Part shown: in pieces, positions 1 to 64,000 of the stretch
Layout: every line of letters begins with the position of its first letter
Position numbering within the stretch: the first letter of the stretch is position 1
Source: Actinopolymorpha cephalotaxi
GTDB lineage: Bacteria; Actinomycetota; Actinomycetes; Propionibacteriales; Actinopolymorphaceae
Reading direction: 5' to 3'
DNA: 64,000 bases
Assembly (NCBI RefSeq): GCF_013408535.1
Contig: NZ_JACBZA010000001.1
Coordinates: 6,098,850-6,162,849, forward strand
Notes under the pieces: model-generated
What the model was told of the DNA's origin: nothing
Databases searched by the model: none
The model's input: the letters and a program-made list of their open reading frames with translations, nothing else
Position numbers and translations under genes: made by a program

Positions 1-636
1 GACGGCCGGGTCGGCTATCTGCACGTCCCCGACATGGGCAGCCGCGGGTTCGCGGAGTTCCACCGCGGGTTCCTGGGCGAGTACGACCGGGACGCGCTGC
101 TGGTCGACGTGCGGTTCAACGGCGGCGGCTTCGTCTCCGGGCTGTTGCTGGAGAAGCTCGCCCGGCGCCGGCTGGGCTACGACTTCTCCCGCTGGCTGGA
201 GCCGGAGCCCTATCCGTACGAGTCGCCGCGCGGGCCGCTGGTCACCCTCACCAACGAGTGGGCGGGGTCCGACGGCGACATCTTCTGCCACGCGTTCAAG
301 ATGCTCGGTCTGGGGCCGCTCGTCGGCAAGCGCACCTGGGGCGGTGTCATCGGCATCTCGCCCCGGCACTCACTCGCCGACGGTACGGTCACCACCCAGC
401 CCGAGCACTCCTTCGCGTTCGACGACGTGGGCTGGCGGGTGGAGAACTACGGCACGGACCCCGACATCGAGGTCGACATCACGCCGCAGGACTACAGCGC
501 CGGGCGGGACCCGCAGCTGGACCGGGCGATCGAGGCGGCGCTCGCCGAGCTGGAGGCCAAGCCGCCGCACACGCCGCGTCCCGCCGAACGCCCCCGCCTG
601 GCCGCACCCACCCTCGCCCCTCGCGAACGCCGGTGA
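1..636 (+). CDS. Tricorn-type S41 protease, C-terminal part (5' end outside window)
   Basis: The frame is open from base 1 and ends in TGA at 634-636, so only the last 211 residues are present. The segment NEWAGSDGDIFCHAFK matches the nucleophile region of tricorn proteases, with the Ser of GSDGD as the expected catalytic serine. RFNGGG and GKRTWGGVIG are the oxyanion and core strands of the S41 fold. The family degrades oligopeptides in the cytosol downstream of proteasome-like machines. The Pro/Arg-rich tail after about residue 180 looks like a disordered end. The beta-propeller and PDZ domains would lie upstream. The family call is firm; the substrate is unknown. Confidence 0.9.
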   Translation, partial: DGRVGYLHVPDMGSRGFAEFHRGFLGEYDRDALLVDVRFNGGGFVSGLLLEKLARRRLGYDFSRWLEPEPYPYESPRGPLVTLTNEWAGSDGDIFCHAFKMLGLGPLVGKRTWGGVIGISPRHSLADGTVTTQPEHSFAFDDVGWRVENYGTDPDIEVDITPQDYSAGRDPQLDRAIEAALAELEAKPPHTPRPAERPRLAAPTLAPRERR

Positions 637-1008
637 CCACCGCCCATCTGCCGTACAAGCCGCGCTGGGGCGCCGCCGACCTGGCGGCGGCCGGATCTGG
701 CGGTGGTCCGCGAGGAGAGCATCGACGTCAACCCGACGCCGCCGAGTGAGATCGCGATCATCGTCGAGGTCGTCTCGCCCGGATCCGAGCTGCCGGACCG
801 CAAGGACAAGCCCGGGGAGTACGCCCAGGCGGGGATCCCGGTGTTCTGGCGGATCGAGACCCGAGGCGCGCTCGCGCTGGTCGCGCACGAACTCGTTGGT
901 GCGGACTACCTCGAGCACGCCCCGGTGACCGACACGTTCGGCACCCGGCAGCCGTGGCCGCTGCAGATCGACGTACCTGATCTGGCGCGGGTCGGGCCCA
1001 GGCGCTGA
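633..1008 (+). pseudogene. Uma2-family (DUF820) endonuclease-like gene with internal deletion
   Basis: A GTG at 633 overlaps the tricorn stop (GTGA) and opens a reading MTTAHLPYKPRWGAADL, which looks like a Uma2 N-terminus. After about 20 codons the similarity breaks, and from about 690 the DNA codes in another frame for RPDLAVVREE, then IIVEVVSPGS, KPGEYAQAGIPVFWRIE, the hallmark second half of Uma2 proteins, ending at 1008. About 55-60 middle residues are missing and the frame has shifted. CTGGCGG occurs on both sides of the break, which would fit deletion between short repeats. A shorter 101-residue product from GTG 703 is possible but would lack half of the fold. Confidence 0.7.
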
Positions 1009-1059
1009 GCTCCGACCGCCTGCTGCGGGGCGACCGGCCGCTCCGCAGCGCGCCGTGGC

Positions 1060-1467
1060 TCAGGGGTTCTCCTGCGCGTCGAAAGCGGCGCGGGCACGTT
1101 CGATGGCGGGCAGGTTGTCCGATGCCCAGGCCAGGAGTACGTCCACAGGGTGCCGAAGGGTCTTGCCCAGTGGCGTGATGCGGTACTGGATAGCGGTGGG
1201 ACGCGTGGAGATGACGTCGCGTTCGATGACGCCGTTGCGCTCGAGGCGCCGAAGGGTGGCGGTCAGAGACTTCTGCGTGACCGCGGGAATCGAGCGCCGC
1301 AGCTCGTTGAAGCGACAGGGCCGCCCGCACAGCTCGTTGAGAACGCTCAGCGACCACTTGTCGAGCACCTGGTCGAGAAGCTCGCGGTGCGGCGCGTCGA
1401 CGGTCAGCTCGCCATCGGTGTCCATGTCGTCGGTGTCGTCGGTGTCGTCGGTGCCGTCGGTATCCAT
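1060..1467 (-). CDS. HxlR-family transcriptional regulator
   Basis: The 135-residue protein carries the HxlR winged-helix pattern: DKWSLSVLNELCGRPCRFNELRR, then the recognition-helix segment VTQKSLTATLRRLERNGVI and the wing RPTAIQYRITPLGKTL. This family binds DNA as a dimer, often next to the redox or detoxification gene it controls. The first 19 residues are an Asp/Thr stretch (DTDGTDDTDDTDDMDTDG) written by 9-bp GTCGTCGGT tandem units at about 1423-1460, unusual for the family and probably slippage-derived; a start further inside the frame is possible. It is divergent from the RidA gene, with 83 bp between the starts. Confidence 0.88.
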   Translation of the reverse strand: MDTDGTDDTDDTDDMDTDGELTVDAPHRELLDQVLDKWSLSVLNELCGRPCRFNELRRSIPAVTQKSLTATLRRLERNGVIERDVISTRPTAIQYRITPLGKTLRHPVDVLLAWASDNLPAIERARAAFDAQENP

Positions 1468-1473
1468 GGGGAA

Positions 1474-1509
1474 ACCTGGTCTCGTTGAAGTGTCCTGGAG
1501 GTACCAGGT
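1474..1509. promoter_or_regulatory. Candidate HxlR operator between divergent genes
   Basis: An inverted repeat ACCTGGT (1474-1480) and ACCAGGT (1503-1509) with 22 bp between arms sits in the 83-bp gap between hxlR-like and ridA-like starts. A nearby GGTATC...GGTATACC adds a weaker partial dyad. Position and symmetry suggest the binding site of the neighbouring HxlR protein; binding itself is inferred. Confidence 0.4.
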
Positions 1510-1550
1510 ATCAAGGGTATACCGCAGGATCCACGAGAACAGGAGCAGTC

Positions 1551-1961
1551 ATGACCGTCCGCCACTTCACCCCGCCAGGCATGATGCAGCCGACCCCGTA
1601 CCACCACGTGGCCGTGGGTACCGGAACGACCCAGGTGCACGTCAGCGGCCAGATCGCCCGCCAGGCCGACGGAACGCCGGTGGCGCCGGGAGGCCTTGCC
1701 GGCCAGGTCGCCCAGGCGCTGCGCAACACAGCTGCCGGCCTGGCCGGGGCAGGTGCGTCGTTCGCGGACGTTCTGCGCCTCACCTTCTACGTCACCCACT
1801 GGAGCCCGGAGCAGATCGACGACTTCATGGCAGGCGTGCAGTCCGTCGCCGAGGAGATCCGGCTGCCGATGCCGATGCCGCCGGCCTCACTCATCGGCGT
1901 CGACTACCTCTTCGAGCCGGACGTGCTCGTCGAGGTCGAGGCGACCGCGCTACTCGACTGA
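1551..1961 (+). CDS. RidA-family (YjgF/UK114) protein
   Basis: The protein has 136 residues, typical for RidA. The ATG at 1551 follows the ribosome site AGGAGCAG; an upstream in-frame GTG at 1485 would add 22 residues without homology. The sequence shows the family core: VHVSGQIARQADG, the helix with QALRNTAAGLAGAG, VLRLTFYVT, and a C-terminal PPASLIGVDYLFEPDVLVEVEATA. The usual catalytic Arg of enamine/imine deaminases (normally in an R-x-A-V motif) is not present; PPASLIGV stands in its place, so this may be a non-deaminating subgroup. It is divergent from an HxlR regulator, which probably controls it. Its 3' end overlaps the convergent next gene by 12 bases. Confidence 0.85.
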   Translation: MTVRHFTPPGMMQPTPYHHVAVGTGTTQVHVSGQIARQADGTPVAPGGLAGQVAQALRNTAAGLAGAGASFADVLRLTFYVTHWSPEQIDDFMAGVQSVAEEIRLPMPMPPASLIGVDYLFEPDVLVEVEATALLD

Positions 1962-4937
1962 TTCGCGGTCGGGCGGCGGGGCCGGGTCGGGGGCCGCGGA
2001 GCCGACGCCGAGGGCACGGGCGGCCAACTGGGCCAGGTGGGCGGGTTCACGCTCGCCTGCCTGGCGTACCTGCGTACGACAGCTGAAACCGTCGGCGAGC
2101 ATCACCACGTCGGAGTCGGCCGCCCGCACCGCCGGCAGGAGCTTGCGTTCGGCGCAGTCCATCGACACCTCGTAGTGGCCCTTCTCGAAGCCGAAGTTGC
2201 CGGCCAGGCCGCAGCATCCGGAGTCGAGCACCTCCGCCTCCACCCCAAGCGCGCCGAGCACCTTGCGGTCCGCGACGAAGCCGAGCTCGGCGTGCTGGTG
2301 GCAGTGCACCTGGACGAGCGCGCGCTGACCGGGCCGGCGTACGTCCAGGTCGTCGGTGTGCTCGGCGAGCACCTCGGCGAGCGTGCGCGTCTGCCCCTTG
2401 AGCGTCGCCGCTGCGGGTTCGTCGGGCAGCAGGTCGGTCAGCTCGCCGCGGAACAACGCCGTGCAGCTCGGCTCCAGGCCCACCACCGGGACGCCGGCGT
2501 CAAGCCAGGGTTGCAGGGTGCGCAGCGTACGGCGCAACACCCGCTTGGCGGTGCCCAGCTGGCCGGTCGACACCCAGGTGAGCCCGCAGCACACCGGCTT
2601 GTCCGGGATCTCCACCCGGTAGCCCAGCGACTCCAGCACCGCCACCGCATCCATGCCGAGGTCGGGGTCGAACGCGTTGGTGAACGAGTCCGGCCACAGC
2701 AGCACCCGCGGCGCGTCCGCCGGCAGCGACGGCGCCGGACGGGAGCGGAAGCGGCGTACGAACGTCGTCGGCGCGAACTCCGGGATGTCGCGTTCGGGAG
2801 CGATGCCGCCGAGCCGCTTGGCCAGCGCGGCCAGCGGCCGGACCTTCGTCGCCGCGTTGGCCAGCCGGGCGAACGGCGCGGCCAGCCGCAGCCACAGCGG
2901 CAGGAACCCCATCGAGTAGTGCGACGCCGGCCGGACGCGTCCCTTGTAGTGCTGGCTGAGGAACTCCGCCTTGTAGCTCGCCATGTCCACGTTGACCGGG
3001 CAGTCGGTCTTGCAGCCCTTGCAGGACAGGCACAGGTCGAGTGCCTCGCGTACCTCTTCCGAACGCCAGCCGTCCTTGACCACCTCGCCGTTGGCCATCT
3101 CGAACAGCAGCCGGGCACGGCCGCGGGTGGAGTGCTTCTCCTCCCGGGTGGCGCGGTAGCTCGGGCACATCACGCCGCCGTCGGCGGACAGGCACTTGCC
3201 CACGCCCATGCAGCGCCGGGTCGCCCCGAAGAAGCCGTCCTCGTCGTGGGAGAACGCCAGCGTCGTGTCCGCCCGGATGGTGGGCGGCGCGACGAACACC
3301 CGCAGGTCCTCGTCCAGCTTCGCCGGTTGCACGATCCGCTTCGGGTTCATCAGCCCGGCCGGATCCCACGCGGACCGGAAGTCCTCGAACGCGCCCAGGA
3401 TCGCCGGCGGATACATCCGGTCCAGGAGTTCGGCCCGGGCCTGGCCGTCGCCGTGCTCGCCGGACAGCGAGCCGCCGTGGGAGGTCACGAGGTCGGCCGC
3501 GTCCTCCATGAACCGCCGGAACCCGGCCACGCCCTCCGTCGAGAGCAGGTCGAAGTCGATCCGGACGTGGATGCAGCCGTCGCCGAAGTGGCCGTAGTAG
3601 ATGCCCTGTCGCCCGTGCTCGGCGAGCAGCGCGTCGAAGCCGCGCAGGTAGCCGCCGAGCCGTTGCGGCGGGACCGCCGCGTCCTCCCAGCCGGGGTACG
3701 CCTCGCTGCCGTCGGGCAGCCGGGTGGTGCTGCCGGCGCCGTCCTCGCGTACCCGCCACAGCGCCTTCATCCGGCCGGGGTCGCTGACCACCACGCTGGT
3801 CGCTCCGTGGCCTGCCATCACCCGGGCCACCTCGCGGCCGCGGGCCTCGGCCTCGGGGACCGACTCGCCGCCGGTCTCGACGTACAGCCAGGCGCCGCCG
3901 TCCGGTAGCGCCTCCAGCGCGGGGTTGGAGGGGTTGCGGGCACGCACGATGGCGACGATCTTGGAGTCGACGCTCTCGATGGTGAGCGGGTGCAGGTCGA
4001 GCAGCGGTACGACATTGTCGGCGGCCACGAACTGGTCCGGGAACCCGAGCACGGTCAGCGCCCGCACCGGCGGCGACTCGACCAGGTCCACCTCCGCCTC
4101 GAGCAGCGTCGCGCAGGTGCCTTCGGTGCCGACCAGCGCCCGGGCGAGGTGGAAGCCCTGCTCGGGCAGCAGCTGGTCGAGGTTGTAGCCGGAGACCCGG
4201 CGGGTGAGGTCGGGAAACTCCGTACGCACCAGGTCGCCGTAGGTGTCCCGGACCGCGCGCAGGTCGCGGTAGAGGCGGCCCACCGCGCCGGGGTCGGCGC
4301 ACAGCCGGGCCAGCTCGTCCTCACTGGTCGGCCCGGCGGTGAGCCGGGTGCCGTCGGTGAGGACCACGTCGAGCTCGGCCACGTTGTCGACCGTCTTGCC
4401 CCAGGCCACCGAGTGCGAGCCGCAGGCGTTGTTGCCGATCATGCCGCCGAGCGTGCAGCGGTTGTGGGTGGACGGGTCCGGTCCGAACGTCAGACCGTAC
4501 GGCGCGGCCGCCTTGCGCAGGTCGTCCAGCACCACACCAGGCTGCACCCGCGCCCGCCGCCGGTCCGGGTCGACGGAGACGATCGCGTCGAGGTGCCGGC
4601 TGAAGTCCATCACCACCGCGGTGTTGACCGCCTGGCCGGCGATGCTGGTGCCGGCGCCGCGCGGAAGCAGCGGTACGCCGAGCCGGTGGCACGCGTCGAC
4701 GGTGGCGAGTACGTCATCCACGTCGACCGGCTGCACGACCCCGACCGGCAGGTGACGGTAGTTGGAGGCGTCGGTGGAGAACATCGCGCGGGACCCCGCG
4801 TCGAACCGGACCGCGCCGCGGACGGCCTTCGCGAGTTCGCGGCGTACCGACTCGGTCAGGTCGGTGCCGATGCCGTCGGCGCCCGCCGACCTCGGCCGCG
4901 CTGCCGCGCTGTTCTGGGTCTGGGGGGGACTCTGCAC
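1950..4937 (-). CDS. FAD-linked oxidase / Fe-S oxidoreductase fusion (YdiJ / D-2-hydroxyacid dehydrogenase type)
   Basis: The protein has 995 residues from GTG 4937, chosen because GGAAGG lies about 8 bases upstream and because further extension runs into the divergent gene. N-terminal half: FAD-binding PCMH domain with LPRGAGTSIAGQAVN and GMIGNNACGSHSVAWG, then the FAD_oxidase_C domain (GHFGDGCIHVRIDFD). Middle: two ferredoxin-like clusters, CMGVGKCLSADGGVMCPSY and CLSCKGCKTDCPVNVD. C-terminal: two Cys-Cys-Gly modules (VCCGLTW, SCCGLAGNFG) that bind electron-transfer centres. Such fused proteins oxidise D-2-hydroxyacids (D-lactate, D-2-hydroxyglutarate, glycolate) at the inner face of the membrane and pass electrons on. 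The substrate cannot be told from sequence alone. Confidence 0.92.
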   Translation of the reverse strand: MQSPPQTQNSAAARPRSAGADGIGTDLTESVRRELAKAVRGAVRFDAGSRAMFSTDASNYRHLPVGVVQPVDVDDVLATVDACHRLGVPLLPRGAGTSIAGQAVNTAVVMDFSRHLDAIVSVDPDRRRARVQPGVVLDDLRKAAAPYGLTFGPDPSTHNRCTLGGMIGNNACGSHSVAWGKTVDNVAELDVVLTDGTRLTAGPTSEDELARLCADPGAVGRLYRDLRAVRDTYGDLVRTEFPDLTRRVSGYNLDQLLPEQGFHLARALVGTEGTCATLLEAEVDLVESPPVRALTVLGFPDQFVAADNVVPLLDLHPLTIESVDSKIVAIVRARNPSNPALEALPDGGAWLYVETGGESVPEAEARGREVARVMAGHGATSVVVSDPGRMKALWRVREDGAGSTTRLPDGSEAYPGWEDAAVPPQRLGGYLRGFDALLAEHGRQGIYYGHFGDGCIHVRIDFDLLSTEGVAGFRRFMEDAADLVTSHGGSLSGEHGDGQARAELLDRMYPPAILGAFEDFRSAWDPAGLMNPKRIVQPAKLDEDLRVFVAPPTIRADTTLAFSHDEDGFFGATRRCMGVGKCLSADGGVMCPSYRATREEKHSTRGRARLLFEMANGEVVKDGWRSEEVREALDLCLSCKGCKTDCPVNVDMASYKAEFLSQHYKGRVRPASHYSMGFLPLWLRLAAPFARLANAATKVRPLAALAKRLGGIAPERDIPEFAPTTFVRRFRSRPAPSLPADAPRVLLWPDSFTNAFDPDLGMDAVAVLESLGYRVEIPDKPVCCGLTWVSTGQLGTAKRVLRRTLRTLQPWLDAGVPVVGLEPSCTALFRGELTDLLPDEPAAATLKGQTRTLAEVLAEHTDDLDVRRPGQRALVQVHCHQHAELGFVADRKVLGALGVEAEVLDSGCCGLAGNFGFEKGHYEVSMDCAERKLLPAVRAADSDVVMLADGFSCRTQVRQAGEREPAHLAQLAARALGVGSAAPDPAPPPDRESVE

Positions 4938-5099
4938 GGATCCGAGCCTTCCACGCGCCGCCGGGCCGGGGGCGACGAGGGGTGGGACCCGGCCGGGCGC
5001 TTCGGACGCCGGGGTCGGTTCTGTGCCGGTTTCCGTACCGGATCCCGGCGGCGGTTCGGCCGGGGCGGTTCGGCCGGCGCCCTGTGGTGGACTTGCGCG

Positions 5100-6062
5100 G
5101 TGACCTTGCTGCTCGGCTGCTCCGACCTGGAACGACTGCTCGACGTGAACGCCTGCCTGGACGCGCTCCGGCAGGGGTTCGTGGCGGTCGGGTCCGATCA
5201 GCCGGACATCCCGCCGCGCAGGACGCGGACCGACCTGCCCGGCCCGGGGACGGCGACCGCGTTGCTGCCGGGCCTGGTGCCGGGCGTCCCGGCGTACACC
5301 GTGAAGGTCAACGCGAAGTTCCCCGGTGCGCGGCCCGCCCTGCGCGGGCTGGTGTGCCTGCACGACCTCGCCTCCGGTGAGCTGCTGGCCGTCCTGGACT
5401 CCGCGACCGTCACCGCGTGGCGGACCGGACTGGCGGCCGCGCTCGGCACGGACCTGCTGGCCCGGCCCGAGGCCGACCGGGTGGGCGTCGTCGGCGCGGG
5501 TGCGCAGGCCGACCTCGTGGTCCGCGGACTACTCGCTCTGCGGCCGGTGCGCGGGCTGGTCGTGCACGACCTCGATCCGGAGCGTGCCCGTGCTTTCGCC
5601 GCGGCGCACGGGGACCGCTGGGCGGTGGACGTCGACGTCGCGGCCGACCCTGCCGAGGTGGCCAGGCAGTGCGGCGTGGTCGTGCTGGCCACCTGGACTC
5701 GGGAGCCGCTGCTGTCGCGTACGGACGTACCACCCGGAACGCAGCTCACCTCCCTCGGCGCCGACGAACCAGGCAAGGTGGAGTTGACAGCGGACCTGCT
5801 CCGGCATGCCCGGGTGTTCGTCGACGACGTGGGCCTGGCCGCCGGCACCGGCGCGCTGGGCAACGTAGGACTCGGACCCGACCACGCGGCCGGAACCCTC
5901 GCGGAGGTGCTGACCGGCCGCCGGGCGGGGCGGACAGCGCCGGAGGAGGTCACGGTGTACGCGCCGGTCGGTCTGCCGTGGCAGGACCTCGCACTGAGTT
6001 GGCTCGCCTACGACGCCGTGCGCGCCACCGGACTCGGCACGTCGTACGACTGGCTGGCCTGA
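5100..6062 (+). CDS. Ornithine cyclodeaminase / mu-crystallin family NAD(P)-binding enzyme
   Basis: The 320-residue protein starts at GTG 5100. It has the family layout: an N-terminal half with YTVKVNAKFPG and LDSATVTAWRTGLAAALGTDLLARP, then a Rossmann segment VGVVGAGAQADLVVRGL, followed by SLGADEPGKVEL. Known members include ornithine cyclodeaminase, alanine dehydrogenase, ketimine reductase and lysine cyclodeaminase. K in VKVNAK corresponds to the substrate-carboxylate region; the exact activity is not fixed by these motifs. It is divergent from the big FAD/Fe-S oxidase with a 162-bp gap, where GCGGTTCGGCCGG occurs twice (5051 and 5065). Confidence 0.87.
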   Translation: MTLLLGCSDLERLLDVNACLDALRQGFVAVGSDQPDIPPRRTRTDLPGPGTATALLPGLVPGVPAYTVKVNAKFPGARPALRGLVCLHDLASGELLAVLDSATVTAWRTGLAAALGTDLLARPEADRVGVVGAGAQADLVVRGLLALRPVRGLVVHDLDPERARAFAAAHGDRWAVDVDVAADPAEVARQCGVVVLATWTREPLLSRTDVPPGTQLTSLGADEPGKVELTADLLRHARVFVDDVGLAAGTGALGNVGLGPDHAAGTLAEVLTGRRAGRTAPEEVTVYAPVGLPWQDLALSWLAYDAVRATGLGTSYDWLA

Positions 6063-6097
6063 GCGATCTCGCGAACCCTCAGCGTCGTCCGTCCCTG

Positions 6098-6601
6098 TCA
6101 GGAGCGCGCGGCCCGGGCGTTCTCCCAGCTCGCGCTGGTTGCAAAGTAGGTGTCGTAGAGCTCCTGCACCTCGAGCAGGCTCTCCGGTGGCACCTTGCCG
6201 TAGGCGATGCGCTCGAGGTGGCGGAAGTACTCGAACCGCTCGACGCCCGGGGTGATGACGATCAGAATGTCGGCGTCCTCTCCCGGTGCGGCGGCGAAGG
6301 CGTGGGGGAGACCTGGTGGTACGACGACCAGATCGCCCCGCTCGGCGGTCACGACCTGCTCGCCGGACAGCAGCTGCGCCGTACCGTCCAGCAGGTAGAA
6401 CAGCTCGGCCGAGTTGGCGTGGTGGTGCGGCCTGGCGCCGTCCGCGCCGTCGGTCAGGCTGACCCGCTGGGTGGACAACGCGCCACCGGTGGCACTGCTG
6501 TCCGCGAGCAACCGGATCGTGGTCGGGGCGCGGCCGACCACCTCCGCGTCCGCGGAGCGCACGATCACGGAACTGTCGAAGGTCGAAGCGATCAGCGACA
6601 T
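6098..6601 (-). CDS. Cupin-domain protein
   Basis: The 167-residue protein uses ATG 6601, preceded by AAAGGACC; the frame extends further but the upstream residues come from the repeat DNA. A single cupin barrel is visible: GARPHHHANSAELFYLLDG (metal-binding His cluster plus Glu), then GDLVVVPPGLPHAF with the last His ligand. The first part (VVGRAPTTIRLLADSSATGG) resembles quercetinase-like and oxalate-type small cupins. It lies downstream of the DUF4267-like membrane-protein gene on the same strand and is probably in one unit with it, controlled by the divergent TetR. The enzymatic role is unknown. Confidence 0.85.
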   Translation of the reverse strand: MSLIASTFDSSVIVRSADAEVVGRAPTTIRLLADSSATGGALSTQRVSLTDGADGARPHHHANSAELFYLLDGTAQLLSGEQVVTAERGDLVVVPPGLPHAFAAAPGEDADILIVITPGVERFEYFRHLERIAYGKVPPESLLEVQELYDTYFATSASWENARAARS

Positions 6602-6617
6602 GCGACTGGTCCTTTCG

Positions 6618-6676
6618 AGAAGTCTTACGGGAGTACGAGAAGCCTCACGGTGTACGAGAGGCCTTACGGGGTTGCG
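6618..6676. repeat. Three tandem imperfect 19-20-bp repeats upstream of the cupin gene
   Basis: The units are 6618-6637 (AGAAGTCTTACGGGAGTACG), 6638-6656 (AGAAGCCTCACGGTGTACG) and 6657-6676 (AGAGGCCTTACGGGGTTGCG). They fill the gap between the membrane-protein stop and the cupin start and lie in the likely 5' leader of the cupin gene. Spacing is close to two helical turns, which would fit stacked protein binding. Confidence 0.7.
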
Positions 6677-6687
6677 GATCGCAGCCC

Positions 6688-7059
6688 TCACACCGCGAAC
6701 AGAAGTGCCGCGCTGACGACCATGACCACAGCCGTGGCGAGGTGGATGCCGTACGCGGTGGCCCGGCTCCCGCCGTGGCGGAGCACGATCAGCATGTCCG
6801 CGATCGGAGCAATGGTGACCACCAGCATGAACCAGGCCTCCGCCCGCGGGCCGGCGAACGCGAGCAGCGCGAGCCCGACAAGGCCGTACGTGCCGTCGCG
6901 CACTCCCTTGATGGTGAGGTACGCCGAGTCGCCGTCCTGTTTGGCGGGGACGCCGTAGCCGGCTGCTGCCGCGTGCGGAACCAGCAGGAACCGCGCGCCG
7001 ATGAAGATGATGAACAGGCCGAGGACGATGGCGAGCCCGTAGGCGAGGTAGGTGAGCAC
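6688..7059 (-). CDS. Small four-helix membrane protein (DUF4267-like)
   Basis: The 123-residue protein starts at GTG 7059 behind AAAGGAA. Hydrophobic helices are visible at about 5-27 (LAYGLAIVLGLFIIFIGARF), 58-72, 75-92 and 103-122, connected by short loops, with GYGVPAKQDGDSAYLTIKGVRDG between helices 1 and 2. That loop and the helix spacing match the DUF4267 family of uncharacterised membrane proteins, often found beside TetR regulators. The upstream region carries two identical-architecture palindromes shared with the divergent TetR gene. Confidence 0.8.
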   Translation of the reverse strand: MLTYLAYGLAIVLGLFIIFIGARFLLVPHAAAAGYGVPAKQDGDSAYLTIKGVRDGTYGLVGLALLAFAGPRAEAWFMLVVTIAPIADMLIVLRHGGSRATAYGIHLATAVVMVVSAALLFAV

Positions 7060-7072
7060 AGGGGTTCCTTTG

Positions 7073-7135
7073 CTAGCGTCGCTAGATTCGAGAGTGACGC
7101 TAACATGCCATCGGCAGGATTACTAGCGGTGCTAG
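7073..7135. promoter_or_regulatory. Two CTAGC-N3-GCTAG operators
   Basis: Perfect inverted repeats CTAGC GTC GCTAG (7073-7085) and CTAGC GGT GCTAG (7123-7135) lie in the 85-bp divergent gap. Each is next to one of the two starts, with centres 50 bp apart. A partial half-site (GCTAA) lies between them. The TetR protein encoded at 7145 is the obvious binder, giving autoregulation and control of the membrane-protein/cupin genes. Confidence 0.75.
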
Positions 7136-7144
7136 CCTGCGGGT

Positions 7145-7717
7145 ATGCCGATCCAGAAGCGCCGGGAACGCGAGCGCGCCGAGCGGGAACGCCTGATCGT
7201 CACGGCCGCGCGCGAGTTGGCCGAGTCGGAGGGCTGGGACGCGGTGACGACGCGTCGGCTCGCCGACGAGATCGAGTACAGCCAGCCCGTTCTCTACAGC
7301 CACTTCAAGGGCAAGAACGCGATCATGGCCGCGGTGGCGCTGGAGGGTTTCGCCGAGCTCACGGCCGATCTCCGTGCCGCCCGGACGGCGGCGCCGAACC
7401 CTCGTGACGCCCTGACCGGGGTCGGAGCCGTGTACGCCGCCTTCGCCGAACGCCGCCCCGCCTTGTACGACGTGATGTTCACGCTCCCCGTCGACCTGCC
7501 GTTCGCCAGCCCGGAGTCGCCGGCTCCCCTGCAGGAGGGCTTCGCCGAACTCCGCGAGACGATGCGTCCGCTCGCGGGCGAGGAGAGTCCGGACGTGCTC
7601 GCCGAAACGTTCTGGAGCGCCCTGCACGGGCTGGTCACCCTGATGCGCAACGGCCGGCTCCGAGTGCAGGAGCACGACGTGCGGATGGCCGCCCTGATCA
7701 GCCGGTTCTCCGCCTAG
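7145..7717 (+). CDS. TetR/AcrR-family regulator
   Basis: The protein has 190 residues. The N-terminal TetR helix-turn-helix is clear: RLIVTAARELAESEGWDAVT, TRRLADEIEYSQPVLYSHF, KGKNAIMAAVALEGF. The C-terminal ligand domain (YAAFAERRPALYDVMF, FWSALHGLVTLMRNGRL) has the WHG-type pattern HGL seen in a TetR C-terminal subfamily. It is divergent from the membrane-protein/cupin genes, and two CTAGC-N3-GCTAG sites lie between, so local repression is likely. It abuts the convergent next gene with no spare base between the stop codons. Confidence 0.92.
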   Translation: MPIQKRRERERAERERLIVTAARELAESEGWDAVTTRRLADEIEYSQPVLYSHFKGKNAIMAAVALEGFAELTADLRAARTAAPNPRDALTGVGAVYAAFAERRPALYDVMFTLPVDLPFASPESPAPLQEGFAELRETMRPLAGEESPDVLAETFWSALHGLVTLMRNGRLRVQEHDVRMAALISRFSA

Positions 7718-8266
7718 TTACTCAGTTGGCCGGCCGCCGAAGCGCCAGAGATGCACCTCGGTGTGAGCGTCTCCGCGTGCGGGGAGCAGGGCTGCCGCGG
7801 CTTCGGGGTTCGGTGCCTCCACGGCAGCCGCCCGGCCGAGGACGGTTTCGCCGTCGAGGCTGCGCAGACCGCCGTACACGATCAGGTGTGGTGAGGTGAG
7901 CGGCTCGGGCTCGGAGCCGTCGAGAGCGACCAGAAGGTACCGGCCGTAGCCCTCGACAGCTCCGGTGAAGTCCCACATCGTGTGCCCGAGCACGTTGTCG
8001 AAGCGGCACAGCAGCACCGACTCGAAGGCGCCCGCACGGAAGTACGGCTCCTCGTAGGCGAACTCACGTGCAGCCCGCACATCCGGGAGGTCCACGATGT
8101 GCAGGCTGCCCGTGGACTCGGCGTCGTCGCCGTGCCCGGTCAGCGTGGGACCACGGGCGACCAGCCGATCGGCGTACCGGTCCATGAAGTCCCAGTGCTC
8201 GTTGCTCATCCGGACCTTGAGCGGGAACGCTCCAGGGCGGTCGCGGCCGTAGACGAAGTACTCCAC
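7718..8266 (-). CDS. YCII-related domain protein
   Basis: The 182-residue protein starts at GTG 8266. The first ~95 residues show the YciI/YCII pattern: YFVYGRDRPG, HWDFMDRYADRLVARGPTL, GSLHIVDLPDVRAAREFAYEEPYFRAGAFE. This domain is a small ferredoxin-like barrel whose His-Asp pair is thought to be catalytic in some members. The second half (RYLLVALDGSEP...LIVYGGLRSLDGETVLG) looks like a degenerate second copy of the same fold, making a two-domain protein. No metabolic context is evident; it lies between a TetR gene and trpEG. Confidence 0.78.
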   Translation of the reverse strand: MEYFVYGRDRPGAFPLKVRMSNEHWDFMDRYADRLVARGPTLTGHGDDAESTGSLHIVDLPDVRAAREFAYEEPYFRAGAFESVLLCRFDNVLGHTMWDFTGAVEGYGRYLLVALDGSEPEPLTSPHLIVYGGLRSLDGETVLGRAAAVEAPNPEAAAALLPARGDAHTEVHLWRFGGRPTE

Positions 8267-8297
8267 GGCCGCTCAGCCTATGACCTCGAAGGCAGCG

Positions 8298-10523
8298 TCA
8301 GACGGCCGCGGCTCCCTGCGGGTGGCGGTCCGAGGATCGCGCGAGGCGCAGTACGTTGGCCACCAGGTGGTGTCCGGCACGTCCGGTCGCGCTGAGGATC
8401 GACTCCGGGTGGAACTGCACCGCCCAGCGTCGCCGTACGTCGTCCGCGAGCGCCATCGCCACCCGCACCTCGCCCGGATCGTCGGTCACCGCGAGGACGT
8501 CGAAGCCGGGAACGTTCTCCGGCGTGGCGTACAGCGAGTGGTATCGCCCGGCGGTGAACGACGAACCCAGTCCGGCGAGCAATCCGCTGTCCCTGTTGGC
8601 CTCTTCGTCCTCTGTCACGACCCGCACCGACCCCGGCTTGCCGTGCGCGGGCCGGGGAAGCAGGTCAAGCGACCCGCCGGCGTACTCCACCATCGCCTGC
8701 AGGCCGAGACACACCCCGAACACGGGAAGGCCACGAGCCTCCAGCGCGGCCAACAGGTGTGCGCAGCCGAAGTCCGCCGGCCGGCCAGGCCCCGGTGACA
8801 GCACCACGAGATCGGGTTCCAGGGTGTCGAGTCGCTCGACCGGGAAGCCGTACCGCAACGTCACCACCTCCGCGCCGTGCTGGCGGAAGTAGTCGCCGAG
8901 CGTGTGTACGAAGGAATCCTGGTGGTCCACCAGCAGCACCCGCAGGCCCGCACCGGCGGATTCGTCCGTGCTGGTGGAGATGTGGCGATCACCGCCGGAC
9001 GGTCCACGATCGGGTGCGGACATGGTGTCAAGGAGAGCTTGCGCCTTGAGCAGGGTCTCGCGTTCCTCCTCGTCCGGGTCGGAGTCGTACAGCAGTGTCG
9101 CGCCCGCGCGCACGCTCGCGACCGAGTTCTCGACCTGGGCGGTACGCAACGTCAGCCCGGTGTTCATCGACCCGTCGAAGCCGACGAACCCGACCGCGCC
9201 GCCGTACCAGCGCCGCGGCGCGGACTCGGCGTCCTCGATGAACTGCATCGCCCACTGCTTCGGCGCGCCGGTCACGGTGACCGCCCACATGTGCGTCAGG
9301 AACGCGTCGAACGCGTCCATGCCCGGCCGTAGCCTGCCCTCGATGTGGTCCACGGTGTGGATCAGCCTGCTGTAAAGCTCGACTTGACGGCGGCCGATGA
9401 CCCGCACGCTGCCGGGCACACAGACCCGTGCCTTGTCGTTGCGGTCCACGTCGGTGCACATGGTGAGTTCGCTCTCGTCCTTGGTGGAGTTGAGCAACGT
9501 CGCGATCTGGGCGGCGTCCTCCAGCGCGTCCCGGCCACGGCGGATCGTGCCCGCGATCGGGCAGGTCTCCACCCGGTCCCCCTGGACGCGTACGTACATC
9601 TCCGGCGAGGCGCCGACGAGGTACTCGCCCTCGCCGAGATTGCAGAAGAACTCGTACGGGGCAGGGTTCTGGGTGCGCAGTCGTTCGTAGAAGGCAGCCG
9701 GTGAGTCGCAGCGGCCACTGAGCACGTGGCTCGGCGTCATCTCGAACAGATCGCCACGTCGGAAGCGTTCCCGCGCGGTACGGACGATCTCCGCATACCG
9801 GCCGGGTGTCGGCGGCGCGGGCACCGGGTGGGTCTCCGGTGGCGGCGTGGGCGCGGTGTGCCGCGCCAGCCCGGCCGTGGTCCGCCCGCCCACCTCGAAG
9901 TCGTACGAATACAACATGCTCGTCTCCCGCTTGCGGTCCACCACGACGAGCCGGTCCGGTAGGTGCAGGACGAGATCACGGTGCGGGTCGGCCGAGCGGT
10001 CGTGCCGCAGTCGTACCGGCTCGAACTGGAACGCCAGGTCGTAGCCGTACGCGCCGTACAGCCCGAGGTGCGGGTCGACCGGGCTGGCGAACGCCGCGAC
10101 GACCGCCCGCAGCGCGGTGAAGACCGTCGACTGCCGGCTGCGCTCTTCCTCGGCGAAGGATTCAGCCGACTCGGGAACGACGACCGCGCAACGCGACTCC
10201 TCGTCCAGCACGATCTCGCCGGCGCCGGACATCGCGGCGGCGACCACGGGCAGCAGGACCGTGCCGCGTTCGTTCAGTGCGCGGGCCTCGATCCGCCGGC
10301 CGTACGCGAGGAGTTCGATCGGCGGGTCGACATAGCCGAGGTGCCAGCGGCTGTAGCGGCCCGGATAGTCGACGCCGGAGGAGAGGACCGCGCCCCGGCG
10401 GTTGTCGAGATCGGCGACGAGGTTGGTGAGGACGCTCTCCTCGACGGGAGTGGCGGTGCGGGTGATCGCGACGCCACCGGCGGTGGCGTACGCGGTCGAT
10501 GCGGGCTGGGGTGGTTCGAGCAC
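8298..10523 (-). CDS. trpE(G): Anthranilate synthase, fused TrpE-TrpG
   Basis: The 741-residue single-chain enzyme converts chorismate plus glutamine to anthranilate, the first step of tryptophan synthesis. Residues ~1-520 are the chorismate-binding TrpE part, with CPIAGTIRRGRD, DESELTMCTDVDRND and GAPKQWAMQFIE. After a linker (~515-535) comes a class I glutamine amidotransferase: VLLVDHQDSFVHTLGDYF, VLSPGPGRPADFG, GVCLGLQAMVEYAGG (nucleophile Cys) and FHPESILS (His-Glu). The same fused clade is known from rhizobia. Start is GTG 10523 behind GAAAGG. A Trp-codon leader peptide and attenuator hairpin precede it; no other trp genes are adjacent. Confidence 0.95.
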   Translation of the reverse strand: MLEPPQPASTAYATAGGVAITRTATPVEESVLTNLVADLDNRRGAVLSSGVDYPGRYSRWHLGYVDPPIELLAYGRRIEARALNERGTVLLPVVAAAMSGAGEIVLDEESRCAVVVPESAESFAEEERSRQSTVFTALRAVVAAFASPVDPHLGLYGAYGYDLAFQFEPVRLRHDRSADPHRDLVLHLPDRLVVVDRKRETSMLYSYDFEVGGRTTAGLARHTAPTPPPETHPVPAPPTPGRYAEIVRTARERFRRGDLFEMTPSHVLSGRCDSPAAFYERLRTQNPAPYEFFCNLGEGEYLVGASPEMYVRVQGDRVETCPIAGTIRRGRDALEDAAQIATLLNSTKDESELTMCTDVDRNDKARVCVPGSVRVIGRRQVELYSRLIHTVDHIEGRLRPGMDAFDAFLTHMWAVTVTGAPKQWAMQFIEDAESAPRRWYGGAVGFVGFDGSMNTGLTLRTAQVENSVASVRAGATLLYDSDPDEEERETLLKAQALLDTMSAPDRGPSGGDRHISTSTDESAGAGLRVLLVDHQDSFVHTLGDYFRQHGAEVVTLRYGFPVERLDTLEPDLVVLSPGPGRPADFGCAHLLAALEARGLPVFGVCLGLQAMVEYAGGSLDLLPRPAHGKPGSVRVVTEDEEANRDSGLLAGLGSSFTAGRYHSLYATPENVPGFDVLAVTDDPGEVRVAMALADDVRRRWAVQFHPESILSATGRAGHHLVANVLRLARSSDRHPQGAAAV

Positions 10524-10604
10524 GTCGGTGGGCCTTTCGGGAGGGCCCGCACCGGTGGTTCGGCGTCCGTGCCGTAGGTGGTTCTACCTGCCGGACAACG
10601 AGAA

Positions 10605-10628
10605 ACGACCGCCGGTGAGGGCGGTCGT
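10605..10628 (-). terminator. trp attenuator hairpin
   Basis: Read on the minus strand, ACGACCGCC and GGCGGTCGT form a perfect 9-bp stem with a six-base loop, followed by TTTCTCGTTGT. It lies 15 bases after the stop of the Trp-Trp-Trp leader peptide and about 80 bases before trpE(G), exactly where an attenuator terminator should be. A second, weaker GGGCC/GGCCC hairpin lies close to the trpE(G) ribosome site. Confidence 0.75.
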
Positions 10629-10642
10629 CGCTTGCGAATGCG

Positions 10643-10711
10643 TCAGGATGCGCAGGTCGGGGCGGCCGCCGGAAGGGGGCGCCACCACCACTGCTGCGCG
10701 TGACTCTGCAT
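10643..10711 (-). CDS. trpL: trp operon leader peptide
   Basis: ATG at 10711 opens a 22-codon reading MQSHAQQWWWRPLPAAAPTC followed by Ala-Ser and TGA at 10645-10643. Three consecutive TGG codons are at 10690-10682. Trp is otherwise rare, so a WWW run just upstream of anthranilate synthase and of a terminator-like hairpin is the signature of ribosome-mediated attenuation: charged tRNA-Trp lets the ribosome pass and the terminator form. No strong ribosome site is seen upstream of the ATG. Confidence 0.85.
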   Translation of the reverse strand: MQSHAQQWWWRPLPAAAPTCAS

Positions 10712-10759
10712 GCCGGGCAGCCTAACCCATGACCGAGTGCGCCGGTAGGGAAAAGTCGC

Positions 10760-11455
10760 TCAGGCGACCGCGGAGAGCGGTGCCATGCCGAACGTCGTAC
10801 GCAGTCCGTCCTCGCCGGCCTCGGTCACCCGCACGCCCCGGCCGCTGCCCACCCGGGTGAGCCACTCCAGCGCGAACAGCCGCTCGGTCAGGCCGGCGCC
10901 GACCGCGCCGGCGAGGTGGTTGCGGCGTTCGGTCCAGTCCAGGCAGTCGCGGACGAGCGGCCGGCGTCCGCGGGCCAGCCCGGCCACGTCCACGCCGAAG
11001 TCGGTGAGCGCGTCCCGGCCCGCCGGGGTGAGCGCCGGGCCGTCGGTGGTCACGATGCCGCGGGCGCGCAGCGCGTCGGCCAGCGCCACGCCCGCGCGCC
11101 CGGCGAGGTGGTCGTAGCAGGTACGCGCGGCGGCGAGGGCCCGGCCGCGGGAGGCGGCGCGCAGGCTGGTGACCGGGGTCGGAGGCGCGATCTGCAGCAG
11201 CGGCTCGATCGCCTCGGCGATCTCGGTCCCCGCCAGCCGGAAGTATCGGTGCCGGCCCTGCGTCACCACCGTCGCCAGGCCGCCGGAGACCAGCCGGGCA
11301 AGGTGTTCGCTGGCGGTCGACGGGGCGACCTCGGCGGCCCGGGCGAGCTCGCTCGCGGTCCAGGCGCGGCCGTCGAACATCGCCAGCAGCATGGCCGCGC
11401 GGCTGCGGTCGGCGAGCAGGCCGGCGATCCGGGCGAGGTCCACGTCTGCGGGCAT
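10760..11455 (-). CDS. ArsR-type winged-helix regulator
   Basis: The 231-residue protein has a clear ArsR DNA-binding domain in residues 1-80: LARIAGLLADRSRAAMLLAMF, ASELARAAEVAPSTASEHLARLVSGGL, GRHRYFRLAG. The C-terminal 150 residues (RTCYDHLAGRAGVALADALR, RDCLDWTERRNHLAGAVGA) are a conserved extension found in actinobacterial ArsR proteins that sit next to flavin-reductase genes; it may sense a small molecule. No metal-binding CxC motif is present. It is divergent from the flavin-reductase-like gene with a 65-bp gap that must carry both promoters. Confidence 0.9.
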   Translation of the reverse strand: MPADVDLARIAGLLADRSRAAMLLAMFDGRAWTASELARAAEVAPSTASEHLARLVSGGLATVVTQGRHRYFRLAGTEIAEAIEPLLQIAPPTPVTSLRAASRGRALAAARTCYDHLAGRAGVALADALRARGIVTTDGPALTPAGRDALTDFGVDVAGLARGRRPLVRDCLDWTERRNHLAGAVGAGLTERLFALEWLTRVGSGRGVRVTEAGEDGLRTTFGMAPLSAVA

Positions 11456-11520
11456 GCCGCCACCGTACCCACGGCACGTTTCGGCACCGCCCGAACGATC
11501 GGAACCCTAGCGTCGCAGGC

Positions 11521-12153
11521 ATGTCAGTCCATCTCGGCTCGACCCAGCTCACGTCGTCCGCCCACCGGACGATCACGCCCTCGGTCCTGTACTTCGGCAC
11601 CCCCGTGGTCCTGATCACCACCCGCAATCCGGACGGATCGGCGAACATCACGCCGATGTCGTCGGCGTGGGCGCTCGGCTCGACCGTCGTCCTGGGCCTG
11701 GGCGACTCCGGCCAGGCGGTGCCGAACCTCGAGCGCGAACGTGAGTGCGTCCTCAACTTCCCGTCGGCGGACCTGTGGGAACGCGTGGAACGGCTGGCTC
11801 CGCTGACCGGCCGCCACCCGGTCCCGGACGCGAAGGCGGACCGATATCGCCACGAGCCGGACAAGTTCGGCGCGGCCGGGCTCACCCCGGTGCCCTCGCA
11901 GACGGTGCGCCCGCCGCGCGTCGCCGAGTGTGCGCTGCACCTCGAGGCCGAGGTCGTCTCGATCCGGCCGGGCGCCGAGGGCGGCTTCCGGATCGTGGAG
12001 ACGCAGGTGCGCCGGGTACACGCGGCCGACGACATCACCGTCCCGGGAACCAGCCACGTGGACACCGACCGGTGGCACCCGCTGCTGTACGTGTTCCGGC
12101 ACTACTTCGGTACGGGGCCGCGGCTGGGGCGGACGTTCAAGGCGCAGACGTGA
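11521..12153 (+). CDS. Flavin reductase-like FMN-binding protein
   Basis: The 210-residue protein has the split-barrel fold of the flavin_reduct family: YFGTPVVLITTRNPDGSANITPMSS, LGLGDSGQAVPNLERERECVLNFP, and a C-terminal RHYFGTGPRLGRTF. Members bind FMN and reduce free flavin or small electrophiles. The divergent ArsR gene is its usual neighbour in actinobacteria and probably its regulator. The 3' end overlaps the convergent PfkB kinase gene by 17 bases. Confidence 0.85.
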   Translation: MSVHLGSTQLTSSAHRTITPSVLYFGTPVVLITTRNPDGSANITPMSSAWALGSTVVLGLGDSGQAVPNLERERECVLNFPSADLWERVERLAPLTGRHPVPDAKADRYRHEPDKFGAAGLTPVPSQTVRPPRVAECALHLEAEVVSIRPGAEGGFRIVETQVRRVHAADDITVPGTSHVDTDRWHPLLYVFRHYFGTGPRLGRTFKAQT

Positions 12154-13036
12154 GGAACCTCGTGAGCTCGTCGTGGGTGGGGATGCCCGAGCGGCCGTCG
12201 ATCGCGCGGCAGGCCAGGGCCGCCGCGCCGTTGGCGTAGCGTACGGCGTCCGCGGGATCCAGGCCGCGGTCGACGGCGAGCAGCAGCGCGCCGTGGAAGA
12301 CGTCGCCCGCCCCGAGGGTGCTCACCACGTCGACGGCGAATCCGGGTACGTGCACCGGCCCGCCGGTCGTGGGCAGCAGGTGTGCGCCGTCGCCGCCCGC
12401 GGTGGCGACCACGAGGCCGGCGCCGTCGGCGCGGGCGCGTTCCAGCAGCGCGACCACGGGCTGGTCGCCGTACGTCAGCCGCAGCCGGTCGAGCGTCGGG
12501 CCGTAGAGGTGCACGCCGCGCGGGTGGAAGCCGGGGATCGGGTTGCCCTCGTCCACCGAGATCCTCGGCGCGGGCGGCCCGATCCTGGACCCGACGGCCA
12601 GCACGTCGCGGGCCGCCGGCCAGCCCAGGTGGTCCAGGTGCACCCAGGCCGCGTCCGCCACGAGCTTCCGTGCGCGCGGCCCGAGCTCGAACGCCGGCAG
12701 CGGGCGGGTGCAGATGGCCCGCGTACCCGAGGACCGGTCGACCAGGACGACACTCGCGCCACCGGCACCGGCGGGTACGGGAACGACGCCGGACACGTCG
12801 ACACCCTCCCGGGTCAGGTCCGCCACGATGCGTTCCCCGGTCGGGTCCTCGGCGATCGGCCCGACGAACGCGACGTCCCCGCCGAGCCTGGCGGCGGCCA
12901 CCGCGGCGGTGGCGGAGTTGCCGCCGCCCGCGTGCACGAGCGCTTCGGCGAGCAGCCGCTGGTCCGGCCCCGGAAGGTGCGGGACGACCGCGATCGCGTC
13001 GTCGTTCACCGAGCCGACGAAGACCAGCCGGCTCAT
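12137..13036 (-). CDS. PfkB-family sugar kinase
   Basis: The 299-residue protein starts at ATG 13036 inside the upstream aldolase stop (ATGA overlap, so translationally coupled). PfkB signatures are present: N-terminal VHAGGGNSATAAVAAARLGG and the C-terminal anion-hole/catalytic block DVVSTLGAGDVFHGALL with the catalytic Asp in GAGD. It should phosphorylate a sugar or sugar acid with ATP in the cytosol. Its operon partner is a YihT-like class I aldolase, an arrangement seen in pathways where a ketose is phosphorylated and then cleaved (tagatose, sulfofructose). Which sugar is used here is not known. Confidence 0.9.
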   Translation of the reverse strand: MSRLVFVGSVNDDAIAVVPHLPGPDQRLLAEALVHAGGGNSATAAVAAARLGGDVAFVGPIAEDPTGERIVADLTREGVDVSGVVPVPAGAGGASVVLVDRSSGTRAICTRPLPAFELGPRARKLVADAAWVHLDHLGWPAARDVLAVGSRIGPPAPRISVDEGNPIPGFHPRGVHLYGPTLDRLRLTYGDQPVVALLERARADGAGLVVATAGGDGAHLLPTTGGPVHVPGFAVDVVSTLGAGDVFHGALLLAVDRGLDPADAVRYANGAAALACRAIDGRSGIPTHDELTRFLTSAP

Positions 13037-13932
13037 GCGTCCGGCCAGGGCCGGGCGTTCGCGGACACGATCGCGGCGAGTTCGCGGAGGTAGGGCACGG
13101 ACTCCTCGCGCAGCAAGCGCTTCCGGTCCGCGGCGGGCAGCGCGTTCGTCCACAGTGCGCGGCCGGCGAGCATCCCGGAGGCGCCGCCCCGGCAGCATGC
13201 CGCCACCGCGGCCGGGAAGTCGGCGCGTTCGACGTGGGAGGACAGCACCACCCACGGGCAGGCGACGGATCCGGTGAGTTCGGCCGCGGCGGCGGTGATC
13301 CGGTCGGCGTCACCCCGGCCGAAGTACGGCACCTCCGCCTTGTAGAGCGAGGGTTCGACCGCGCCGAGCTCCCGCGCGCAGCGCAGCAGGGCCGCCTCCC
13401 GGTCGAACGTGCCGCTCGCCTGCTGGTCCCCGGTCGGGCGTACGACACCCTCGACGATGCTCGGCATCCCCGCGTCCCGGCAGGCCGCGACGAACCGGGC
13501 GGCGTCCTCCACGCGGTCGGCCATGTGCTCGTCCTCGCGCCACACGATCAGCAGCTTGGCCGCGACCACTCCCTGTGCGGCGTACTTCGGCAGGTCCAGC
13601 GTCTGGTCGAACACCGCGTCGCCGACCACCTCCCCCGGACGGGCGGCCAACCGGTCGGCGGCGACGATCCGTCCGGTCCGCGGACCAGGTGACGGGCTGC
13701 CGGCGAGGATGTCCTCGCCGAACTCCGGGTCGGCGAGGAAGCCGGACGCCTCCGGTCCCAGCGCGACCGCCACGTCCTGCTTGAACTCGCGCAGCTCCGC
13801 ATCGGGCACCGCGTCGGTGCCGCGGCCGGAGGTCTGGGCCAGCATGCCGCGCAGCGACTCCCGCTGGTCCATCGCGACCATCACGAACGTGCCGTCGGGG
13901 CGGGCGAGCCCGCGCAGGCCGGGATCCGGCAT
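13033..13932 (-). CDS. Class I ketose-phosphate aldolase, YihT/LacD-like
   Basis: The 299-residue protein uses ATG 13932, 7 bases after GAGG; the longer in-frame start at 13965 has no ribosome site and would contain the operator. It resembles E. coli sulfofructose-phosphate aldolase YihT as I recall it: FVMVAMDQRESLRGML, LLIVWREDEH, SIVEGVVRP, LYKAEVPYFG (Lys is the expected Schiff-base residue) and PWVVLSSHVE with GASGMLAGRALW. LacD tagatose-bisphosphate aldolases share the fold. The product would be dihydroxyacetone phosphate plus an aldehyde. The coupled PfkB kinase supplies the phosphorylated substrate. A LacI-type operator sits 17 bases upstream. Confidence 0.85.
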   Translation of the reverse strand: MPDPGLRGLARPDGTFVMVAMDQRESLRGMLAQTSGRGTDAVPDAELREFKQDVAVALGPEASGFLADPEFGEDILAGSPSPGPRTGRIVAADRLAARPGEVVGDAVFDQTLDLPKYAAQGVVAAKLLIVWREDEHMADRVEDAARFVAACRDAGMPSIVEGVVRPTGDQQASGTFDREAALLRCARELGAVEPSLYKAEVPYFGRGDADRITAAAAELTGSVACPWVVLSSHVERADFPAAVAACCRGGASGMLAGRALWTNALPAADRKRLLREESVPYLRELAAIVSANARPWPDA

Positions 13933-13948
13933 CGGTGCCTCACAGTCC

Positions 13949-13962
13949 TGGGATCGTTCCCA
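13949..13962. promoter_or_regulatory. LacI-type operator upstream of the aldolase-kinase operon
   Basis: TGGGATCGTTCCCA is an inverted repeat with TGGGA/TCCCA arms, close to the TGGGAGCGCTCCCA box of actinobacterial LacI-family sugar repressors such as CebR. It lies just before the aldolase start, a position that blocks transcription. Extended to 16 bp (13948-13963) and read on the minus strand, 14 of 16 bases match the site at 18223-18238 before the mannosidase gene. The rest of the gap 13963-14234 shows no convincing gene. Confidence 0.7.
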
Positions 13963-14234
13963 CATGATTGGTAGGTGGTCGGTCGCCGTGGTCGTTCGGG
14001 CAGCTCGTTCTCGGGCGATCATGCCAGGGCGACGCTCGGCGGGTGGAGAGTCGACGGGAGGTGATCTCGCCTCGGGTCGCTCCCGCCATCGACTACTGGG
14101 ATGTGCTGGACATGGGTGCACCCGCGGTGCCAGACTTGTCGCAATCCGTTGTCGAGGGCGGCGGATGAGACGTAGGGCCCGACCGACCTGGGGCATGACC
14201 GGGAGGCGGGCCCCTCGCATGTTCGGGGTCCGGT

Positions 14235-14816
14235 TCAGCATCCCGAATCGACCTCGATGTCGTAGACCAGATCTCCAAGTGCCTCCCGGTATTCCGGTTC
14301 CCGGCCCTGGCGATGTGACCGACACGCGCCGGCGACGATGTCCGCCACCCACAACAGTGGTTCGGCGGCACCCCGCCTGTGCTCCAACCGCAGTGGCGGG
14401 GAAGCCGGTGCCGACCAACGACAGGCCCGCACAACGTCGACGTCCCGCCTGTCGAGAACTTGGCCGCGAGACTCCACGTACAGGCGGGTTACTTCGTACC
14501 CGTGCAGTTCGGGTACCAACGCGCCCAGGCAGGCCGCGCGAGCTCGTTCCTGCCTTCGGCGGGGTACAGGCGAGGCGATCGCCACGATGTTGAGACCGCC
14601 AATAGCTGCGACCTGCTCTGCCGCCTTCCTTCGTTCTGCCGGATCCATCTTGCTCCAGTGCAGCTTGTCCTGGTGCTGCCTGGTGCGGATGCCGCGCATG
14701 ACGTGGCGGACATGATTCAGCTCGCCCTCGAACAACGCGGCGGCCACCACGTAAACGCCCTTGCCGTCATCGGACTCGGCAAAGGACTCGTCGGCCCAGG
14801 CGTCTTGAGGGTGCAC
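14235..14816 (-). CDS. DUF3800-like protein
   Basis: The 193-residue protein starts at GTG 14816. The opening WADESFAESDDGKGVYVVAAAL and the later PLLWVADIVAGA match the pattern of DUF3800 proteins, a group with an RNase H-like fold and conserved acidic residues (Asp/Glu near the N-terminus and Asp near the end). Between them is DKLHWSKMDPAERRKAAEQVA. The biochemical role of the family is unknown; members often occur singly or in mobile DNA. Base composition is similar to the surroundings but codon bias is slightly weaker. It stands alone between the aldolase operon and the PhyH gene. Confidence 0.7.
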   Translation of the reverse strand: MHPQDAWADESFAESDDGKGVYVVAAALFEGELNHVRHVMRGIRTRQHQDKLHWSKMDPAERRKAAEQVAAIGGLNIVAIASPVPRRRQERARAACLGALVPELHGYEVTRLYVESRGQVLDRRDVDVVRACRWSAPASPPLRLEHRRGAAEPLLWVADIVAGACRSHRQGREPEYREALGDLVYDIEVDSGC

Positions 14817-15047
14817 ACCGGGAGGCTAGAGGTACGCACCGACACCAAGCTGACACGTTCTGTGCCCTCGGCCCGAGTCGGACCAACGGGGGTGCGGCTG
14901 TCCGGGAGCGGCGGGTGGGTCGCGGCGTGTCCGGATTTTCAACAAGGATGTCCGTCCAGGGCCTGCGGACGCGCAGCGCGCTACGCCTACCGTCGAACGC
15001 GTCGCCGATGCGCACCCACTTCCACCCGACCCCGCAGGAGGAACCCC

Positions 15048-15836
15048 ATGAGCCTCATGGTGGAGGAGTCCCAGCTCGCGTCCCATGCCGCCGCGTACGC
15101 CGAACACGGCTACGTGCTCGTCAAAGGCCTTCTGGACAAGGCGGAGGCGCGGGCCTACCGCGAGGAGAGCCACGCGCTGATCGAACGCCTGAACCGCGAC
15201 GCCGACCCGACCTGGGAGAGTGCCCGGCACCTCGGCATGGGCGAACGCACCGAGCTCAAGCACTGTCACGACGTGCAGTTCCAGGCCGCCGCGTTCTCCA
15301 GGCTGCTGGTCGACCCGCGCTTCACCGACGTGGCCGCCGCGGTGATGGGTACGCCGAACGTCCAACTGCACCACACCAAGCTGTTCGTGAAGCCGCCGGA
15401 GAAGGGCTCGCCGTTCCCGATGCACCAGGACCATCCGTTCTTCCCCCATGCGAAGCACTCGGTGGGAGCGGCGATCTTCCACTTCGACGACGCCCCGCTG
15501 GAGAAGGGCTGCGTACAGGTGATGCCGGGCAGCCACCGCGGCGGCCCGCTCACCCACCGGTCGGAGGGAGGCTGGCACCTGCCGTACTCCGAGTGGCCGC
15601 TGGAGAACGCAACGCCGTGTGAGGCGGAGGCCGGCGACGTGCTGTTCTTCACCTATCTCACCGTGCACGGTTCGGGCGTGAACACCACGCCGGAGGCACG
15701 TACGACGCTGCTGGTGCAGTACCGCGACCCGGCCGACCCGCCGACCGAGGACCTGCACACCCACTCGCTCGGCCAGGGGATGATCCTGCGCGGCGTCGAC
15801 CCGACCTCGCGCGGCGCCGCGGCCGCGGCGATGTGA
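15048..15836 (+). CDS. Phytanoyl-CoA dioxygenase (PhyH) family protein
   Basis: The 262-residue protein starts at ATG 15048, preceded by AGGAGGA. PhyH enzymes are Fe(II)/2-oxoglutarate oxygenases. The metal triad is visible: His and Asp in FPMHQDHPFFP and the distal His in LTVHGSGVNTTPEARTTL, whose following Arg would hold 2-oxoglutarate. EHGYVLVKGLLDKAEA is the typical N-terminal opening. It is translationally coupled to the following AraC regulator (GTGA overlap). PhyH-AraC pairs are common beside sugar-utilisation genes in actinomycetes; the substrate is unknown. Confidence 0.9.
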   Translation: MSLMVEESQLASHAAAYAEHGYVLVKGLLDKAEARAYREESHALIERLNRDADPTWESARHLGMGERTELKHCHDVQFQAAAFSRLLVDPRFTDVAAAVMGTPNVQLHHTKLFVKPPEKGSPFPMHQDHPFFPHAKHSVGAAIFHFDDAPLEKGCVQVMPGSHRGGPLTHRSEGGWHLPYSEWPLENATPCEAEAGDVLFFTYLTVHGSGVNTTPEARTTLLVQYRDPADPPTEDLHTHSLGQGMILRGVDPTSRGAAAAAM

Positions 15837-16846
15837 GCGACCCGCCGGTGCCCGGCCACGAGAGGCAGCCACGCGAGCGCCCGCCCGGGCCGCCCCCCGA
15901 CGGCCGGGCGCTCACGTCGCTGACCGCCGCCCGCGTCGGCGCCGACGTGGCCGGGTACCGCGCGGAGTTCCTGTACTGGGGTTACTACGAGCCACGCCCG
16001 TGGCGGAACTACCTGCACACGCACTCGTTCTTCGAGATCTGTTACGCCTACGCCGGTACGGGCGTCTTCCGGACCGGCGAGCGGGAGTACGCGGTCGGCC
16101 CGGGGACGCTCTTCGTCGCCCGGCCCGGCGACGTGCACGAGATCGTGTCCGGCACCGCCGACCCGCTGTGCATCCACTACTGGTCGTACACGCTGGTGCC
16201 CGTCCGGCCGCGGCGCTCGCGGTCCGGCACGCCGGCGCGGGCCGAGGGGCGGGAGGTGCTGGATCTGTTCGCGGCACCGGGTGCGCGGGTGCTGTCGCGG
16301 GCGACGGAGCGGATCCCGCCGGTCCTCGACCTGCTCACCGCCGAGGCAGCCGCACCCGGTCCGGCGTACGAACAACTGCTGTCCGCACTGGCCGGCGCCC
16401 TGGTGGTGGAGACGGCGCGGGCCGTGGTGGACGAACCCGGCCTGAGCCCGCGGCCCGGTGCCGACTCGGCCGGCCGGGACGAGCGGACCGCGGCCACGAT
16501 GGTGCGCTACCTGGAGGACAACTACGACCGGGCGGTGGCGGTCCGCGACGTCGCCGCCCAGGTGCACCTCGGCGAGCGGCAGGTGAGCCGGTTGTTCCGG
16601 GCGCACACCGGCACGACGGTGCACGCGTACCTCACCCGGCTCCGGCTGGAGATCGCGGCACAGCGACTGCTCGAACACGCGGCCGACGGGGAGTACGCCG
16701 CCATCGCCGAGGTCGCGCGGGAGTGCGGTTACCCCGATGTCCGTCACTTCACGACCGCGTTCCGACGGCACTGGGGCGTCCCGCCGGGCGCCTTCCGGGA
16801 CGGCGGCGGCACCGCGCAGCTACGGGACCGGCGGTCCACAAAGTAG
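15833..16846 (+). CDS. AraC-family regulator
   Basis: The 337-residue protein has an N-terminal cupin sensor (NYLHTHSFFEICYAYAGTG, PGTLFVARPGDVHEI) and a C-terminal double helix-turn-helix: NYDRAVAVRDVAAQVHLGER, QVSRLFRAHTGTTVHAYLTRLR, then AIAEVARECGYPDVRHFTTAFRRHWGVPPG. It overlaps the PhyH gene by 4 bases and is most likely co-transcribed with it, possibly regulating that dioxygenase and the adjoining sugar genes in response to a carbohydrate. An 18-bp palindrome follows about 60 bases after its stop. Confidence 0.92.
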   Translation: MSDPPVPGHERQPRERPPGPPPDGRALTSLTAARVGADVAGYRAEFLYWGYYEPRPWRNYLHTHSFFEICYAYAGTGVFRTGEREYAVGPGTLFVARPGDVHEIVSGTADPLCIHYWSYTLVPVRPRRSRSGTPARAEGREVLDLFAAPGARVLSRATERIPPVLDLLTAEAAAPGPAYEQLLSALAGALVVETARAVVDEPGLSPRPGADSAGRDERTAATMVRYLEDNYDRAVAVRDVAAQVHLGERQVSRLFRAHTGTTVHAYLTRLRLEIAAQRLLEHAADGEYAAIAEVARECGYPDVRHFTTAFRRHWGVPPGAFRDGGGTAQLRDRRSTK

Positions 16847-16906
16847 CCGACCGCGGTCACCGAACGTTGACGCTTCATCGAGCCGATGGCTACCGTCCGG
16901 TAGTCC

Positions 16907-16924
16907 ATGCCGACATGTCGGCAT
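16907..16924. repeat. Perfect 18-bp palindrome (terminator or operator)
   Basis: ATGCCGACATGTCGGCAT is perfectly self-complementary and is followed by TTTCTT. As RNA it can fold into a 7-bp stem with a CATG loop and a short U-rich tail, which would end the PhyH-AraC transcript. As DNA it is also a good operator, 68 bp before the LacI start. Both uses are possible. Confidence 0.6.
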
Positions 16925-16991
16925 TTTCTTCGGCCGCGGGGCGACGTGGGAGGGCGTCATCGTGTGGCCGCCCGCTCCCTCTGGAGGTTTT

Positions 16992-18134
16992 GTGCCCCAG
17001 TCCCGTCGACGCGCCGATGCCGCCGCGTTGGAGGTCGCCCCGGTCGCGGTTCCGAGCGCCACCGTGGCGGCCGGGCCGGCCGGGCCCACACCACCGGTCA
17101 TCCCCACCGCACCGGTCCGGGCGACACTGGCCGACGTCGCCCAGCGGGCAGGGGTGTCCCGTTCGACGGCCTCGCGCGGGCTCACCGGCCGTGGGTACGT
17201 CGCACCCGCCGCCCGCGAACGCATCCTGCTCGCGGCGGAGGAACTCGGCTACGTACCCGACGGGAACGCCCGCAGCCTCAAGGCGCGGCACACCCCGGCC
17301 GTCGGTCTGCTGGTGTCCGACCTGCGCAACCGCTTCTACGCCGAGGTCGCCGCGGGGGCGAGCTCGGTACTGCGGGACGAGGGCTACACGATCGTGCTGG
17401 TCGACGACACCGGCAGCGACCCGGAGGAGGTGGCCGCGGCCCGTACGGTGCTCGCGATGCGGGTCGCCGGGGTGCTGGTCACGCCGGTCTCGGCCGAGGC
17501 CAGCCGGCTGGTCGCCCGGCACGGCGTGCCCCTCGTCGAGATCGACCGGCAGTTCTGCCGTGGAGAGTGCGACGCGGTCCTCGTCGACAACGTCACCGGC
17601 GCCCGCGAGCTCACCGAGCACCTGCTCGGCCTCGGCCACCGGCGGATCGCCCTGCTGGTCAACGAGACCGGATGGACGACCAGCGCGGGCCGGATCAGGG
17701 GCTACCACCAGGCCTGGGCGGCCGCGGGCAGGGAGGTGCCGGCCGACGGGGTGGAGCCGGTGGGCTTCGACCCGGACCAGATCGAGGAGAAGGTCGGTGA
17801 GCTGCTGTCGCGCCGGCGCCGGCCGACCGCGGTGTTCGCGGCCAACAACGTCGTGGCGGAGGCGGTCTGGCGGCAGTCGGCCAGGCTCGGCCTGCGCATC
17901 CCCGACGACCTGTCCTTCGTGGCGTTCGACGACTCGCCGTGGATGAGCATGGTGAGCCCCGGCATCACCACGGTCGCCCAGCCGTCGGTGGAGCTGGGTG
18001 CCCTGGCCGCCCGGCTGCTGCTGAACCGGATGGCCAAACCCGGTCGCCCGCGCACCACCCGGCTGGACTGCCCGCTGATCGTGCGCGGATCCACCGCCCG
18101 GCTGGGTCGTCGGCGTACGTCGTCGCGGCCCTAG
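16992..18134 (+). CDS. LacI-family transcriptional regulator
   Basis: The 380-residue protein starts at GTG 16992, 4 bases after GGAGG. After an unusual Ala/Pro-rich N-terminal arm of about 45 residues comes the LacI headpiece ATLADVAQRAGVSRSTASRG, then the hinge YVPDGNARSLKARHT. The periplasmic-binding-protein-like core follows (VGLLVSDLRNRFYAEVAAGA, GHRRIALLVNETGWTTSAGR, PDDLSFVAFDDSPWMSMVSPG). The family normally represses sugar genes and is released by a sugar ligand. It lies directly upstream of the GH38 gene, and matching operators stand in front of that gene and of the aldolase-kinase operon, so it is the likely local regulator. Confidence 0.93.
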   Translation: MPQSRRRADAAALEVAPVAVPSATVAAGPAGPTPPVIPTAPVRATLADVAQRAGVSRSTASRGLTGRGYVAPAARERILLAAEELGYVPDGNARSLKARHTPAVGLLVSDLRNRFYAEVAAGASSVLRDEGYTIVLVDDTGSDPEEVAAARTVLAMRVAGVLVTPVSAEASRLVARHGVPLVEIDRQFCRGECDAVLVDNVTGARELTEHLLGLGHRRIALLVNETGWTTSAGRIRGYHQAWAAAGREVPADGVEPVGFDPDQIEEKVGELLSRRRRPTAVFAANNVVAEAVWRQSARLGLRIPDDLSFVAFDDSPWMSMVSPGITTVAQPSVELGALAARLLLNRMAKPGRPRTTRLDCPLIVRGSTARLGRRRTSSRP

Positions 18135-18189
18135 GGTGTGCTGCGAACGCACGCTGGGATCCGCCGTGCGCGGGCGGCCGGTCGGCGCG

Positions 18190-18238
18190 TTGACGTAGAT
18201 CGTGAGGCCCCTCTACGTTCGTGTGGGAACGATGCCAC
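18190..18238 (+). promoter_or_regulatory. Promoter plus LacI-type operator for the mannosidase operon
   Basis: TTGACG (18190-18195) and TACGTT (18214-18219) are spaced by 18 bp and would start transcription near 18226. The operator GTGGGAACGATGCCAC (18223-18238) covers that start. It matches the aldolase-operon site (minus strand GTGGGAACGATCCCAG) at 14 of 16 bases. The match between two operons flanking one lacI-like gene is the main evidence. Confidence 0.65.
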
Positions 18239-18276
18239 GCGGGCCCGCCGGACCATCCCAGAGGAGTGCCCCACCG

Positions 18277-20823
18277 ATGTCTCGACCAGCGGCCGCCCCC
18301 GCGCGGCTCCTGCACATGATCGGCAACGCCCACATCGACCCGGTGTGGCTGTGGCAGTGGCCGGAGGGGTTCCAGGAGGCCCGGTCGACGTTCTGGTCGG
18401 CGATCCACCGGATGGCGGAGTACCCCGACTTCGCCTTCACCTGTGACCAGGTGGCGCTGCTCGCCTTCGTGGAGGAGGCCGATCCCGCGCTGTTCGAGGA
18501 GATCCGCAAGCGGGTCGCGGACGGCCGCTGGGTGAACGTCGGCGGCTGGTGGGTCGAACCCGACTGCAACGTCCCCACCGGTGAGTCGTTCGTACGCCAG
18601 GGCCTCTACGGCCAGCGTTACCTGCGGGAGAAGTTCGGTGTCACCGCGTCGGTCGGGCTGAACGCCGACCCGTTCGGGCACAACGCGACGCTCCCCCAGA
18701 TCCTGCGCAAGCAGGGGTTGACGGCGTACTGCTTCCTGCGTCCGGGCCCGCACGAGGCGGAGCTGCCGGGCAACCCGTTCTGGTGGGAGGCGGCGGACGG
18801 ATCCCGCGTGCTGGCCTACCGCATCCCGCACGAGTACTGCAGTCCGCGCGCCGACATCGCCTACCACACGGACAAGGCGCTGGCCCAGCTCCCGCCGGGA
18901 CTCGGCTCGGCGATGGTCTTCTACGGCGTCGGCAACCACGGCGGCGGGCCGACCAAGGACAACATCGACAGCGTGCACCGGCTGGATCGGCTCGGTTCGT
19001 ACGGCGAACTCCGGCTGTCCAGCCCGCCCGCCTACGTCGAGGACGTGCTCGCCTCCGGCGTGGAGCTTCCGGTGTGGCGCGGCGACCTCCAGCACCACGC
19101 CGCCGGCTGTTACGCCGCGCACTCCGGCATCAAGGCGTGGATGCGCTCCGCCGAGCACGCCCTCGTCGTGGCCGAACGCTGGGCGAGCGTGGCCGCGGCC
19201 GTCGCGGGCACTCCGTATCCGCACGAGGCACTCACCCACGCGTGGAAGCAGGTGCTGTTCAACCAGTTCCACGACATCCTGCCGGGCACCTCGATCGAGC
19301 CCGCCTACGACGACGCCCGCGACCAGTTGGGCGAGGCCCGGTCCATCGCCCGGCGTACTGTCAACCTCGCCTTGCAGACGTTGGCGCGCGACACCGACAT
19401 CCCGTTCCGTGAGGGAAGTCAGCCAGTACTGGTGTTCAACCCGCACCCGTGGCGGGTCCGGGCCGACGTCGAGTGCGAGTTCGGCCTGTCCATCGAGCGG
19501 CCGTGGGTGGAGGACGACGCCGGGCAGCCGGTGCCGTCCCAGTCCACCCGCGCGCTGGCCACCACGTCCAACCCGAAACGGCTGGCCTTCCCGGCAGACC
19601 TTCCCCCGTTGGGACATCGGCTGTACTGGATCCGGCCGGGGTCGCAGGCCCCTGTCTCCGTTGGCGATCGCGCCTCCGAGACGGTGGCTGTCGAGGCCAC
19701 GTCCGGGCCCGTGCTGGAGAACGCCCACCTGCGGGCCGAGGTCGACCCGGCGACCGGGTGGCTGAAAACCCTGCTGGACAAGGCGGCCGGAGTCGACCTG
19801 ATGGCGGGTGTCGCCGGTATCGACGCGCCGCACACGGTGGTCACCGACGACCCCACCGACACCTGGGGCCACCGGGTGGTGTCCTACGCCGGCCCGGGTA
19901 CGCCGTTCACCTGCACGTCGGCGCGGATCGTGGAGAACGGCCCGGTGCGCACCGTCGTCCGGGTGGAGAGCAGGTACGAGAAGTCCACGCTGGTGGAGGA
20001 GATCATCCTCGCCGCGGACGCCCGGCACCTGGAGGTGCGGGTCGACCTGGACTGGCAGGAGAAGCTGCGGCTGCTGAAGCTGCGGTTCCCGGTCGGACTG
20101 CAGGATCCCGCCGCGACGTACGAGATTCCCTACGGCCACCTCTCCCGGCCCGCCGACGGTGCGGAGGAGCCCGGCCAGTCCTGGGTGGACGTGAGCGGCA
20201 CGCTCCCCGGCGGCGCCCGGGCCGGGCTCGCCGTGGTCAACGACGCCAAGTCCGCCTACGACGTCAGCGGTGCCGACATCGGCATCACCGCCGCCCGCAG
20301 TCCGGTCTACGCCTGGCACGAGCCGCGTCAACTCGAGCCTGACGGCCTCTACAGCTACCAGGACCAGGGCCGGCAGACCTTCCGCTACCTCCTGGTGCCG
20401 CACGCGGGTGACTGGCGCGACGCGGGCGTGGTGCGGCTGGCGGCGGAGTTGACCGAACCCGCCCAGCCGACGTACGAGTCGTTCCACCCGGGCGCACGGC
20501 CGGCGACCGCGTCGTACGCCGTGGAAGGTGCCGCTGCGCAAGGCGAAGTCGGGAAGAGCGGCTCGGTGGTCACGACCGTCCTGAAGCGCGCCGAGGACGG
20601 CGGCGCGCTGGTGGTCCGGGCGTACGAGTCGGCCGGGGTGCCGGCCACCTGGAGCCTGGACCTCGGCTTCGCCGGGCGTACGGTCACCGCGACCTTCGGA
20701 CCGTACGAGATCAGGTCGTTCCTGGTGCCGTTCGACGCCGACCGGCCGATCGTGGAGACCGATCTGCTCGAGCAGCCTCTGACCGAGACCCCGGCCGCCA
20801 CCGACGAAGGAGTCACCGAGTGA
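18277..20823 (+). CDS. Glycoside hydrolase family 38 alpha-mannosidase
   Basis: The 848-residue protein starts at ATG 18277 behind GAGGAG. GH38 marks are clear: the zinc site opening MIGNAHIDPVWLWQWPEG near residue 14, the nucleophile region GLNADPFGHNATLPQ (Asp expected as nucleophile and Zn ligand), then LFNQFHDILPGTSIEPAYDD and a large C-terminal beta domain. There is no signal peptide, so it acts in the cytosol on imported mannosides or similar glycosides. It is coupled by a 4-base overlap to a SIS-domain isomerase. Linked by a shared operator to the kinase-aldolase operon, it may release the sugar those enzymes process. Specificity for mannose is by family, not shown. Confidence 0.93.
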   Translation: MSRPAAAPARLLHMIGNAHIDPVWLWQWPEGFQEARSTFWSAIHRMAEYPDFAFTCDQVALLAFVEEADPALFEEIRKRVADGRWVNVGGWWVEPDCNVPTGESFVRQGLYGQRYLREKFGVTASVGLNADPFGHNATLPQILRKQGLTAYCFLRPGPHEAELPGNPFWWEAADGSRVLAYRIPHEYCSPRADIAYHTDKALAQLPPGLGSAMVFYGVGNHGGGPTKDNIDSVHRLDRLGSYGELRLSSPPAYVEDVLASGVELPVWRGDLQHHAAGCYAAHSGIKAWMRSAEHALVVAERWASVAAAVAGTPYPHEALTHAWKQVLFNQFHDILPGTSIEPAYDDARDQLGEARSIARRTVNLALQTLARDTDIPFREGSQPVLVFNPHPWRVRADVECEFGLSIERPWVEDDAGQPVPSQSTRALATTSNPKRLAFPADLPPLGHRLYWIRPGSQAPVSVGDRASETVAVEATSGPVLENAHLRAEVDPATGWLKTLLDKAAGVDLMAGVAGIDAPHTVVTDDPTDTWGHRVVSYAGPGTPFTCTSARIVENGPVRTVVRVESRYEKSTLVEEIILAADARHLEVRVDLDWQEKLRLLKLRFPVGLQDPAATYEIPYGHLSRPADGAEEPGQSWVDVSGTLPGGARAGLAVVNDAKSAYDVSGADIGITAARSPVYAWHEPRQLEPDGLYSYQDQGRQTFRYLLVPHAGDWRDAGVVRLAAELTEPAQPTYESFHPGARPATASYAVEGAAAQGEVGKSGSVVTTVLKRAEDGGALVVRAYESAGVPATWSLDLGFAGRTVTATFGPYEIRSFLVPFDADRPIVETDLLEQPLTETPAATDEGVTE

Positions 20824-21434
20824 TGCACGACGTTCTGGCCCGGCAGCTGGCCGACCACGTGGACACGGCGCGGGCGGTCGAGCCGCTGCTGGCGGGGGTC
20901 GCGGAGCTCGGCGAGCTGCTGTGCACGACGTTCGCGGCCGGCGGGCGGCTCTACACGTTCGGCAACGGCGGCAGTGCCGCCGACGCGCAGCATCTGGCCG
21001 CGGAGCTGATCGGCCGCTACAAGCGCGAACGCCGGCCGCTGCCCGCGGTGGCGCTGAGCGTGGACCCGTCGGTGGTGACCTGCATCGGCAACGACTACAG
21101 CTTCGACGACGTGTTCGCCCGGCAGGTCACCGCGCTGGCCGGGCCCGGCGACCTGGTCGCAGGGTTCACCACCAGCGGCACGTCCGCGAACGTCGTGGCC
21201 GGGCTGGCCGCCGCGCACGAGGCGGGTGCCCGGGCGGTGCTCTTCGCCGCCGGCTCGGGTGGGAAGGCGGCCGAGCACGCCGACGTGTCCCTGCTGGTTC
21301 CGTCGGACACGACCGCGCGGACCCAGGAGATGCACCTGCTCCTGCTGCACCTGCTCAGTGAGTGGGTCGACGCGTGGGCCGCGGGCGAGACCGACGAACG
21401 CGGCGCCGTCCTCCAGGCCGCAACGACCGGTTGA
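20820..21434 (+). CDS. SIS-domain phosphosugar isomerase, GmhA-like
   Basis: The 204-residue protein overlaps the mannosidase stop; GTG 20820 is 7 bases after AAGGAG, and ATG 20823 is the alternative. It shows the phosphosugar-binding SIS fold: LYTFGNGGSAADAQHLAAEL, VVTCIGNDYSFDDVFARQV, GDLVAGFTTSGTSANVVAGL and a C-terminal ARTQEMHLLLLHLLSEWVD, the pattern of sedoheptulose-7-phosphate isomerase GmhA. No heptose pathway genes are adjacent, so it more likely isomerises a phosphosugar in the local catabolic route. The stop codon lies in the first unit of a tandem repeat. Confidence 0.88.
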   Translation: MMHDVLARQLADHVDTARAVEPLLAGVAELGELLCTTFAAGGRLYTFGNGGSAADAQHLAAELIGRYKRERRPLPAVALSVDPSVVTCIGNDYSFDDVFARQVTALAGPGDLVAGFTTSGTSANVVAGLAAAHEAGARAVLFAAGSGGKAAEHADVSLLVPSDTTARTQEMHLLLLHLLSEWVDAWAAGETDERGAVLQAATTG

Positions 21435-21494
21435 CGGTCGCGCTCCGCGGCAACTACCGGTTGACAGCTGCGCCGGCTGCAAGGACCGGTTGAC
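21420..21494. repeat. Three tandem ~30-bp units across the isomerase stop codon
   Basis: GCAACGACCGGTTGAC (21420), GCAACTACCGGTTGAC (21450) and GCAAGGACCGGTTGAC (21479) recur at 30- and 29-bp spacing. The TGA in the first unit is the real stop; the second TGA is in the same frame. This looks like a duplication of the 3' end of the gene. Confidence 0.85.
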
Positions 21495-21528
21495 GGGGCC
21501 TTGCCCTGATCTCGGAGGGGTGGTCGGG

Positions 21529-22465
21529 TCAGCCCTGCGCGAACACGAATTCGCGGATCAGTCCGGCGACCCGTTTCGGCGCCTCCAGTGGCATGGCGTG
21601 AGTGGTGTCCAGTCGTCGGAGAGTGACGGCCGGGTTGGCGGCCGCCAACGAGTCGAGGTCGCGGTCGAGTCCTCGCCGGTACGCCGCCATCAGCTCACCG
21701 ACCGCCGGTGGGGACGGGGGGTCGTCGGTCGCCACGCAGAGCAGGGTGGGGCAGCGCACCTCGTGCAGCGTCTCCAGCAGGTCGTCGTCCCGCAGCAGTG
21801 ACCGGATCTCCTGCACGGTCTCCGCCTCCGGTCGGAGGAAGGTCTGACCGTCGCGCACCACCAGGTTCCGGTCGAACACCTCGGTCACCTGTCCGGCCGG
21901 CTGACCCAGCGCGGTCATCGTGCCGACCAGTTGGTCGCGCAGCGCTGCCACCTGCTTCGGTGCGAGCGGTTCGGCCATCGTCCTCGCCTGGCCGGCGAAG
22001 AGCTGGGAGAGGGTGGCGAGGTCGCGGCCGAGCTGCTCGGGGATCCATCCCTGGGTAGTTGTCCCGACCGGTCTCGGCGCTGCGGAATCCGTCCAGGTCG
22101 ACGATCGCGGGGCAGTCGGGATGCGTACGCCCCCACCGCGCCGCGACGTAGCCGCCCAGGGAGTGCCCGACGACGACCGGGTTGGCCAGTCCGAGGTGGT
22201 CGACCACCGCCTGCACGTCGGTGAGCACGTCCGTCCAGGTCCATGGCCCGTTCGCCGAATGCCCGTGCCCGCGCAGGTCCGGCGCCACGACCCGGAAGTC
22301 CGGCGCCAGCAGTGGTGCGAACGACGTCCAGTGGGCGAGGTTCCCTCCTGCCCCGTGCAGCAGGACCAGCGGCCGCCCGTCCCCGCCGAAGTCGCGTACG
22401 GCGATCGGTACCGACCCGTCGCCGACCACGAGATCCCTTACCGGGTCGACCGCTGACGTGGGCAT
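21529..22465 (-). pseudogene. Alpha/beta hydrolase with a one-base frameshift
   Basis: From ATG 22465 the frame reads a normal hydrolase start: LVLLHGAGGNLAHWTSF, VVAPDLRGHGHS, VVVGHSLGGYVAARWG (nucleophile Ser) up to DNYPGMDP near 22040. There the frame is lost, and the continuation EQLGRDLATLSQLFAGQART, then MAEPLAPKQVAALRDQ and the end PAVTLRRLDTTHAMPLEAP (catalytic His), is in another frame. One extra base in the GGGG run at 22038-22041 explains it. It could be a real mutation or a sequencing error. Without the slip the protein would be about 311 residues. Confidence 0.8.
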
Positions 22466-22557
22466 GTGCGCTCCTGGATGTCGAGGGTGGGCTGGTCGGG
22501 TGCGGCGCCGAGGCCCGTCAAGGCGCGGTTGACATTCGGCCCGAGCGGGGTCGGCAG

Positions 22558-23040
22558 TCACCACCGGTGGTACGCCGCCTCACGCAGCCGGAGCCGTTCG
22601 CGGACCGACGCGACGGTGACGCCGCCGTCGGGATGGCGATCCAGCCTCCCCCTCGTGAGCAGGTCGTGCACGCCCTGCCGGGTGACGCCGAGCATCGCAC
22701 CCGCCACGGCGTACGTCACCGCGGCGGCCGTCGGGTGGCCGACCCGGCGGGCCGCGACCTGCCCGAGCGGCGTCCGCCACCACGAGGCGGGCGGGTCGAA
22801 CACCTCCTCGCCCGGCCAGAGGGTGCTCACCAGCCGGGCCAGCGTGTGGGCGGCCTGGCGTTCGGTGTCGTCGAGCAGGTCGGAGGCCCACTCGGCCGCC
22901 TGGGCGACGGCGCGGTCGCGGAGCACCTCCAGTTGTGGGCCGCTGCCGAGCAGGATCTCCAGCGGGTCGAACAGCCGTCGCTCCAGAAGTTGCAGCAGGT
23001 GCTCGGCGAGGTCGCGGTGCTCCCGATCGGCCGCGCTCAT
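22558..23040 (-). CDS. Putative DNA-binding protein with C-terminal helix-turn-helix
   Basis: The 160-residue protein starts at ATG 23040 behind GAGGAG. I do not recognise a named family. The first ~70 residues are helical and acidic (LAEHLLQLLERRLFDPLEIL, DDTERQAAHTLARLVSTL). From about residue 112 comes AVAGAMLGVTRQGVHDLLTR followed by GRLDRHPDGGVTVASVRERL, the pattern of an excisionase/MerR-like helix-turn-helix with a wing. Three 19-bp palindromes at even spacing lie directly upstream of its start, so it may be autoregulated. It is divergent from an aldo/keto reductase and lies upstream of the frameshifted hydrolase. Confidence 0.7.
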   Translation of the reverse strand: MSAADREHRDLAEHLLQLLERRLFDPLEILLGSGPQLEVLRDRAVAQAAEWASDLLDDTERQAAHTLARLVSTLWPGEEVFDPPASWWRTPLGQVAARRVGHPTAAAVTYAVAGAMLGVTRQGVHDLLTRGRLDRHPDGGVTVASVRERLRLREAAYHRW

Positions 23041-23065
23041 GGTGTCTCCTCGGCGGTGACAGCTG

Positions 23066-23128
23066 CTTGACGTCGGCCGTCAAGTGACCTGACGACTGGC
23101 GTCAAGGTACTTGACAGCGAACGTCAAG
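23066..23128. promoter_or_regulatory. Three phased 19-bp operators, CTTGACG-N5-CGTCAAG
   Basis: Sites: 23066-23084 (perfect, spacer TCGGC), 23088-23106 (CCTGACG-ACTGG-CGTCAAG) and 23110-23128 (CTTGACA-GCGAA-CGTCAAG). The centres are exactly 22 bp apart, about two DNA turns, so three dimers could bind on one face. They sit between the HTH gene (start 23040) and the aldo/keto reductase (start 23240). An everted pair CGTCAA...TTGACA at 22516-22534 precedes the hydrolase gene. Confidence 0.85.
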
Positions 23129-23239
23129 AAAGGACGGCGCGCCGACCTGTGGTGCGGATTTGCCGTTGGGCTGCCGGCAGCCGGTCTGGCAGGCTCGGGA
23201 GGTGTGACGATCCGCCGCGACGGAAGGGGTCAGTGAACG

Positions 23240-24226
23240 ATGCGAACGACGACGCTCGGTGCCGGAGGTCCGCAGGTCGGCCGGATCGGCCTGGGTTGCA
23301 TGGGGATGTCCTGGGCGTACGGCGAGGGTGAACGCGACGACGCCACCTCGATCAAGGTGATCCACCGCGCCCTCGACCTCGGCGTCACGCTGATCGACAC
23401 CGCCGACGCGTACGGCCCGTACTCCAACGAGCAGCTCGTCGGCCGGGCCCTGCGCGGCCGGCGCGACCAGGCGGTCCTCGCCACGAAGGTCGGGCTGATC
23501 CCGGACGGCACCCGTCAGCTGCACCGCAACGCGCGGCCGGAGTACATCCGCGGCGCGATCGAGGGCAGCCTCGCCCGGCTGGGCGTGGACCACGTCGACC
23601 TCTACCAGCTGCACCGCGTCGACCCGGCCGTCCCGCTGGCGGAGAGCTGGGGTGCGCTGGCCGAGCTCGTCGCGCAGGGCAAGGTCCGGGCGATCGGCCT
23701 GTCCGAGGCGACGCTGGCGGAGATCAGGGAGGCGCAGGCGATCCACCCGGTGGCCAGTGTCCAGTCCGAGCTGTCGCTGTGGACCCGCGGCCAGCTCGAC
23801 GAGATCGTCCCCTACACCGAGGAGCAGGGGATCGCGTTCCTGCCGTTCTCTCCGCTCGGGCGCGGGTTCCTCACCGGCGCCATCACCTCCGCGGCCGACC
23901 TGCCCGAGGGCGACATGCGCAAGCAACTGCCGCGCTTCCAGGGCGAGGCGTTCGACGCCAACCAGGCGCTGGTGGCGAAGGTGCGCGCGGTGGCCGAGCG
24001 CGTCGGCGCCACGCCTGGCCAGGTCGCGCTGGCCTGGGTGGTCGCGCGGGGGCAGTACGTCGTGCCGATCCCCGGCACGAAGCGGCTGCGCTACCTCGAG
24101 GAGAACGCCGCCGCGGGCGACCTGGAGCTGCCGGCCGACGCGCTGGCCGAGCTGGACGCGCTGCCGCCCGCGGTCGGCGACCGGTACGGCTCGGCGTTCG
24201 CCGGCGCCTCGACCGGCGCCAAGTAG
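23240..24226 (+). CDS. Aldo/keto reductase
   Basis: The 328-residue enzyme has the AKR TIM-barrel pattern: RIGLGCMGMSWAYGEG, GVTLIDTADAYGPYSNEQLVG (Asp and Tyr of the tetrad), VLATKVGLIP (Lys), VDLYQLHRVDP (His), and a C-terminal NADPH site VVPIPGTKRLRYLEENAAA. It reduces aldehydes or ketones with NADPH in the cytosol; the substrate is not predictable. Its start is 112 bp from the triple operator shared with the divergent HTH gene, so it is a candidate target of that regulator. Confidence 0.92.
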   Translation: MRTTTLGAGGPQVGRIGLGCMGMSWAYGEGERDDATSIKVIHRALDLGVTLIDTADAYGPYSNEQLVGRALRGRRDQAVLATKVGLIPDGTRQLHRNARPEYIRGAIEGSLARLGVDHVDLYQLHRVDPAVPLAESWGALAELVAQGKVRAIGLSEATLAEIREAQAIHPVASVQSELSLWTRGQLDEIVPYTEEQGIAFLPFSPLGRGFLTGAITSAADLPEGDMRKQLPRFQGEAFDANQALVAKVRAVAERVGATPGQVALAWVVARGQYVVPIPGTKRLRYLEENAAAGDLELPADALAELDALPPAVGDRYGSAFAGASTGAK

Positions 24227-24260
24227 GCCACCTCCGCCGGGACGCGAGCCCAGCCGCCCG

Positions 24261-24310
24261 TCGCCTGGTCGTTCACCCGCCGCTCGGTCGCCCTGTCGCC
24301 TGGTCGTTCA
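24261..24310. repeat. Direct repeat of a hydrolase stop-codon segment
   Basis: TCGCCTGGTCGTTCA occurs at 24261-24275 and 24296-24310. On the minus strand both read TGAACGACCAGGCGA; the right copy contains the real TGA stop of the hydrolase gene at 24308-24310. Confidence 0.8.
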
Positions 24311-25057
24311 GCCGAGGTCGGCGAGCGCCCGCGCCAGCCGCTCGGGCTCGGACAGCATCGGCCAGTGCCCGGTCGGCACCTCGGCGTAGGTCCACTCCTT
24401 GCCGCCGAACCCGGCGAAGTACGGATGACCCTCGGCGATCATCGCCCGCACCTGCTCCAGCGGGAACATGCAGGTGACCAGGGTGTGCGGCAGGCCGTCG
24501 CGGCGGCCGTCGCCGGCGAGGTGGAGCGGCTGGGCGTTGGCGTTCAGCGGCTGCGGGACCGCCCGGGCGGTGAACACCGCCCTGGCCGCCTCGTCGAGTC
24601 CGGCGTACACCGGTGCGCCGGAGGCGAGCTCGGCCGGTGACGGCGGCGGAAGGAGCCAGCCGTCCTCGCGTTCCTTCATCCGCCGCAGCGTCGCCTCGCG
24701 CTCCTCCGGCCCGGCCATGTCCAGCTGCGACGTCCCGCTCGGCAGCGGCCCGCTCTCGACGTAGACCAGGCGCGCGATCCGGTCCGGCACCCGCTCGGCC
24801 GCGCCCGTCACCGGGAAGCCGCCGTAGCTGTGGCCGACCAGGATCACCTCGTGCAGGTCGGCGTACTCGATGGTGTGCACGACGTCGGCGACGTGGGTGT
24901 CCAGGTCGACCTCCCGGGACGCGAGGTGCACCCGGTCGCCGACACCGGTGAGCGTGACGGGGTGGACGTCGTGGCCGGCCGCGCGCAGGCGGGCGGTGAC
25001 GTCGGTCCATGCCCAGGCGCCGAGCCAGTTGCCGGCGACGAGTACGTATGTGGCCAT
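24308..25057 (-). CDS. Alpha/beta hydrolase (EstC/salicylate-esterase-like)
   Basis: The 249-residue protein opens with YVLVAGNWLGAWAWTDVTAR, a pattern typical of the AB_hydrolase_6 group of small esterases. The nucleophile elbow is GHSYGGFPVTG (Ser), the acid is probably in the strand before FAGFGGKEWTY, and the His is in VPTGHWPMLSEPERLA. There is no signal peptide. It is divergent from the WYL-type regulator fragment, suggesting that the intact regulator once controlled it. The 15-bp segment containing its stop codon is repeated just downstream. Confidence 0.9.
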   Translation of the reverse strand: MATYVLVAGNWLGAWAWTDVTARLRAAGHDVHPVTLTGVGDRVHLASREVDLDTHVADVVHTIEYADLHEVILVGHSYGGFPVTGAAERVPDRIARLVYVESGPLPSGTSQLDMAGPEEREATLRRMKEREDGWLLPPPSPAELASGAPVYAGLDEAARAVFTARAVPQPLNANAQPLHLAGDGRRDGLPHTLVTCMFPLEQVRAMIAEGHPYFAGFGGKEWTYAEVPTGHWPMLSEPERLARALADLG

Positions 25058-25168
25058 GTGCGGATTCCTTCCGTGAAGGGGTCTGAACGGTCCCTACCTG
25101 ACCCACGTCGGCCACCGTAGAACCGAATCCGGACCGAATCCGCCCGCATTGCGCGGCATGCTGGGAAC

Positions 25169-25396
25169 ATGTCGCCGAACCCGTCACCCGCCGAGCGGCC
25201 GCACCCCACGACCCGGGTGCTCGCGCTGCTCGAGCTCCTGCAGGCCCACCACCGGCTCGGCGGCGCCGAGCTCGCCGACCGGCTGGGCGTCGACCAGCGC
25301 ACCGTCCGCCGGTACGCCACCCGGCTGACCGAGTTCGGCGTACCCGTGGAGGCCGAGCGCGGTCGCTACGGCGGCTACCGCCTGCGCCCCGTATAG
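25169..25396 (+). pseudogene. WYL-type (YafY-like) regulator, N-terminal part, cut by element insertion
   Basis: The reading from ATG 25169 is an HTH_11 domain: TRVLALLELLQAHHRLGGAE, LADRLGVDQRTVRRYATRL, VEAERGRYGGYRLRP. The last two codons (Val, stop) come from element DNA. The expected continuation, starting GYKLPPLMFTDDEA, is found at 34261-35037 in the same orientation, so the gene is split by the 8.9-kb element. A 75-residue HTH-only peptide may still be made and could bind the operator without the sensor part. Confidence 0.9.
25385..25389. other. attL core (left element boundary)
   Basis: CGCCC is shared with 34261-34265. To its left is regulator DNA (Gly-Tyr-Arg-Leu-Arg-Pro codons); to its right element DNA beginning CGTATAGTGCGTCC. 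Rejoining left flank, core and right flank gives codons for YRLRPGYKLPPL, an uninterrupted regulator. Confidence 0.8.
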
Positions 25397-25435
25397 TGCG
25401 TCCTGTACCGCCTTTCACTCCCGAGGGGACGCACC

Positions 25436-25627
25436 ATGAACCAGCTCACCTGGACCCACCACGACGACGGCCGGTGGACCGGCAGCACCACCGACGAGAG
25501 CCTGGTCTGGGTGGTGTACGGCGTCGGCCTGCTGATGCTCGACGGGCAGGTGTTCGGCGACTACGACACCACCCCGCAGGCGCAGCACGCGGCGCAGGTC
25601 TGGACCGAAGCGGCGGCCCGGGCATGA
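25436..25627 (+). CDS. Small protein coupled to the recombinase
   Basis: The 63-residue acidic protein (WTHHDDGRWTGSTTDESLVW, LMLDGQVFGDYDTTPQAQHA) has no recognised family. ATG 25436 follows GAGGGGAC, and its stop overlaps the recombinase start (ATGA), so the two are co-translated. The perfect inverted repeat GTGCGTCC (25396-25403) / GGACGCAC (25427-25434) can fold over its ribosome site. Position next to the integrase makes it a candidate for a recombination-directionality factor, but only by location. Confidence 0.7.
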   Translation: MNQLTWTHHDDGRWTGSTTDESLVWVVYGVGLLMLDGQVFGDYDTTPQAQHAAQVWTEAAARA

Positions 25628-27102
25628 GCGTCGCCACCATCACCCCGCTCGTCCCGGCCACCCTGCGCGCGGCCACCTACCTACGGATCAGCCTCGACGC
25701 CACCGGCGAGGAGCTGGGCGTCGCCCGGCAGCGGCAGGCGCTCTCCGGCATCGCCACCTCGCGCGGCTGGGCTGCCGCCGTGGAGCTGTCCGACAACGAC
25801 CTCAGCGCGGCAGGCAAGATCCGCCGCCCCGGCTTCGAGCGGCTGCTCCGGCTCATGGAGACCGGGCAGGTGGACGTGGTGCTGGCGTACGCCTTCGACC
25901 GCATCGCCCGGAACAGCCGCGACGCGGTTCGGTTCCTGGAGGCGGCGAAGGCGGCGCGGGTGCGCGTCGTCCTGGCGAACGGCGGCGAGCTGGACCTGGA
26001 CAGCCCGATGGGCATGTTCGTGGCGGAGCTGATGGGCAACGTCGCGAAGCTGGAGATCACCACGAAGGGCGCGCGGCAGAAGCTCGCGAACGCCCAGCGC
26101 GCAGAGAGGGGCATCGCACCCGTGACCAAGCGACTGTTCGGCTTCACCCGGGATAAGGCGGCGCACGTGCCCGCCGAGGCCGACGCGGTGCGCGCGGCGT
26201 TCGACCGCGTGCTGGCCGGTGGCAGCGTCCGCGGCATCATCGGCGAGCTGAACGGCGCCGGGCTGTTCACCCCGCTGCCCGACCTGGACGAGAACGGGCT
26301 CGTGAAGGGCACTGGCAAGCCGCCGGAGCGGGGCGGCAAGCCCTGGACGGCGGGCAAGGTGCACGGCCTGCTCCGGAACCCGCAGTACGCCGGTTTCCGG
26401 GTCTACGACGGGCAGGAGCGGCCGGGCACCTGGGAGCCGATCGTGGACCCGGAGAAGTGGCGTGCGGTGCAGCGCATCCTGGACGACCCGGACCGGTTCC
26501 ACGGGAAGCCGCTGGCGCGCCGGTGGGTGGGCGGCGGACTGTACCTGTGCGGCCCGTGCGCGGACGAGGGGATCACGTCGGTGGTGGTGTGCACCAGCCG
26601 CAGCCGTACGGCCGGACCGGTGCGGATCTACAAGTGCACCCGCAAGGCGCACATGAGCTTGAAGGCGGAGCCGGTCGACGCCCTGGTGCGCGCCGTGGTG
26701 TGCAAGCGGCTTCGGGAGCCGGACGCGGCCGACCTGCTGGTGGATGACACCCGCCCGGACACTGCCGCACTGCGTACCGAGGCCGAGTCGCTGCGGGTGC
26801 GCATCCGCGGCCTGGGTGACCTGGTGGAAGACGGCTCGATGAGCCCGGGGGAGTACAAGGAGCGCAAGGCCCGGTTGACGCAGAAGCTCGCCGAGGCGGA
26901 GGCGGGGATGCAGGACTTCGACCGGTCCCCGCTGCTGGCCGGGCTGGTGCACGCCGACGACGTGCACGCCGCGTTCGACGCTCTCGGGCTCGACCAGCAG
27001 CGCGCGGTCATCGACGTTCTGTTCACCGTCACCCTGCGGCCCGCTGGCGGCGGCCGTCGCGCCTTCGACTCGTCCTGGGTGGAGTTCACCCCGAAGGCCT
27101 GA
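25624..27102 (+). CDS. Large serine recombinase (integrase)
   Basis: The 492-residue protein has, in order, a resolvase domain with YLRISLD (catalytic Ser about residue 23), RPGFERLLRLMETGQVDVVL, YAFDRIARN and a long helix (FVAELMGNVAKLEITTKGAR); a recombinase domain (TKRLFGFTRDKAAH, WTAGKVHGLLRNPQYAGFRV); a zinc-ribbon region with CGPC and a later Cys/His pair YKCTRKAH; and a coiled-coil segment (ALRTEAESLRVRIRGL). Such enzymes recombine attP and attB without host factors. Located just inside attL, reading inward, it is the integrase of this element. Confidence 0.95.
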   Translation: MSVATITPLVPATLRAATYLRISLDATGEELGVARQRQALSGIATSRGWAAAVELSDNDLSAAGKIRRPGFERLLRLMETGQVDVVLAYAFDRIARNSRDAVRFLEAAKAARVRVVLANGGELDLDSPMGMFVAELMGNVAKLEITTKGARQKLANAQRAERGIAPVTKRLFGFTRDKAAHVPAEADAVRAAFDRVLAGGSVRGIIGELNGAGLFTPLPDLDENGLVKGTGKPPERGGKPWTAGKVHGLLRNPQYAGFRVYDGQERPGTWEPIVDPEKWRAVQRILDDPDRFHGKPLARRWVGGGLYLCGPCADEGITSVVVCTSRSRTAGPVRIYKCTRKAHMSLKAEPVDALVRAVVCKRLREPDAADLLVDDTRPDTAALRTEAESLRVRIRGLGDLVEDGSMSPGEYKERKARLTQKLAEAEAGMQDFDRSPLLAGLVHADDVHAAFDALGLDQQRAVIDVLFTVTLRPAGGGRRAFDSSWVEFTPKA

Positions 27103-27120
27103 CCAAGCCGTCCAGCCACG

Positions 27121-27147
27121 AAGCCCCCGGCCATGCGCCGGGGGCTT
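27121..27147 (+). terminator. Terminator after the recombinase
   Basis: AAGCCCCCGGC and GCCGGGGGCTT form a perfect 11-bp stem with a five-base loop (27132-27136), 19 bases after the recombinase stop. The T run is weak (TTCTGCTGTCT), as is common in GC-rich bacteria. Confidence 0.8.
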
Positions 27148-27471
27148 CTGCTGTCTCACCATGCGACCGCGGCGGATACAACTTTCAATGACTGCCGCCG
27201 AACCGTCGCCGAACGTGACCGTGCAGCTTTCACGCGGGGGACGGTGGGATTAGGTCCACTCCAGGTCCGGTTTTGTCAGAGAACACCCTTACAGATAAGG
27301 GGATTCGGCGCCGTAGTCGTTCGGTTGGCCCTGCCTTGTGGCGGTAAGGTCGGAGACAGGTAAGCCGGGATCTACCACCGGCCCCCGGCAGCGCGTAGTG
27401 GCGCGCGGGCACCTGCAACACACAGCGGCGATGGGGACGGGTAGCCGCAGCACGGAAGGCGTCCATCGACG
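27148..27471. other. Non-coding leader of the element cargo operon
   Basis: No supported gene lies in these 324 bases. The middle is richer in A/T than the surroundings and holds the inverted repeat CCCTTA-CAGA-TAAGGG (27286-27301) next to TTGTCA (27274-27279), a possible promoter/operator for the rightward cargo genes. Confidence 0.5.
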
Positions 27472-27708
27472 ATGCCCTTGTCACAGAAGGCTCGACAGAA
27501 GCGGTCAGCCATCGGCAACGCCACCCTGACTGGCAACCGCGAAGCAGAACGGATCGCCCGCCAGGAGTACGAGGCGGCGAAGCTCGAAGACGACGCGGCC
27601 CGGATCATCGAGGGCTGGCCGAAGCTCACCGAGGAGCAGCGCGACACCATCCGCCGCATCTTCCGCCCGATCGTGCGGGCAGATGGCGAGCGCAGGGCGG
27701 CCGGGTAA
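27472..27708 (+). CDS. Element protein, 78 aa, helical
   Basis: It opens with MPLSQKARQKRSAIGNATLT, rich in Lys/Arg, followed by an amphipathic helix REAERIARQEYEAAKLEDDA and IEGWPKLTEEQRDTIRRIFR. The family is not recognised by name, though short proteins of this kind (with LTEEQRDTIRRIF) occur repeatedly in actinobacterial integrative elements. It is the first gene of the cargo chain; its stop overlaps the next ATG (TAATG). Confidence 0.75.
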   Translation: MPLSQKARQKRSAIGNATLTGNREAERIARQEYEAAKLEDDAARIIEGWPKLTEEQRDTIRRIFRPIVRADGERRAAG

Positions 27709-27815
27709 TGGGGGCGGCGGACGGGGCGCCGTTCCCCAGAAGAACCGGCGCCCGCCCCACTGCCACCGACACCAGCATGGCACGCCCCACCGACATCGGG
27801 GCGGTGACGCGGTGA
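27708..27815 (+). CDS. Possible 35-aa coupled micro-ORF
   Basis: ATG 27708 shares a base with the preceding stop, and its TGA (27813-27815) overlaps the GTG of the next gene. The peptide (MGAADGAPFPRRTGARPTAT...) has no motif. Coupling at both ends is the only support; it may simply relay ribosomes. Confidence 0.35.
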   Translation: MGAADGAPFPRRTGARPTATDTSMARPTDIGAVTR

Positions 27816-28192
27816 GCGGCGAGTGGGTCAAGTACTCATGCGACCTGGCCTGGGCCATGTCCACGATCGGTTCGGTTGAGCGTCGGCTGATCGACCTGGC
27901 CGTGCTGCGGGTGAACGCGATCGGCCATGCGGAGTTCGGATCTGGTGAGCTTGCGCGCCTGCTGTCCGTCATGGACCCGATCACTGGCGAGGTGGTCCAT
28001 GCGGTGACAGAACGGCACGTGCGCCGAGCCGTCGAAGGGCTGCGCGGGTTGAAGGTCATCGAGCCCGACTCGTCGGTGCTCTGTCTGCACTTCGATGCTG
28101 AGCGGTTGTGCAACGGCACGAGTGGTCACTGGTGTCACCACCACGGCATCGGCAGGGCGCCGAAGCTGGCACGTCAACGGCGCCGCACATGA
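27812..28192 (+). CDS. Winged-helix-like element protein
   Basis: The 126-residue protein starts at GTG 27812. WAMSTIGSVERRLIDLAVLR, then SGELARLLSVMDPITGEV, VTERHVRRAVEGLRGLKVIE and PDSSVLCLHFD give the helix-turn-helix-wing layout of replication-type or phage winged-helix proteins. After it comes GTSGHWCHHHGIGR, an unusual Cys/His stretch. Palindromic GCGGAC...GTCCGC repeats begin 30 bp downstream and could be its binding sites or an origin. The family is not firmly identified. Confidence 0.7.
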   Translation: MSGEWVKYSCDLAWAMSTIGSVERRLIDLAVLRVNAIGHAEFGSGELARLLSVMDPITGEVVHAVTERHVRRAVEGLRGLKVIEPDSSVLCLHFDAERLCNGTSGHWCHHHGIGRAPKLARQRRRT

Positions 28193-28422
28193 CCACGTTT
28201 CCGCAGGTTGGAGCTCCCGAGGCGGACGCTCAGTGTCCGCCTACGGGGGGAAAAGCGGACGCTCAGTGTCCGCCTGCCGGACCTTCAGTGTCCGCGGCCA
28301 ACGCGCTGACCTGCGGGTTTGTGCGCGCCTCTCTTGAGTCTTCTGTACCCCGTTCTGCCTCTGTGGTTGAAGGTCACTTCATTCATGGAGGCCCAGCCCG
28401 GAAGCGGCGCATGAATGAATGA
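28189..28422 (+). CDS. Possible 77-aa ORF spanning palindromic repeats
   Basis: An ATG overlapping the previous stop opens a frame that translates the repeats as ADAQCPPTGGKADAQCPPAG. Third-position G/C bias is weak after about 28310, and the frame ends inside the next gene start. The stretch is more probably regulatory DNA that happens to be open. Confidence 0.25.
   Translation: MTTFPQVGAPEADAQCPPTGGKADAQCPPAGPSVSAANALTCGFVRASLESSVPRSASVVEGHFIHGGPARKRRMNE
28222..28297. repeat. GCGGACGCTCAGTGTCCGCC palindromic repeats
   Basis: Two identical 20-bp copies (28222-28241 and 28255-28274, 33 bp apart) each form GCGGAC-N7-GTCCGC, and a third partial copy (CTTCAGTGTCCGCGG) follows at 28283-28297. 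The spacing is about three DNA turns. They lie directly behind the winged-helix gene, as iterons or operators do in small actinobacterial elements. Confidence 0.75.
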
Positions 28423-28819
28423 CAACCAGAGCCACGAGACAACCCGCGAACAGGCTGCGCTGATCGCTGCGCTCGTGTGCGCCGAACGACCCGAGTGGGA
28501 TGAGCCAGGTGTGATGGCAGCACTCGGCGCGCGCCGGTCGGCCAGGCCCGCGCTCCTGGGCGTCGCTGCCCTGCGCTGGGCGATGAACCCCGCCGCCAGA
28601 ACACCGGCAGGCATCGCACTCGACGGCCCACACTGGCGCATCACCACCGCCGAGCCCGGCGACATGGAGCGGGCTACGTCCACAGTGCCGGTCGGCGTGC
28701 TGTGCGACTACTGCGGACGCAGCGAGGAGCACTGCCGGAGAGCACCGCGCATCGACGACAACCACACCTTCACCCCGCCGGGCAGCGTGCGGCGACACAT
28801 GCGCGGTGCTCTCCGGTGA
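28415..28819 (+). CDS. Element protein of unknown function, 134 aa
   Basis: ATG 28415 starts MNDNQSHETTREQAALIAAL. The first two thirds are helical (PGVMAALGARRSARPALLGV, LRWAMNPAARTP) and the end contains a Cys pair and a distal Cys, VLCDYCGRSEEHC, resembling half a zinc ribbon, then DDNHTFTPPG. No family name can be given. It is coupled to the next gene by GTGA. Confidence 0.7.
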   Translation: MNDNQSHETTREQAALIAALVCAERPEWDEPGVMAALGARRSARPALLGVAALRWAMNPAARTPAGIALDGPHWRITTAEPGDMERATSTVPVGVLCDYCGRSEEHCRRAPRIDDNHTFTPPGSVRRHMRGALR

Positions 28820-29076
28820 GCCACGACGCGCGGTGTGTGGACGGCTGGCTCGGTGAGGACGGCGACGGCCACCCCATCGCCTGCCTGGTCTGCCGCCCAC
28901 ACCTGCGGCCCCGGTCCACGACACCGATCGGCCCGCAGGTACTCACTGGCTTCCCCGAGCCACGCGAACCCGTAGACGACCGGGCCGAACGGAAGCGACG
29001 CCGGACGTACGGGCTGCGCCAGCGACACGCACGCAGACTCCGGATGATTCAACAGAGGAAGGCCACCGAGGAATGA
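28816..29076 (+). CDS. Small Cys-pair element protein, 86 aa
   Basis: GTG 28816 overlaps the previous stop. It contains CVDGW, PIACLVCRPHLRP and a strongly basic C-terminus (ERKRRRTYGLRQRHARRLR), so it may bind zinc and nucleic acid. Unrecognised family. Its stop overlaps the next ATG (ATGA). Confidence 0.65.
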   Translation: MSHDARCVDGWLGEDGDGHPIACLVCRPHLRPRSTTPIGPQVLTGFPEPREPVDDRAERKRRRTYGLRQRHARRLRMIQQRKATEE

Positions 29077-29543
29077 CTGACCTGGATCTCGACGACCCCC
29101 GCACCGTCGCCTACCACGAAGCGGGTCACGCCGTCGCCTACCTTCTGCACCGGCTGCCGTTCCGCTACGTCACGGTGCGGCCCCGCACGGCCGGACTCAC
29201 TGGACACGTAATGATCTGGAGGCCCCGGCGGATGAGTGCGTACACGTACGCATCGGTGGCGGCGGCCGGTCCGGTCGCCGAGGCCCGACACCTTCAGGAA
29301 CTGGGACTCGATGAGGACGAGGTGACGGCACGGATCATCTTCGGCGGGTGTGCCGCGGACTTCGATCAGCAGGACGTTCCCGGCTATCCGGTGGGGTGGT
29401 TCGAGCGCGTCATGACCGACGTACTGACGGAACACTGGCCGGTGGTGGAACGCGTCGCCGAAGCCCTCGCCGAACAGGGAACTCTGTCCGGCCGCCAGGT
29501 CCAACAACTCATGGACCGCGGGCCAGCAGGGGGACACCGATGA
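29073..29543 (+). CDS. HEAGH zinc-peptidase-like protein (FtsH/M41-related)
   Basis: The 156-residue protein carries YHEAGHAVAYLLHR (His15-Glu16-x-x-His19), the zinc-protease motif, followed by YVTVRP and GHVMIWRP, then YASVAAAGPVAEARHL and GGCAADFDQQD, the same order as the M41 peptidase domain of FtsH (HEAGHA, AGRAAEE, GASNDL). There is no AAA domain or membrane anchor. A free M41-like domain in a mobile element is unusual: it could process another element protein or a host factor. It is coupled on both sides by 4-base overlaps. Confidence 0.8.
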   Translation: MTDLDLDDPRTVAYHEAGHAVAYLLHRLPFRYVTVRPRTAGLTGHVMIWRPRRMSAYTYASVAAAGPVAEARHLQELGLDEDEVTARIIFGGCAADFDQQDVPGYPVGWFERVMTDVLTEHWPVVERVAEALAEQGTLSGRQVQQLMDRGPAGGHR

Positions 29544-29782
29544 GTGACTGCTCAACCTGCGGGTCGGCCAGCGACGCGGGCCACACCTACGCCTGCCCAG
29601 ACGCGATCCTCTGCCCGCGCTGCGGCGACCCCACCGTCGTGGTCGACGACGACGGCACCGGCCCCGACACCCGCTGCCAGGACTGCGGAGACGAACACCC
29701 CGCCTGGGCTCACTGCGCGCACTGCGGCACGCAGTACGGCCCACTCGACTTCTGCCCCGGCGGGGAGGACACCGATGGCTGA
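29540..29782 (+). CDS. Zinc-ribbon mini-protein, 80 aa
   Basis: Eleven Cys residues, most in pairs: CSTCGS, CPDAILCPRCGD, CQDCGD, CAHCGT and a last Cys near the end, an arrangement of two tandem zinc ribbons. It is very acidic between ribbons (VVVDDDGTGPD). Probably a scaffold or nucleic-acid/protein adaptor. Coupled to the HEAGH gene by ATGA; overlaps the next gene by 8 bases. Confidence 0.7.
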   Translation: MSDCSTCGSASDAGHTYACPDAILCPRCGDPTVVVDDDGTGPDTRCQDCGDEHPAWAHCAHCGTQYGPLDFCPGGEDTDG

Positions 29783-30059
29783 CCGCGCAACCGAGGCCCT
29801 GCCCGGTAGCTGGCGAGACGTACCGGCACCCCGCCGCAAGCAACCACCACCCAGCCGCCGATGCCGCCTGAAGGGCTGCATCTTCCCGGCCCGGCCCGAC
29901 GCCGACACCTGCGTCGGCCACCAGGACGACGACTACATCGCCCGCCCGGCGGACGCCGACCCGGCCGCCATCCCCGACGTGTGGGGCGGCAGCGGCAGCA
30001 GTGCCCCGTCCCAGCCGCAGACGCCCACCTCCCAGCCCAGCACCGACCGGAAGGGGTAA
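29775..30059 (+). CDS. Small Cys-containing element protein, 94 aa
   Basis: From ATG 29775 the protein reads a basic segment PRRKQPPPSRRCRLKGCIFP, then DADTCVGHQDDDY: Cys-x4-Cys...Cys-x2-His, a plausible small zinc site. The tail is Ser/Thr/Pro-rich and ends TSQPSTDRKG. The same tail DNA (23 bp) recurs at the end of the next gene, showing duplication. Family unknown. Confidence 0.6.
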   Translation: MADRATEALPGSWRDVPAPRRKQPPPSRRCRLKGCIFPARPDADTCVGHQDDDYIARPADADPAAIPDVWGGSGSSAPSQPQTPTSQPSTDRKG

Positions 30060-30065
30060 CCCGCC

Positions 30066-30296
30066 ATGCCCAGCAACACGACACCGCAGACGCCCGCCTA
30101 CGGCGACGAAGGCACCTGGCCCTACTACGCCGCCCAGCCGCCGCCCCACTGCCCCGGCTGCACCGCCCCACTCGGCCAGCGGCACCACCCCCGATGCAGC
30201 GTCCAGCAGTGCGCCGAGTGCTTCGGGCAACGCCACACCACCTGCGACTGCGACACGGCGCCCACCTCCCAGCCCAGCACCACCCGCCCGGGGTAA
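30066..30296 (+). CDS. Cys-rich element protein, 76 aa
   Basis: Three Cys pairs or clusters: HCPGCTAPLG, RCSVQQCAECFG and TTCDCDT, suggesting zinc binding. The C-terminal TSQPSTTRPG is encoded by the 23-bp repeat (30259-30281) also found at 30022-30044 in the preceding gene. Family unknown. Confidence 0.6.
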   Translation: MPSNTTPQTPAYGDEGTWPYYAAQPPPHCPGCTAPLGQRHHPRCSVQQCAECFGQRHTTCDCDTAPTSQPSTTRPG

Positions 30297-30354
30297 CCGG
30301 CCACCACCACCGACACGACACGACAGACGGGCACACAGCAGACAGGAGACAGCC

Positions 30355-30564
30355 ATGCCACCACGCGCAGCCCGACCACGACGACGGACACACCTGCACT
30401 GGACCGACCAGCTCCGCCTCGACCTACTGACCGAAGCCCTACGCAAGAGCGGCCCACAACCATGTGCACGGTGCGGCCGACCACTGCGGGCCGAGGACCG
30501 GCCCGCCCTCGACGGCGACGGGCTCACACACCACGGATGCGCACAACGCGCGACACAGCCGTGA
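30355..30564 (+). CDS. Small zinc-ribbon-like basic protein, 69 aa
   Basis: ATG 30355 follows AGGAG. A basic N-terminus (PPRAARPRRRTHLHW) is followed by DLLTEALRKSGPQPCARCGR and HHGCAQR, i.e. Cys-x2-Cys plus a His-x-x-Cys, a plausible zinc knuckle. Unrecognised. Confidence 0.6.
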   Translation: MPPRAARPRRRTHLHWTDQLRLDLLTEALRKSGPQPCARCGRPLRAEDRPALDGDGLTHHGCAQRATQP

Positions 30565-30697
30565 CACGGGCAGGGGCGGGTCAAAACTTGACGGGCCGCT
30601 CACAGCCCTTGACCCCCCATAGGGCAAGTTTCCCGCTGCCAAGTCTCCAGAACGCCTTCTGAGGCGGTTATTCCCAGCGAAGGGGTGAGAGCAGGCC

Positions 30698-31042
30698 ATG
30701 AACCAACGAGAACGCTCGTGCAGGCGTCAGGGCTGCACGAGGGCCGTTCCAGCGCCGACCGGCCGCGGTCGGCCCCCGTTGTACTGCTCGGAGGGATGTC
30801 GGCGGGCGGTGAAGCTGGAGATCCAGCGACTCAACCGGCAGGTGGACGACGCGGAGCGGCAGGTGACCGCGTGGGGCCGGATGCTCGTGTCCGTGCGTGC
30901 GGCCGAGCAGGGCAAGGGGATGCCGACGCAGGTCGGCTACCTGGGCGACCCGCCTGACCTGATGGTCGCCTTCTGGGAGCGTGAGCGGGTGCGGCTGGGC
31001 GACCGGCTGCGTGACCTCCTGGACGATGGGAGCAACACGTGA
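30698..31042 (+). CDS. Element protein with N-terminal Cys finger and coiled coil, 114 aa
   Basis: The N-terminal CRRQGCTRAVPAPTGRGRPP followed by YCSEGCRRAVK forms a four-Cys finger, as in many actinobacterial mobile-element proteins. A long helix follows (KLEIQRLNRQVDDAERQVTA) and later WERERVRLGDRLRDLL. Probably DNA-binding and dimeric. Coupled to the next gene by GTGA. Confidence 0.7.
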   Translation: MNQRERSCRRQGCTRAVPAPTGRGRPPLYCSEGCRRAVKLEIQRLNRQVDDAERQVTAWGRMLVSVRAAEQGKGMPTQVGYLGDPPDLMVAFWERERVRLGDRLRDLLDDGSNT

Positions 31043-31203
31043 CGGGCACCTGGGCGATCGTCCCGGGGGACGGCGATCCCTCTTCGGAGCATGAGGAGCC
31101 GGACCGGGCGCCGTGCTGGACCTGCGGCGGCGAGCGATGGCTGCTGACGAACCCCGCCAACGAGGACAAGCCGAAGCGGTGCCCGTGGTGCGGCGCGGTG
31201 TAG
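31039..31203 (+). CDS. Zinc-ribbon mini-protein, 54 aa
   Basis: GTG 31039 overlaps the preceding stop. The peptide ends APCWTCGGERWLLT...KRCPWCGAV, two Cys-x2-Cys knuckles spaced for one zinc ribbon. Short, but the motif, coupling and codon bias support it. Confidence 0.7.
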   Translation: MTGTWAIVPGDGDPSSEHEEPDRAPCWTCGGERWLLTNPANEDKPKRCPWCGAV

Positions 31204-31356
31204 CAGCGGTTGTCGGTGGCCGGTGGGAGGATGGGCGGTAAGGCGCGGACCTGGCACTGGTCGGAGCCCTCACGCGGCGTGGCACTCGCCGTCCACTGGA
31301 ACATCCATCACCGCTGGGCCGAGAGGTCCAGCGAGCAGCGCGTGAGGAGTAAAACC

Positions 31357-31602
31357 GTGCTGATGTTGAAAGACATCGAGGCTGCGGAACGGCGTTTCAA
31401 CGAGGCCGCCGCAGAGCTTCGCAAGTACGAGTCCGACCCCGAAGAGTGGCGCGGCGCCATCGAGACGATGCCTCAGGTGGGCAAGCGGGTGCTCAACCTG
31501 GCCGATGCGCACTTCGACCGGCTGGAACAGCTTCGGCGGAACATGAACCAGGCCCGAGCCAGCATGGTCGCCGCCCGGCAGGCTTGGTCCGAGGGTCGGT
31601 GA
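31357..31602 (+). CDS. Coiled-coil element protein, 81 aa
   Basis: GTG 31357 (AGGAG 10 bases upstream) is preferred to longer upstream starts. The protein is almost all helix: IEAAERRFNEAAAELRKYES, ADAHFDRLEQLRRNMNQARA, SMVAARQAW. No family recognised; it probably oligomerises. Confidence 0.6.
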   Translation: MLMLKDIEAAERRFNEAAAELRKYESDPEEWRGAIETMPQVGKRVLNLADAHFDRLEQLRRNMNQARASMVAARQAWSEGR

Positions 31603-31603
31603 C

Positions 31604-31906
31604 GTGATGCAGCGCATCGAGTCGTACGGGCTCCGCGGCGTCGCTCGCCCAGAGCCCGCACCTGCACCGTCACGTACGCGGTCCGTGCCGAAGTCCAAGC
31701 CCGTCACCGATCCGGAGCCCCGCACCGCGGTGTCCCGCACCGATCCGGTGTCCGGCGCCCGGCAGAACCTCCTGGACGGCTACGTGGAGCGCACTACGCG
31801 CGGCGTGACCGTGGTGGGTGAGGCGGCAGGCCTGGCCGTGATCGCGAAGCTGAAGCTCCGCCGCGCAGACCGCCGCGCCGAAGCGACCGTGGTGGTGCTC
31901 CCGTGA
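31604..31906 (+). CDS. Element protein, 100 aa, unknown
   Basis: Start GTG 31604 or ATG 31607. The first half is Pro/Arg-rich and disordered (ARPEPAPAPSRTRSVPKSKP). The second half, DGYVERTTRGVTVVGEAAGL, AVIAKLKLRRADRRAEATVV, has strand-helix character. Coupled to the next gene by GTGA. No family recognised. Confidence 0.55.
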   Translation: MMQRIESYGLRGVARPEPAPAPSRTRSVPKSKPVTDPEPRTAVSRTDPVSGARQNLLDGYVERTTRGVTVVGEAAGLAVIAKLKLRRADRRAEATVVVLP

Positions 31907-32226
31907 GTCCGGCCGCCCCGTTCACCGAACGGCAGCAGGCGCAGCTCCAGTACCGGCACGCCCTCAACGCCCGGACGGTGCCCGCACTCGGGTCCCGGGA
32001 CGAGACGGTCGAGTCGCTACGCGAGGCCCGCCGCCAGACCCTCCGGGCCGCACTCCTGTGCATCCGGCTGGCACTGGAAGGCCCCGACCAGATCCTCTTC
32101 TCCGAGCCGAGCAACGACGACTTGCACGTCATGCTGGGCACGCTGGAGGAAGCCCTCGAAGGGATGCCGGCTCCTGCCCCTCCGGCGGCGACGCCGGAGC
32201 AGGCAACGGTCTGGTTCCGCCGCTAA
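31903..32226 (+). CDS. Element protein, 107 aa, unknown
   Basis: GTG 31903 overlaps the preceding stop. Helical throughout (RQQAQLQYRHALNARTVPAL, ESLREARRQTLRAALLCIRL, DLHVMLGTLEEALEGM), ending in a Pro-rich tail. It is the last rightward cargo gene before the convergent terminator. No family recognised. Confidence 0.6.
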   Translation: MSPAAPFTERQQAQLQYRHALNARTVPALGSRDETVESLREARRQTLRAALLCIRLALEGPDQILFSEPSNDDLHVMLGTLEEALEGMPAPAPPAATPEQATVWFRR

Positions 32227-32663
32227 GAACTCCCCTGGGCGCGCGGTGGGTAGGAGGAACCGGTCCGCGCGCCGAGGGGCGGCGTCAACCTCACCCGGGG
32301 CGACTGCTCATGGCGTCACGGGATGGATGGTCGGGCACTTGCGTGCCTTTCAGCTCGGCCAGCGCCATAGAGCCGGGGCGGCGGCGGCACTCGTCTCCGT
32401 CGCCGCCGCCCCCGGCACCACCACAGACTGTCCGCGCGGCTTGGTTCACCGGCGCGGACGGATCGGTGTTGAGCGTGGTTGTGCGCTCCGCCGAAACGGG
32501 AGAGTCGGCCCGCCCCTACCTTCCTTCCGGGGGCGGGCCGACCACCAGTTCGCCGACGCCCGTCTGCCGTGTCCTGCGGGGGCGGCCCAGGCAACCACCC
32601 CGGCACGGTGCTGCCAGGCCGGGAGACGGCCGTCCAGCCCCGGGACGGGGCACAGACAACGAA
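32227..32663. other. Gap without a supported gene
   Basis: Open frames here are rich in Arg/Pro/Gly and change character along their length. No ribosome site or motif supports a gene. The stretch may be the 3' region of the rightward transcript. Confidence 0.5.
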
Positions 32664-32698
32664 GGAGCCCCCCGCACCTGGCTGGTGCGGGGGGCTCC
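32664..32698. terminator. Strong bidirectional terminator between convergent cargo operons
   Basis: GGAGCCCCCCGCACC and GGTGCGGGGGGCTCC form a perfect 15-bp stem with loop TGGCT. It lies 12 bases past the stop of the leftward lipoprotein gene and ends both cargo operons. Confidence 0.92.
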
Positions 32699-32710
32699 CG
32701 GGTGATGGGG

Positions 32711-33049
32711 TTAGTTGCCGTCCCCGACGTGGCAGGCCCGCCCGTACTGGTCGGCCCACGCCAACATCGAGAGCCCTGAGCCGTCGCGCAGGTAGTTGTC
32801 CGTCACGTCAGCAAGGTCGGCGTAGTCGGTGCCGAGCTGGCCGCCGTACTCCTTGGACGCCTTGCGGGCCAGCGCCTCGGCCTTGACGAGCTGGACGGCC
32901 TCGGCCTGCTGGCCGCCGCCGTTCATCAGAGCCTGCTGAGCCGAGTAGTACGCATCGCACATCTGCTCGTAGGTGCTCTGCCCGCCGCACCCGCTGAGGA
33001 GTGCGGCGCCGAACGCCGCGGTGCACGCGACGGCCAGGAACCTACGCAT
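32711..33049 (-). CDS. Element-encoded lipoprotein, 112 aa
   Basis: ATG 33049 begins MRRFLAVACTAAFGAALLSGC, a signal peptide with lipobox LLSGC (lipidated Cys21). The mature part is a small helical domain (CDAYYSAQQALMNGGGQQAE, LVKAEALARKASKEYG) ending YGRACHVGDGN; two further Cys could form a disulfide. It is exported and anchored to the membrane. A surface lipoprotein in a mobile element may serve exclusion or entry blocking, but that is inference. Last gene of the leftward operon. Confidence 0.8.
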   Translation of the reverse strand: MRRFLAVACTAAFGAALLSGCGGQSTYEQMCDAYYSAQQALMNGGGQQAEAVQLVKAEALARKASKEYGGQLGTDYADLADVTDNYLRDGSGLSMLAWADQYGRACHVGDGN

Positions 33050-33263
33050 GGTGCGCCTCGCGACGCGGGTTCGGTACGCCAGGTGTGCGGTCAACGAGAA
33101 CCAGCCAGACGGCACCCTCGCGGTGCTGGAGCTTCACCCCGTACCGCTTGGACAGGTGCAGGCCCCGCAGCCACCCAGCGGCCTGGTGGAGGGCGGCCTC
33201 GGCACGCTGTAGGTCGTCGAACGACGCCAGCACCTCGGCGCGCGGCGCGGCCGTGGCCGTCAT
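33042..33263 (-). CDS. Element protein, 73 aa, unknown
   Basis: ATG 33263 overlaps the stop of the upstream gene (ATGA), and its own 3' end overlaps the lipoprotein start by 8 bases. The protein is a helix followed by strands: EVLASFDDLQRAEAALHQAA, LHLSKRYGVKLQHREGAVWL, VLVDRTPG. No family recognised. Confidence 0.65.
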   Translation of the reverse strand: MTATAAPRAEVLASFDDLQRAEAALHQAAGWLRGLHLSKRYGVKLQHREGAVWLVLVDRTPGVPNPRREAHHA

Positions 33264-33616
33264 CAGGACGCCTTGCGGCTGGAGCGGATGGGCGTGGCCT
33301 TCGACGCCTTGTCGTCGGCAGGTGCCGTGGCGGGCATGTCGTCAACGAGTGCGCGCACCGATCGCATCCGGGCGGCGTGTGCGGCGTCGGCGGCGTCGGC
33401 GAGCTTGACCAGCCCGGCGCGGATCGCGACCAGCTCGGCCGTGGTGCCCTTCCCGTCCTCGCACCGCTTGACGGTCGCCTGGGTGATGTCGGTCCCGCAC
33501 GCAGCGGCGAGGCCCTGCCAGGTGGCGCCCAGCGACTTCCGGGCGGTGTGGATGTCCTCGGCCATCGCGAGTTGTTCGGCGAGGCGTTGGATGCGTGCGC
33601 GGCGTTCTTCGGTCAT
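33263..33616 (-). CDS. Putative HTH (XRE-like) element regulator, 117 aa
   Basis: ATG 33616 follows GAGAGGAC. Residues about 25-60 (IHTARKSLGATWQGLAAACG, TDITQATVKRCEDGKGTTAE) resemble a Cro/CI helix-turn-helix, with TWQGLAAACG and ITQATVKR as the two helices. The C-terminal third is basic and disordered (DDKASKATPIRSSRKAS). It may regulate the leftward operon or the switch between integration and excision. Call is tentative. Confidence 0.6.
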   Translation of the reverse strand: MTEERRARIQRLAEQLAMAEDIHTARKSLGATWQGLAAACGTDITQATVKRCEDGKGTTAELVAIRAGLVKLADAADAAHAARMRSVRALVDDMPATAPADDKASKATPIRSSRKAS

Positions 33617-33630
33617 GGGAGTGTCCTCTC

Positions 33631-33762
33631 TCAGATCAGGGTGAGCAGGTGGTGGATGAGCCGTACGGCCAGCACGGCGAAGGTGATGAGAGCGGCCAGC
33701 AGAACGACCGCCCATGCAGGTGTCGGCAGGTAGTAGTGGCGACGTCGGCGGTGGTGGGTCAC
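33631..33762 (-). CDS. Small membrane protein, 43 aa
   Basis: GTG 33762 overlaps the upstream stop. A basic head (THHRRRRHYY) is followed by one transmembrane helix (AWAVVLLAALITFAVLAVRL) and a short basic tail, so the N-terminus probably stays inside. Single-pass mini-proteins like this often modulate host membranes or act as toxins; no evidence separates these options. Confidence 0.65.
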   Translation of the reverse strand: MTHHRRRRHYYLPTPAWAVVLLAALITFAVLAVRLIHHLLTLI

Positions 33763-34037
33763 GGACGCCGCTCCTCGCGGGCAACGGCGGCGTCCAGACA
33801 GGCGCCGGGCAGTGCACGCCAGTCGGCGGCCTCGACGCCGAACGAGCCGCCGCACAGCCAGCACAGGGCGAGCAGTGCACCGGCACGCATCCGGGCGGTG
33901 CGGCTGGCCGGACGGTCGATGGCTGCGATCGCCGCGTCGGCGGCCTGGTTCACCCGCTCCGCGGCAGCCATCCGTTCGTGGCCAAGGATGGTCTCGAAGT
34001 CGATCGCGTCAGGGTCTTCCGGAACAATGCGGTCCAC
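33759..34037 (-). CDS. Element protein, 92 aa, first leftward cargo gene
   Basis: GTG 34037 (GGAGAGG about 9 bases upstream) starts VDRIVPEDPDAIDFETILGH. A helix AAERVNQAADAAIAAIDRPA follows, then a Cys-containing hydrophobic stretch (GALLALCWLCGGSFGVEA), possibly a membrane-dipping segment. No family recognised. GTGA coupling to the next gene. Confidence 0.6.
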   Translation of the reverse strand: MDRIVPEDPDAIDFETILGHERMAAAERVNQAADAAIAAIDRPASRTARMRAGALLALCWLCGGSFGVEAADWRALPGACLDAAVAREERRP

Positions 34038-34260
34038 GGTTCTGCACCTCTCCCGTAGGTGTGGGCCGAGGGTCCGGGCTGGAGCTGCAACTCCGCTCGG
34101 ACCCGCCCCGGTTGCGCCGGGGCTGGGGCGAAGCATCCCCCCGCGACCTGACCGGTCTGTCCGGTTTTTGCCTCCGGTTTACCCCGAGGTCTGGTTCTGG
34201 CCGATTATGGCCACTTGGTCTGACCGCAGGCGCGGGGAAAGGCGGCACGGACTGCACTAA
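34038..34260. promoter_or_regulatory. Leader and promoter region at the right element end
   Basis: No gene seen. It contains a two-tier hairpin (34071-34103, GGTCCG/CGGACC with inner GGAG/CTCC), a second hairpin CCCCGG-TTGCG-CCGGGG (34106-34122), repeated CCGGTTT motifs near 34160-34180, and the palindrome TGGCC-GATTAT-GGCCA (34198-34213), whose minus strand contains CATAAT, a possible -10 for the leftward operon. The last bases are the right arm of attP. Confidence 0.5.
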
Positions 34261-34265
34261 CGCCC
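34261..34265. other. attR core (right element boundary)
   Basis: CGCCC matches attL. To the left is element DNA GGACTGCACTAA; to the right regulator codons for GYKLPPL. Joining this left arm, the core and the attL right arm gives an attP-like sequence with imperfect dyad arms GGACTGCACTAACG and CGTATAGTGCGTCC. Confidence 0.8.
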
Positions 34266-35037
34266 GGGATACAAGCTGCCGCCGCTGATGTTCACCGACG
34301 ACGAGGCCACCGCCGTCGTGCTCGGACTGGTCGCGGCGCGCGCCGCCGGGCCGGCCACCTCCACGACGGCGACCGCGACCGAGAGCGCGCTGGCCAAGAT
34401 CTCCCGCGTCCTGCCCGCGGCGGTGCGCGACCGGGTGACCGCGGTCCAGGACACCCTCGGCCTGACCCGGCCGACCCGGACCGGCGAGGTACCGCCGACC
34501 GAGGTGGTCCTCACCCTCGCGTCCGCCGCACGGCGCCGGCAGCGGGTGCACCTGACCTACGCCGGTCGCGGCGGCGAGCGGTCCGAGCGCGACCTCGACC
34601 CGTACGGCCTGGTCGTCGACCGGGGCAGGTGGTACGTCACCGGCCACGACCACCGGCGCGACGAGGTGCGCACCTTCCGGGTGGACCGGATCGCCGCGGT
34701 CACCCCGACCGGCGCCGGGTTCGAACCGCCGGCCGACTTCGATCCGGTTGCCCGGGTGAGCGAGTCGCTGGCCCGGGTCCCGTGGGCGCACGAGGTCGAG
34801 GTCGTCCTGGACGCTCCACTGGCAGACGTACGCCGGCGGGTCCCGGCGACGCTGGCCACGCTCGCGGAGGCGGACGGCGGCGTCGTGCTGACCATGCGGG
34901 CCGAGCGCCTCGACGGCGCCGCGCTGATGCTGGCCGGGCTCGGCTGGCCGTTCGAGGTGCGCCGTCCGGCCGAGTTGCGCGCGGAGGTGCGGGCGCTCGG
35001 CGTGGCGCTGCAGTCGTACGCCGGCCGCGGCGCGTGA
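34261..35037 (+). pseudogene. WYL-type regulator, C-terminal part
   Basis: The frame continues the 25169 gene: GYKLPPLMFTDDEATAVVLG, then the WYL domain RRRQRVHLTYAGRGGERSER and DLDPYGLVVDRGRWYVTGHD, FRVDRIAAVTPTG, and the WCX extension to 35037. Joined to the N-terminal part the protein would be about 332 residues, the usual length. A new product from ATG 34288 is possible but lacks DNA binding. The key contact positions (Tyr in LTYAGR; Arg in FRVDRI) are intact, so decay is recent. Confidence 0.9.
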
Positions 35038-35080
35038 GGCTTCCGCCGGACTGCTCGGGTCCAGCTCCTCAGGCGGCTCC

Positions 35081-35410
35081 TCAGCTGTCGGTCCCGCGCC
35101 GGCCGCGGCGGAGCTCGGTCCCGAGCGCGTCCAGCCGCTGCGTCCAGAACCGGCGGTACTGCTCCAGCCACTCGTCCACCTCACGCAGCGGCGCGGTGTC
35201 CACGGCGTACAGCCGGCGGGTGCCCTCGGCCCGGACGTTCGCGAAGCCGTTCTCGCGCAGGACCCGCAGGTGCTGGGACACCGCCGGCTGGCTGATCCCG
35301 AACTCCGCCCGGATCGTCTCCACGATCGCCCCCGCCGACTGCTCGCCGTCGGCGAGGAGTTCGAGGATGCGCCGTCGTACGGGATCGCCGAGTACGTCGA
35401 AGGCGTGCAC
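35081..35410 (-). CDS. ArsR-family repressor (SdpR/Rv-type, without metal site)
   Basis: The 109-residue protein starts at GTG 35410 behind GAAGGATC. Compact winged helix: AFDVLGDPVRRRILELLADG, GAIVETIRAEFGISQPAVSQ, HLRVLRENGFANVRAEGTRR and a C-terminal dimer helix LREVDEWLEQYRRFWTQRLD. ArsR proteins of this type sit beside SRPBCC/AHSA1 genes, here 11 bases upstream on the same strand. A palindromic site before the SRPBCC gene is the likely target. Confidence 0.92.
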   Translation of the reverse strand: MHAFDVLGDPVRRRILELLADGEQSAGAIVETIRAEFGISQPAVSQHLRVLRENGFANVRAEGTRRLYAVDTAPLREVDEWLEQYRRFWTQRLDALGTELRRGRRGTDS

Positions 35411-35421
35411 AGGTCGATCCT

Positions 35422-36063
35422 TCAGAACGTCCCGGCGCCGGCCGCACCCGGGTCGCGCACCGCGGCGAGGGCGCGGGCGAACTCCGCGTCCCAGTCGGCC
35501 TCGTCCGGGCCTTCGCCCGCCGGGCCGCGAAGGTGGGCCGCGAGCCCGGCCAGGTGTGCGTACCATCCGGCGGCCTGCCCGGTCGTGTTGCCGGTCACGC
35601 CCTCGTGGGTGAGCGCCAGCCGGGTGCCGTCGGCCACGGGTTCGAGGCTCACGGTCAGCCGGCTCGGCCCTGCGCCGCCGTTGTCGTCCGGGTCGTGGTG
35701 CCACCGCCAGGACGTGACGATGCGGGACTCCGGCCGGCACTCGGCGACGACGCCGGATGCCGCGCCCTGGTCGAACGTCGCGGTCCAGGTGCCACCCACT
35801 CGCAGGTCGCCGGTGACCTCGGCGAACCACCGGCCGAGCCGCTCCGGCTCGGTGACCGCCGACCACACCTCACCGGACGGGAGGGGGAAGGTACGCACGA
35901 CCTCGAGGCGGGCGCCGTCCGTCGCCGTCGCCGTCGTCGTCGCGCCGGCGTGGACGATCGGCCACGGGGCAGCCATCCGCTCGGCCGACCTGCCGGCGTC
36001 GCCTCCGACGTCGCTGCCTGCCTCGGTTCCTGCCTCGGTGCCTACGTGGCCGCGTGCTGCCAT
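35422..36063 (-). CDS. SRPBCC (AHSA1/START-like) domain protein
   Basis: ATG 36063 follows GGAGGGG. Residues ~1-45 are a low-complexity arm with GTEAGTEAGSDVGGDAG. The AHSA1-type fold follows: LEVVRTFPLPSGEVWSAVTE, PERLGRWFAEVTGDLRVGGT, SRIVTSWRWHHDPDD, RLALTHEGVTGNTTGQAAGW and a C-terminal helix HLAGLAAHLRGP. These small hydrophobic-pocket proteins are routinely co-transcribed with ArsR regulators; their ligands are unknown. It is the first gene of the two-gene unit. Confidence 0.88.
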   Translation of the reverse strand: MAARGHVGTEAGTEAGSDVGGDAGRSAERMAAPWPIVHAGATTTATATDGARLEVVRTFPLPSGEVWSAVTEPERLGRWFAEVTGDLRVGGTWTATFDQGAASGVVAECRPESRIVTSWRWHHDPDDNGGAGPSRLTVSLEPVADGTRLALTHEGVTGNTTGQAAGWYAHLAGLAAHLRGPAGEGPDEADWDAEFARALAAVRDPGAAGAGTF

Positions 36064-36115
36064 GGCGGTCCCCTCCGTCCTCGCTCGGCGGACGCGCCGG
36101 AGCGACGTCGCCATC

Positions 36116-36148
36116 ATTCGCCACCGCCTTATATAAGTCAAGGCGAAT
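36116..36148. promoter_or_regulatory. ArsR operator overlapping the leftward promoter
   Basis: Nested dyads: ATTCGCC (36116-36122) / GGCGAAT (36142-36148), CGCCTT (36125-36130) / AAGGCG (36140-36145) and CTTATATAAG (36128-36137). On the minus strand TTGACT and AATGAT are 17 bp apart and frame the dyad, an arrangement fit for repression of the SRPBCC-ArsR unit. The remaining bases to 36417 show no gene. Confidence 0.65.
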
Positions 36149-36417
36149 CGAAGGTCTGCTGCCGAGGCGGCCGGCAGCCCGGCAGGTGGCCGCTTCCAGC
36201 CGCTTACCGCCGCCGGGCGAGCCAGTGGGGCTGGTCGCCGTAGTGTGCGTGCCGACAGGACAGACCGGACGACGTCCACGGCGGGAGGCGGCGGCGAGTG
36301 CAGGCGGAGGCAGGAGCCGACCCGAACACTCCCGGATCCCGGCCGCGACCGGGACCAGGACAGAGCCCGCGGCAGGCTCCGGAGCGGGCTTCGGAGCGTC
36401 TTTTGGGGCAGGGCCCG

Positions 36418-37635
36418 GTGACCCGGGTGGTCGGCCTGATGTCCGGCACGTCGTACGACGGAATCGACGTGGCCGCCGCGGACCTCGCCTTCGACGGGAC
36501 CGAGATCGTGCTCCGCCCGCTCGGCGCGCTCGCCCACCCGCTCGCCCCCGGCATTCGCGACCTGATCGGCGCCGGCCTGCCGCCCGCGCAGACCTCGATG
36601 GCGGACGTGTGCCGGCTGGACACCGTGCTCGGCCAGGCGTTCGCCGAGGCGGCCGCCCGAGGTGCCGACGAACTGGCCGGCGGCCGGGCCGACCTGGTCG
36701 TGTCCCACGGGCAGACGTTGTTCCACTGGATCGACGACGGCCGCGCCCGCGGCACGCTGCAACTCGGCCAGCCCGCCTGGATCGCCGAACGCACCGGCCT
36801 CCCCGTCGTCTCCGACCTGCGCAGCCGCGACATCACCCGGGGCGGGCAGGGTGCGCCGCTGGTCAGCATCCTCGACGTCCTGCTGCTGCCGCCGGCGCCG
36901 GCGACACGTGCGGCCCTCAACCTCGGCGGGATCGCCAACCTGACGCTGGTCCGGCCCGACGGCGGCGTCCTGGCGTACGACCTGGGGCCGGCCAACGCGC
37001 TCGCCGACCTCGCCTGCCGTCGCTACTTCGACCAGCCGTACGACGTCGACGGGCAGATCTCGGCGTCCGGTTCGGTGAGCGAGAAACTGCTCGCGGCCCT
37101 GCTGGACGAGCCGTACTTCCGTCGTCCGCCGCCCAAGTCAACCGGCAAGGAACTGTTCCACGGCGGCTACCTCGACGCCGCCCTGCTCGGCGTGCCCGAC
37201 CTTCCGCCGGCCGACATCGTGGCCACGGTCACCGAGCTGACCGCCCGGCTGGTGGCGGCCGAATGCGGCACGCACCGCATCGCCGAGCTGGTCGTGTCGG
37301 GCGGCGGGGTCCGGAACACGTGGCTGATGCGCCGGATCCGGGAACTCGCCGGTTCCGACCATGCCGTCAGCGAGGACGGAATGGTGTGGATCCGGCCGAT
37401 CGAGGACCTGGGACTTCCGTCGGACGGGAAGGAGGCGTACGCCTTCGCCCTGCTGGGCTTTCTCACCTTCCATGGGGTGACCGGAACCGTCCCGGCCTGC
37501 ACCGGTGCGGACGCGGCGACCGTCCTCGGGAGCATCACTCCCGGTCACGGCCCGCTCCGACTCCCCGAACCACCCGGCGTGGTACCGACCCGACTGCGGA
37601 TCGAGCCGCCCGAAGCGAGAGGATCGAAGGCATGA
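36418..37635 (+). CDS. anmK: Anhydro-N-acetylmuramic acid kinase
   Basis: The 405-residue protein from GTG 36418 (a longer GTG 36298 would add a Pro-rich arm) phosphorylates and opens 1,6-anhydro-N-acetylmuramic acid during peptidoglycan recycling, giving MurNAc-6-phosphate. Family blocks: VVGLMSGTSYDGIDVAAADL at the N-terminus, VSHGQTLFHW, DLRSRDITRGGQGAPLV, NLGGIANLTLV, DLGPANALADL and the C-terminal ATP region LVVSGGGVRNTWLMRRIREL. No MurQ etherase gene is nearby. It overlaps the following gnd gene by 4 bases, an odd partnership. Confidence 0.93.
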   Translation: MTRVVGLMSGTSYDGIDVAAADLAFDGTEIVLRPLGALAHPLAPGIRDLIGAGLPPAQTSMADVCRLDTVLGQAFAEAAARGADELAGGRADLVVSHGQTLFHWIDDGRARGTLQLGQPAWIAERTGLPVVSDLRSRDITRGGQGAPLVSILDVLLLPPAPATRAALNLGGIANLTLVRPDGGVLAYDLGPANALADLACRRYFDQPYDVDGQISASGSVSEKLLAALLDEPYFRRPPPKSTGKELFHGGYLDAALLGVPDLPPADIVATVTELTARLVAAECGTHRIAELVVSGGGVRNTWLMRRIRELAGSDHAVSEDGMVWIRPIEDLGLPSDGKEAYAFALLGFLTFHGVTGTVPACTGADAATVLGSITPGHGPLRLPEPPGVVPTRLRIEPPEARGSKA

Positions 37636-39155
37636 CCGAAACGACGACCGAGCCCGGCGGCACGGCCGCACAGCCGGAGCAGTCCGAGAAGGAGGCGTCC
37701 GTGCAGACGCCCGAAACGCCGGACAAGGCCGACATCGCGGTGACCGGCCTGGCCACCATGGGGCGCAACCTGGCCCGCAACCTCGCCCGGAACGGCCACA
37801 CGGTCGCGGTGCACAACCGCACCCGCAAGCGCACCGACACCCTGATCGCGGAGTACGCCACCGAGGGCAACTTCATCGCCTGCGAGTCGCTCTCCGACGT
37901 GGTTCGTGCCCTCAAGCGGCCGCGCAAGGTCATCGTCATGGTCCAGGCCGGCGCCGGCACGGACGAGGTCATCGACCAGCTGGCCGAGCTGCTGGAGCCG
38001 GGCGACATCCTGGTCGACGGCGGCAACGCCCACTTCATCGACTCCCGGCGGCGCGAGTCGGCACTGCGCGAGCGCGGCCTGCACTTCGTCGGCACCGGCA
38101 TCTCCGGCGGCGAGGAGGGTGCGCTGAACGGCCCGAGCATCATGCCGGGCGGCACCGCCGAGGCGTACAAGACGCTCGGGCCGATCCTGGAGTCCATTTC
38201 GGCCCAGGTCGACGGCACGCCCTGCTGCACCCACGTCGGCGCCGACGGTGCCGGACACTTCGTGAAGATGGTGCACAACGGCATCGAGTACGCCGACATG
38301 CAGCTCATCGGCGAGTCGTACGACCTGCTGCGCACCGTCCTGGGCAAGACGCCCGAGGAGCTCGCCGAGATCTTCCGTACGTGGAACACCGGCGACCTGG
38401 AGTCGTTCCTGATCGAGATCACCGCCGACGTCCTCGCCGCGAAGGACCCGCGCGGCGGCGACGGCGCGTTCATCGACAAGGTGCTCGACCAGACCGAGCA
38501 GAAGGGCACCGGCCGCTGGACGGTGCAGATCGCGCTCGACCTCGGCACCCCGGTGTCCGGGATCGCCGAGGCGGTCTTCGCGCGTTCGGTGTCCGGGCAC
38601 GCCGAGCAGCGCGACGCGGCCCAGGGAGTGCTCGAGGGGCCGTCGGAGAAGGTGGCCGTCGACAACCCCGACCAGTTCGTCGACGACGTACGCCGTGCGC
38701 TGTACGCGTCGAAGGTGGTCGCCTACGCGCAGGGCTTCGACATGATCCGGGCCGGCGCGGAGGCCTACGACTGGAACATCGACCTCGGTGCGATGGCCAC
38801 CATCTGGCGCGGCGGCTGCATCATCCGGGCGCGGTTCCTGGACCGGATCCGGGAGGCGTACGAGAAGACGCCCGACCTGCCGTCGCTGCTGGTCGACCCG
38901 TACTTCGCGCGGACGGTCAACGAGGGTCAGGAGGCCTGGCGCCGGGTGGTCGCGACCGCGGCCGCCGCGGGTGTCCCGGTGCCCGGCTTCGGTGCCGCGC
39001 TGTCCTACTTCGACGCGCTGCGCCGCGACCGGCTGCCGGCCGCGCTGCTGCAGGGACTGCGCGACCTGTTCGGTGCGCACACCTACCGCCGGACCGACGC
39101 GGAGGGCTCGTTCCACCTCGAGTGGTCCGGCGACCGGTCCGAGACCGAGATCTGA
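37632..39155 (+). CDS. gnd: 6-phosphogluconate dehydrogenase (decarboxylating)
   Basis: The 507-residue enzyme of the oxidative pentose phosphate pathway makes ribulose-5-phosphate, CO2 and NADPH. A 34-residue Glu/Thr arm precedes the Rossmann start ADIAVTGLATMGRNLARNLA. NRTRKRTD fits NADP preference. Catalytic and substrate blocks: GTGISGGEEGALNGPSIMPG, GHFVKMVHNGIEYADMQLI (Lys and Asn), KGTGRWTVQIALDLGTPVSG, and the C-terminal AQRDxx-type end GSFHLEWSG in place of the usual Gly-Arg-rich HTYER tail (HTYRR is present). Translationally coupled to anmK; an RpiB-like gene follows on the same strand. Confidence 0.96.
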   Translation: MTETTTEPGGTAAQPEQSEKEASVQTPETPDKADIAVTGLATMGRNLARNLARNGHTVAVHNRTRKRTDTLIAEYATEGNFIACESLSDVVRALKRPRKVIVMVQAGAGTDEVIDQLAELLEPGDILVDGGNAHFIDSRRRESALRERGLHFVGTGISGGEEGALNGPSIMPGGTAEAYKTLGPILESISAQVDGTPCCTHVGADGAGHFVKMVHNGIEYADMQLIGESYDLLRTVLGKTPEELAEIFRTWNTGDLESFLIEITADVLAAKDPRGGDGAFIDKVLDQTEQKGTGRWTVQIALDLGTPVSGIAEAVFARSVSGHAEQRDAAQGVLEGPSEKVAVDNPDQFVDDVRRALYASKVVAYAQGFDMIRAGAEAYDWNIDLGAMATIWRGGCIIRARFLDRIREAYEKTPDLPSLLVDPYFARTVNEGQEAWRRVVATAAAAGVPVPGFGAALSYFDALRRDRLPAALLQGLRDLFGAHTYRRTDAEGSFHLEWSGDRSETEI

Positions 39156-39189
39156 TCGGCACGGTCTGATCGGGCGGTGAGGCGGCGCT

Positions 39190-39205
39190 CGTTCCACGTG
39201 GAACG
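39190..39205. promoter_or_regulatory. parS-like palindrome
   Basis: CGTTCCACGTGGAACG is a perfect 16-bp palindrome containing GTTCCACGTGGAAC, which fits the general ParB-site pattern GTTNCACGTGNAAC. It lies 35 bases after gnd in a non-coding gap. Binding by ParB is inferred from sequence only. Confidence 0.6.
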
Positions 39206-39230
39206 ACCGTCCTGGATCCGACCCGCACCA

Positions 39231-39268
39231 CGTCGGCGGGTTCCGGGCTTTCCCGGGACCCGCCGACG
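39231..39268 (+). terminator. Terminator after gnd
   Basis: CGTCGGCGGGTTCC pairs with GGGACCCGCCGACG around loop GGCTTTCCC (one mismatch), giving a long GC stem about 75 bases after the gnd stop and 38 before the RpiB-like start. Confidence 0.7.
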
Positions 39269-39305
39269 GGTGGTTTCGGGGGTCGTTCGGAGTACGGTCA
39301 CCGGC

Positions 39306-39758
39306 ATGCGCATCTCGGTGTCCTCCGACATGGCGGCCGGTGTCGCCGACGCACTGGTCGCCGACCTCCGCCGCCGCGGCCACCACGTGCTGGCCCACGG
39401 GGCGCTGAACCCCGGCGACGGCGACGACCGCGACGACTGGGCCTGGGCCAGCGAGGCGGCGGCCCGCGACGTCGCCGAGGGCCGGGCGGACCAGGCGGTG
39501 GTGTGCTGCTGGACGGGCACCGGCGCGTCGATCGCCGCCAACAAGGTGCCGGGGGTGCGGGCCGCGCTGTGTGCCGACGCCTACACCGCCACCGGGGCCC
39601 GGCGCTGGAACGACGCGAACGCGCTCGCCCTCAGCCTGCGGGTGGTCTCCGAGCCGTTGCTGGCCGAGATCCTGGACGCGTGGTTCGAGGGCAGGCCGAG
39701 CGAGGAGGCCGACGACCGGGCCAACGTCGCCCACGTCGACACCATCGCCCGGTCCTGA
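39306..39758 (+). CDS. RpiB/LacAB-family sugar-phosphate isomerase
   Basis: The 150-residue protein has the family signature VVCCWTGTGASIAANKVPGV, RAALCADAYTATGARRWNDA, NALALSLRVVSEPLLAEILD. Ribose-5-phosphate isomerase B interconverts ribose- and ribulose-5-phosphate; the Cys of the C-x-G-x-G loop is the usual base and is present, but the loop reads CWTGTG instead of CGTGIG, and the N-terminal segment lacks the normal HAGY region, so the substrate may differ. Its place behind gnd fits the pentose phosphate pathway, which would use gnd's product. Confidence 0.88.
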   Translation: MRISVSSDMAAGVADALVADLRRRGHHVLAHGALNPGDGDDRDDWAWASEAAARDVAEGRADQAVVCCWTGTGASIAANKVPGVRAALCADAYTATGARRWNDANALALSLRVVSEPLLAEILDAWFEGRPSEEADDRANVAHVDTIARS

Positions 39759-39821
39759 GTCCTTCCCGAGCGGATCCGCCCGTCCCGGCGTGCTCAGGCC
39801 GCGTCGTTGAGGGTGCGTCGT

Positions 39822-40832
39822 TCAGGCCGCCTCGTCCGGGTCGCGCAGCAGGGCGTTCACCTCGGCGACCTGCTCCGGGCTGAGCGGACCGTGGGCGAGG
39901 GCGCCCGCGTTGTCCTCCACCTGCGCGACCGTACGGAAGCCGGGGATCGGGATGGTCCGGTCGCCGGTGCCCCAGATCCAGGCCAGCGCGCCCTGTGCCG
40001 GCGTCCGGCCGCCGCTGCGCAGGATCTCGCGTACGCCGTCCAGCTTCGCCAGTAACGCCGGCGACGGCCGGCCGCCGTCGAACCACGGCAGCGTGGCGAC
40101 CGAGCGCACGTCGTCGGCCGGAAGCCGGGAGCCCACGCCGAACTTCCCGGTGAGCAGCCCCATCGCCAGCGGCGTGCGGTTGACGCTGCTGAGGTCGTGC
40201 CGGGCGCAGGTGGCGAGCAGGTCGGTGGCCGGGCGGAACAGGTTGAGCTCGTGCTGGACCGCGGCGCAGTGGGCGCCGGCGGCGAAGAACTCGGCGCGTT
40301 CGGCGTCGTCGGTGCTCCAGCCGTACGCCCGGATCGTGCCGGCGGCGACGAGGTCCTCCAGCGTCTCCATGACGGTGAGGGCCTCGCTCACCGGCAGGTC
40401 GCCGACGTGGAGTTGGTACAGGTCGATGTGGTCGGTGCCGAGCCGCCGCAGCGAGGCCTCGCAGGCCCGCCGGATGTATGCGGCCGAGGTGTCGGTGCCC
40501 ATGAGGTCGCGGCGCTCCTCGTCGTAGGTGTAGCCGAACTTCGTGGCCACCACGACCCGCTCGCGGTCGGCGCCGAGCGCGCGGCCGAGCACGCGTTCGC
40601 TGTGGCCGGTGCCGTAGGCGTCGGCGGTGTCGAAGAAGGTCACGCCGAGGTCGAGCGCGCGGCGGATCGCGCGGACCGACTCCTCGTCGTCCACCTCGCC
40701 CCAGCCGTCGGTCTGGCCGAACATCGTGAACGGGCCGCCGATCGCCCAGCACCCCAGGCCGATGGCGCTGGGTTCGAGGTCGGTGCGGCCGAGCCGCCGG
40801 GTGAGGGAGGCGCTGGTCTGCTGGTTCGTCAT
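39822..40832 (-). CDS. Aldo/keto reductase
   Basis: The 336-residue protein from ATG 40832 carries the AKR catalytic set: AIGLGCWAIGGPFTMFGQTD, GVTFFDTADAYGTGHSERVL, VVVATKFGYTYDEE, HIDLYQLHVGD, and the cofactor site TIPIPGFRTVAQVEDNAGAL. The order and the WAIGG opening place it in the AKR11/AKR13-like group of NADPH-dependent enzymes. Substrate unknown. Its last codons and stop (GCGGCCTGA) are nearly repeated just downstream. Confidence 0.92.
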   Translation of the reverse strand: MTNQQTSASLTRRLGRTDLEPSAIGLGCWAIGGPFTMFGQTDGWGEVDDEESVRAIRRALDLGVTFFDTADAYGTGHSERVLGRALGADRERVVVATKFGYTYDEERRDLMGTDTSAAYIRRACEASLRRLGTDHIDLYQLHVGDLPVSEALTVMETLEDLVAAGTIRAYGWSTDDAERAEFFAAGAHCAAVQHELNLFRPATDLLATCARHDLSSVNRTPLAMGLLTGKFGVGSRLPADDVRSVATLPWFDGGRPSPALLAKLDGVREILRSGGRTPAQGALAWIWGTGDRTIPIPGFRTVAQVEDNAGALAHGPLSPEQVAEVNALLRDPDEAA

Positions 40833-40984
40833 GCGTCCACGGTAGGAAGACGCGGACCGGGTGACCAGGCCGAAGATCGCCCACGATCCCGGACCAATTC
40901 TTGTCCCGACCCGGGTCGAACCGGGCCGCCCGCCGGGGTCGCCCCTGGCGCGGGTGGCCGGACCTGCCGGTCTACTCTCGGAGC

Positions 40985-41923
40985 GTGACCGAAGCCGCAC
41001 GAGTCCGGTACGCCTACCTCGGCCCCGCCGGGACCTTCACCGAGGCGGCCCTGCGCACCCTGCCCCACGTCGACCGGATCGACCCCGAACCCTGCGCGAC
41101 CGTCCCCGCCGCCCTGGACGCCGTACGCACCGGCGCGGCCGACGGCGCGGTCGTGCCCATCGAGAACTCCGTCGAGGGCGGCGTCCCGGTCACCCTGGAC
41201 GAACTCGCCGGCGGCCATCTGGCGATCACCCGGGAGATCCTGCTGCCGGTGTCGTTCGCGCTGCTGGCCAGGTCGGGCACGCAACTGGCCGACTGCAAGC
41301 GGATCAGCACCCACCCGCACGCCGCCGCGCAGTGCCGGCGCTGGCTGGCCGCCAACCTGCCGCAGGCGGAGGTGACGCTGGCCTCGTCCACCGCCGCCGC
41401 GGCCGCCGCCGTCGCGGAGGAGGGCTCGGAGCTCGATGCGGCGGTGGCGCCCCGGATCGCCGGTGAGCGGTACCGGCTCGAGGTGCTCGCGAACGAGATC
41501 GAGGACAACGCCGACGCGGTGACGAGGTTCGTGCTGGCCACCCGTCCGGCCGCGCCCGGGCCGATGACCGGTGCGGACAAGACGTCCCTGGTGGCGTTCA
41601 TCCGCGACGACCACCCGGGCGCGCTGCTGGAGATCCTGGACGAGTTCGCCGTACGCGGGGTCAACCTCACCCGGATCGAGTCCCGCCCGACCGGTGACGG
41701 CATCGGGCGCTACAACTTCTCGATCGACTGCGAGGGACACGTCGCCGAGGCCCGCGTCGGCGAGGCGCTGATGGGCCTGCGCCGGGTGTGCGCGGAGGTG
41801 CGCTTCCTCGGCTCGTACCCACGCGCGGACGGCGCCCGGATCCAGCTGCGCGGCGGCACCGCCGACGCCGACTTCCGGGACGCCGCGGACTGGCTGGCGC
41901 GGGTGCGGGAAGGCCGCGGCTAG
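40985..41923 (+). CDS. pheA: Prephenate dehydratase
   Basis: The 312-residue enzyme converts prephenate to phenylpyruvate in phenylalanine synthesis. Catalytic domain: YAYLGPAGTFTEAALRTLP, VPIENSVEGGVPVTLDEL, KRISTHPHAAAQCRRWL, ASSTAAAAAAVAEE, NADAVTRFVLATRP (the Thr-Arg-Phe active-site motif). Regulatory ACT domain: KTSLVAFIRDDHPGALLEIL, NLTRIESRPTGDGIGRYNFS, indicating feedback control by phenylalanine. GTG 40985 lies about 7 bases after TACTCT (40973-40978) with no spaced ribosome site, so the mRNA may be leaderless. No chorismate mutase domain is present. Confidence 0.95.
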   Translation: MTEAARVRYAYLGPAGTFTEAALRTLPHVDRIDPEPCATVPAALDAVRTGAADGAVVPIENSVEGGVPVTLDELAGGHLAITREILLPVSFALLARSGTQLADCKRISTHPHAAAQCRRWLAANLPQAEVTLASSTAAAAAAVAEEGSELDAAVAPRIAGERYRLEVLANEIEDNADAVTRFVLATRPAAPGPMTGADKTSLVAFIRDDHPGALLEILDEFAVRGVNLTRIESRPTGDGIGRYNFSIDCEGHVAEARVGEALMGLRRVCAEVRFLGSYPRADGARIQLRGGTADADFRDAADWLARVREGRG

Positions 41924-42138
41924 CCGGGGCACCAGACCGCGGGGACGCCGTTCGCGCTCTGGCACCGCGGCGGGCGTGGGTCGCCGCGGTGCCGGCACGA
42001 GGACACCATGGCAGGGACCACCGACAACCGCGCGATCCCGCGCCGTCGGCTGAACGTCCCGACGGTTTCCGGACCCGCCAGTACCAGCCAGTACCCACCC
42101 CAGGCCGTCCAGGCCGGCGGGTCTGCTGAGTCGTTGCG

Positions 42139-42777
42139 TCAGTGGTCCGGCTCGGCGAGCCGGCGGATCATCCGGGCCAGCTGGTCGGCGTAAGCCTGGG
42201 CGAACTCCTCGGTGTTCGGGTCGGCCCCGAAGATCGCCCGCGCCATCTGGGGGAGCGCGGCGACGGCGTTCGCCGCGGCCATGAAGGCCAGCAGGAACGC
42301 GCGCGGGTCGATGTCCGCGGCAAGCTCGCCGGCCTGCCGGCGGCGTTCGATCTCGGCGACCGCGGCCGGCATCCGGGTGGTCCGGTGCTCGGTGGCGCGG
42401 GTGGTCTCCGCCTCGTCGGCCGCCACGGACAGGCCCTCCCAGGCGAGCAACCGTGCGAAGTCGCGTTCCTGGGGCCGCCGCGCGACGTATCCGCTGGTCA
42501 GCTCGGCGAGCGACTGCTCACCCTGGCCGCCGATGATCTCTTCCTCGATCTCCTGCCAGCGGCCCAGCAGGGCGTCGTACAGCCCGGCCTTCCCGCCGAA
42601 GTAGTAGGAGATCAGCTGCTTGTTGACGCCGGCGCGGTCGGCGATCTCGTTGACCCGCGCTCCGGCGTAGCCCTTGGCGGCGAACTCCGCGAGTGCCGCA
42701 TCCAGGATGCGTTCGCGGGTGCGTTCCGGGTCTCGCTGCCGAGTCGCCTTCGGGGGAGTCCTCCGCGTGCCGGCCAT
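42139..42777 (-). CDS. TetR-family regulator
   Basis: The 212-residue protein begins with a basic arm (RTPPKATRQRDPERTRERIL) followed by a typical HTH: DAALAEFAAKGYAGARVNEI, ADRAGVNKQLISYYFGGKAG, LYDALLGRW. The C-terminal ligand domain resembles TetR_C_6/7-type proteins (DIDPRAFLLAFMAAANAVAA). It is divergent from an FAD-dependent aromatic hydroxylase, with a 39-bp double operator between, so it probably represses that gene and itself until an aromatic-like ligand binds. Confidence 0.92.
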   Translation of the reverse strand: MAGTRRTPPKATRQRDPERTRERILDAALAEFAAKGYAGARVNEIADRAGVNKQLISYYFGGKAGLYDALLGRWQEIEEEIIGGQGEQSLAELTSGYVARRPQERDFARLLAWEGLSVAADEAETTRATEHRTTRMPAAVAEIERRRQAGELAADIDPRAFLLAFMAAANAVAALPQMARAIFGADPNTEEFAQAYADQLARMIRRLAEPDH

Positions 42778-42796
42778 GCCGCGGATCCTAGCAGTC

Positions 42797-42835
42797 GTCA
42801 ACCGTACGGATGGACGTTTCATCCGTACGGTTGAC
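42797..42835. promoter_or_regulatory. 39-bp double TetR operator
   Basis: GTCAACCGTACGGATG (42797-42812) and CATCCGTACGGTTGAC (42820-42835) are perfect 16-bp inverted arms around GACGTTT. Each arm holds its own palindrome CCGTACGG, with centres 21 bp apart. This is the layout of two TetR dimers bound side by side. It starts 20 bases from the TetR start and includes a TTGAC that could be the -35 of the monooxygenase promoter. Confidence 0.88.
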
Positions 42836-42895
42836 AAGTTCAACTGGATGGCTGAACCTGGCGTACGTCCCCACGACCCACGAAGGAGTACGACC

Positions 42896-44551
42896 ATGAC
42901 CGCGAGCAACGCCGCCTCTCCCGTCACATCCGCCGTGTCCACCGACGAGCCGGCCCGGACGTCCGTCCTGGTGGTCGGCGGATCCCTGACCGGCCTGTCC
43001 ACCGCCGTCTTCCTCGCCTGGCACGGCGTCCCGGTGGTAGTCGCCGAACGCCACCCGGACCTGCTCATGCACCCCCGGCTGCGCGGCCTGAGCCCACGCA
43101 CGGTCGAGCTCTACCGCCAGGTCGGGATGGAGGAGGCGATCCTGGCGGCGAGCTACGCCCGGGCCGAGGCGTTCGAATGGATTCCGGTGAGGGCGGAGAC
43201 GCTCGCCGACGAGGAGTACTCCCCGGTGGAGGGCGAGGGTGACCCGAGCCCCGAGGCCGCGAGCCCCTGCGGCCAGGGCCCGATCGACCAGGACCAGCTG
43301 GAGCTGCTGCTGCGGGCCCGGGCCCGCGAGCTGGGCGCCGACGTGCGGTTCGCCACCGAGGTCACCGAGTTCGGCCAGGACGCGGACGGGGTGACGGCCA
43401 CGCTGCGGGACCTGACGTCCGGCGCGGTGACGGTGCTGCGCGCCGACTACCTCGTCGGCGCGGACGGGTGGATCAGCCCGGTGCGGACTGCCCTCGGCAT
43501 CGAGGTCGACGGGCCGGGCGCGTTGTTCCACACCATCACCGCGATCGTCGAGGCCGACCTCACCCCGGCCACGCGCGGGCGCGAGGTGACCATCGCCTAC
43601 CTCCAGCAGCCGCAGCCGTTCACGATCCTGATGGCGCACGACGACCTCGGGCAGCGGTGGGTGTTCGGGACGGGTTACTCACCCGAGCACGAGGGTCCGG
43701 AGGACTTCACCGACGAACGGGTGGTCGCGATGGTGCGCGCCGCCGCGGGTCTGCCCGATGTCAAGGTGACCTTGCTTCCGCAGATCCCCGGCACCGAACG
43801 CAGGGTGTTCGGCTTCGGCATCGGCGCGCAGCTCGCCCGCCGGTACGGCTCCGGCCGGGTCTTCCTGGTCGGCGACGCCGCCCACCTGATGCCGCCGACC
43901 GGCGGGCTGAACGGCAACACCGGCGTGCAGGACGCGCACAACCTCGCCTGGAAGTTGGCCGCGGTGCTGCACGGGCAGGCCGGTCCCGCGCTGCTGGACA
44001 CCTACCACGACGAACGGCATCCCACCGGGCACCTCACCACGGGGCAGGCGTACGCGCGGTTCGGGAACCGGATGGGACCGGACGCGGACGTGGAGATGCT
44101 GGAGTACTCCGCGGTGGCGATGGGCTACCAGTACCGCTCCGCCGCGGTGGTCGGCGCCGGCGAGGGCGCGTCACCGTTGCCACCGGACGCGCTCGCCGGG
44201 CAGCCCGGCACCCGGGCGCCGCACGTCGTGGCCGGGCGAGGCGGTGCCGAGATCTCCACGCTCGACCTGTACGGACGGGAGTTCGTGCTGCTCGCCGGTC
44301 CGGCGGGGCAGGCCTGGACCGACGCGGCGGAGGCGGTGCAGGCCGAACTCGGCGTGCGGGTGACGGCCTACCGTTTCGGCGCCGACCTGACCGCGGCCGG
44401 CGGTCCGGAACGGCACGGGATCGGTGCCGACGGCGCGGTTCTGGTCCGCCCGGACGGCGTGGTCGCCTGGCGGTCGGTAGCGGCGCCCGCCGACGGCGAC
44501 GGCCGGGCCGAGCTCGACCAGATGCTGCGCGCCGTCCTCGCCCGCGGCTGA
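42896..44551 (+). CDS. FAD-dependent aromatic hydroxylase (PheA/TfdB-type)
   Basis: The 551-residue protein from ATG 42896 (AAGGAG upstream) is a group A flavin monooxygenase. GxGxxG-like FAD entry: VLVVGGSLTGLSTAVFLAWH; DG motif: YLVGADGWISPVRTALG; second FAD motif: VFLVGDAAHLMPPTGGLNGN, GVQDAHNLAWKLAAVL. The C-terminal ~130 residues are a thioredoxin-like domain (FVLLAGPAGQAWTDAAEAVQ), as in phenol and resorcinol hydroxylases and antibiotic-modifying RdmE/OxyS-like enzymes. NAD(P)H and O2 dependent. The divergent TetR with a double operator suggests induction by its substrate, perhaps an aromatic drug or catabolite. Confidence 0.93.
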   Translation: MTASNAASPVTSAVSTDEPARTSVLVVGGSLTGLSTAVFLAWHGVPVVVAERHPDLLMHPRLRGLSPRTVELYRQVGMEEAILAASYARAEAFEWIPVRAETLADEEYSPVEGEGDPSPEAASPCGQGPIDQDQLELLLRARARELGADVRFATEVTEFGQDADGVTATLRDLTSGAVTVLRADYLVGADGWISPVRTALGIEVDGPGALFHTITAIVEADLTPATRGREVTIAYLQQPQPFTILMAHDDLGQRWVFGTGYSPEHEGPEDFTDERVVAMVRAAAGLPDVKVTLLPQIPGTERRVFGFGIGAQLARRYGSGRVFLVGDAAHLMPPTGGLNGNTGVQDAHNLAWKLAAVLHGQAGPALLDTYHDERHPTGHLTTGQAYARFGNRMGPDADVEMLEYSAVAMGYQYRSAAVVGAGEGASPLPPDALAGQPGTRAPHVVAGRGGAEISTLDLYGREFVLLAGPAGQAWTDAAEAVQAELGVRVTAYRFGADLTAAGGPERHGIGADGAVLVRPDGVVAWRSVAAPADGDGRAELDQMLRAVLARG

Positions 44552-44572
44552 CCCCGGGCCCGGCCCCGCACC

Positions 44573-45559
44573 TCAGTGCCGGAAGAGGCGCACTCCGGTG
44601 CGGACGAGGCTGATCCCGTGCTCGTGGCAGGCCCGCGCCACCTCGTCGTCGCGGATCGAACCGCCCGGCTCGGCGAACCACCGCACGCCGTGCCGGGCGG
44701 CCTCGTCCACGTTGTCGCGGAAGTTCACCATCGCGTCCGACCCGAACGCGACGTCGTACGGCCGTTGGTGTCTGCGCTCCCACCACGCGTCCGCCTTCGC
44801 CCCGGCGATCCGGGTGCAGGCGATCCGGGACTGCTGGCCGGCGCCCACGCCGAGGGTGGCGCCGGCGCGGACGTAGACGACCGAGTTGGACTGGGTGTGC
44901 CGCAGGACGACCTGGCCGAGGAGCAGGTCCTCGACGGCGTGCGCTGGAAGCGACTGACCAGTTGTGTCCACGCGTACCAGCTCGGCTGTCAACCGCAGCT
45001 TGTCAGCGGGCTGGACCAGGCGCAGGCCGTGCACCTCGCGGACTTCCTCCTCCGGAGGCTCGTACGCCGGATCCATCCGCAGGACGAGGAAGCGCCCGCC
45101 CTTCTTGGCCGCCAGGATGTCAACCGCGCCTTGCTCGTACGCCGGAGCGATGATCGCGTCCGACACCTTGCGCCGCAACAGCCGGGCGAGGGTCACGTCG
45201 ACGGGCGCGGAGACCGCGACGACGTCGCCGTACGACGACTGCGGATCGGTGTCGCGTGCACGCAGGTAGGCCCGTGCGACCGGGCTCAGCTCGGCGACGT
45301 CCACGGCGGACGTGGAGGCCGCCACCTCGTCCACCGGGCCGTCCAGGGCGGCACCGGCAGGGGACAGGTGCTTGATCGACGCGGCGGCGGGCCGGCCGAA
45401 CAGGTCCGCCGCCTCCGCGACCAGCCGCCAGCCGGCCAGGGCGTCCAGCAGGTTGAGGTACGACGGCGCGCCGTTGACCACGTCGAGCGGCCACTCACCG
45501 GGTCGTACGGGCGTCACGGACGCGGGCAGATGGGGGTTCATGCCGTACCGCAGTTGCAT
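44573..45559 (-). CDS. Stand-alone AICAR transformylase (PurH C-terminal domain type)
   Basis: The 328-residue protein matches the formyltransferase half of PurH: LRYGMNPHLPASV, ASIKHLSPAGAALDGPV (Lys-His catalytic pair), DTDPQSSYGDVVAVS, KVSDAIIAPAYEQGAVDIL, VLRHTQSNSVVYVRAGATLG, GAGQQSRIACTRIAGAKADA, VAFGSDAMVNFRDNVDEAAR. It would transfer a formyl group from 10-formyl-THF to AICAR (ZMP) in purine synthesis. The IMP cyclohydrolase domain is absent, so a separate enzyme must finish the job. A ZTP riboswitch precedes it; ZTP accumulates when folate is short, which fits induction of exactly this step. Confidence 0.92.
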   Translation of the reverse strand: MQLRYGMNPHLPASVTPVRPGEWPLDVVNGAPSYLNLLDALAGWRLVAEAADLFGRPAAASIKHLSPAGAALDGPVDEVAASTSAVDVAELSPVARAYLRARDTDPQSSYGDVVAVSAPVDVTLARLLRRKVSDAIIAPAYEQGAVDILAAKKGGRFLVLRMDPAYEPPEEEVREVHGLRLVQPADKLRLTAELVRVDTTGQSLPAHAVEDLLLGQVVLRHTQSNSVVYVRAGATLGVGAGQQSRIACTRIAGAKADAWWERRHQRPYDVAFGSDAMVNFRDNVDEAARHGVRWFAEPGGSIRDDEVARACHEHGISLVRTGVRLFRH

Positions 45560-45567
45560 CGGGTCTC

Positions 45568-45711
45568 CCTCGGTCGCAGTCGGATGCTGCGGACCGAGGC
45601 CCCAGGCGGTCGAGGCAGGTCCAGGCCACGACGTCGACAGGAGTCACCAGGAGTCGACGGGAGGCCGGCGCCGCTTCCCGATGGTCGGATCCATCCACGC
45701 CAGTCGCGGCG
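45568..45711 (-). promoter_or_regulatory. ZTP (pfl) riboswitch with ribosome-site hairpin
   Basis: On the minus strand from 45711: CGCCGC, GACTGGCG, stem GATGG/CCATC, then GGGAAGCGGCG, so P1 (CGCCGC/GCGGCG) and P2 pair perfectly and the conserved GACTGGCG and GGGAAGC fit the pfl consensus (CGUGACUGGCG ... CCGGGGAGCG) as I recall it. After a variable hairpin, CCGCCTGGG (45609-45601) matches the conserved 3' CCGCCUGGGC. Next, CCTCGGT-C-CGCAG pairs with CTGCG-ACCGAGG (45599-45568), whose second arm covers the ribosome site GAGGGAGA before ATG 45559. This looks like translational control. Confidence 0.88.
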
Positions 45712-45777
45712 AGCCCTAACCTAGGACACGCCCGAGCCGTGTGGAAGCGCTCGAGACGGGTAGGTCCTGGACGAATT

Positions 45778-45818
45778 GCCCCGGTGGACCGCTGATCCGC
45801 GGATCAGGTCGCCGGGGC
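45778..45818. repeat. Nested palindrome upstream of the sacsin-like gene
   Basis: Outer arms GCCCCGG (45778-45784) / CCGGGGC (45812-45818) enclose the perfect 16-bp palindrome CTGATCCGCGGATCAG (45792-45807); TCTGTCATTTT follows. It could be a hairpin ending rightward transcription or an operator for the divergent genes. Confidence 0.65.
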
Positions 45819-45879
45819 TCTGTCATTTTCCCGCCGTGCCCGCAGGCCCCGGCCGCGCGCAGGTGTGGGCGGGTCGATA

Positions 45880-48800
45880 ATGCCTACGGTGAGCGATCCG
45901 TTTGCGACAGGGCAAATCCGTGACCGGGTGCTGGCCGGTTGGTCGGCGTCACCGGCGCGCTTCCGGGAGGACGCCAACGCCGAGGAGGATCTCGCGCTCG
46001 GCGGCTACCGCGACCGGCTGGTGGTCGAGCTCGCGCAGAACGCCGCCGACGCGGCTGCCCGCGCGGGGGTGCCCGGCGTCGTCCGGTTCACCCTGCGCGA
46101 CGACGCTCCGGCGTGGTCGGCCTCCGGCGGACCGGTCCTCGTGGTGGAGAACACCGGTGCCGGGCTGACCGCCGACGGGGTGCAGTCGCTGGCGACTCTG
46201 CGGGCCTCCGCCAAGCGGGACGAACCGGCCGAGCCGATCGAGCCGGGCGAACACGCCGAGCAGGACGAGCAGGTCGAGTCGGCCGTCGGCCGGTTCGGGG
46301 TGGGCTTCGCGGCCGTGCTCGCGGTCACCGACGAGCCGGTCGTCCTGTCCCGGTCCGGCGGTGTGCGCTTCTCCCGCGCCGACACCGCCGCGCTGGTCGC
46401 CGAGGCCGCGCGGGCCGCGCCCGGACTGGACACGGAGGTACGCCGGCGCGGGGGCCAGGTGCCGGCCCTGCGGTTGCCGTTCCCCGCGGAGGGCGAGCCG
46501 CCGGAGGGCTTCGACACGGCCGTGGTGCTGCCGCTGCGGGACGAGGCCGCGGCGGACTTGGTACGCGAGCTGCTGGCCGAGGTCGACGACACCCTGCTGC
46601 TGGCGCTGCCCCGCCTGGACCGGATCGAGATCGACACCGGCACCACTCCCGTACGCGTGCTGTCCGACGCCGCCGCGCGCTGGCACACCGTACGCGCCGG
46701 CGGCACCTGGACGGGCGCCGAGCGCGCCACGCTGCTCGCGGACCGGCCCACCGAGGAACGCGACCGGCCGTACTGGTCGGTCCTGTGGGCGGTGCCCCGC
46801 GACGCCGCGCCGGTGGACCCGCTCGGCGGCGGGACCTCCCGCTCGGCGCTGCCGCGGGTCGTGCACGCGCCCACCCCGACCGACGAACCGATGTCGCTGC
46901 CCGCCCTGCTGCTGGCGTCGTTCCCGCTGGACCCGACCCGCCGGCACGTGGCGCCCGGTCCGCTCACCGACCGGCTGGTGGAGGAGGCGGCCGCGGCGTA
47001 CGCCGACCTCGCCCGCACCCGCGCCGAGGCCGGACCCGACGGGAGCTCCGGCGCGCTCGACCTCGTACCCCTCGGTCTTCCGGCCGGCCGGCTCGACGGC
47101 GCCCTGCGCGAGGCCATCGCCCGCCGGCTCCCGGCCACACCGCTGCTGCCCTCGGCGGAGGACCCGCACCTCCTGCTGCGCCCGCGGGAGGCGGTCGTCG
47201 TCGACGACGCCGACCCGGTGCTCGTACGCACGCTGGCCTCCGTGGTCGGCGGGCTGGTCGCCCCCGAGCGCAGGCACGGCTCCGCCCTCGACGCGCTCGG
47301 CGTACGCCGGCTCCCGCTGTCGGACCTGGTGGACGAGCTCGGCGCGGTCGCCGACGCGCACCCGCCGGACTGGTGGCACGACCTGTACGTCGCCCTCGCC
47401 GGTGCCGCCGCCGACCCCGAACGCCGGGAGGCGCTGGGCGCACTGCCCGTCCCGCTCGCCGACGGCCGGGTCGCCCGCGGCGCGCGCGGCCTGCTGCTGC
47501 CCGGCGGCGCCGAACTCCCGGAGGAGACGACCGGCGTCCTCGCGTCGTACGGCCTGCGGCTGATCCACCAGCTGGCGGCGGCCGAGCCCGCGTTCGACAC
47601 CCTCGAACGCCTCGGCGCGACACCTGCCGGCCCCCGGAGCATCCTCGACGACGGCGCGGTCCGGGCGGCGGTCCAGGACTCCCCGGACGCCGACGAGCCC
47701 GGCGAGGTCGCCGACGCCGTGCTCGCCCTGGTCGCCGCCGCGGTGCGCGCGGGGGAACTCCAGCCCGGCGAGCTGCCCTGGCTGGGCGACCTCGCGCTGC
47801 CCGACGACCACGGCGAGCTGGCCCCCGCCAGCGCCCTCGTCCTGCCCGGCTCGCGGGCGGAGGAGCTGTTCGACCCCGAGGACCTCGCGCCGCTGGACCG
47901 CGCGGTGTTCGAACGCTGGGGGCCGCAGGTGCTGGAGGCGGCCGGCGTGGTCGGCACCCTCGGCCTGGTCACCGCCTCCGACGTCGACCTCACCGCCCCT
48001 CCGGACGAGCTCGCCGAACTCGACGACATCGAGAGCTGGGCGAGCGAGGCCGCCGACGAGCTCGAGTCGGGCGACGGCGGCGGCACCGTGGGCGAGTTCC
48101 TCGCCGTGCGCGACGTCGACTTCGTACGCGAGGACGCCTGGCCGCGGGCGCTTGCGCTGCTGGTCGCCGAGCCGGCCCTGCGCCGGGCGCTGGTCGTCCC
48201 CGCGCGGCTGCGTGACCCGCGCCGGCCGGAGCTGGCGGCGGTGGACGTCCCGTCGTACACCGCATGGTGGATCCGCCGGCACGTGCACGTCGACGGCCTG
48301 CCGATCCCCGGGTACGCCGACCCCGACGCCGAACCCGCGATCGCCGCGCTGGCCCGCCCGGCGCCGGCGTGGCTGGCGGCGTTCGACCCGGCGGCCCGGC
48401 AGGCGATCGGCCTGGTGCGCACCGCCGACGACCTGGACAGCGACGGCCTGCGCCGCATCCTGCACCGGCTCGCCGACCCTGCCCTGGTCGTGGACGCGGC
48501 GACGATGGTGAGGCTGTGGGCGCAGCTCGGCTCGCTCGACCCGCAGCTGCTCGGCGCGGACTCCGCGCCGGAACGCGTCCGCGTCCTGGCCGGCCGGGAG
48601 ACCCGAGTCGTCGACGCCGACGACGCGGTGGTCGTGGACGCGCCGATGTGGGCGCAGCGCACCGACCTGGGCGAGCACGTGGTCGCGACCGGCCAGGCCG
48701 CGGACAACCTGGCCGAACTCCTCGACCTGCCGCTGGCCTCCGAGCTCGCCGCCGGCGAGGTCGAGGGTGAGCCGGCCGACGACGGCGGGGAACGCCCGGT

Positions 48801-49080
48801 GCCGGAAGGCGTCCGCCTGCTGCTGCCGGAGGGACCCACGAGCTGGCGGGAGTACGACGACCTGCAGGTCGACGGGCAGTCGGTGGAGTGGTGGGTGGAC
48901 GACGACGGAATCCCGCACGCGGCCACCGGCGCCGGGCTGGCCCGGGCGCTGGCCTGGGCAGGCGGGCGGTGGGACCTGCGGTACGCCGTCGCGGCCGTGC
49001 TGGCCGAACCCGACCAGCTCCCGGCGTACGTCGTGGAGGCCGCCTTCGACGAACGACCCGCCGACGAAAGCCCCGAGTAG
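45880..49080 (+). CDS. Sacsin/Hsp90-like GHKL ATPase protein, 1066 aa
   Basis: From ATG 45880 (GTG 45865 would add five residues). The N-terminal 160 residues form a GHKL/Hsp90-type nucleotide site: LVVELAQNAADAA (48-60, N-box with Glu and Asn), VLVVENTGAG (87-96, Asn-for-Asp variant of DxGxG) and GRFGVGFAAVLAVTD (137-151). An acidic insert with Glu/Pro/His (EPAEPIEPGEHAEQDEQVES) lies between. The remaining 900 residues are Ala/Leu/Asp-rich with repeated domain-like segments and no named motif. Actinomycetes carry such sacsin-N-terminal proteins of unknown function; a chaperone-like role is inferred. It converges with the PAP2-kinase gene after 12 bases. Confidence 0.85.
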   Translation: MPTVSDPFATGQIRDRVLAGWSASPARFREDANAEEDLALGGYRDRLVVELAQNAADAAARAGVPGVVRFTLRDDAPAWSASGGPVLVVENTGAGLTADGVQSLATLRASAKRDEPAEPIEPGEHAEQDEQVESAVGRFGVGFAAVLAVTDEPVVLSRSGGVRFSRADTAALVAEAARAAPGLDTEVRRRGGQVPALRLPFPAEGEPPEGFDTAVVLPLRDEAAADLVRELLAEVDDTLLLALPRLDRIEIDTGTTPVRVLSDAAARWHTVRAGGTWTGAERATLLADRPTEERDRPYWSVLWAVPRDAAPVDPLGGGTSRSALPRVVHAPTPTDEPMSLPALLLASFPLDPTRRHVAPGPLTDRLVEEAAAAYADLARTRAEAGPDGSSGALDLVPLGLPAGRLDGALREAIARRLPATPLLPSAEDPHLLLRPREAVVVDDADPVLVRTLASVVGGLVAPERRHGSALDALGVRRLPLSDLVDELGAVADAHPPDWWHDLYVALAGAAADPERREALGALPVPLADGRVARGARGLLLPGGAELPEETTGVLASYGLRLIHQLAAAEPAFDTLERLGATPAGPRSILDDGAVRAAVQDSPDADEPGEVADAVLALVAAAVRAGELQPGELPWLGDLALPDDHGELAPASALVLPGSRAEELFDPEDLAPLDRAVFERWGPQVLEAAGVVGTLGLVTASDVDLTAPPDELAELDDIESWASEAADELESGDGGGTVGEFLAVRDVDFVREDAWPRALALLVAEPALRRALVVPARLRDPRRPELAAVDVPSYTAWWIRRHVHVDGLPIPGYADPDAEPAIAALARPAPAWLAAFDPAARQAIGLVRTADDLDSDGLRRILHRLADPALVVDAATMVRLWAQLGSLDPQLLGADSAPERVRVLAGRETRVVDADDAVVVDAPMWAQRTDLGEHVVATGQAADNLAELLDLPLASELAAGEVEGEPADDGGERPVPEGVRLLLPEGPTSWREYDDLQVDGQSVEWWVDDDGIPHAATGAGLARALAWAGGRWDLRYAVAAVLAEPDQLPAYVVEAAFDERPADESPE

Positions 49081-49092
49081 GCGCCCGCCGCT

Positions 49093-51165
49093 CTAGCTGT
49101 GGCGGTCCGTACTCGGCATCCGGATGAGCAGGACGCCCGGCTCGATCTCGCACCGCAGCTCACGCCCGGACTCGATGACGTCACCGTCGAGCTGGCGGGG
49201 GCAGTCCTCCGCGGCGGTCACGACGATGCGGCGGCCGCGCCAGGTGTGCAGGCGTTCGTCCTGGTCCTTCGACCGCCGGATCACCCGCCACGCCACGTGC
49301 GGCCATTCGGTCAGCCGGCGCGGCGCCACCGCCACGACGTCCAGCATCCCGTCGTCCGGCTCGGCCTCGGGCAGGAGTTCGAGCCCGCCGTGCAGGGTGC
49401 CGACGTTGCCGACCAGGACGGTACGGGCGTACCGGCGTACCGGCGGCTCGTCGTCGACGACGATGTCCACCCGCAGCGCGGGGAAGGACAGGTTGCGCAC
49501 GATGGACACCGCGTACGCCGCCCAGCCGACCCGCCGCTTGAGCTTCGCCGGCGCCTCGCCCACCACCGCGGCGTCGAGCCCGAGCCCGGCCATCACCGCG
49601 AACCGGTCGGTCTCCAGGTTGTCCCCCTCGACCCGGACGAGGTCGATCCGCCGGTCGGTGCCGGTGATCGCCACCTCGATCGCCTCCCGCAGGTCCAGCG
49701 GCAGGCCGAGGTTGCGGACCAGCAGGTTGCCGGTGCCGGCAGGCACGATTCCGACCGGCACGCCGCTGTCGGCGAGCTCGGAGCAGACCACCCGGACGGT
49801 GCCGTCGCCGCCGGCGGCGATCACCAGGTCGACCTCGGCGGCGAGCGCGGCCTTGGTCATCGCGTGGCCCGGGTCGTCCACGCTGGTCTCGAACCATTCC
49901 GGCGGCTCCCACCCGGCGCGCTGGGCCGTGCGTTCGACCTGGTTGCGGAAGTCGGTGGCGTCGTCGACCTTCGACGGGTTGAGCACCACGGCGAGGCGGC
50001 GGCGGGGGCGTTCCGGCTCGTCCTCCCCGGCCCGGCCGCGGGGGCGGCCCAGTCCGAAGGCGAGCACGGTGGCTCCGAGCAGGGCGGGCGCGAGTATCCA
50101 GGCGGCTAGCACGTCTGAAACGTAGTGCACGGACAGGGCGACGCGATCCAGCCCGACCAGCAGAATCGTCCCGCCCGCCGCGACGAACGCCGCGACCTTG
50201 CCGCGCGTACGGACGCGCAGGCGGAGCGCGACGATCACCAGCGCGCTCGCGACGAGAGCCGACATCAGGGCATGTCCGGACGGAAAGGAGTAACCGAACG
50301 GCGCCGAGACCGGCCGGGCCACCGGTGGCCGTGGCCGTGCGACCAGCGCCTTGAGGAACCACTCGAGCAGCGTGCCGACCGCCACCACGCCGATCAGCCA
50401 CAACCCGAGCCGCCGGTAACCGGCTCTGATCACGAACGCCGCCACCACCACCGAGGCGGCCCGCAGGACCCACGGCTGGCTGATCGCCTGCACCACGACG
50501 AAGAAGTCGGCGAGCCCCGAGCCCGGCGTCACCACGGTCGTCCACCAAGTAGCCACCGAGCGGTCCATGCCGACCAGCGGGGACCACTGGACGGCGACGA
50601 GAACGAGGAGTACGGCGAACCCGGCGCTGCCGGTGAGCGTCGCGAACATCGCCCGGCGCTCGACCGCCCGGCTGCGCCAGGCCCGCTGCCGGGCGGCCCG
50701 GGCAGTCCGCTGCTGGGCGGATCGGCCGCTCCGGCCCGGCCGGGCGGCGGCGCGGTGGCTTCCCGGCGTCCGGCCGGCAGCGGCTGGAGCGGTCGCCCGC
50801 CCGACCGTTCCGGAACGGTCGGGCGGGTGCCCGGGGGATCCGTTCATTCCGGATTCGTCCGGCTGCGACTGCTCCGACAGGTCCTGCTCGCGTCCGTCCT
50901 GCTCCGTCTGCTCGGAGCTGTCGCTGCGGCCGGAGTGGCCGGAGCGGTCTGTGTGGTCGGAGTGGTCCGTGTGGTCGGGTGCCGGCGCGGGCGTCCCGGC
51001 GTCCCGCGCATCCGGGCGATCCGGATGGTCGGTGCCGTGCGGGCCCGGGTGGCCGTTCTTCGGCGCCGTCGCGGCCTTCGCGGCGCCGGGCACGGGTGCC
51101 TTCACACCGCGCCGGCGGCGCCGCCGGCGGACCTTGGCCCCCGTCTTGCTGCTCACGGAAAGCAT
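49093..51165 (-). CDS. PAP2 phosphatase - diacylglycerol kinase fusion
   Basis: 690 residues. Residues ~1-175 are disordered, with [18 protein letters not shown]-type repeats and Arg-rich tracts. Then come about six membrane helices with the PAP2 motifs [20 protein letters not shown] and [14 protein letters not shown] (lipid phosphate phosphatase or undecaprenyl-PP phosphatase type). After 380, a soluble DAGK catalytic domain: [60 protein letters not shown]. One polypeptide thus could both remove and add phosphate on lipids. Found as a fusion in some actinomycetes; its in vivo lipid is unknown. Confidence 0.92.
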
Positions 51166-51372
51166 GTCTACCCCGGGATCGGTGCGTTCGCAGACCGTGG
51201 GGGTGCCCGGCGCCCCGGCGCGTCCTCGCCGGCTCCGCTCCGGGGCCGTGCGCCGGACCTGCCACGCGGCGGTACGGATCTGCCCCGGAACTCACGTCGT
51301 GCCTGGCCAGCGAGTGCCTTACCAGGTAAACCGGTGGCGGAGCCGGTGGCCCACCCGCGTACTCTCGATGCC

Positions 51373-52647
51373 GTGATCGACCCCAAACTGCTCCGAGAAG
51401 ACCCCGACCGGGTGCGCGCCAGCCAGCGGCGTCGCGGCGCCTCGGTCGATCTCGTCGACCAACTGCTCGCCGCCGACGAGCGGCGCCGGTCCTCGATCGC
51501 CTCGTTCGAGCAGGTTCGGTCCGAGCAGAAGTCCCTCGGCAAGCAGGTCGCCCGCGCCCAGGGCGAGGACAAGCAGGCCCTGCTGGCCCGCACCCGGGAG
51601 CTGTCGGCCCAGGTGAAGACGGCCGAGGCCGAGCAGACCGAGGCCGAGCGGGAGTTCCAGCAGCTGATGCTGGGGCTGGACAACCTCGTCGAGGAGGACG
51701 CCCCGCCGGGCGGCGAGGACGACTATGTCGTACTCGAGGAGACCGGCACTCCCCGCGACTTCGCCGCCGAGGGGTTCGAGCCCCGCGACCACATCGAGCT
51801 CGGCCAGCTGCTCGCCGCGATCGACATCGAACGCGGCGCCAAGGTCTCCGGCGCGCGGTTCTACTACCTCACCGGAGTCGGCGCGCTGCTGGAGATGGCC
51901 CTGATCAACATGGCCGTCGACCAGGCGCTGACCTGGGGCTTCACGCCGATGATCCCGCCGTCGCTGGTGAAGCCGCGGGCGATGGAGGGCACCGGCTACC
52001 TCGGCCAGGCCGCCGACGACGTCTATCGCGTCGAAGGGGACGACCTCTACCTCGTCGGGACGTCGGAGGTGCCCCTCGCCGCCTACCACATGGACGAGAT
52101 TCTGGACGCCGACGCGCTCCCGCTGCGGTACGCCGGCAGCAGCCCGGCGTTCCGGCGCGAGGCCGGCTCCTACGGCAAGGACACCCGCGGCATCATCCGG
52201 GTGCACTGGTTCGACAAGGTGGAGATGTTCTCGTTCTGCCACCCCGACCAGGCGCGGGAGGAGCACCAGCGGTTCCTCGCCTGGGAGCGGGAGTTCTGGG
52301 ACCGGCTGGAGATCCCGTACCGCGTGATCGACACCGCGGCCGGCGACCTCGGCGCCAGCGCGGCGCGCAAGTACGACATCGAGGCGTGGATCCCCACCCA
52401 GGGCCGCTACCGCGAGGTCACCTCGACGTCCAACTGCACCGAGTTCCAGTCCCGCCGGCTGGGAGTGCGGTTCCGCGACGCCGGCGGCGTACGCCCGGTG
52501 GCGACCCTGAACGGCACCCTGGTCGCGGTCGCCCGGGCCATCGTCGCGGTGCTGGAGAACCACCAGCAGGCCGACGGCTCGGTCCGGGTGCCCAAGGCGC
52601 TGCAGCCCTTCCTCGGCGGTCGGGCCCTGCTGGAGCCGCGCACGTGA
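51373..52647 (+). CDS. serS: Seryl-tRNA synthetase
   Basis: The 424-residue class II synthetase from GTG 51373. N-terminal coiled-coil arm that holds tRNA-Ser ([20 protein letters not shown] ... [20 protein letters not shown]). Class II motifs: motif 1 [20 protein letters not shown], motif 2 [20 protein letters not shown] with FDKVEMFSF, motif 3 [34 protein letters not shown] binds serine. The following HAD gene overlaps it (GTGA), so the two are co-translated. No terminator lies between them. Confidence 0.97.
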
Positions 52648-53576
52648 CTGCCCGCTCGACGACCTCGCCCGATCGGATCGCCGAGAGCTGGCGCCCCCGC
52701 CTGGTGGCGCTCGACATCGACGGAACCCTCGTCGACGCGAAGAACCGCCTGTCGCCGGTCGTGGACGCGGCCGTACGCCAGGTGGTGCGCGCCGGCGCGC
52801 ACGTGGTGCTGTCCACCGGGCGCGGGCTGACCGCGACCCGCCCGCTGGCTCGGCACTTCGACCTGCCCACGCCGTACCTCGTCTGCAGCAACGGCGCGGT
52901 GACCGTACGCCTGCACCCGGAGGGGGCGGCACTCACCCACGACGGCTCGGTCGACGGCCGCGGCGTCGAGCTCGTCGACGTGGTGACGTTCGACCCCGAG
53001 CCGGTGGTGCGGATGCTGCTGTCCCGGCTGCCCGGCGTGCTCGTGGCCGTGGAGGAGCTGGGCGTCGGCTACCGCGTCAACGCGCACTTTCCTCCGGGCG
53101 AGCTGACCGGGGAGATCGAGGTGCAGTCGGTCGCCCAGCTCGTGTCCGAGCCCGCCACCCGCGTCATCCTGCGCGAGCCCAGCATCGAGGCCGAGCACTT
53201 CCTGGACATCATCGACCGCGTCGGCCTGCACGGGGTCTCCTACTACATCGGCTACACCGCCTGGCTCGACCTCGCCCCCGAAGGCGTCAGCAAGGCCACC
53301 GGGCTGGCCAAGGTCGCCGAGCGTCTCGGCGTCGACCGGGAGGACGTCCTGGCGATCGGCGACGGCGACAACGACGCCGAGATGCTGTCCTGGGCCGGGC
53401 GCGGCGTGGCGATGGGCAACGCCGCGATCGAGATCCAGCGGGTCGCCGACCACGTCACCGCGCTGCAGGAGGACCACGGTGTCGCCGTCGAGCTCGCCCG
53501 CTGGTTCCCCGACGTCACCGTGCCACGAGCTGACCCGCCCGGCGGCGGTTCGGAAGCGGGTAAGCTTCCGGCATGA
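52644..53576 (+). CDS. HAD-family (Cof-type) phosphatase
   Basis: The 310-residue protein overlaps serS. HAD motif [20 protein letters not shown] (nucleophile Asp and acid Asp), motif [18 protein letters not shown], cap domain in the middle, motif III Lys in [20 protein letters not shown] and motif [22 protein letters not shown]. Cof-type HADs dephosphorylate sugar phosphates, flavin precursors or PLP. Coupling to serS is the only context. A short Met-containing ORF begins within its stop. Confidence 0.92.
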
Positions 53577-53717
53577 CGTTCCGGCACCAGGAGATGATGC
53601 GGCCCCGTTAGGGGTCGCTTCCGTGCCGTATCCACAGCCGAAGGCCCCTCGCGAGAGCGGGCCTTCGTGCATGTCGGGACCGGGCCTCCCTCGCGAGCAG
53701 ACGAAGGGAACCGCCCG
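53573..53717 (+). promoter_or_regulatory. Structured leader of metG with Met-containing mini-ORF
   Basis: ATG 53573 overlaps the HAD stop and codes for [12 protein letters not shown] (stop 53609-53611), three Met in twelve. A hairpin GGCCCC-GTTA-GGGGTC follows, then GAAGGCCC (53640-53647) / GGGCCTTC (53659-53666), a terminator-like stem. CTCGCGAG occurs both in its loop (53648) and downstream (53692), allowing an alternative pairing. This arrangement could attenuate metG on Met supply, or merely end the serS unit. Confidence 0.45.
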
Positions 53718-55427
53718 ATGTCCGCCCGTCCGACCCCGCCTGCCCGACCGTCCGAACCTGTTCCACCTGCCCGACCGTCCCCGTCGGCTCCGCCCGCTCC
53801 GTCGGCCCTGCCGGACCGGCGCAGGCGGTTCTACGTCACCACCTCGATCCCGTACGTCAACGCCGATCCGCACCTCGGGTTCGCCCTCGAGCTCGTCCAG
53901 GCCGACGTCCTCGCCCGGCACCGCCGGCTGCGCGGTGACCAGGTGCGCTTCCAGTCCGGGACCGACGACAACGCGCTGAAGAACGTCCAGGCCGCCGAGC
54001 GGGCCGGCGTACCCACGCAGGACTTCGTGGACGCCCACGCCGCCGCGTTCGAACGCCAGCGGGAGGTGCTCGACCTCACCTACGACGACTTCCTGCGCAC
54101 CAGCCGCGACCCCCGCCACCGGCCGGGTGCGGAGCGGCTGTGGCGCGCCTGCGCCGACGCGGGCGACCTCTACCGCACGCACTACGAGGGGCTGTACTGC
54201 GTGGGCTGTGAGCAGTTCTACGCCGAGGCCGAACTCGTCGGCGGGCTCTGTCCCCAGCACGAGACCCGGCCGCAGCCGGTGAGCGAGGAGAACTGGTTCT
54301 TCCGGCTGTCCCGCTACCGGCAGCAGCTGCTCGACCTCTACGCCAGTGGGCGGTTGCGGATCGAACCCGCCGTCCGCGCGAACGAGGTGCGCGCCTTCGT
54401 CGAGGCCGGCCTGGCGGACTTCTCGATCTCCCGGTCGGTGGGCCGGGCCCGCGGCTGGGGTGTGCCAGTGCCCGGCGACCCGAGCCAGGTGATGTACGTC
54501 TGGTGGGACGCGCTCGGCAACTACGTCACCGGCCTGGACTACGGCGACGGTCCGGACGTGCCGGCGTTCCGCACCTGGTGGCGCGGTGAGGACGCCGCCG
54601 ACGCCCGCCGGGTGCACGTCATCGGCAAGGACATCCTGCGCTTCCACGCGATCTACTGGCCGGCCATGCTGCTGTCGGCAGGGCTGCCGCTACCCACCGA
54701 GATCCTCGTGCACGACTTCCTCACCGCGAACGGCCGCAAGCTGAGCAAGTCGCTCGGCACCGTGGTCGACCCGGTGAAGCTGACCGAGGAGTACGGCACC
54801 GACGCGTTGCGCTGGTGGCTCACGGCCCGGGTGCCCAAGGTCGGCGACACCGACTTCACCGTCGACCGGCTCGTGGACGTGGCCAACCAGGACCTCGCCG
54901 GCGGGATCGGCAACCTCACCCAGCGGGTGGTGAGCATGGTGCACCGCTACCGCGCCGGCGTCGTACCCGTCGCTTCCGCCGCTTCCGGTGCTTCCGGTGC
55001 TTCCGGTGCTTCCGGCGTACGCGAGGACTCCGCCGGCACCGCACTCCTCGGCGAGGCGAACGCGTTGCCGGGCCGGATCGACGAGGCGCTGGCGGCGTTC
55101 GACCTGCGCGCCGCGACCCGGGCGGTGCGTGAGGTGATCGCGCAGGCCAACCGGTACGTCGAGGACACCGCACCGTGGACGCTGGCCAGGGCCGAACGGG
55201 CCGGCGACCGGGACGCCGGCCGGCGGCTCGGCGTGGTGCTCGGCGTTCTCACCGCGACCGTCCGCGCGATCGGTGCCGAGCTCGCGCCGTTCGTGCCCAC
55301 GCTGGCCGAACGCGTGCTCACCCAGGCCGGGTCCGGGGTGCCCGGCGAGCGGCTGCCTGATCCGGAGGCCGTCTTCCCGCGGCTGGAGGTGCGGCCCGAG
55401 GTGTGGAAAGAGGTCCCGGCGAGGTGA
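53718..55427 (+). CDS. metG: Methionyl-tRNA synthetase
   Basis: The 569-residue protein from ATG 53718 (AAGGGA upstream) has a 35-residue Pro/Ser-rich arm before the class I core. HIGH-like motif in YVNADPHLGFALELVQADVL, zinc knuckle GLYCVGCEQFYAEAELVGGL, YVWWDALGNYVTGLDYGDGP, VIGKDILRFHAIYWPAMLLS and the KMSKS-like ANGRKLSKSLGTVVDPVKLT. The anticodon-binding helical domain contains a low-complexity insert SASAASGASGASGASGV written by four GCTTCCGGT 9-bp units at about 54971-55016, a slippage-prone site. No C-terminal tRNA-binding (Trbp111-like) domain is present. Confidence 0.97.
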   Translation: MSARPTPPARPSEPVPPARPSPSAPPAPSALPDRRRRFYVTTSIPYVNADPHLGFALELVQADVLARHRRLRGDQVRFQSGTDDNALKNVQAAERAGVPTQDFVDAHAAAFERQREVLDLTYDDFLRTSRDPRHRPGAERLWRACADAGDLYRTHYEGLYCVGCEQFYAEAELVGGLCPQHETRPQPVSEENWFFRLSRYRQQLLDLYASGRLRIEPAVRANEVRAFVEAGLADFSISRSVGRARGWGVPVPGDPSQVMYVWWDALGNYVTGLDYGDGPDVPAFRTWWRGEDAADARRVHVIGKDILRFHAIYWPAMLLSAGLPLPTEILVHDFLTANGRKLSKSLGTVVDPVKLTEEYGTDALRWWLTARVPKVGDTDFTVDRLVDVANQDLAGGIGNLTQRVVSMVHRYRAGVVPVASAASGASGASGASGVREDSAGTALLGEANALPGRIDEALAAFDLRAATRAVREVIAQANRYVEDTAPWTLARAERAGDRDAGRRLGVVLGVLTATVRAIGAELAPFVPTLAERVLTQAGSGVPGERLPDPEAVFPRLEVRPEVWKEVPAR

Positions 55428-55512
55428 CGGCCAAAGGCGCGGCCGGGGCGGCGGTACGACGGCGAGGGCGGGTTGCGGGACGGGTTCGCCGGGTGGATTA
55501 GAGTTCCGACTC

Positions 55513-56241
<729 letters not shown>

Positions 56242-56331
56242 CCCGGCCCACCCGACCGGCGCACCCGACCGGCGCGTTGACCCGGACCCGGGCGTCCCCT
56301 CCGTGGCGGGCCGCTCTGGGAGGATGGGCCG

Positions 56332-57150
56332 GTGACCGTACCGCCGCATCACCTGCCGTCCAGCCCGCCCCGACTCGTCGTCAGCGACCTCGACGGGACC
56401 CTCCTGCGTTCCGACGGGACGGTCTCGGACCGCACCCGCGCCGCGCTGGCCGCGGCGGAGGAGGCCGGCGCGACGGTGGTGTTCGCGACCGGGCGGCCGC
56501 CGCGCTGGATGCGTCCGGTGGCCGAGCAGACCGGTCACCGGGGGATCGCGGTCTGCTCCAACGGCGCCCTGGTCTACGACCTGCACCAGGAGCAGGTGGT
56601 CCAGCGGTTCCCGCTGTCCCCGGAGATCGGCCGGTCGGTGGTGGACTCGATCAGGTCGGCGATCCCCGGAGTGTCGTTCGGGGTGGAGTCCGGCGACCGG
56701 TTCGGCCACGAGCAGGCGTACGCCATCGACGGCGACATCGCGAGTGAGACCTACGTCGGAGAGATCGCCGACCTGCTGGGCCAGCCGATGGTGAAGCTCC
56801 TCGTCCGCCACGACACCTACCACCCCGACGAACTGCTGGCGATGGCCCGGAAGGCGGCCGGTCATCTGGTCGAGCTCACCCACTCCAGCCAGGTGGGCCT
56901 GCTGGAGATCTCCGCACAGGGCATCTCAAAGGCGACGACGCTGGCCGCGCTGTGCACCGAACGCGGGATCGATCCCACGGAGGTGGTGGCGTTCGGTGAC
57001 ATGCCGAACGACCTGGCCATGCTGGCCTGGGCCGGAACGGCGTTCGCGATGGCGACCGCGCATCCGGAGGTGCTGGCCGCGGTCGAACGCCGCTGCCCGT
57101 CCAACGACGAGGACGGCGTCGCGCACGTGCTGGAGAGCATCTATCTGTGA
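56332..57150 (+). CDS. HAD-family (Cof-type) hydrolase
   Basis: The 272-residue protein from GTG 56332 (GGAGGATGG upstream). HAD blocks: LVVSDLDGTLLRSDGTVSDR, VVFATGRPPRWMRPVAEQTG, ISAQGISKATTLAALCTERG (Lys), VVAFGDMPNDLAMLAWAGTA. The cap region has SFGVESGDRFGHEQAYAIDG. It is related in family, not closely, to the serS-linked HAD at 52644. Sugar-phosphate phosphatase activity is likely; substrate unknown. Confidence 0.92.
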   Translation: MTVPPHHLPSSPPRLVVSDLDGTLLRSDGTVSDRTRAALAAAEEAGATVVFATGRPPRWMRPVAEQTGHRGIAVCSNGALVYDLHQEQVVQRFPLSPEIGRSVVDSIRSAIPGVSFGVESGDRFGHEQAYAIDGDIASETYVGEIADLLGQPMVKLLVRHDTYHPDELLAMARKAAGHLVELTHSSQVGLLEISAQGISKATTLAALCTERGIDPTEVVAFGDMPNDLAMLAWAGTAFAMATAHPEVLAAVERRCPSNDEDGVAHVLESIYL

Positions 57151-57211
57151 GCAGGTGGCACGCCGGTGCCGGCGTGCCACCGTCGTCCGGGCCCGCGGCG
57201 AGGCGCCCCGC

Positions 57212-57826
57212 TCAGAGGTACATGCCTCCGGGGCGCTCGGCCTCCGGCGGAGCGGGCTGCATCTGCGGCGGGAGCTGGCTGCCGGGCGGAAGTGAGCGGC
57301 GCATCTGTTCCAGCTGGGCCCGGGCCGCCATCTGCTGGGCGAACAACGCCGTCTGGATGCCGTGGAACAGGCCCTCCAGCCAGCCGACCAGCTGCGCCTG
57401 GGCGACCCGAAGCTCCGCCTCGGAGGGGACCACGCCCTCCTCGAACGGCAGCGAGAGCCGGCTGAGCTCGTCGACCAGCTCGGGGGCGAGGCCCTTCTCC
57501 AGCTCGGCGATCGACGACTTGTGGATCTCGCGGAGGCGCTGCCGGCTCGCCTCGTCCAGCGGTGCTGCCTTGACCTCGTCCAGCAGCTGCTTGATCATGC
57601 TGCCGATCCGCATCACCTTGGCCGGCTGCTCGACCAGGTCGGTGACCGAGCGCTCGTCGTCCTCGTGCGGCTCACCGTCCGGGTCGTCCCCCCGGGGCGG
57701 GCCCTCCACGGCCATGCCGTCGGGCCCGACGATCACGACTCGGGGCGATTCCTCGCTGCCGTAGGGGTGGTCGGAGCCGGTCGCACCGGCGTCGGAGGCG
57801 AAGAAGGGGTCGGTCATGGCCCCCAT
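57212..57826 (-). CDS. bpa: Bacterial proteasome activator
   Basis: The 204-residue protein from ATG 57826 (GGAGGGG upstream; ATG 57817 is the alternative). It matches the ATP-independent ring activator of the 20S proteasome (Mycobacterium Rv3780 family): SVTDLVEQPAKVMRIGSMIK, QLLDEVKAAPLDEASRQRLR, AELEKGLAPELVDELSRLSL, QAQLVGWLEGLFHGIQTALF, AQQMAARAQLEQMRRSLPPG. The C-terminus PGGMYL keeps the penultimate Tyr of the GQYL-type tail that docks on the proteasome alpha ring. It opens the gate for unfolded proteins such as HspR. Proteasome genes themselves are outside the window. Confidence 0.96.
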   Translation of the reverse strand: MGAMTDPFFASDAGATGSDHPYGSEESPRVVIVGPDGMAVEGPPRGDDPDGEPHEDDERSVTDLVEQPAKVMRIGSMIKQLLDEVKAAPLDEASRQRLREIHKSSIAELEKGLAPELVDELSRLSLPFEEGVVPSEAELRVAQAQLVGWLEGLFHGIQTALFAQQMAARAQLEQMRRSLPPGSQLPPQMQPAPPEAERPGGMYL

Positions 57827-57896
57827 CCTTACCCCTCCGGGCCGCAGACGCGAGGGCACCCCCGGACCAACGGGGGAGGCCTGCGGGTGGGGTGTC

Positions 57897-58055
57897 TCAG
57901 GCATGTGGGTCGGTGTGGCCGGTCGAGCGGCCTCGCGATGCGGGGCGTTCGGCGTCACCGGATCTGCGGAGGCGTTCGGCCCGGCGACGGGCGACCTCGG
58001 CGCGAATGCGGATGCGGGCGAGTCGCTGAGCCCTTTGCGTGTAGTCGATGTTCAT
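57897..58055 (-). CDS. Possible small basic protein, 52 aa
   Basis: ATG 58055 opens MNIDYTQRAQRLARIRIRAE, then VARRRAERLRRSGDAERPAS, ending HTDPHA before TGA at 57897-57899. Third-position G/C is high and the first 35 residues make one Arg-rich helix. It is 70 bases upstream of bpa on the same strand. No family recognised; the ribosome site is weak. Confidence 0.35.
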   Translation of the reverse strand: MNIDYTQRAQRLARIRIRAEVARRRAERLRRSGDAERPASRGRSTGHTDPHA

Positions 58056-58368
58056 TCCGCTCACCCGCCTCGTCGTCGGTGCGCCCTCGCGCGCCCGTCT
58101 CGTGCCGCGACGGGGCCAGGATGGCCTTCTCCGGTCGGCCGTCTCGGGTCGGCCGGCCGCCGCGGGTTACAGGTTGGGACGGGCTGAACGGCGCCACGGT
58201 TGCCTCCCCGCCCGGATTTTTTACGTTTGTCCGTTTTCGTGGGCAGTCGACGACCGTTCGGCACCGCTCGACGGAGGTTCGGTGCCGACGAGGTCCCGGA
58301 TTGGCGGCGGCGCGGTCCGGCGCGGTTCCGGTGTGGTGCCGACCTGGTTCCGGCCTGGGGTCGGCCTG
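58056..58368. other. Gap without a supported gene
   Basis: Open frames here are shadow-like. A T-rich patch (about 58218-58242, TTTTTT then GTTTGTCCGTTTT) stands out from the GC-rich surroundings; on the minus strand it is A-tract DNA suited to a promoter for the bpa unit. GTGCCGAC/GGTTCCGG motifs recur around 58280-58370. Confidence 0.45.
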
Positions 58369-59355
58369 CTACTCGCCGCGGACGGCCAGCAGTACCTTGC
58401 CGACCTGTTCGCCGCGGTCGAGGATGCCGTGCGCCTCCGCCACCTGGTCGATCGGCACCACCTGGTGGACGACCGGGCGCAGGTGCCCGTCGGCGACCAG
58501 CGGCCAGACGTTCTCCCGCACGCTTGCCACGATGGCCGACTTCTCCGCCACGGGCCGGGCACGCAGCCCGGTCGCGAGGACGGCGGCCCGCTTGACCAGC
58601 AGCCGCGCCAGGTCGAGCTCGCCCTTGCGGCCGCCCTGCATTCCGATCACGACCAGCCGGCCCTCGGTGGCCAGCGTGGTGACATTCCGGTCGAGGTAGG
58701 GCGCGCCCACGATGTCGAGGATCACGTCGGCGCCGTGCCCGTCGGTGGTTTCGCGTACGACCTCGACGAAGTCCTGCTCGCGGTAGTCGACGGCGACGTC
58801 GGCGCCCAGGTCGCGGCACACCTCGCACTTGGCCGGCCCGCCCGCCGTGGCCAGCACCCGCGCACCGAGCGCGGTGGCCAACTGGATCGCGGTGGTGCCG
58901 ATGCCGCTCGCGCCGCCGTGCACCAGGAGGGTCTCCCGAGGCTGCAGCCCGGCGAGCATGAACACGTTGGACCACACCGTGCAGACCGCCTCCGGCAGCG
59001 CGGCCGCCTCGATCAGGCTCACGCCCTCGGGCCGGGGGAGCACCTGGCCCGCGGGCACCGCGACCTTCTCGGCGTACCCACCGCCGGCCAGCAGCGCGCA
59101 CACCTCGTCCCCGACCGCGAATCCCTCGACGTCCGGGCCCACCGCGGCGATCCGGCCCGAGCACTCCAGCCCGAGGAGGTCCGAGGCGCCGGGCGGGGGC
59201 GGGTAGTTGCCCTGGCGTTGCATGACGTCGGCGCGGTTGACGCCGGCCGCCACGACATCGATGACCACCTCGCCGGCGGCGGGTTCGGGCTCGGGCACGT
59301 CCCCGAGCCTGAGTACCTCCGGACCACCCGCACCCTCGAGTACGACTGCACGCAT
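58369..59355 (-). CDS. NADPH:quinone oxidoreductase (zinc-independent MDR)
   Basis: The 328-residue protein is a quinone reductase-type medium-chain dehydrogenase: MRAVVLEGAGGPEVLRLGDV, GVNRADVMQRQGNYPPPPGA, LGLECSGRIAAVG, then the cofactor fold LLVHGGASGIGTTAIQLATA with GADVAVDYREQDFVE and LDIVGAPYLDRNVTTL. The PIG3/QOR-like pattern predicts NADPH-dependent reduction of quinones or enals. No structural zinc Cys cluster is present. It lies upstream of the bpa unit and downstream of the K+ channel on the same strand. Confidence 0.92.
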   Translation of the reverse strand: MRAVVLEGAGGPEVLRLGDVPEPEPAAGEVVIDVVAAGVNRADVMQRQGNYPPPPGASDLLGLECSGRIAAVGPDVEGFAVGDEVCALLAGGGYAEKVAVPAGQVLPRPEGVSLIEAAALPEAVCTVWSNVFMLAGLQPRETLLVHGGASGIGTTAIQLATALGARVLATAGGPAKCEVCRDLGADVAVDYREQDFVEVVRETTDGHGADVILDIVGAPYLDRNVTTLATEGRLVVIGMQGGRKGELDLARLLVKRAAVLATGLRARPVAEKSAIVASVRENVWPLVADGHLRPVVHQVVPIDQVAEAHGILDRGEQVGKVLLAVRGE

Positions 59356-59470
59356 CGTTCGGCTCTCCTCCCGGTCGGCCGGCTTGTCGCCCTACCCGGT
59401 CGTTATGCGGTTCGTTCGGCGTCCTGACACCTGGAACGTGTCTCGAGGCGTGCCGGTCGGCCTTGGCGAT

Positions 59471-60694
59471 CTAGCCGGCCTGGCCGTCGGAGTCCTTGCC
59501 GCCCCTGGCAGCGGAGCCCCTGGCGCCGGAGCCGCCCGGGCCGTTGGGTCCGCCGGGCACGTCCGACCCGGCCGGCCTGATCGGCCCGACCTCCTCGGCG
59601 TCGCCGGACTCGTCGTGGGCCTCGTGTTCTCCGCCGGGCCGGGGCGCCCACGGAAGCTCCTCCGCGGGCCGGACCACGATCACCCGGTCGCCGCGCAGCA
59701 ACTGCGAGACGGTCGGGTCGAAGTAGCGGTAGACCTCGCCGCCGCGGACGACGGCCACCGCCACGTCGTCCAGGTTGCGCGGCGAACGTCCCTCCTCGCG
59801 GGGGAGTACGGGACGCTCGGCGACCTCCATGCCCTCCCCGTAGCTGAGCAGGTCCTCCAGAACCGTGCCGAGCGCGGGGCTGACCGTGGACAGGCCCATG
59901 ATCCGGCCCACCGCGTCGGAGGAGGTGACGGTGACGTCGGCGCCGCTCTGCCGCAGCAGCCGGATGTTCTCCGCCTCCCGTACCGACACCACCACCGTGG
60001 CGCTGGGGTTGAGCTGGCGGGCGGTGAGCGTGACCAGGACCGCCGTGTCGTCGCGGTGGGCGGTGACGATGACGCGGGAGGCGACGGAGACCTCGGCGCG
60101 CCGGAGCACGTCGGCCCGGGTGGCGTCACCGACCACCCCGCTCAGGCCGGCGGCGTTCGCCTCGGCCACCGCCCCTGCCGACGCGTCGACGACGACGATC
60201 CGGTCGGCGGGAATTCCGCCGTTGACGAGGGTGTCGATCGCGCTGCGGCCCTTGGTGCCGTACCCGACGACGACGGTGTGATCGCGCAACCTGGTCCTCC
60301 ATCGCGAAATGCGCCACTGCTCCCGGCTCCGCGTGGCCAGGACCTCGAGGGTCGTGCCGACCAACACGATAAGGAACGCGATCCGCAGCGGCGTGACGAG
60401 CAGGACGTTCGTGAGCCGGGCCTGCGAGGTGATCGGGGTGATGTCGCCATATCCGGTGGTGGTGAGGCTGACGGTCGCGTAGTACAACGCGTCGAGCACG
60501 CTGAGTGACCCACCCGCGGTGTCCCGGTAGCCGTCCCGGTCGACGTAGACCACCAGCACCACCAGGGCCAGCAGGCCGAGTGCTGCGGCGGCCCGGATGG
60601 CGATCTGGCGAAGGGGCGGGACGTAACTCTCGGGGAGGCGCACTTCACCGAACAGGTGCGGCGCCGCGCGGTTGGGACGCTGCGGAAGTGACAT
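59471..60694 (-). CDS. Potassium channel with RCK (TrkA-N/TrkA-C) domains
   Basis: 407 residues. Helix 1 RAAAALGLLALVVLVVYV, pore ALYYATVSLTTTGYGDITP with the TTTGYGD selectivity filter, helix 2 RIAFLIVLVGTTLEVLA: a two-helix channel subunit. A cytosolic RCK domain follows: HTVVVGYGTKGRSAIDTLVN (nucleotide-binding Rossmann), VVVDASAGAVAEANAAGLSG, VVGDATRADVLRRAEV; then a TrkA-C part (LLRGDRVIVVRPAEELPW). The last ~60 residues are Gly/Pro/Asp-rich and disordered. Tetrameric K+ efflux channel gated by ligand or nucleotide, as in MthK/Kch types. Confidence 0.94.
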   Translation of the reverse strand: MSLPQRPNRAAPHLFGEVRLPESYVPPLRQIAIRAAAALGLLALVVLVVYVDRDGYRDTAGGSLSVLDALYYATVSLTTTGYGDITPITSQARLTNVLLVTPLRIAFLIVLVGTTLEVLATRSREQWRISRWRTRLRDHTVVVGYGTKGRSAIDTLVNGGIPADRIVVVDASAGAVAEANAAGLSGVVGDATRADVLRRAEVSVASRVIVTAHRDDTAVLVTLTARQLNPSATVVVSVREAENIRLLRQSGADVTVTSSDAVGRIMGLSTVSPALGTVLEDLLSYGEGMEVAERPVLPREEGRSPRNLDDVAVAVVRGGEVYRYFDPTVSQLLRGDRVIVVRPAEELPWAPRPGGEHEAHDESGDAEEVGPIRPAGSDVPGGPNGPGGSGARGSAARGGKDSDGQAG

Positions 60695-60727
60695 GGCGGC
60701 AATGACAGTAGCGCCAGGCGAGTTCGG

Positions 60728-61753
60728 TCAGTCCGCCGAGCCGGTCTCCGTCCACCGCTGCGCGAGCTCGCGGGCCAGGTCGACACAGGCCGCGAGGTCG
60801 GCCGGCGAGCCGCCCCGCGCAGCGGCGGCGTACCCCACCAGGAACGTCGTCAGCGGCGCGGCCGGCCGGTCGACGTTGTGCGCGGCGTCGCGGGCCAGGT
60901 CGAGGACGGTGTTGATCAGGTCGGCGTCGACCACCGGGTGCACGCCGGTCTCAGCGTCTTCGGCTGCGTCGGCGGGCTTGGCGGCGTCGGCGGAGTCGGC
61001 GGCCAGCGCGGTGGTGAGCTGGTGGGCCCAGTCGAGGAGCATGGGTGGCCTTTCGGTGCTTTCGGGGGGAGTACGGGCGAGCCGGTCGGCGGCGGCGAGG
61101 TCGTCCGGGTTGTCGCAGTCGCGGGCCGCGCGAGGTGAGCGGATTTCCGCGCACCTCAGGAGGGTGGTGAGCCGGCGGGCGGGCTGGTTCCGCGGGTCGC
61201 CGGTCTCGGCCAGCACCCGGTCGACGGCGGTACGCCGGTAGGCCGCGGCCAGCGGCTGCGTATGCCCGGTCCCGTCGGTCAACGTGACCGCCTCCACGTC
61301 CGGGGCCCCGGTCGTCGGCCCGGTCGTCGGCCCGGTCGTCGGCCCGGTCTGCAGGCCGGCCACGAGTTGGGCCACCACGTCCGCGTCAAGCAGGGGCATG
61401 TCGGCGGCCAGCACCACCACGACGGGCGCGGCGCCCTCCCCGAGTCCGGCGGCCACCGCCGCGAGCGGGCCCGAACCGGGCGGGTCCTCCCGCGTCCAGC
61501 GCGGGCGTACGGGAAGGCTCGGGTCCACCGGACGCCGCGGGCCGACCACCGTGACCGACGCGGCGCCCACGCAGGCGGCGAGCACCCGGTCGAGCATCGT
61601 CCGGCCGCCGACCGGAAGCAGCACCTTGTCGGTACCGCCGAACCGGCGCGCGCCGCCACCGGCGAGCACGATCACGTCGTACGCCGCACCGTGCGCCGCC
61701 GGCCCGTCCGCCGCCCGTCCGTCCGTCCGATCGCCCGCCGCGGATGTGGTCAC
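60728..61753 (-). CDS. MobA-like nucleotidyltransferase fused to a DUF6457 domain
   Basis: The 341-residue protein from GTG 61753. The N-terminal ~230 residues are a MobA-type NTP transferase: DVIVLAGGGARRFGGTDKVL, VTVVGPRRPVDPSLP, VVVVLAADMPLLDADVVAQL, adding GMP to molybdopterin for the Mo cofactor. A TTGPTTGPTTGA insert is made by three GGCCCGGTCGTC 12-bp units. The C-terminal ~95 residues (PPMLLDWAHQLTTAL ... ADLINTVLDLARDAAHNVDR, PAAPLTTFLVGYAA) match the DUF6457 helical domain found beside or fused to MobA in actinomycetes. It is divergent from the nitrilase gene. Confidence 0.88.
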   Translation of the reverse strand: MTTSAAGDRTDGRAADGPAAHGAAYDVIVLAGGGARRFGGTDKVLLPVGGRTMLDRVLAACVGAASVTVVGPRRPVDPSLPVRPRWTREDPPGSGPLAAVAAGLGEGAAPVVVVLAADMPLLDADVVAQLVAGLQTGPTTGPTTGPTTGAPDVEAVTLTDGTGHTQPLAAAYRRTAVDRVLAETGDPRNQPARRLTTLLRCAEIRSPRAARDCDNPDDLAAADRLARTPPESTERPPMLLDWAHQLTTALAADSADAAKPADAAEDAETGVHPVVDADLINTVLDLARDAAHNVDRPAAPLTTFLVGYAAAARGGSPADLAACVDLARELAQRWTETGSAD

Positions 61754-61792
61754 GGGGTCGAGTGTGACACCAGCACGCGGCAGACTGGCGGG

Positions 61793-62602
61793 GTGCGCAT
61801 CGCCCTGCTGCAGTTCTCCGCCACGCTGGACAAGGAACGCAACCTCGCCGAGATCGGGCGCCTCGCCAGGTCCGTCTCCGGCGACCGCGCCGCCGAACGG
61901 CCCGCCGTCGTGGTGTGTCCCGAGGCGAGCATGTGCGACTTCGGCCCGGCCGACACCGTGCTCGCGGAGTACGCCGAGCCGCTGGACGGCCCGTTCGTAC
62001 GAGGTCTCGCCGACCTCGCCGCCGAGCTCGGCGCGGTCATCGTGGCGGGCATGTTCGAGCGCGTCGCCGACGACCCGGGCCGGGCGTACAACACGCTCGT
62101 GGTCGTACGGCCGGACGGTTCGCTCGCCGCGACCTACCGCAAGATCCACCTGTACGACGCGTTCGGCTACCGCGAGTCCGACCGGCTGGTGGCCGGTGAG
62201 CCGGAGCCGGTCACCGTCCCCGTCGGCGACCACCGGCTCGGCCTGCTCACCTGTTACGACCTTCGGTTCCCGGAGTTCGCGAGGGCGCTGGTCGACGCCG
62301 GGGCGGACGTCCTGGTGGTGCCGGCCGCCTGGATGCACGGCCCGCTGAAGGAGGACCACTGGGTCACGCTGGCGCGGGCCCGGGCGATCGAGAACACGAG
62401 CTATGTCGCCGCCTCCGGGCAGTGTGGTCCGGCGTACTCCGGGCACAGCATGCTGGTCGATCCGATGGGTGTCGTGGTGACGTCCCTGGGCGAGCAGGTG
62501 GGTGTGGCGGCCGGCGACGTCGACGCCGAACGCCTGGCGCAGGCGCGCACGCGCAACCCCACGCTGCGGCACCGCAAGTTCACTGTCAGTCCGCAGAAGT
62601 GA
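61793..62602 (+). CDS. Nitrilase-superfamily carbon-nitrogen hydrolase
   Basis: The 269-residue protein from GTG 61793. All three catalytic residues are present: Glu in VVVCPEASMCDFG, Lys in ATYRKIHLYDAFGYRESD, Cys in LGLLTCYDLRFPEFAR, plus a second Glu in RAIENTSYVAASGQCG. The closest pattern is the Nit/omega-amidase branch (deaminated glutathione or 2-oxoglutaramate hydrolysis, metabolite repair). The gap to the divergent mobA-like gene is only 39 bp, so the mRNA is likely short-leadered. Confidence 0.92.
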   Translation: MRIALLQFSATLDKERNLAEIGRLARSVSGDRAAERPAVVVCPEASMCDFGPADTVLAEYAEPLDGPFVRGLADLAAELGAVIVAGMFERVADDPGRAYNTLVVVRPDGSLAATYRKIHLYDAFGYRESDRLVAGEPEPVTVPVGDHRLGLLTCYDLRFPEFARALVDAGADVLVVPAAWMHGPLKEDHWVTLARARAIENTSYVAASGQCGPAYSGHSMLVDPMGVVVTSLGEQVGVAAGDVDAERLAQARTRNPTLRHRKFTVSPQK

Positions 62603-62772
62603 ACCGCGAGTGACGGAATCCTTGCCAAACATCCCGAAAGTCAATGTCTGAGGTAAAAATGGGCTCCCGGCACGCCTGATCCACTTCGTCACCTCTAAGG
62701 TCTGTGCTGGCAAAAAGCTGATCAAGGTCAGGACAGGCTGGGGGGCTCGTCTCCTAAAGGGGTGTGCGACAG
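62603..62772 (+). promoter_or_regulatory. Relatively A/T-rich leader of the WecG-like gene
   Basis: The 170 bases hold GTAAAAATGG and GGCAAAAAGCTGATCAAGGT, unusually A-rich for this DNA, then CTAAAGGGG before the start. It probably carries the promoter, and possibly a structured 5' leader; no known riboswitch could be matched by eye. Confidence 0.4.
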
Positions 62773-63537
62773 ATGGCCGTGACGAGCGTGAGTCGTCGGC
62801 TACGAGTGCTCGGAGTGCCGGTCGACGCCGTCGACATGCAGGGCACGTTGAACTGGGTCGAGGAGCGGGTCGCCAGCCGCGAGAGCGGCACCCACCTGTG
62901 CGTCAACGCGGCGAACGTCGTGCGCGCGCACGACGACCCCGACTACCTCGCCGTCCTCGAGCGCGGTGACCTGATCGGATCGGACGGCCAGCCGTTCGTC
63001 TGGGCCGCCCGCGCCCTCGGCCAGCCGCTGCCGGAGCGGGTCGCCGGGATCGACCTGATGGAGCAGGTGCTCGACCGCTCCCGGGAGACCGGTTGGCGGG
63101 TCTACCTGCTCGGCGGCCGCGACGAGGTGGTCCGCCGGCTGGCCGGTCAGCTCAGTGCCCGGGGCGTGCGCATCGTCGGTCACCGCGACGGCTACTTCGG
63201 CCCCGACGACGCCACCCGCGTGTGGGACGAGGTGCGGTCGGCCGACCCGGACGTGGTTTTCGTCGGGATGCCGACCCCCTCCAAGGAGCACTTCATCATC
63301 GAGGGCGCCCACCAGGCCCGGGTGCCGGTGTGCATCGGCGTGGGCGGCAGCTTCGACGTGCTGGCCGGCGACCTGCGCCGGGCGCCGGCGTACATGCAGC
63401 GGCTGGGACTGGAGTGGTTGTTCCGGCTGCTGCAGGAGCCCCGCCGGCTGTTCACGCGGTACGCCGTGACCAACACGAGGTTCCTCGCCCTGGTCCTGCG
63501 GGCGATGGTGCGCCGGACCCGGACCGCGCGCGGCTGA
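62773..63537 (+). CDS. WecG/TagA/CpsF-family glycosyltransferase
   Basis: The 254-residue protein from ATG 62773 (AAAGGGG upstream). Family blocks: VLGVPVDAVDMQGTLNWVEE, HLCVNAANVVRAHDDPDYLA, GDLIGSDGQPFVWAARALGQ, RVAGIDLMEQVLDRS, VYLLGGRDEVVRRLAGQL, VFVGMPTPSKEHFIIEG, CIGVGGSFDVLAGDLRRAPA and GLEWLFRLLQEPRRLFTRYA. GT26 enzymes add N-acetylmannosamine or similar sugars to lipid-linked intermediates for cell-wall or exopolysaccharide polymers at the inner membrane face. The stop codon lies in a 14-bp tandem repeat. Confidence 0.93.
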   Translation: MAVTSVSRRLRVLGVPVDAVDMQGTLNWVEERVASRESGTHLCVNAANVVRAHDDPDYLAVLERGDLIGSDGQPFVWAARALGQPLPERVAGIDLMEQVLDRSRETGWRVYLLGGRDEVVRRLAGQLSARGVRIVGHRDGYFGPDDATRVWDEVRSADPDVVFVGMPTPSKEHFIIEGAHQARVPVCIGVGGSFDVLAGDLRRAPAYMQRLGLEWLFRLLQEPRRLFTRYAVTNTRFLALVLRAMVRRTRTARG

Positions 63538-63587
63538 TCGTTTCGGACTGATCGTCACCGGCTGATCCTTTCGAGCTGATCGTCACG
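63532..63587. repeat. Four 14-bp tandem units at the WecG-like stop codon
   Basis: CTGATCGTTTCGGA, CTGATCGTCACCGG, CTGATCCTTTCGAG and CTGATCGTCACGGG place TGA at 63535 (the real stop), 63549, 63563 and 63577. The 14-base spacing moves the TGA through all three frames. A similar CTGATCGG unit pair lies at the gnd stop (39152-39175). Confidence 0.85.
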
Positions 63588-63652
63588 GGCGAGGGCCTCG
63601 CGGACGGATAACGGGTGGGCCGTCCGCGAGACACCCCATACGATTGGCCCAC

Positions 63653-64000
63653 GTGTCATCAACCTGCGAATCCGCCGGCTCGTCGGCTCCCTCCCCGTCA
63701 CCGGTGGCGCCCGTCGGCAGCGCCGCGGAGTCCGCGGCCCGGTCCACTGCACAGTCCGTTGCTCAGTCCGTTGCTCAGCCCGCCGTGGAGTCCGGCCACA
63801 CCCGTGCCTACGCCGGCGGCGCGCTGGTGACGCTGGCCGAGGAGCGGCCACCCGCGCAGCCGGCCGTCCCGGCACAGTCGGCCCCGGCCCGCGGCGGCTG
63901 GCCCGCCTGGCTGCTCCTCGCCGCCGTCGTCCTCCTCGCCTTCAACCTCCGCCCCGCCGTCTCCGGCCTCGGTGCGGTCCTGGACGAGCTGAGCGCGGAC
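63653..64000 (+). CDS. MFS transporter, CynX/NimT-type, N-terminal part (3' end outside window)
   Basis: GTG 63653 opens a 116-residue reading to the window end. The first ~90 residues are a disordered Ser/Ala/Pro arm with STAQSVAQSVAQPAVESG repeats. Then WPAWLLLAAVVLLAFNLRPA begins the first transmembrane helix, and NLRPAVSGLGAVLDEL is the hallmark loop of the cyanate/nitroimidazole-type MFS group. TACGAT at 63639-63644 is 8 bases before the start without a ribosome site, so the transcript may be leaderless. Substrate unknown. Confidence 0.82.
   Translation, partial: MSSTCESAGSSAPSPSPVAPVGSAAESAARSTAQSVAQSVAQPAVESGHTRAYAGGALVTLAEERPPAQPAVPAQSAPARGGWPAWLLLAAVVLLAFNLRPAVSGLGAVLDELSAD

What the first reader, a model, noticed from the sequence alone, without database searches (positions are those of the whole stretch)
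25385..34265. Compact serine-integrase element inserted in a WYL regulator gene
The two regulator halves flank the element in frame and CGCCC is shared at both ends. A recombinase lies at the left end. The element lacks any recognised transfer, capsid or replication gene, making it an unusually small integrative unit (about 8.9 kb). Insertion into a WYL regulator could act as a switch: excision would restore the regulator.
Basis: partly seen in the sequence, partly recalled or inferred. Interest (0 to 1): 0.8.

Follow-up and report, generated by a model that had tools for sequence, protein, structure and literature searches.

The report
Small mobile element with phased origin module
A small mobile DNA element has cut a bacterial regulator gene in two, and it carries an unrecognised small protein followed by three evenly phased repeats that look like its own replication origin, a layout that recurs in other elements with different repeat sequences.

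Summary
An 8.9-kb insertion (25385-34265, core CGCCC) splits an HTH/WYL/WCX regulator. In all 5 other held genomes of the genus the gene is uncut, gap-free across the junction, so this is a precise insertion by the complete serine integrase at its left end; the circle junction is an imperfect palindrome, as expected of attP. The regulatory switch is not supported: the site is empty in all congeners, and no excision factor or controlling signal was found. "No replication gene" is probably wrong. Gene 27812-28192, without convincing match in the libraries searched, is followed by three 17-bp dyads spaced 33 and 22 bp, a pattern found nowhere else in the 6.86-Mb genome. Of 15 distinct family hits, 9 have 3-4 repeats beside the stop codon, nearly all spaced in steps of about 10.8 bp, with different sequences, followed by a TCTTCT-like motif and in 7 of 9 a GC dip; 6 have none. 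I read this as an initiator-plus-iteron origin shared by prophages and capsid-less elements with serine or tyrosine integrases. Most likely the element excises, replicates from this origin and re-inserts; binding, replication and the route between cells are untested.

The parts
25169..25396 (+). 5' half of the split regulator: HTH_11 DNA-binding domain, running into a stop just inside the element
   Evidence: Pfam HTH_11 1.1e-14; translation
25385..25389 (.). left copy of the CGCCC core (attL)
   Evidence: empty-site alignments
25394..25416 (.). left arm of the attP inverted repeat
   Evidence: I14; symmetry test
25436..25627 (+). 63-aa ORF overlapping the integrase start (ATGA); possible directionality factor or leader gene (guess)
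   Evidence: no family; no relative in 20 genome loci or 63 viral loci
25624..27102 (+). large serine integrase, 492 aa; Arg21, Ser23, Arg93 and Arg96 invariant in a 13-sequence alignment
   Evidence: nearest relatives among those sampled 38-41% identical
27472..27708 (+). 78-aa small protein downstream of the integrase; related ORFs lie downstream of some relatives' integrases
   Evidence: tblastn hits in 4 of 20 relatives' loci and 1 of 63 viral loci
27812..28192 (+). 126-aa protein ('wH', presumed winged helix), candidate replication initiator
   Evidence: no convincing match in Pfam, PHROGs, PADLOC, NCBIfam or PDB sequences; homologues
28223..28295 (.). three 17-bp dyads at 28223, 28256 and 28278 (spacings 33, 22; the third differs at two bases): candidate iterons
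28328..28344 (.). motif CCTCTCTTGAGTCTTCT, present in variant form 3' of other arrays; the 100 nt after the array are low in GC
28415..28819 (+). 134-aa ORF, weak similarity to a hypothetical protein of Arthrobacter phage Sonali
   Evidence: E 5e-3
29073..29543 (+). 156-aa protein with HEAGH motif, partial peptidase M41 domain
   Evidence: Pfam PF01434 31.0 bits, cut-off 29.9; no relative in the 393 other genomes sampled or in phages
29540..31203 (+). run of small ORFs, several with Cys pairs: 29540-29782, 29775-30059, 30066-30296, 30355-30564, 30698-31042, 31039-31203
   Evidence: weak zinc-ribbon matches for the first only; translations
31357..32226 (+). three small ORFs without family (31357-31602, 31604-31906, 31903-32226)
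32711..33049 (-). 112-aa protein with a lipobox-like N-terminus (read by eye)
   Evidence: translation; no confident family
33263..33616 (-). 117-aa HTH-like protein, candidate repressor
   Evidence: weak matches only: PHROG regulators (best E 0.005), NCBIfam antitoxin-type HTH (E 0.004)
33759..34037 (-). 92-aa ORF, no family
34237..34259 (.). right arm of the attP inverted repeat
   Evidence: I14
34261..34265 (.). right copy of the CGCCC core (attR)
34288..35037 (+). 3' half of the split regulator: WYL and WCX domains
   Evidence: Pfam WYL 5.1e-24, WCX 5e-11

Best explanation
It is a compact integrative element. Shown: a complete serine integrase gene and precise insertion at the conserved GGYRLRPGYKLPPL stretch of a WYL regulator, with a 5-bp core. 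Inferred: the integrase excises the element as an 8876-bp circle, helped by an unidentified directionality factor. The protein of 27812-28192 then binds the three dyads just 3' of its gene, which lie on one face of the helix (33 and 22 bp apart), helps open the adjacent lower-GC stretch and starts replication, as an iteron initiator does. Copies re-insert at the same motif. Transfer between cells would need a helper phage or conjugative element, because no transfer or capsid gene was recognised. The split regulator is collateral damage, reversible on excision.
For: Empty sites: 7 of 7 relatives fetched. attP symmetry. Homologues of 27812-28192: Jiangella asiatica, 64% identical (named); G230 and G162; 9 of 235 other genomes sampled, Jiangella among them; G340, G710 and viral contig L158 among loci held. 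Arrays: of 15 distinct family hits, 9 have one; 7 score 37 or more of 45, against 11 of 1125 control ORF ends, and 6 score 41 or more, against 2 of 1125 (in 400 random windows 5 and 3). Spacing 33/22 is the best of 2025 pairs in 3 of 15 and in 0 of 1125 controls. The 19 spacings give a best period of 10.75 bp, vector strength 0.957, 0 of 20000 random sets. That list left out a 14-bp step in G340 and took the weak G230 array as 32/23; in six versions with and without these the strength is 0.745-0.969, the period 10.55-10.85, and 0 of 2000 random sets reach it. Five units chosen by eye are dyads on the same ninth base. Shared 3' motif: 10.8 bits against 8.6 +/- 0.4 in 56 control sets, maximum 9.9. 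GC after the array in the lowest 17% of its context in 7 of 9.
Against: No library names the gene; one of 10 members has a marginal PHROG replication match (E 0.0096) and one a MarR_2 match (E 0.0086). The fold prediction was poor (mean pLDDT 49), so 'winged helix' is an impression. 6 of 15 family hits have no array. G230 (33) and G162 (34) are not significant by score: 188 and 70 of 1125 controls reach those values; a unit scan read G230 as 18/37 with an inverted middle copy and found only two G162 copies at its threshold. Units of G162, G230 and G031 are poor dyads. In the motif search the sites picked for G162 and G564 are not the motif seen by eye, and controls had fewer restarts (12 against 25). 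Two of 9 arrays show no GC dip. Six control ORF ends also had arrays of 37 or more near the stop. Phasing also suits operators or centromeres. No circle, copy-number or binding data exist.
Confidence: 0.6

Rival explanations
1. The array is an operator: the wH protein, or another element regulator, controls the small-gene operon that starts just 3' of it. It is not an origin.
For: Small ORFs run on the same strand 3' of the array; dyads suit dimeric repressors; one family member matches MarR_2 weakly.
Against: The array sits at the 3' end of the gene and is followed by a shared motif and in 7 of 9 a GC dip, which operators do not need.
Confidence: 0.22
2. The array is a partition or centromere-like site that keeps the circle in dividing cells.
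For: In some mycobacteriophages a parS locus of direct repeats lies immediately downstream of repA (PMC7157519, passages read).
Against: No ParA-like ATPase was matched among the element ORFs scanned.
Confidence: 0.08
3. A regulatory switch: programmed excision restores the WYL regulator under certain conditions.
For: The joined gene is in frame and complete; the integrase looks complete.
Against: The site is empty in all 5 held congeners; no excision factor was recognised; the cargo looks like that of an ordinary mobile element.
Confidence: 0.06
4. A decayed prophage that lost its virion genes and is now inert.
For: Related modules lie near capsid or terminase genes in G031, G467 and G564; no virion genes are recognised here.
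Against: Integrase, both att sites and the array are intact; no phage pseudogene was recognised; other loci with the gene show no obvious virion genes (Jiangella, G586, partly by eye).
Confidence: 0.2

Closest known systems
Phage-inducible chromosomal islands (PICIs, SaPIs)
   Same: Small integrative elements whose replication origin lies immediately 3' of the initiator gene (PMC6092414, passages read).
   Different: No primase or PICI-type rep and no terS matched; one array of 3-4 sites, not two iteron sets flanking an AT-rich region; the candidate initiator has only 126 aa.
Lambdoid phage O gene and its origin
   Same: Initiator gene tightly linked to a short iteron set next to an AT-rich region (PMC7466680, passages read).
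   Different: The array lies at or after the 3' end of the gene, not in its middle; repeat sequence differs between relatives; no library match links the proteins.
Actinomycete integrative and conjugative elements (AICEs)
   Same: Integrative elements of actinobacteria; 19 of 144 in one census used serine recombinases, one group of them in protein-coding genes (PMC3218068, passages read).
   Different: No FtsK-type transfer gene, RepAM or Prim-Pol matched.
Gene-splitting excisable elements (skin in sigK, phage in comK)
   Same: Insertion in a regulator, in frame on excision.
   Different: No sign of host control or timing. Comparison mostly recalled; for skin I saw only the start of an abstract in a listing (PMC5025042).

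Membership tests
Serine-integrase mobile element | Large serine recombinase with Resolvase and Recombinase domains | tested here: met
Serine-integrase mobile element | Precise empty site with short core | tested here: met
Serine-integrase mobile element | Excision with a directionality factor | not testable with these tools
   ORF 25436-25627 is only a guess; no relative found
AICE | FtsK/SpoIIIE-type transfer protein | tested here: not met
   no match among ORFs scanned with Pfam
AICE | RepSA, RepAM or Prim-Pol initiator | tested here: not met
   no RepAM or Prim-Pol match in Pfam; RepSA was a model of the census paper itself and could not be tested directly
PICI | Initiator gene followed by an iteron origin | tested here: inconclusive
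   layout present; function untested
PICI | Primase/Rep or terS genes | tested here: not met
PICI | Phage-dependent induction, packaging and interference | not testable with these tools
   no helper phage known
Prophage | Capsid, portal or terminase genes | tested here: not met
Iteron-type origin | Repeats in helical phase beside the initiator gene | tested here: met
Iteron-type origin | Initiator binds the repeats and replication depends on them | not testable with these tools
   needs bench work
Iteron-type origin | Adjacent easily melted region | tested here: inconclusive
   GC dip after 7 of 9 arrays

The most novel reading that the evidence does not exclude
The 126-aa protein belongs to an undescribed family of minimal replication initiators whose origins obey a geometric rule (3-4 sites in 2- or 3-turn steps, often dyads on a fixed centre) while the recognised sequence is free to diverge. 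Elements sharing one architecture could then stay mutually compatible by changing specificity, and the module would be exchanged between prophages and capsid-less elements regardless of integrase type.
Probability: 0.45. Interest if true: 0.7.

Novelty: new variant of a known kind. Interest (0 to 1): 0.5.

Why it matters
Small integrative elements of actinomycetes without transfer genes are easily taken for remnants. A recognisable origin module would mark them as replicons. The array can be searched for by geometry, not sequence, which could reveal relatives that similarity searches miss, and change of repeat sequence on a fixed scaffold is a testable case of specificity turnover between an initiator and its sites. 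The integrase adds an attachment site in a conserved motif of a widespread regulator family.

Tried and rejected
Close relatives of the integrase were sought in genome contigs and viral contigs and of the M41-like protein in viral contigs; none was found. The wH protein gave none in viral contigs and only Jiangella asiatica in genome contigs; in the Jiangella family 1 of 22 genomes, Jiangella itself. tblastn of five wH proteins, one per call, against isolated phages gave no match; against plasmids, the window's and L172's gave none. The integrase profile found 63 viral loci, none with WYL halves and one with a relative of the 78-aa ORF. No integrase relative in the same kind of site turned up; L091 has WYL matches on the other strand, over 2 kb from its integrase, not flanking it. 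attP symmetry within 20 bp was at chance; it stood out over 28-30 bp, a width chosen after seeing the sequence. The first three-repeat scan (15 of 17 matches) found only the window and Jiangella arrays at 33/22 in 1.69 Mb of loci; the looser scan came afterwards. A strict dyad scan missed the window's own array. L174 and L175 (G030, G101) were dropped as spurious: they were not hit by the four-row profile. The 1125 control ORF ends are ORFs with coding-like base use, not verified genes, and loci L081 and L087, which carry arrays, were not left out. The structure model was too poor to use, so no fold search was made. Rfam: nothing at the gathering score in 24000-36000.

Literature: 'serine integrase' + WYL + attB gave 0 papers. 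The listings showed me no title or abstract start describing this site or array; only passages of PMC3218068, PMC12924846, PMC7466680, PMC6092414 and PMC7157519 were read. Most subscription papers are not held.
Full report
WHAT IS THERE. The window lies in a single-contig 6.86-Mb genome (G000). An insertion bounded by CGCCC at 25385-25389 and 34261-34265 separates an HTH_11 domain (25169-25396) from WYL and WCX domains (34288-35037). Joining the flanks restores one open frame of 330 aa. The corresponding gene is uncut in all 5 other held genomes of the genus (G001-G005), in family member G007 and in G051 of the same order; all 7 align without gaps across the joint. The other held family member, G006, gave only a partial match to the HTH part, not followed. 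The target is the stretch GGYRLRPGYKLPPL. The element exists once in this genome (four other matches were 35-83 bases).

THE INTEGRASE AND ITS SITES. 25624-27102 has Resolvase and Recombinase domains and fits PHROG 95. Residues expected in the active site (named from general knowledge) are invariant among 13 integrases. The nearest relatives among the genomes sampled are 38-41% identical. The inner ends form an imperfect inverted repeat (I14). Centred on core position 4/5, 19 of 30 pairs are symmetric in the reconstructed attP, reached by 39 of 20000 random joins and 30 of 12720 window positions; a narrower 20-bp test was not significant.

CARGO. The other ORFs are small. One passes the Pfam cut-off for peptidase M41 (29073-29543); several have cysteine pairs; one minus-strand protein is weakly HTH-like. 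No capsid, terminase, relaxase, FtsK or known rep gene was matched among the ORFs scanned; three small ORFs were not scanned. The M41-like gene had no relative in the 393 other genomes sampled.

THE REPLICATION MODULE. Gene 27812-28192 has no convincing family. Three repeats lie 3' of the window's gene at 28223, 28256 and 28278; the exact pattern occurs nowhere else in the genome. The Jiangella gene is followed by three repeats of different sequence at the same spacings, 33 and 22. This prompted a wider search: G230 and G162 (two further weak hits there were dropped as spurious), then 10 of 236 genomes including the window's own and Jiangella, plus G340, G710 and a viral contig (L158) among loci already held.

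For the 15 distinct family hits, the 300 nt around and after the stop codon were scanned for the best three-repeat set over 2025 spacing pairs (G710 was cut there and rechecked). Nine have an array, starting 40 nt before to 41 nt after the stop: window 33/22 (41 of 45), Jiangella 33/22 (43), G162 33/22 (34), G230 32/23 (33), G586 32/22 (43), G340 33/32 (37; a unit scan adds a copy 14 bp upstream), G031 33/33 (41), G467 43/22, resolved as 21/22/22 (41), G564 54/21 (43). Six have none: G710, G465, G478, G557, G537 and L158. Among 1125 control ORF ends, 11 scored 37 or more, 2 scored 41 or more, and none had 33/22 as its best pair; among 400 random windows the counts were 5 and 3. G162 and G230 are not significant by score alone, and a unit scan read G230 as 18/37.

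The 19 spacings give a best period of 10.75 bp with vector strength 0.957; none of 20000 random sets equalled it. Adding the 14-bp step and reading G230 as 18/37 lowers this to 0.745 at 10.85 bp; using only the arrays scoring 37 or more gives 0.966 at 10.85 bp; none of 2000 random sets reached the value in any of six versions. The arrays are homologous in position, so the spacings are not independent events.

The repeat sequences differ from element to element. Five units, chosen by eye, are 17-mers with dyad symmetry about the same ninth base; G340 is a fair dyad and G162, G230 and G031 are poor ones. A motif ending mostly in TCTTCT follows the array (Gibbs search, 10.8 bits against a control maximum of 9.9 in 56 sets; in two of nine the site picked differs from the one seen by eye, and controls had fewer restarts). 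Of the nine, 8 have an 18-mer with at least 14 pyrimidines and 7 T within 110 nt, against 4.8% of 5000 controls. The following 100 nt are low in GC for their context in 7 of 9.

WHERE THE MODULE LIVES. Near serine integrases: window, G340, G031 (with a Phage_capsid gene), G564 (with a terminase), and G710 without array. Near tyrosine integrases: Jiangella, G230, G162, G586, G467 (with a terminase). That each pair belongs to one element is inferred from proximity; ends were not mapped except in the window. No isolated phage matched any of five family members by tblastn and no plasmid matched the two tested.

HOW IT LIKELY WORKS. Shown: insertion site, complete integrase gene, paired att arms, gene-plus-array layout conserved in geometry. 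Inferred: excision, binding of the 126-aa protein to the array, local melting, replication of the circle, re-insertion. Unknown: the excision factor and the route between cells. The layout resembles PICIs, whose origin lies immediately 3' of the initiator gene (PMC6092414), and the lambdoid O gene and origin (PMC7466680), but tested features of PICIs, AICEs and prophages were not met. Operator or centromere functions remain possible.

THE SWITCH IDEA. Excision would restore the regulator, as for any precise insertion in frame. The site is empty in all 5 held congeners, and the element looks like an ordinary mobile unit. A divergent gene next door (24308-25057; hydrolase-like by eye) is a plausible target of the regulator, so the insertion may deregulate it; this is inference.

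Noticed in passing
window 28735-28816: A perfect 18-bp inverted repeat (46 nt between the arms) at the 3' end of ORF 28415-28819; RNA folding z-score -4.7. Unexplained.
   Followed up: partly
L097:70-240: About six GGAACGATCGTTCC-like palindromes in roughly 22-bp steps (counted by eye) beside an apparent HTH gene in G626: possibly the same kind of array with another protein.
   Followed up: no
L083:8818-9795 and L087:10538-11401: Two related integrases lie next to apparently cut CpaF-type ATPase genes (named by eye), suggesting another coding-gene attachment site.
   Followed up: no
L089 and L090: Strong three-repeat sets near the stop of control ORFs (score 45 at 19/19, score 39 at 39/45), in loci that carry integrases.
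   Followed up: no
window 30022-30329: A 71-nt direct repeat (82% identical, copies 237 bp apart) across small ORFs of the element.
   Followed up: no
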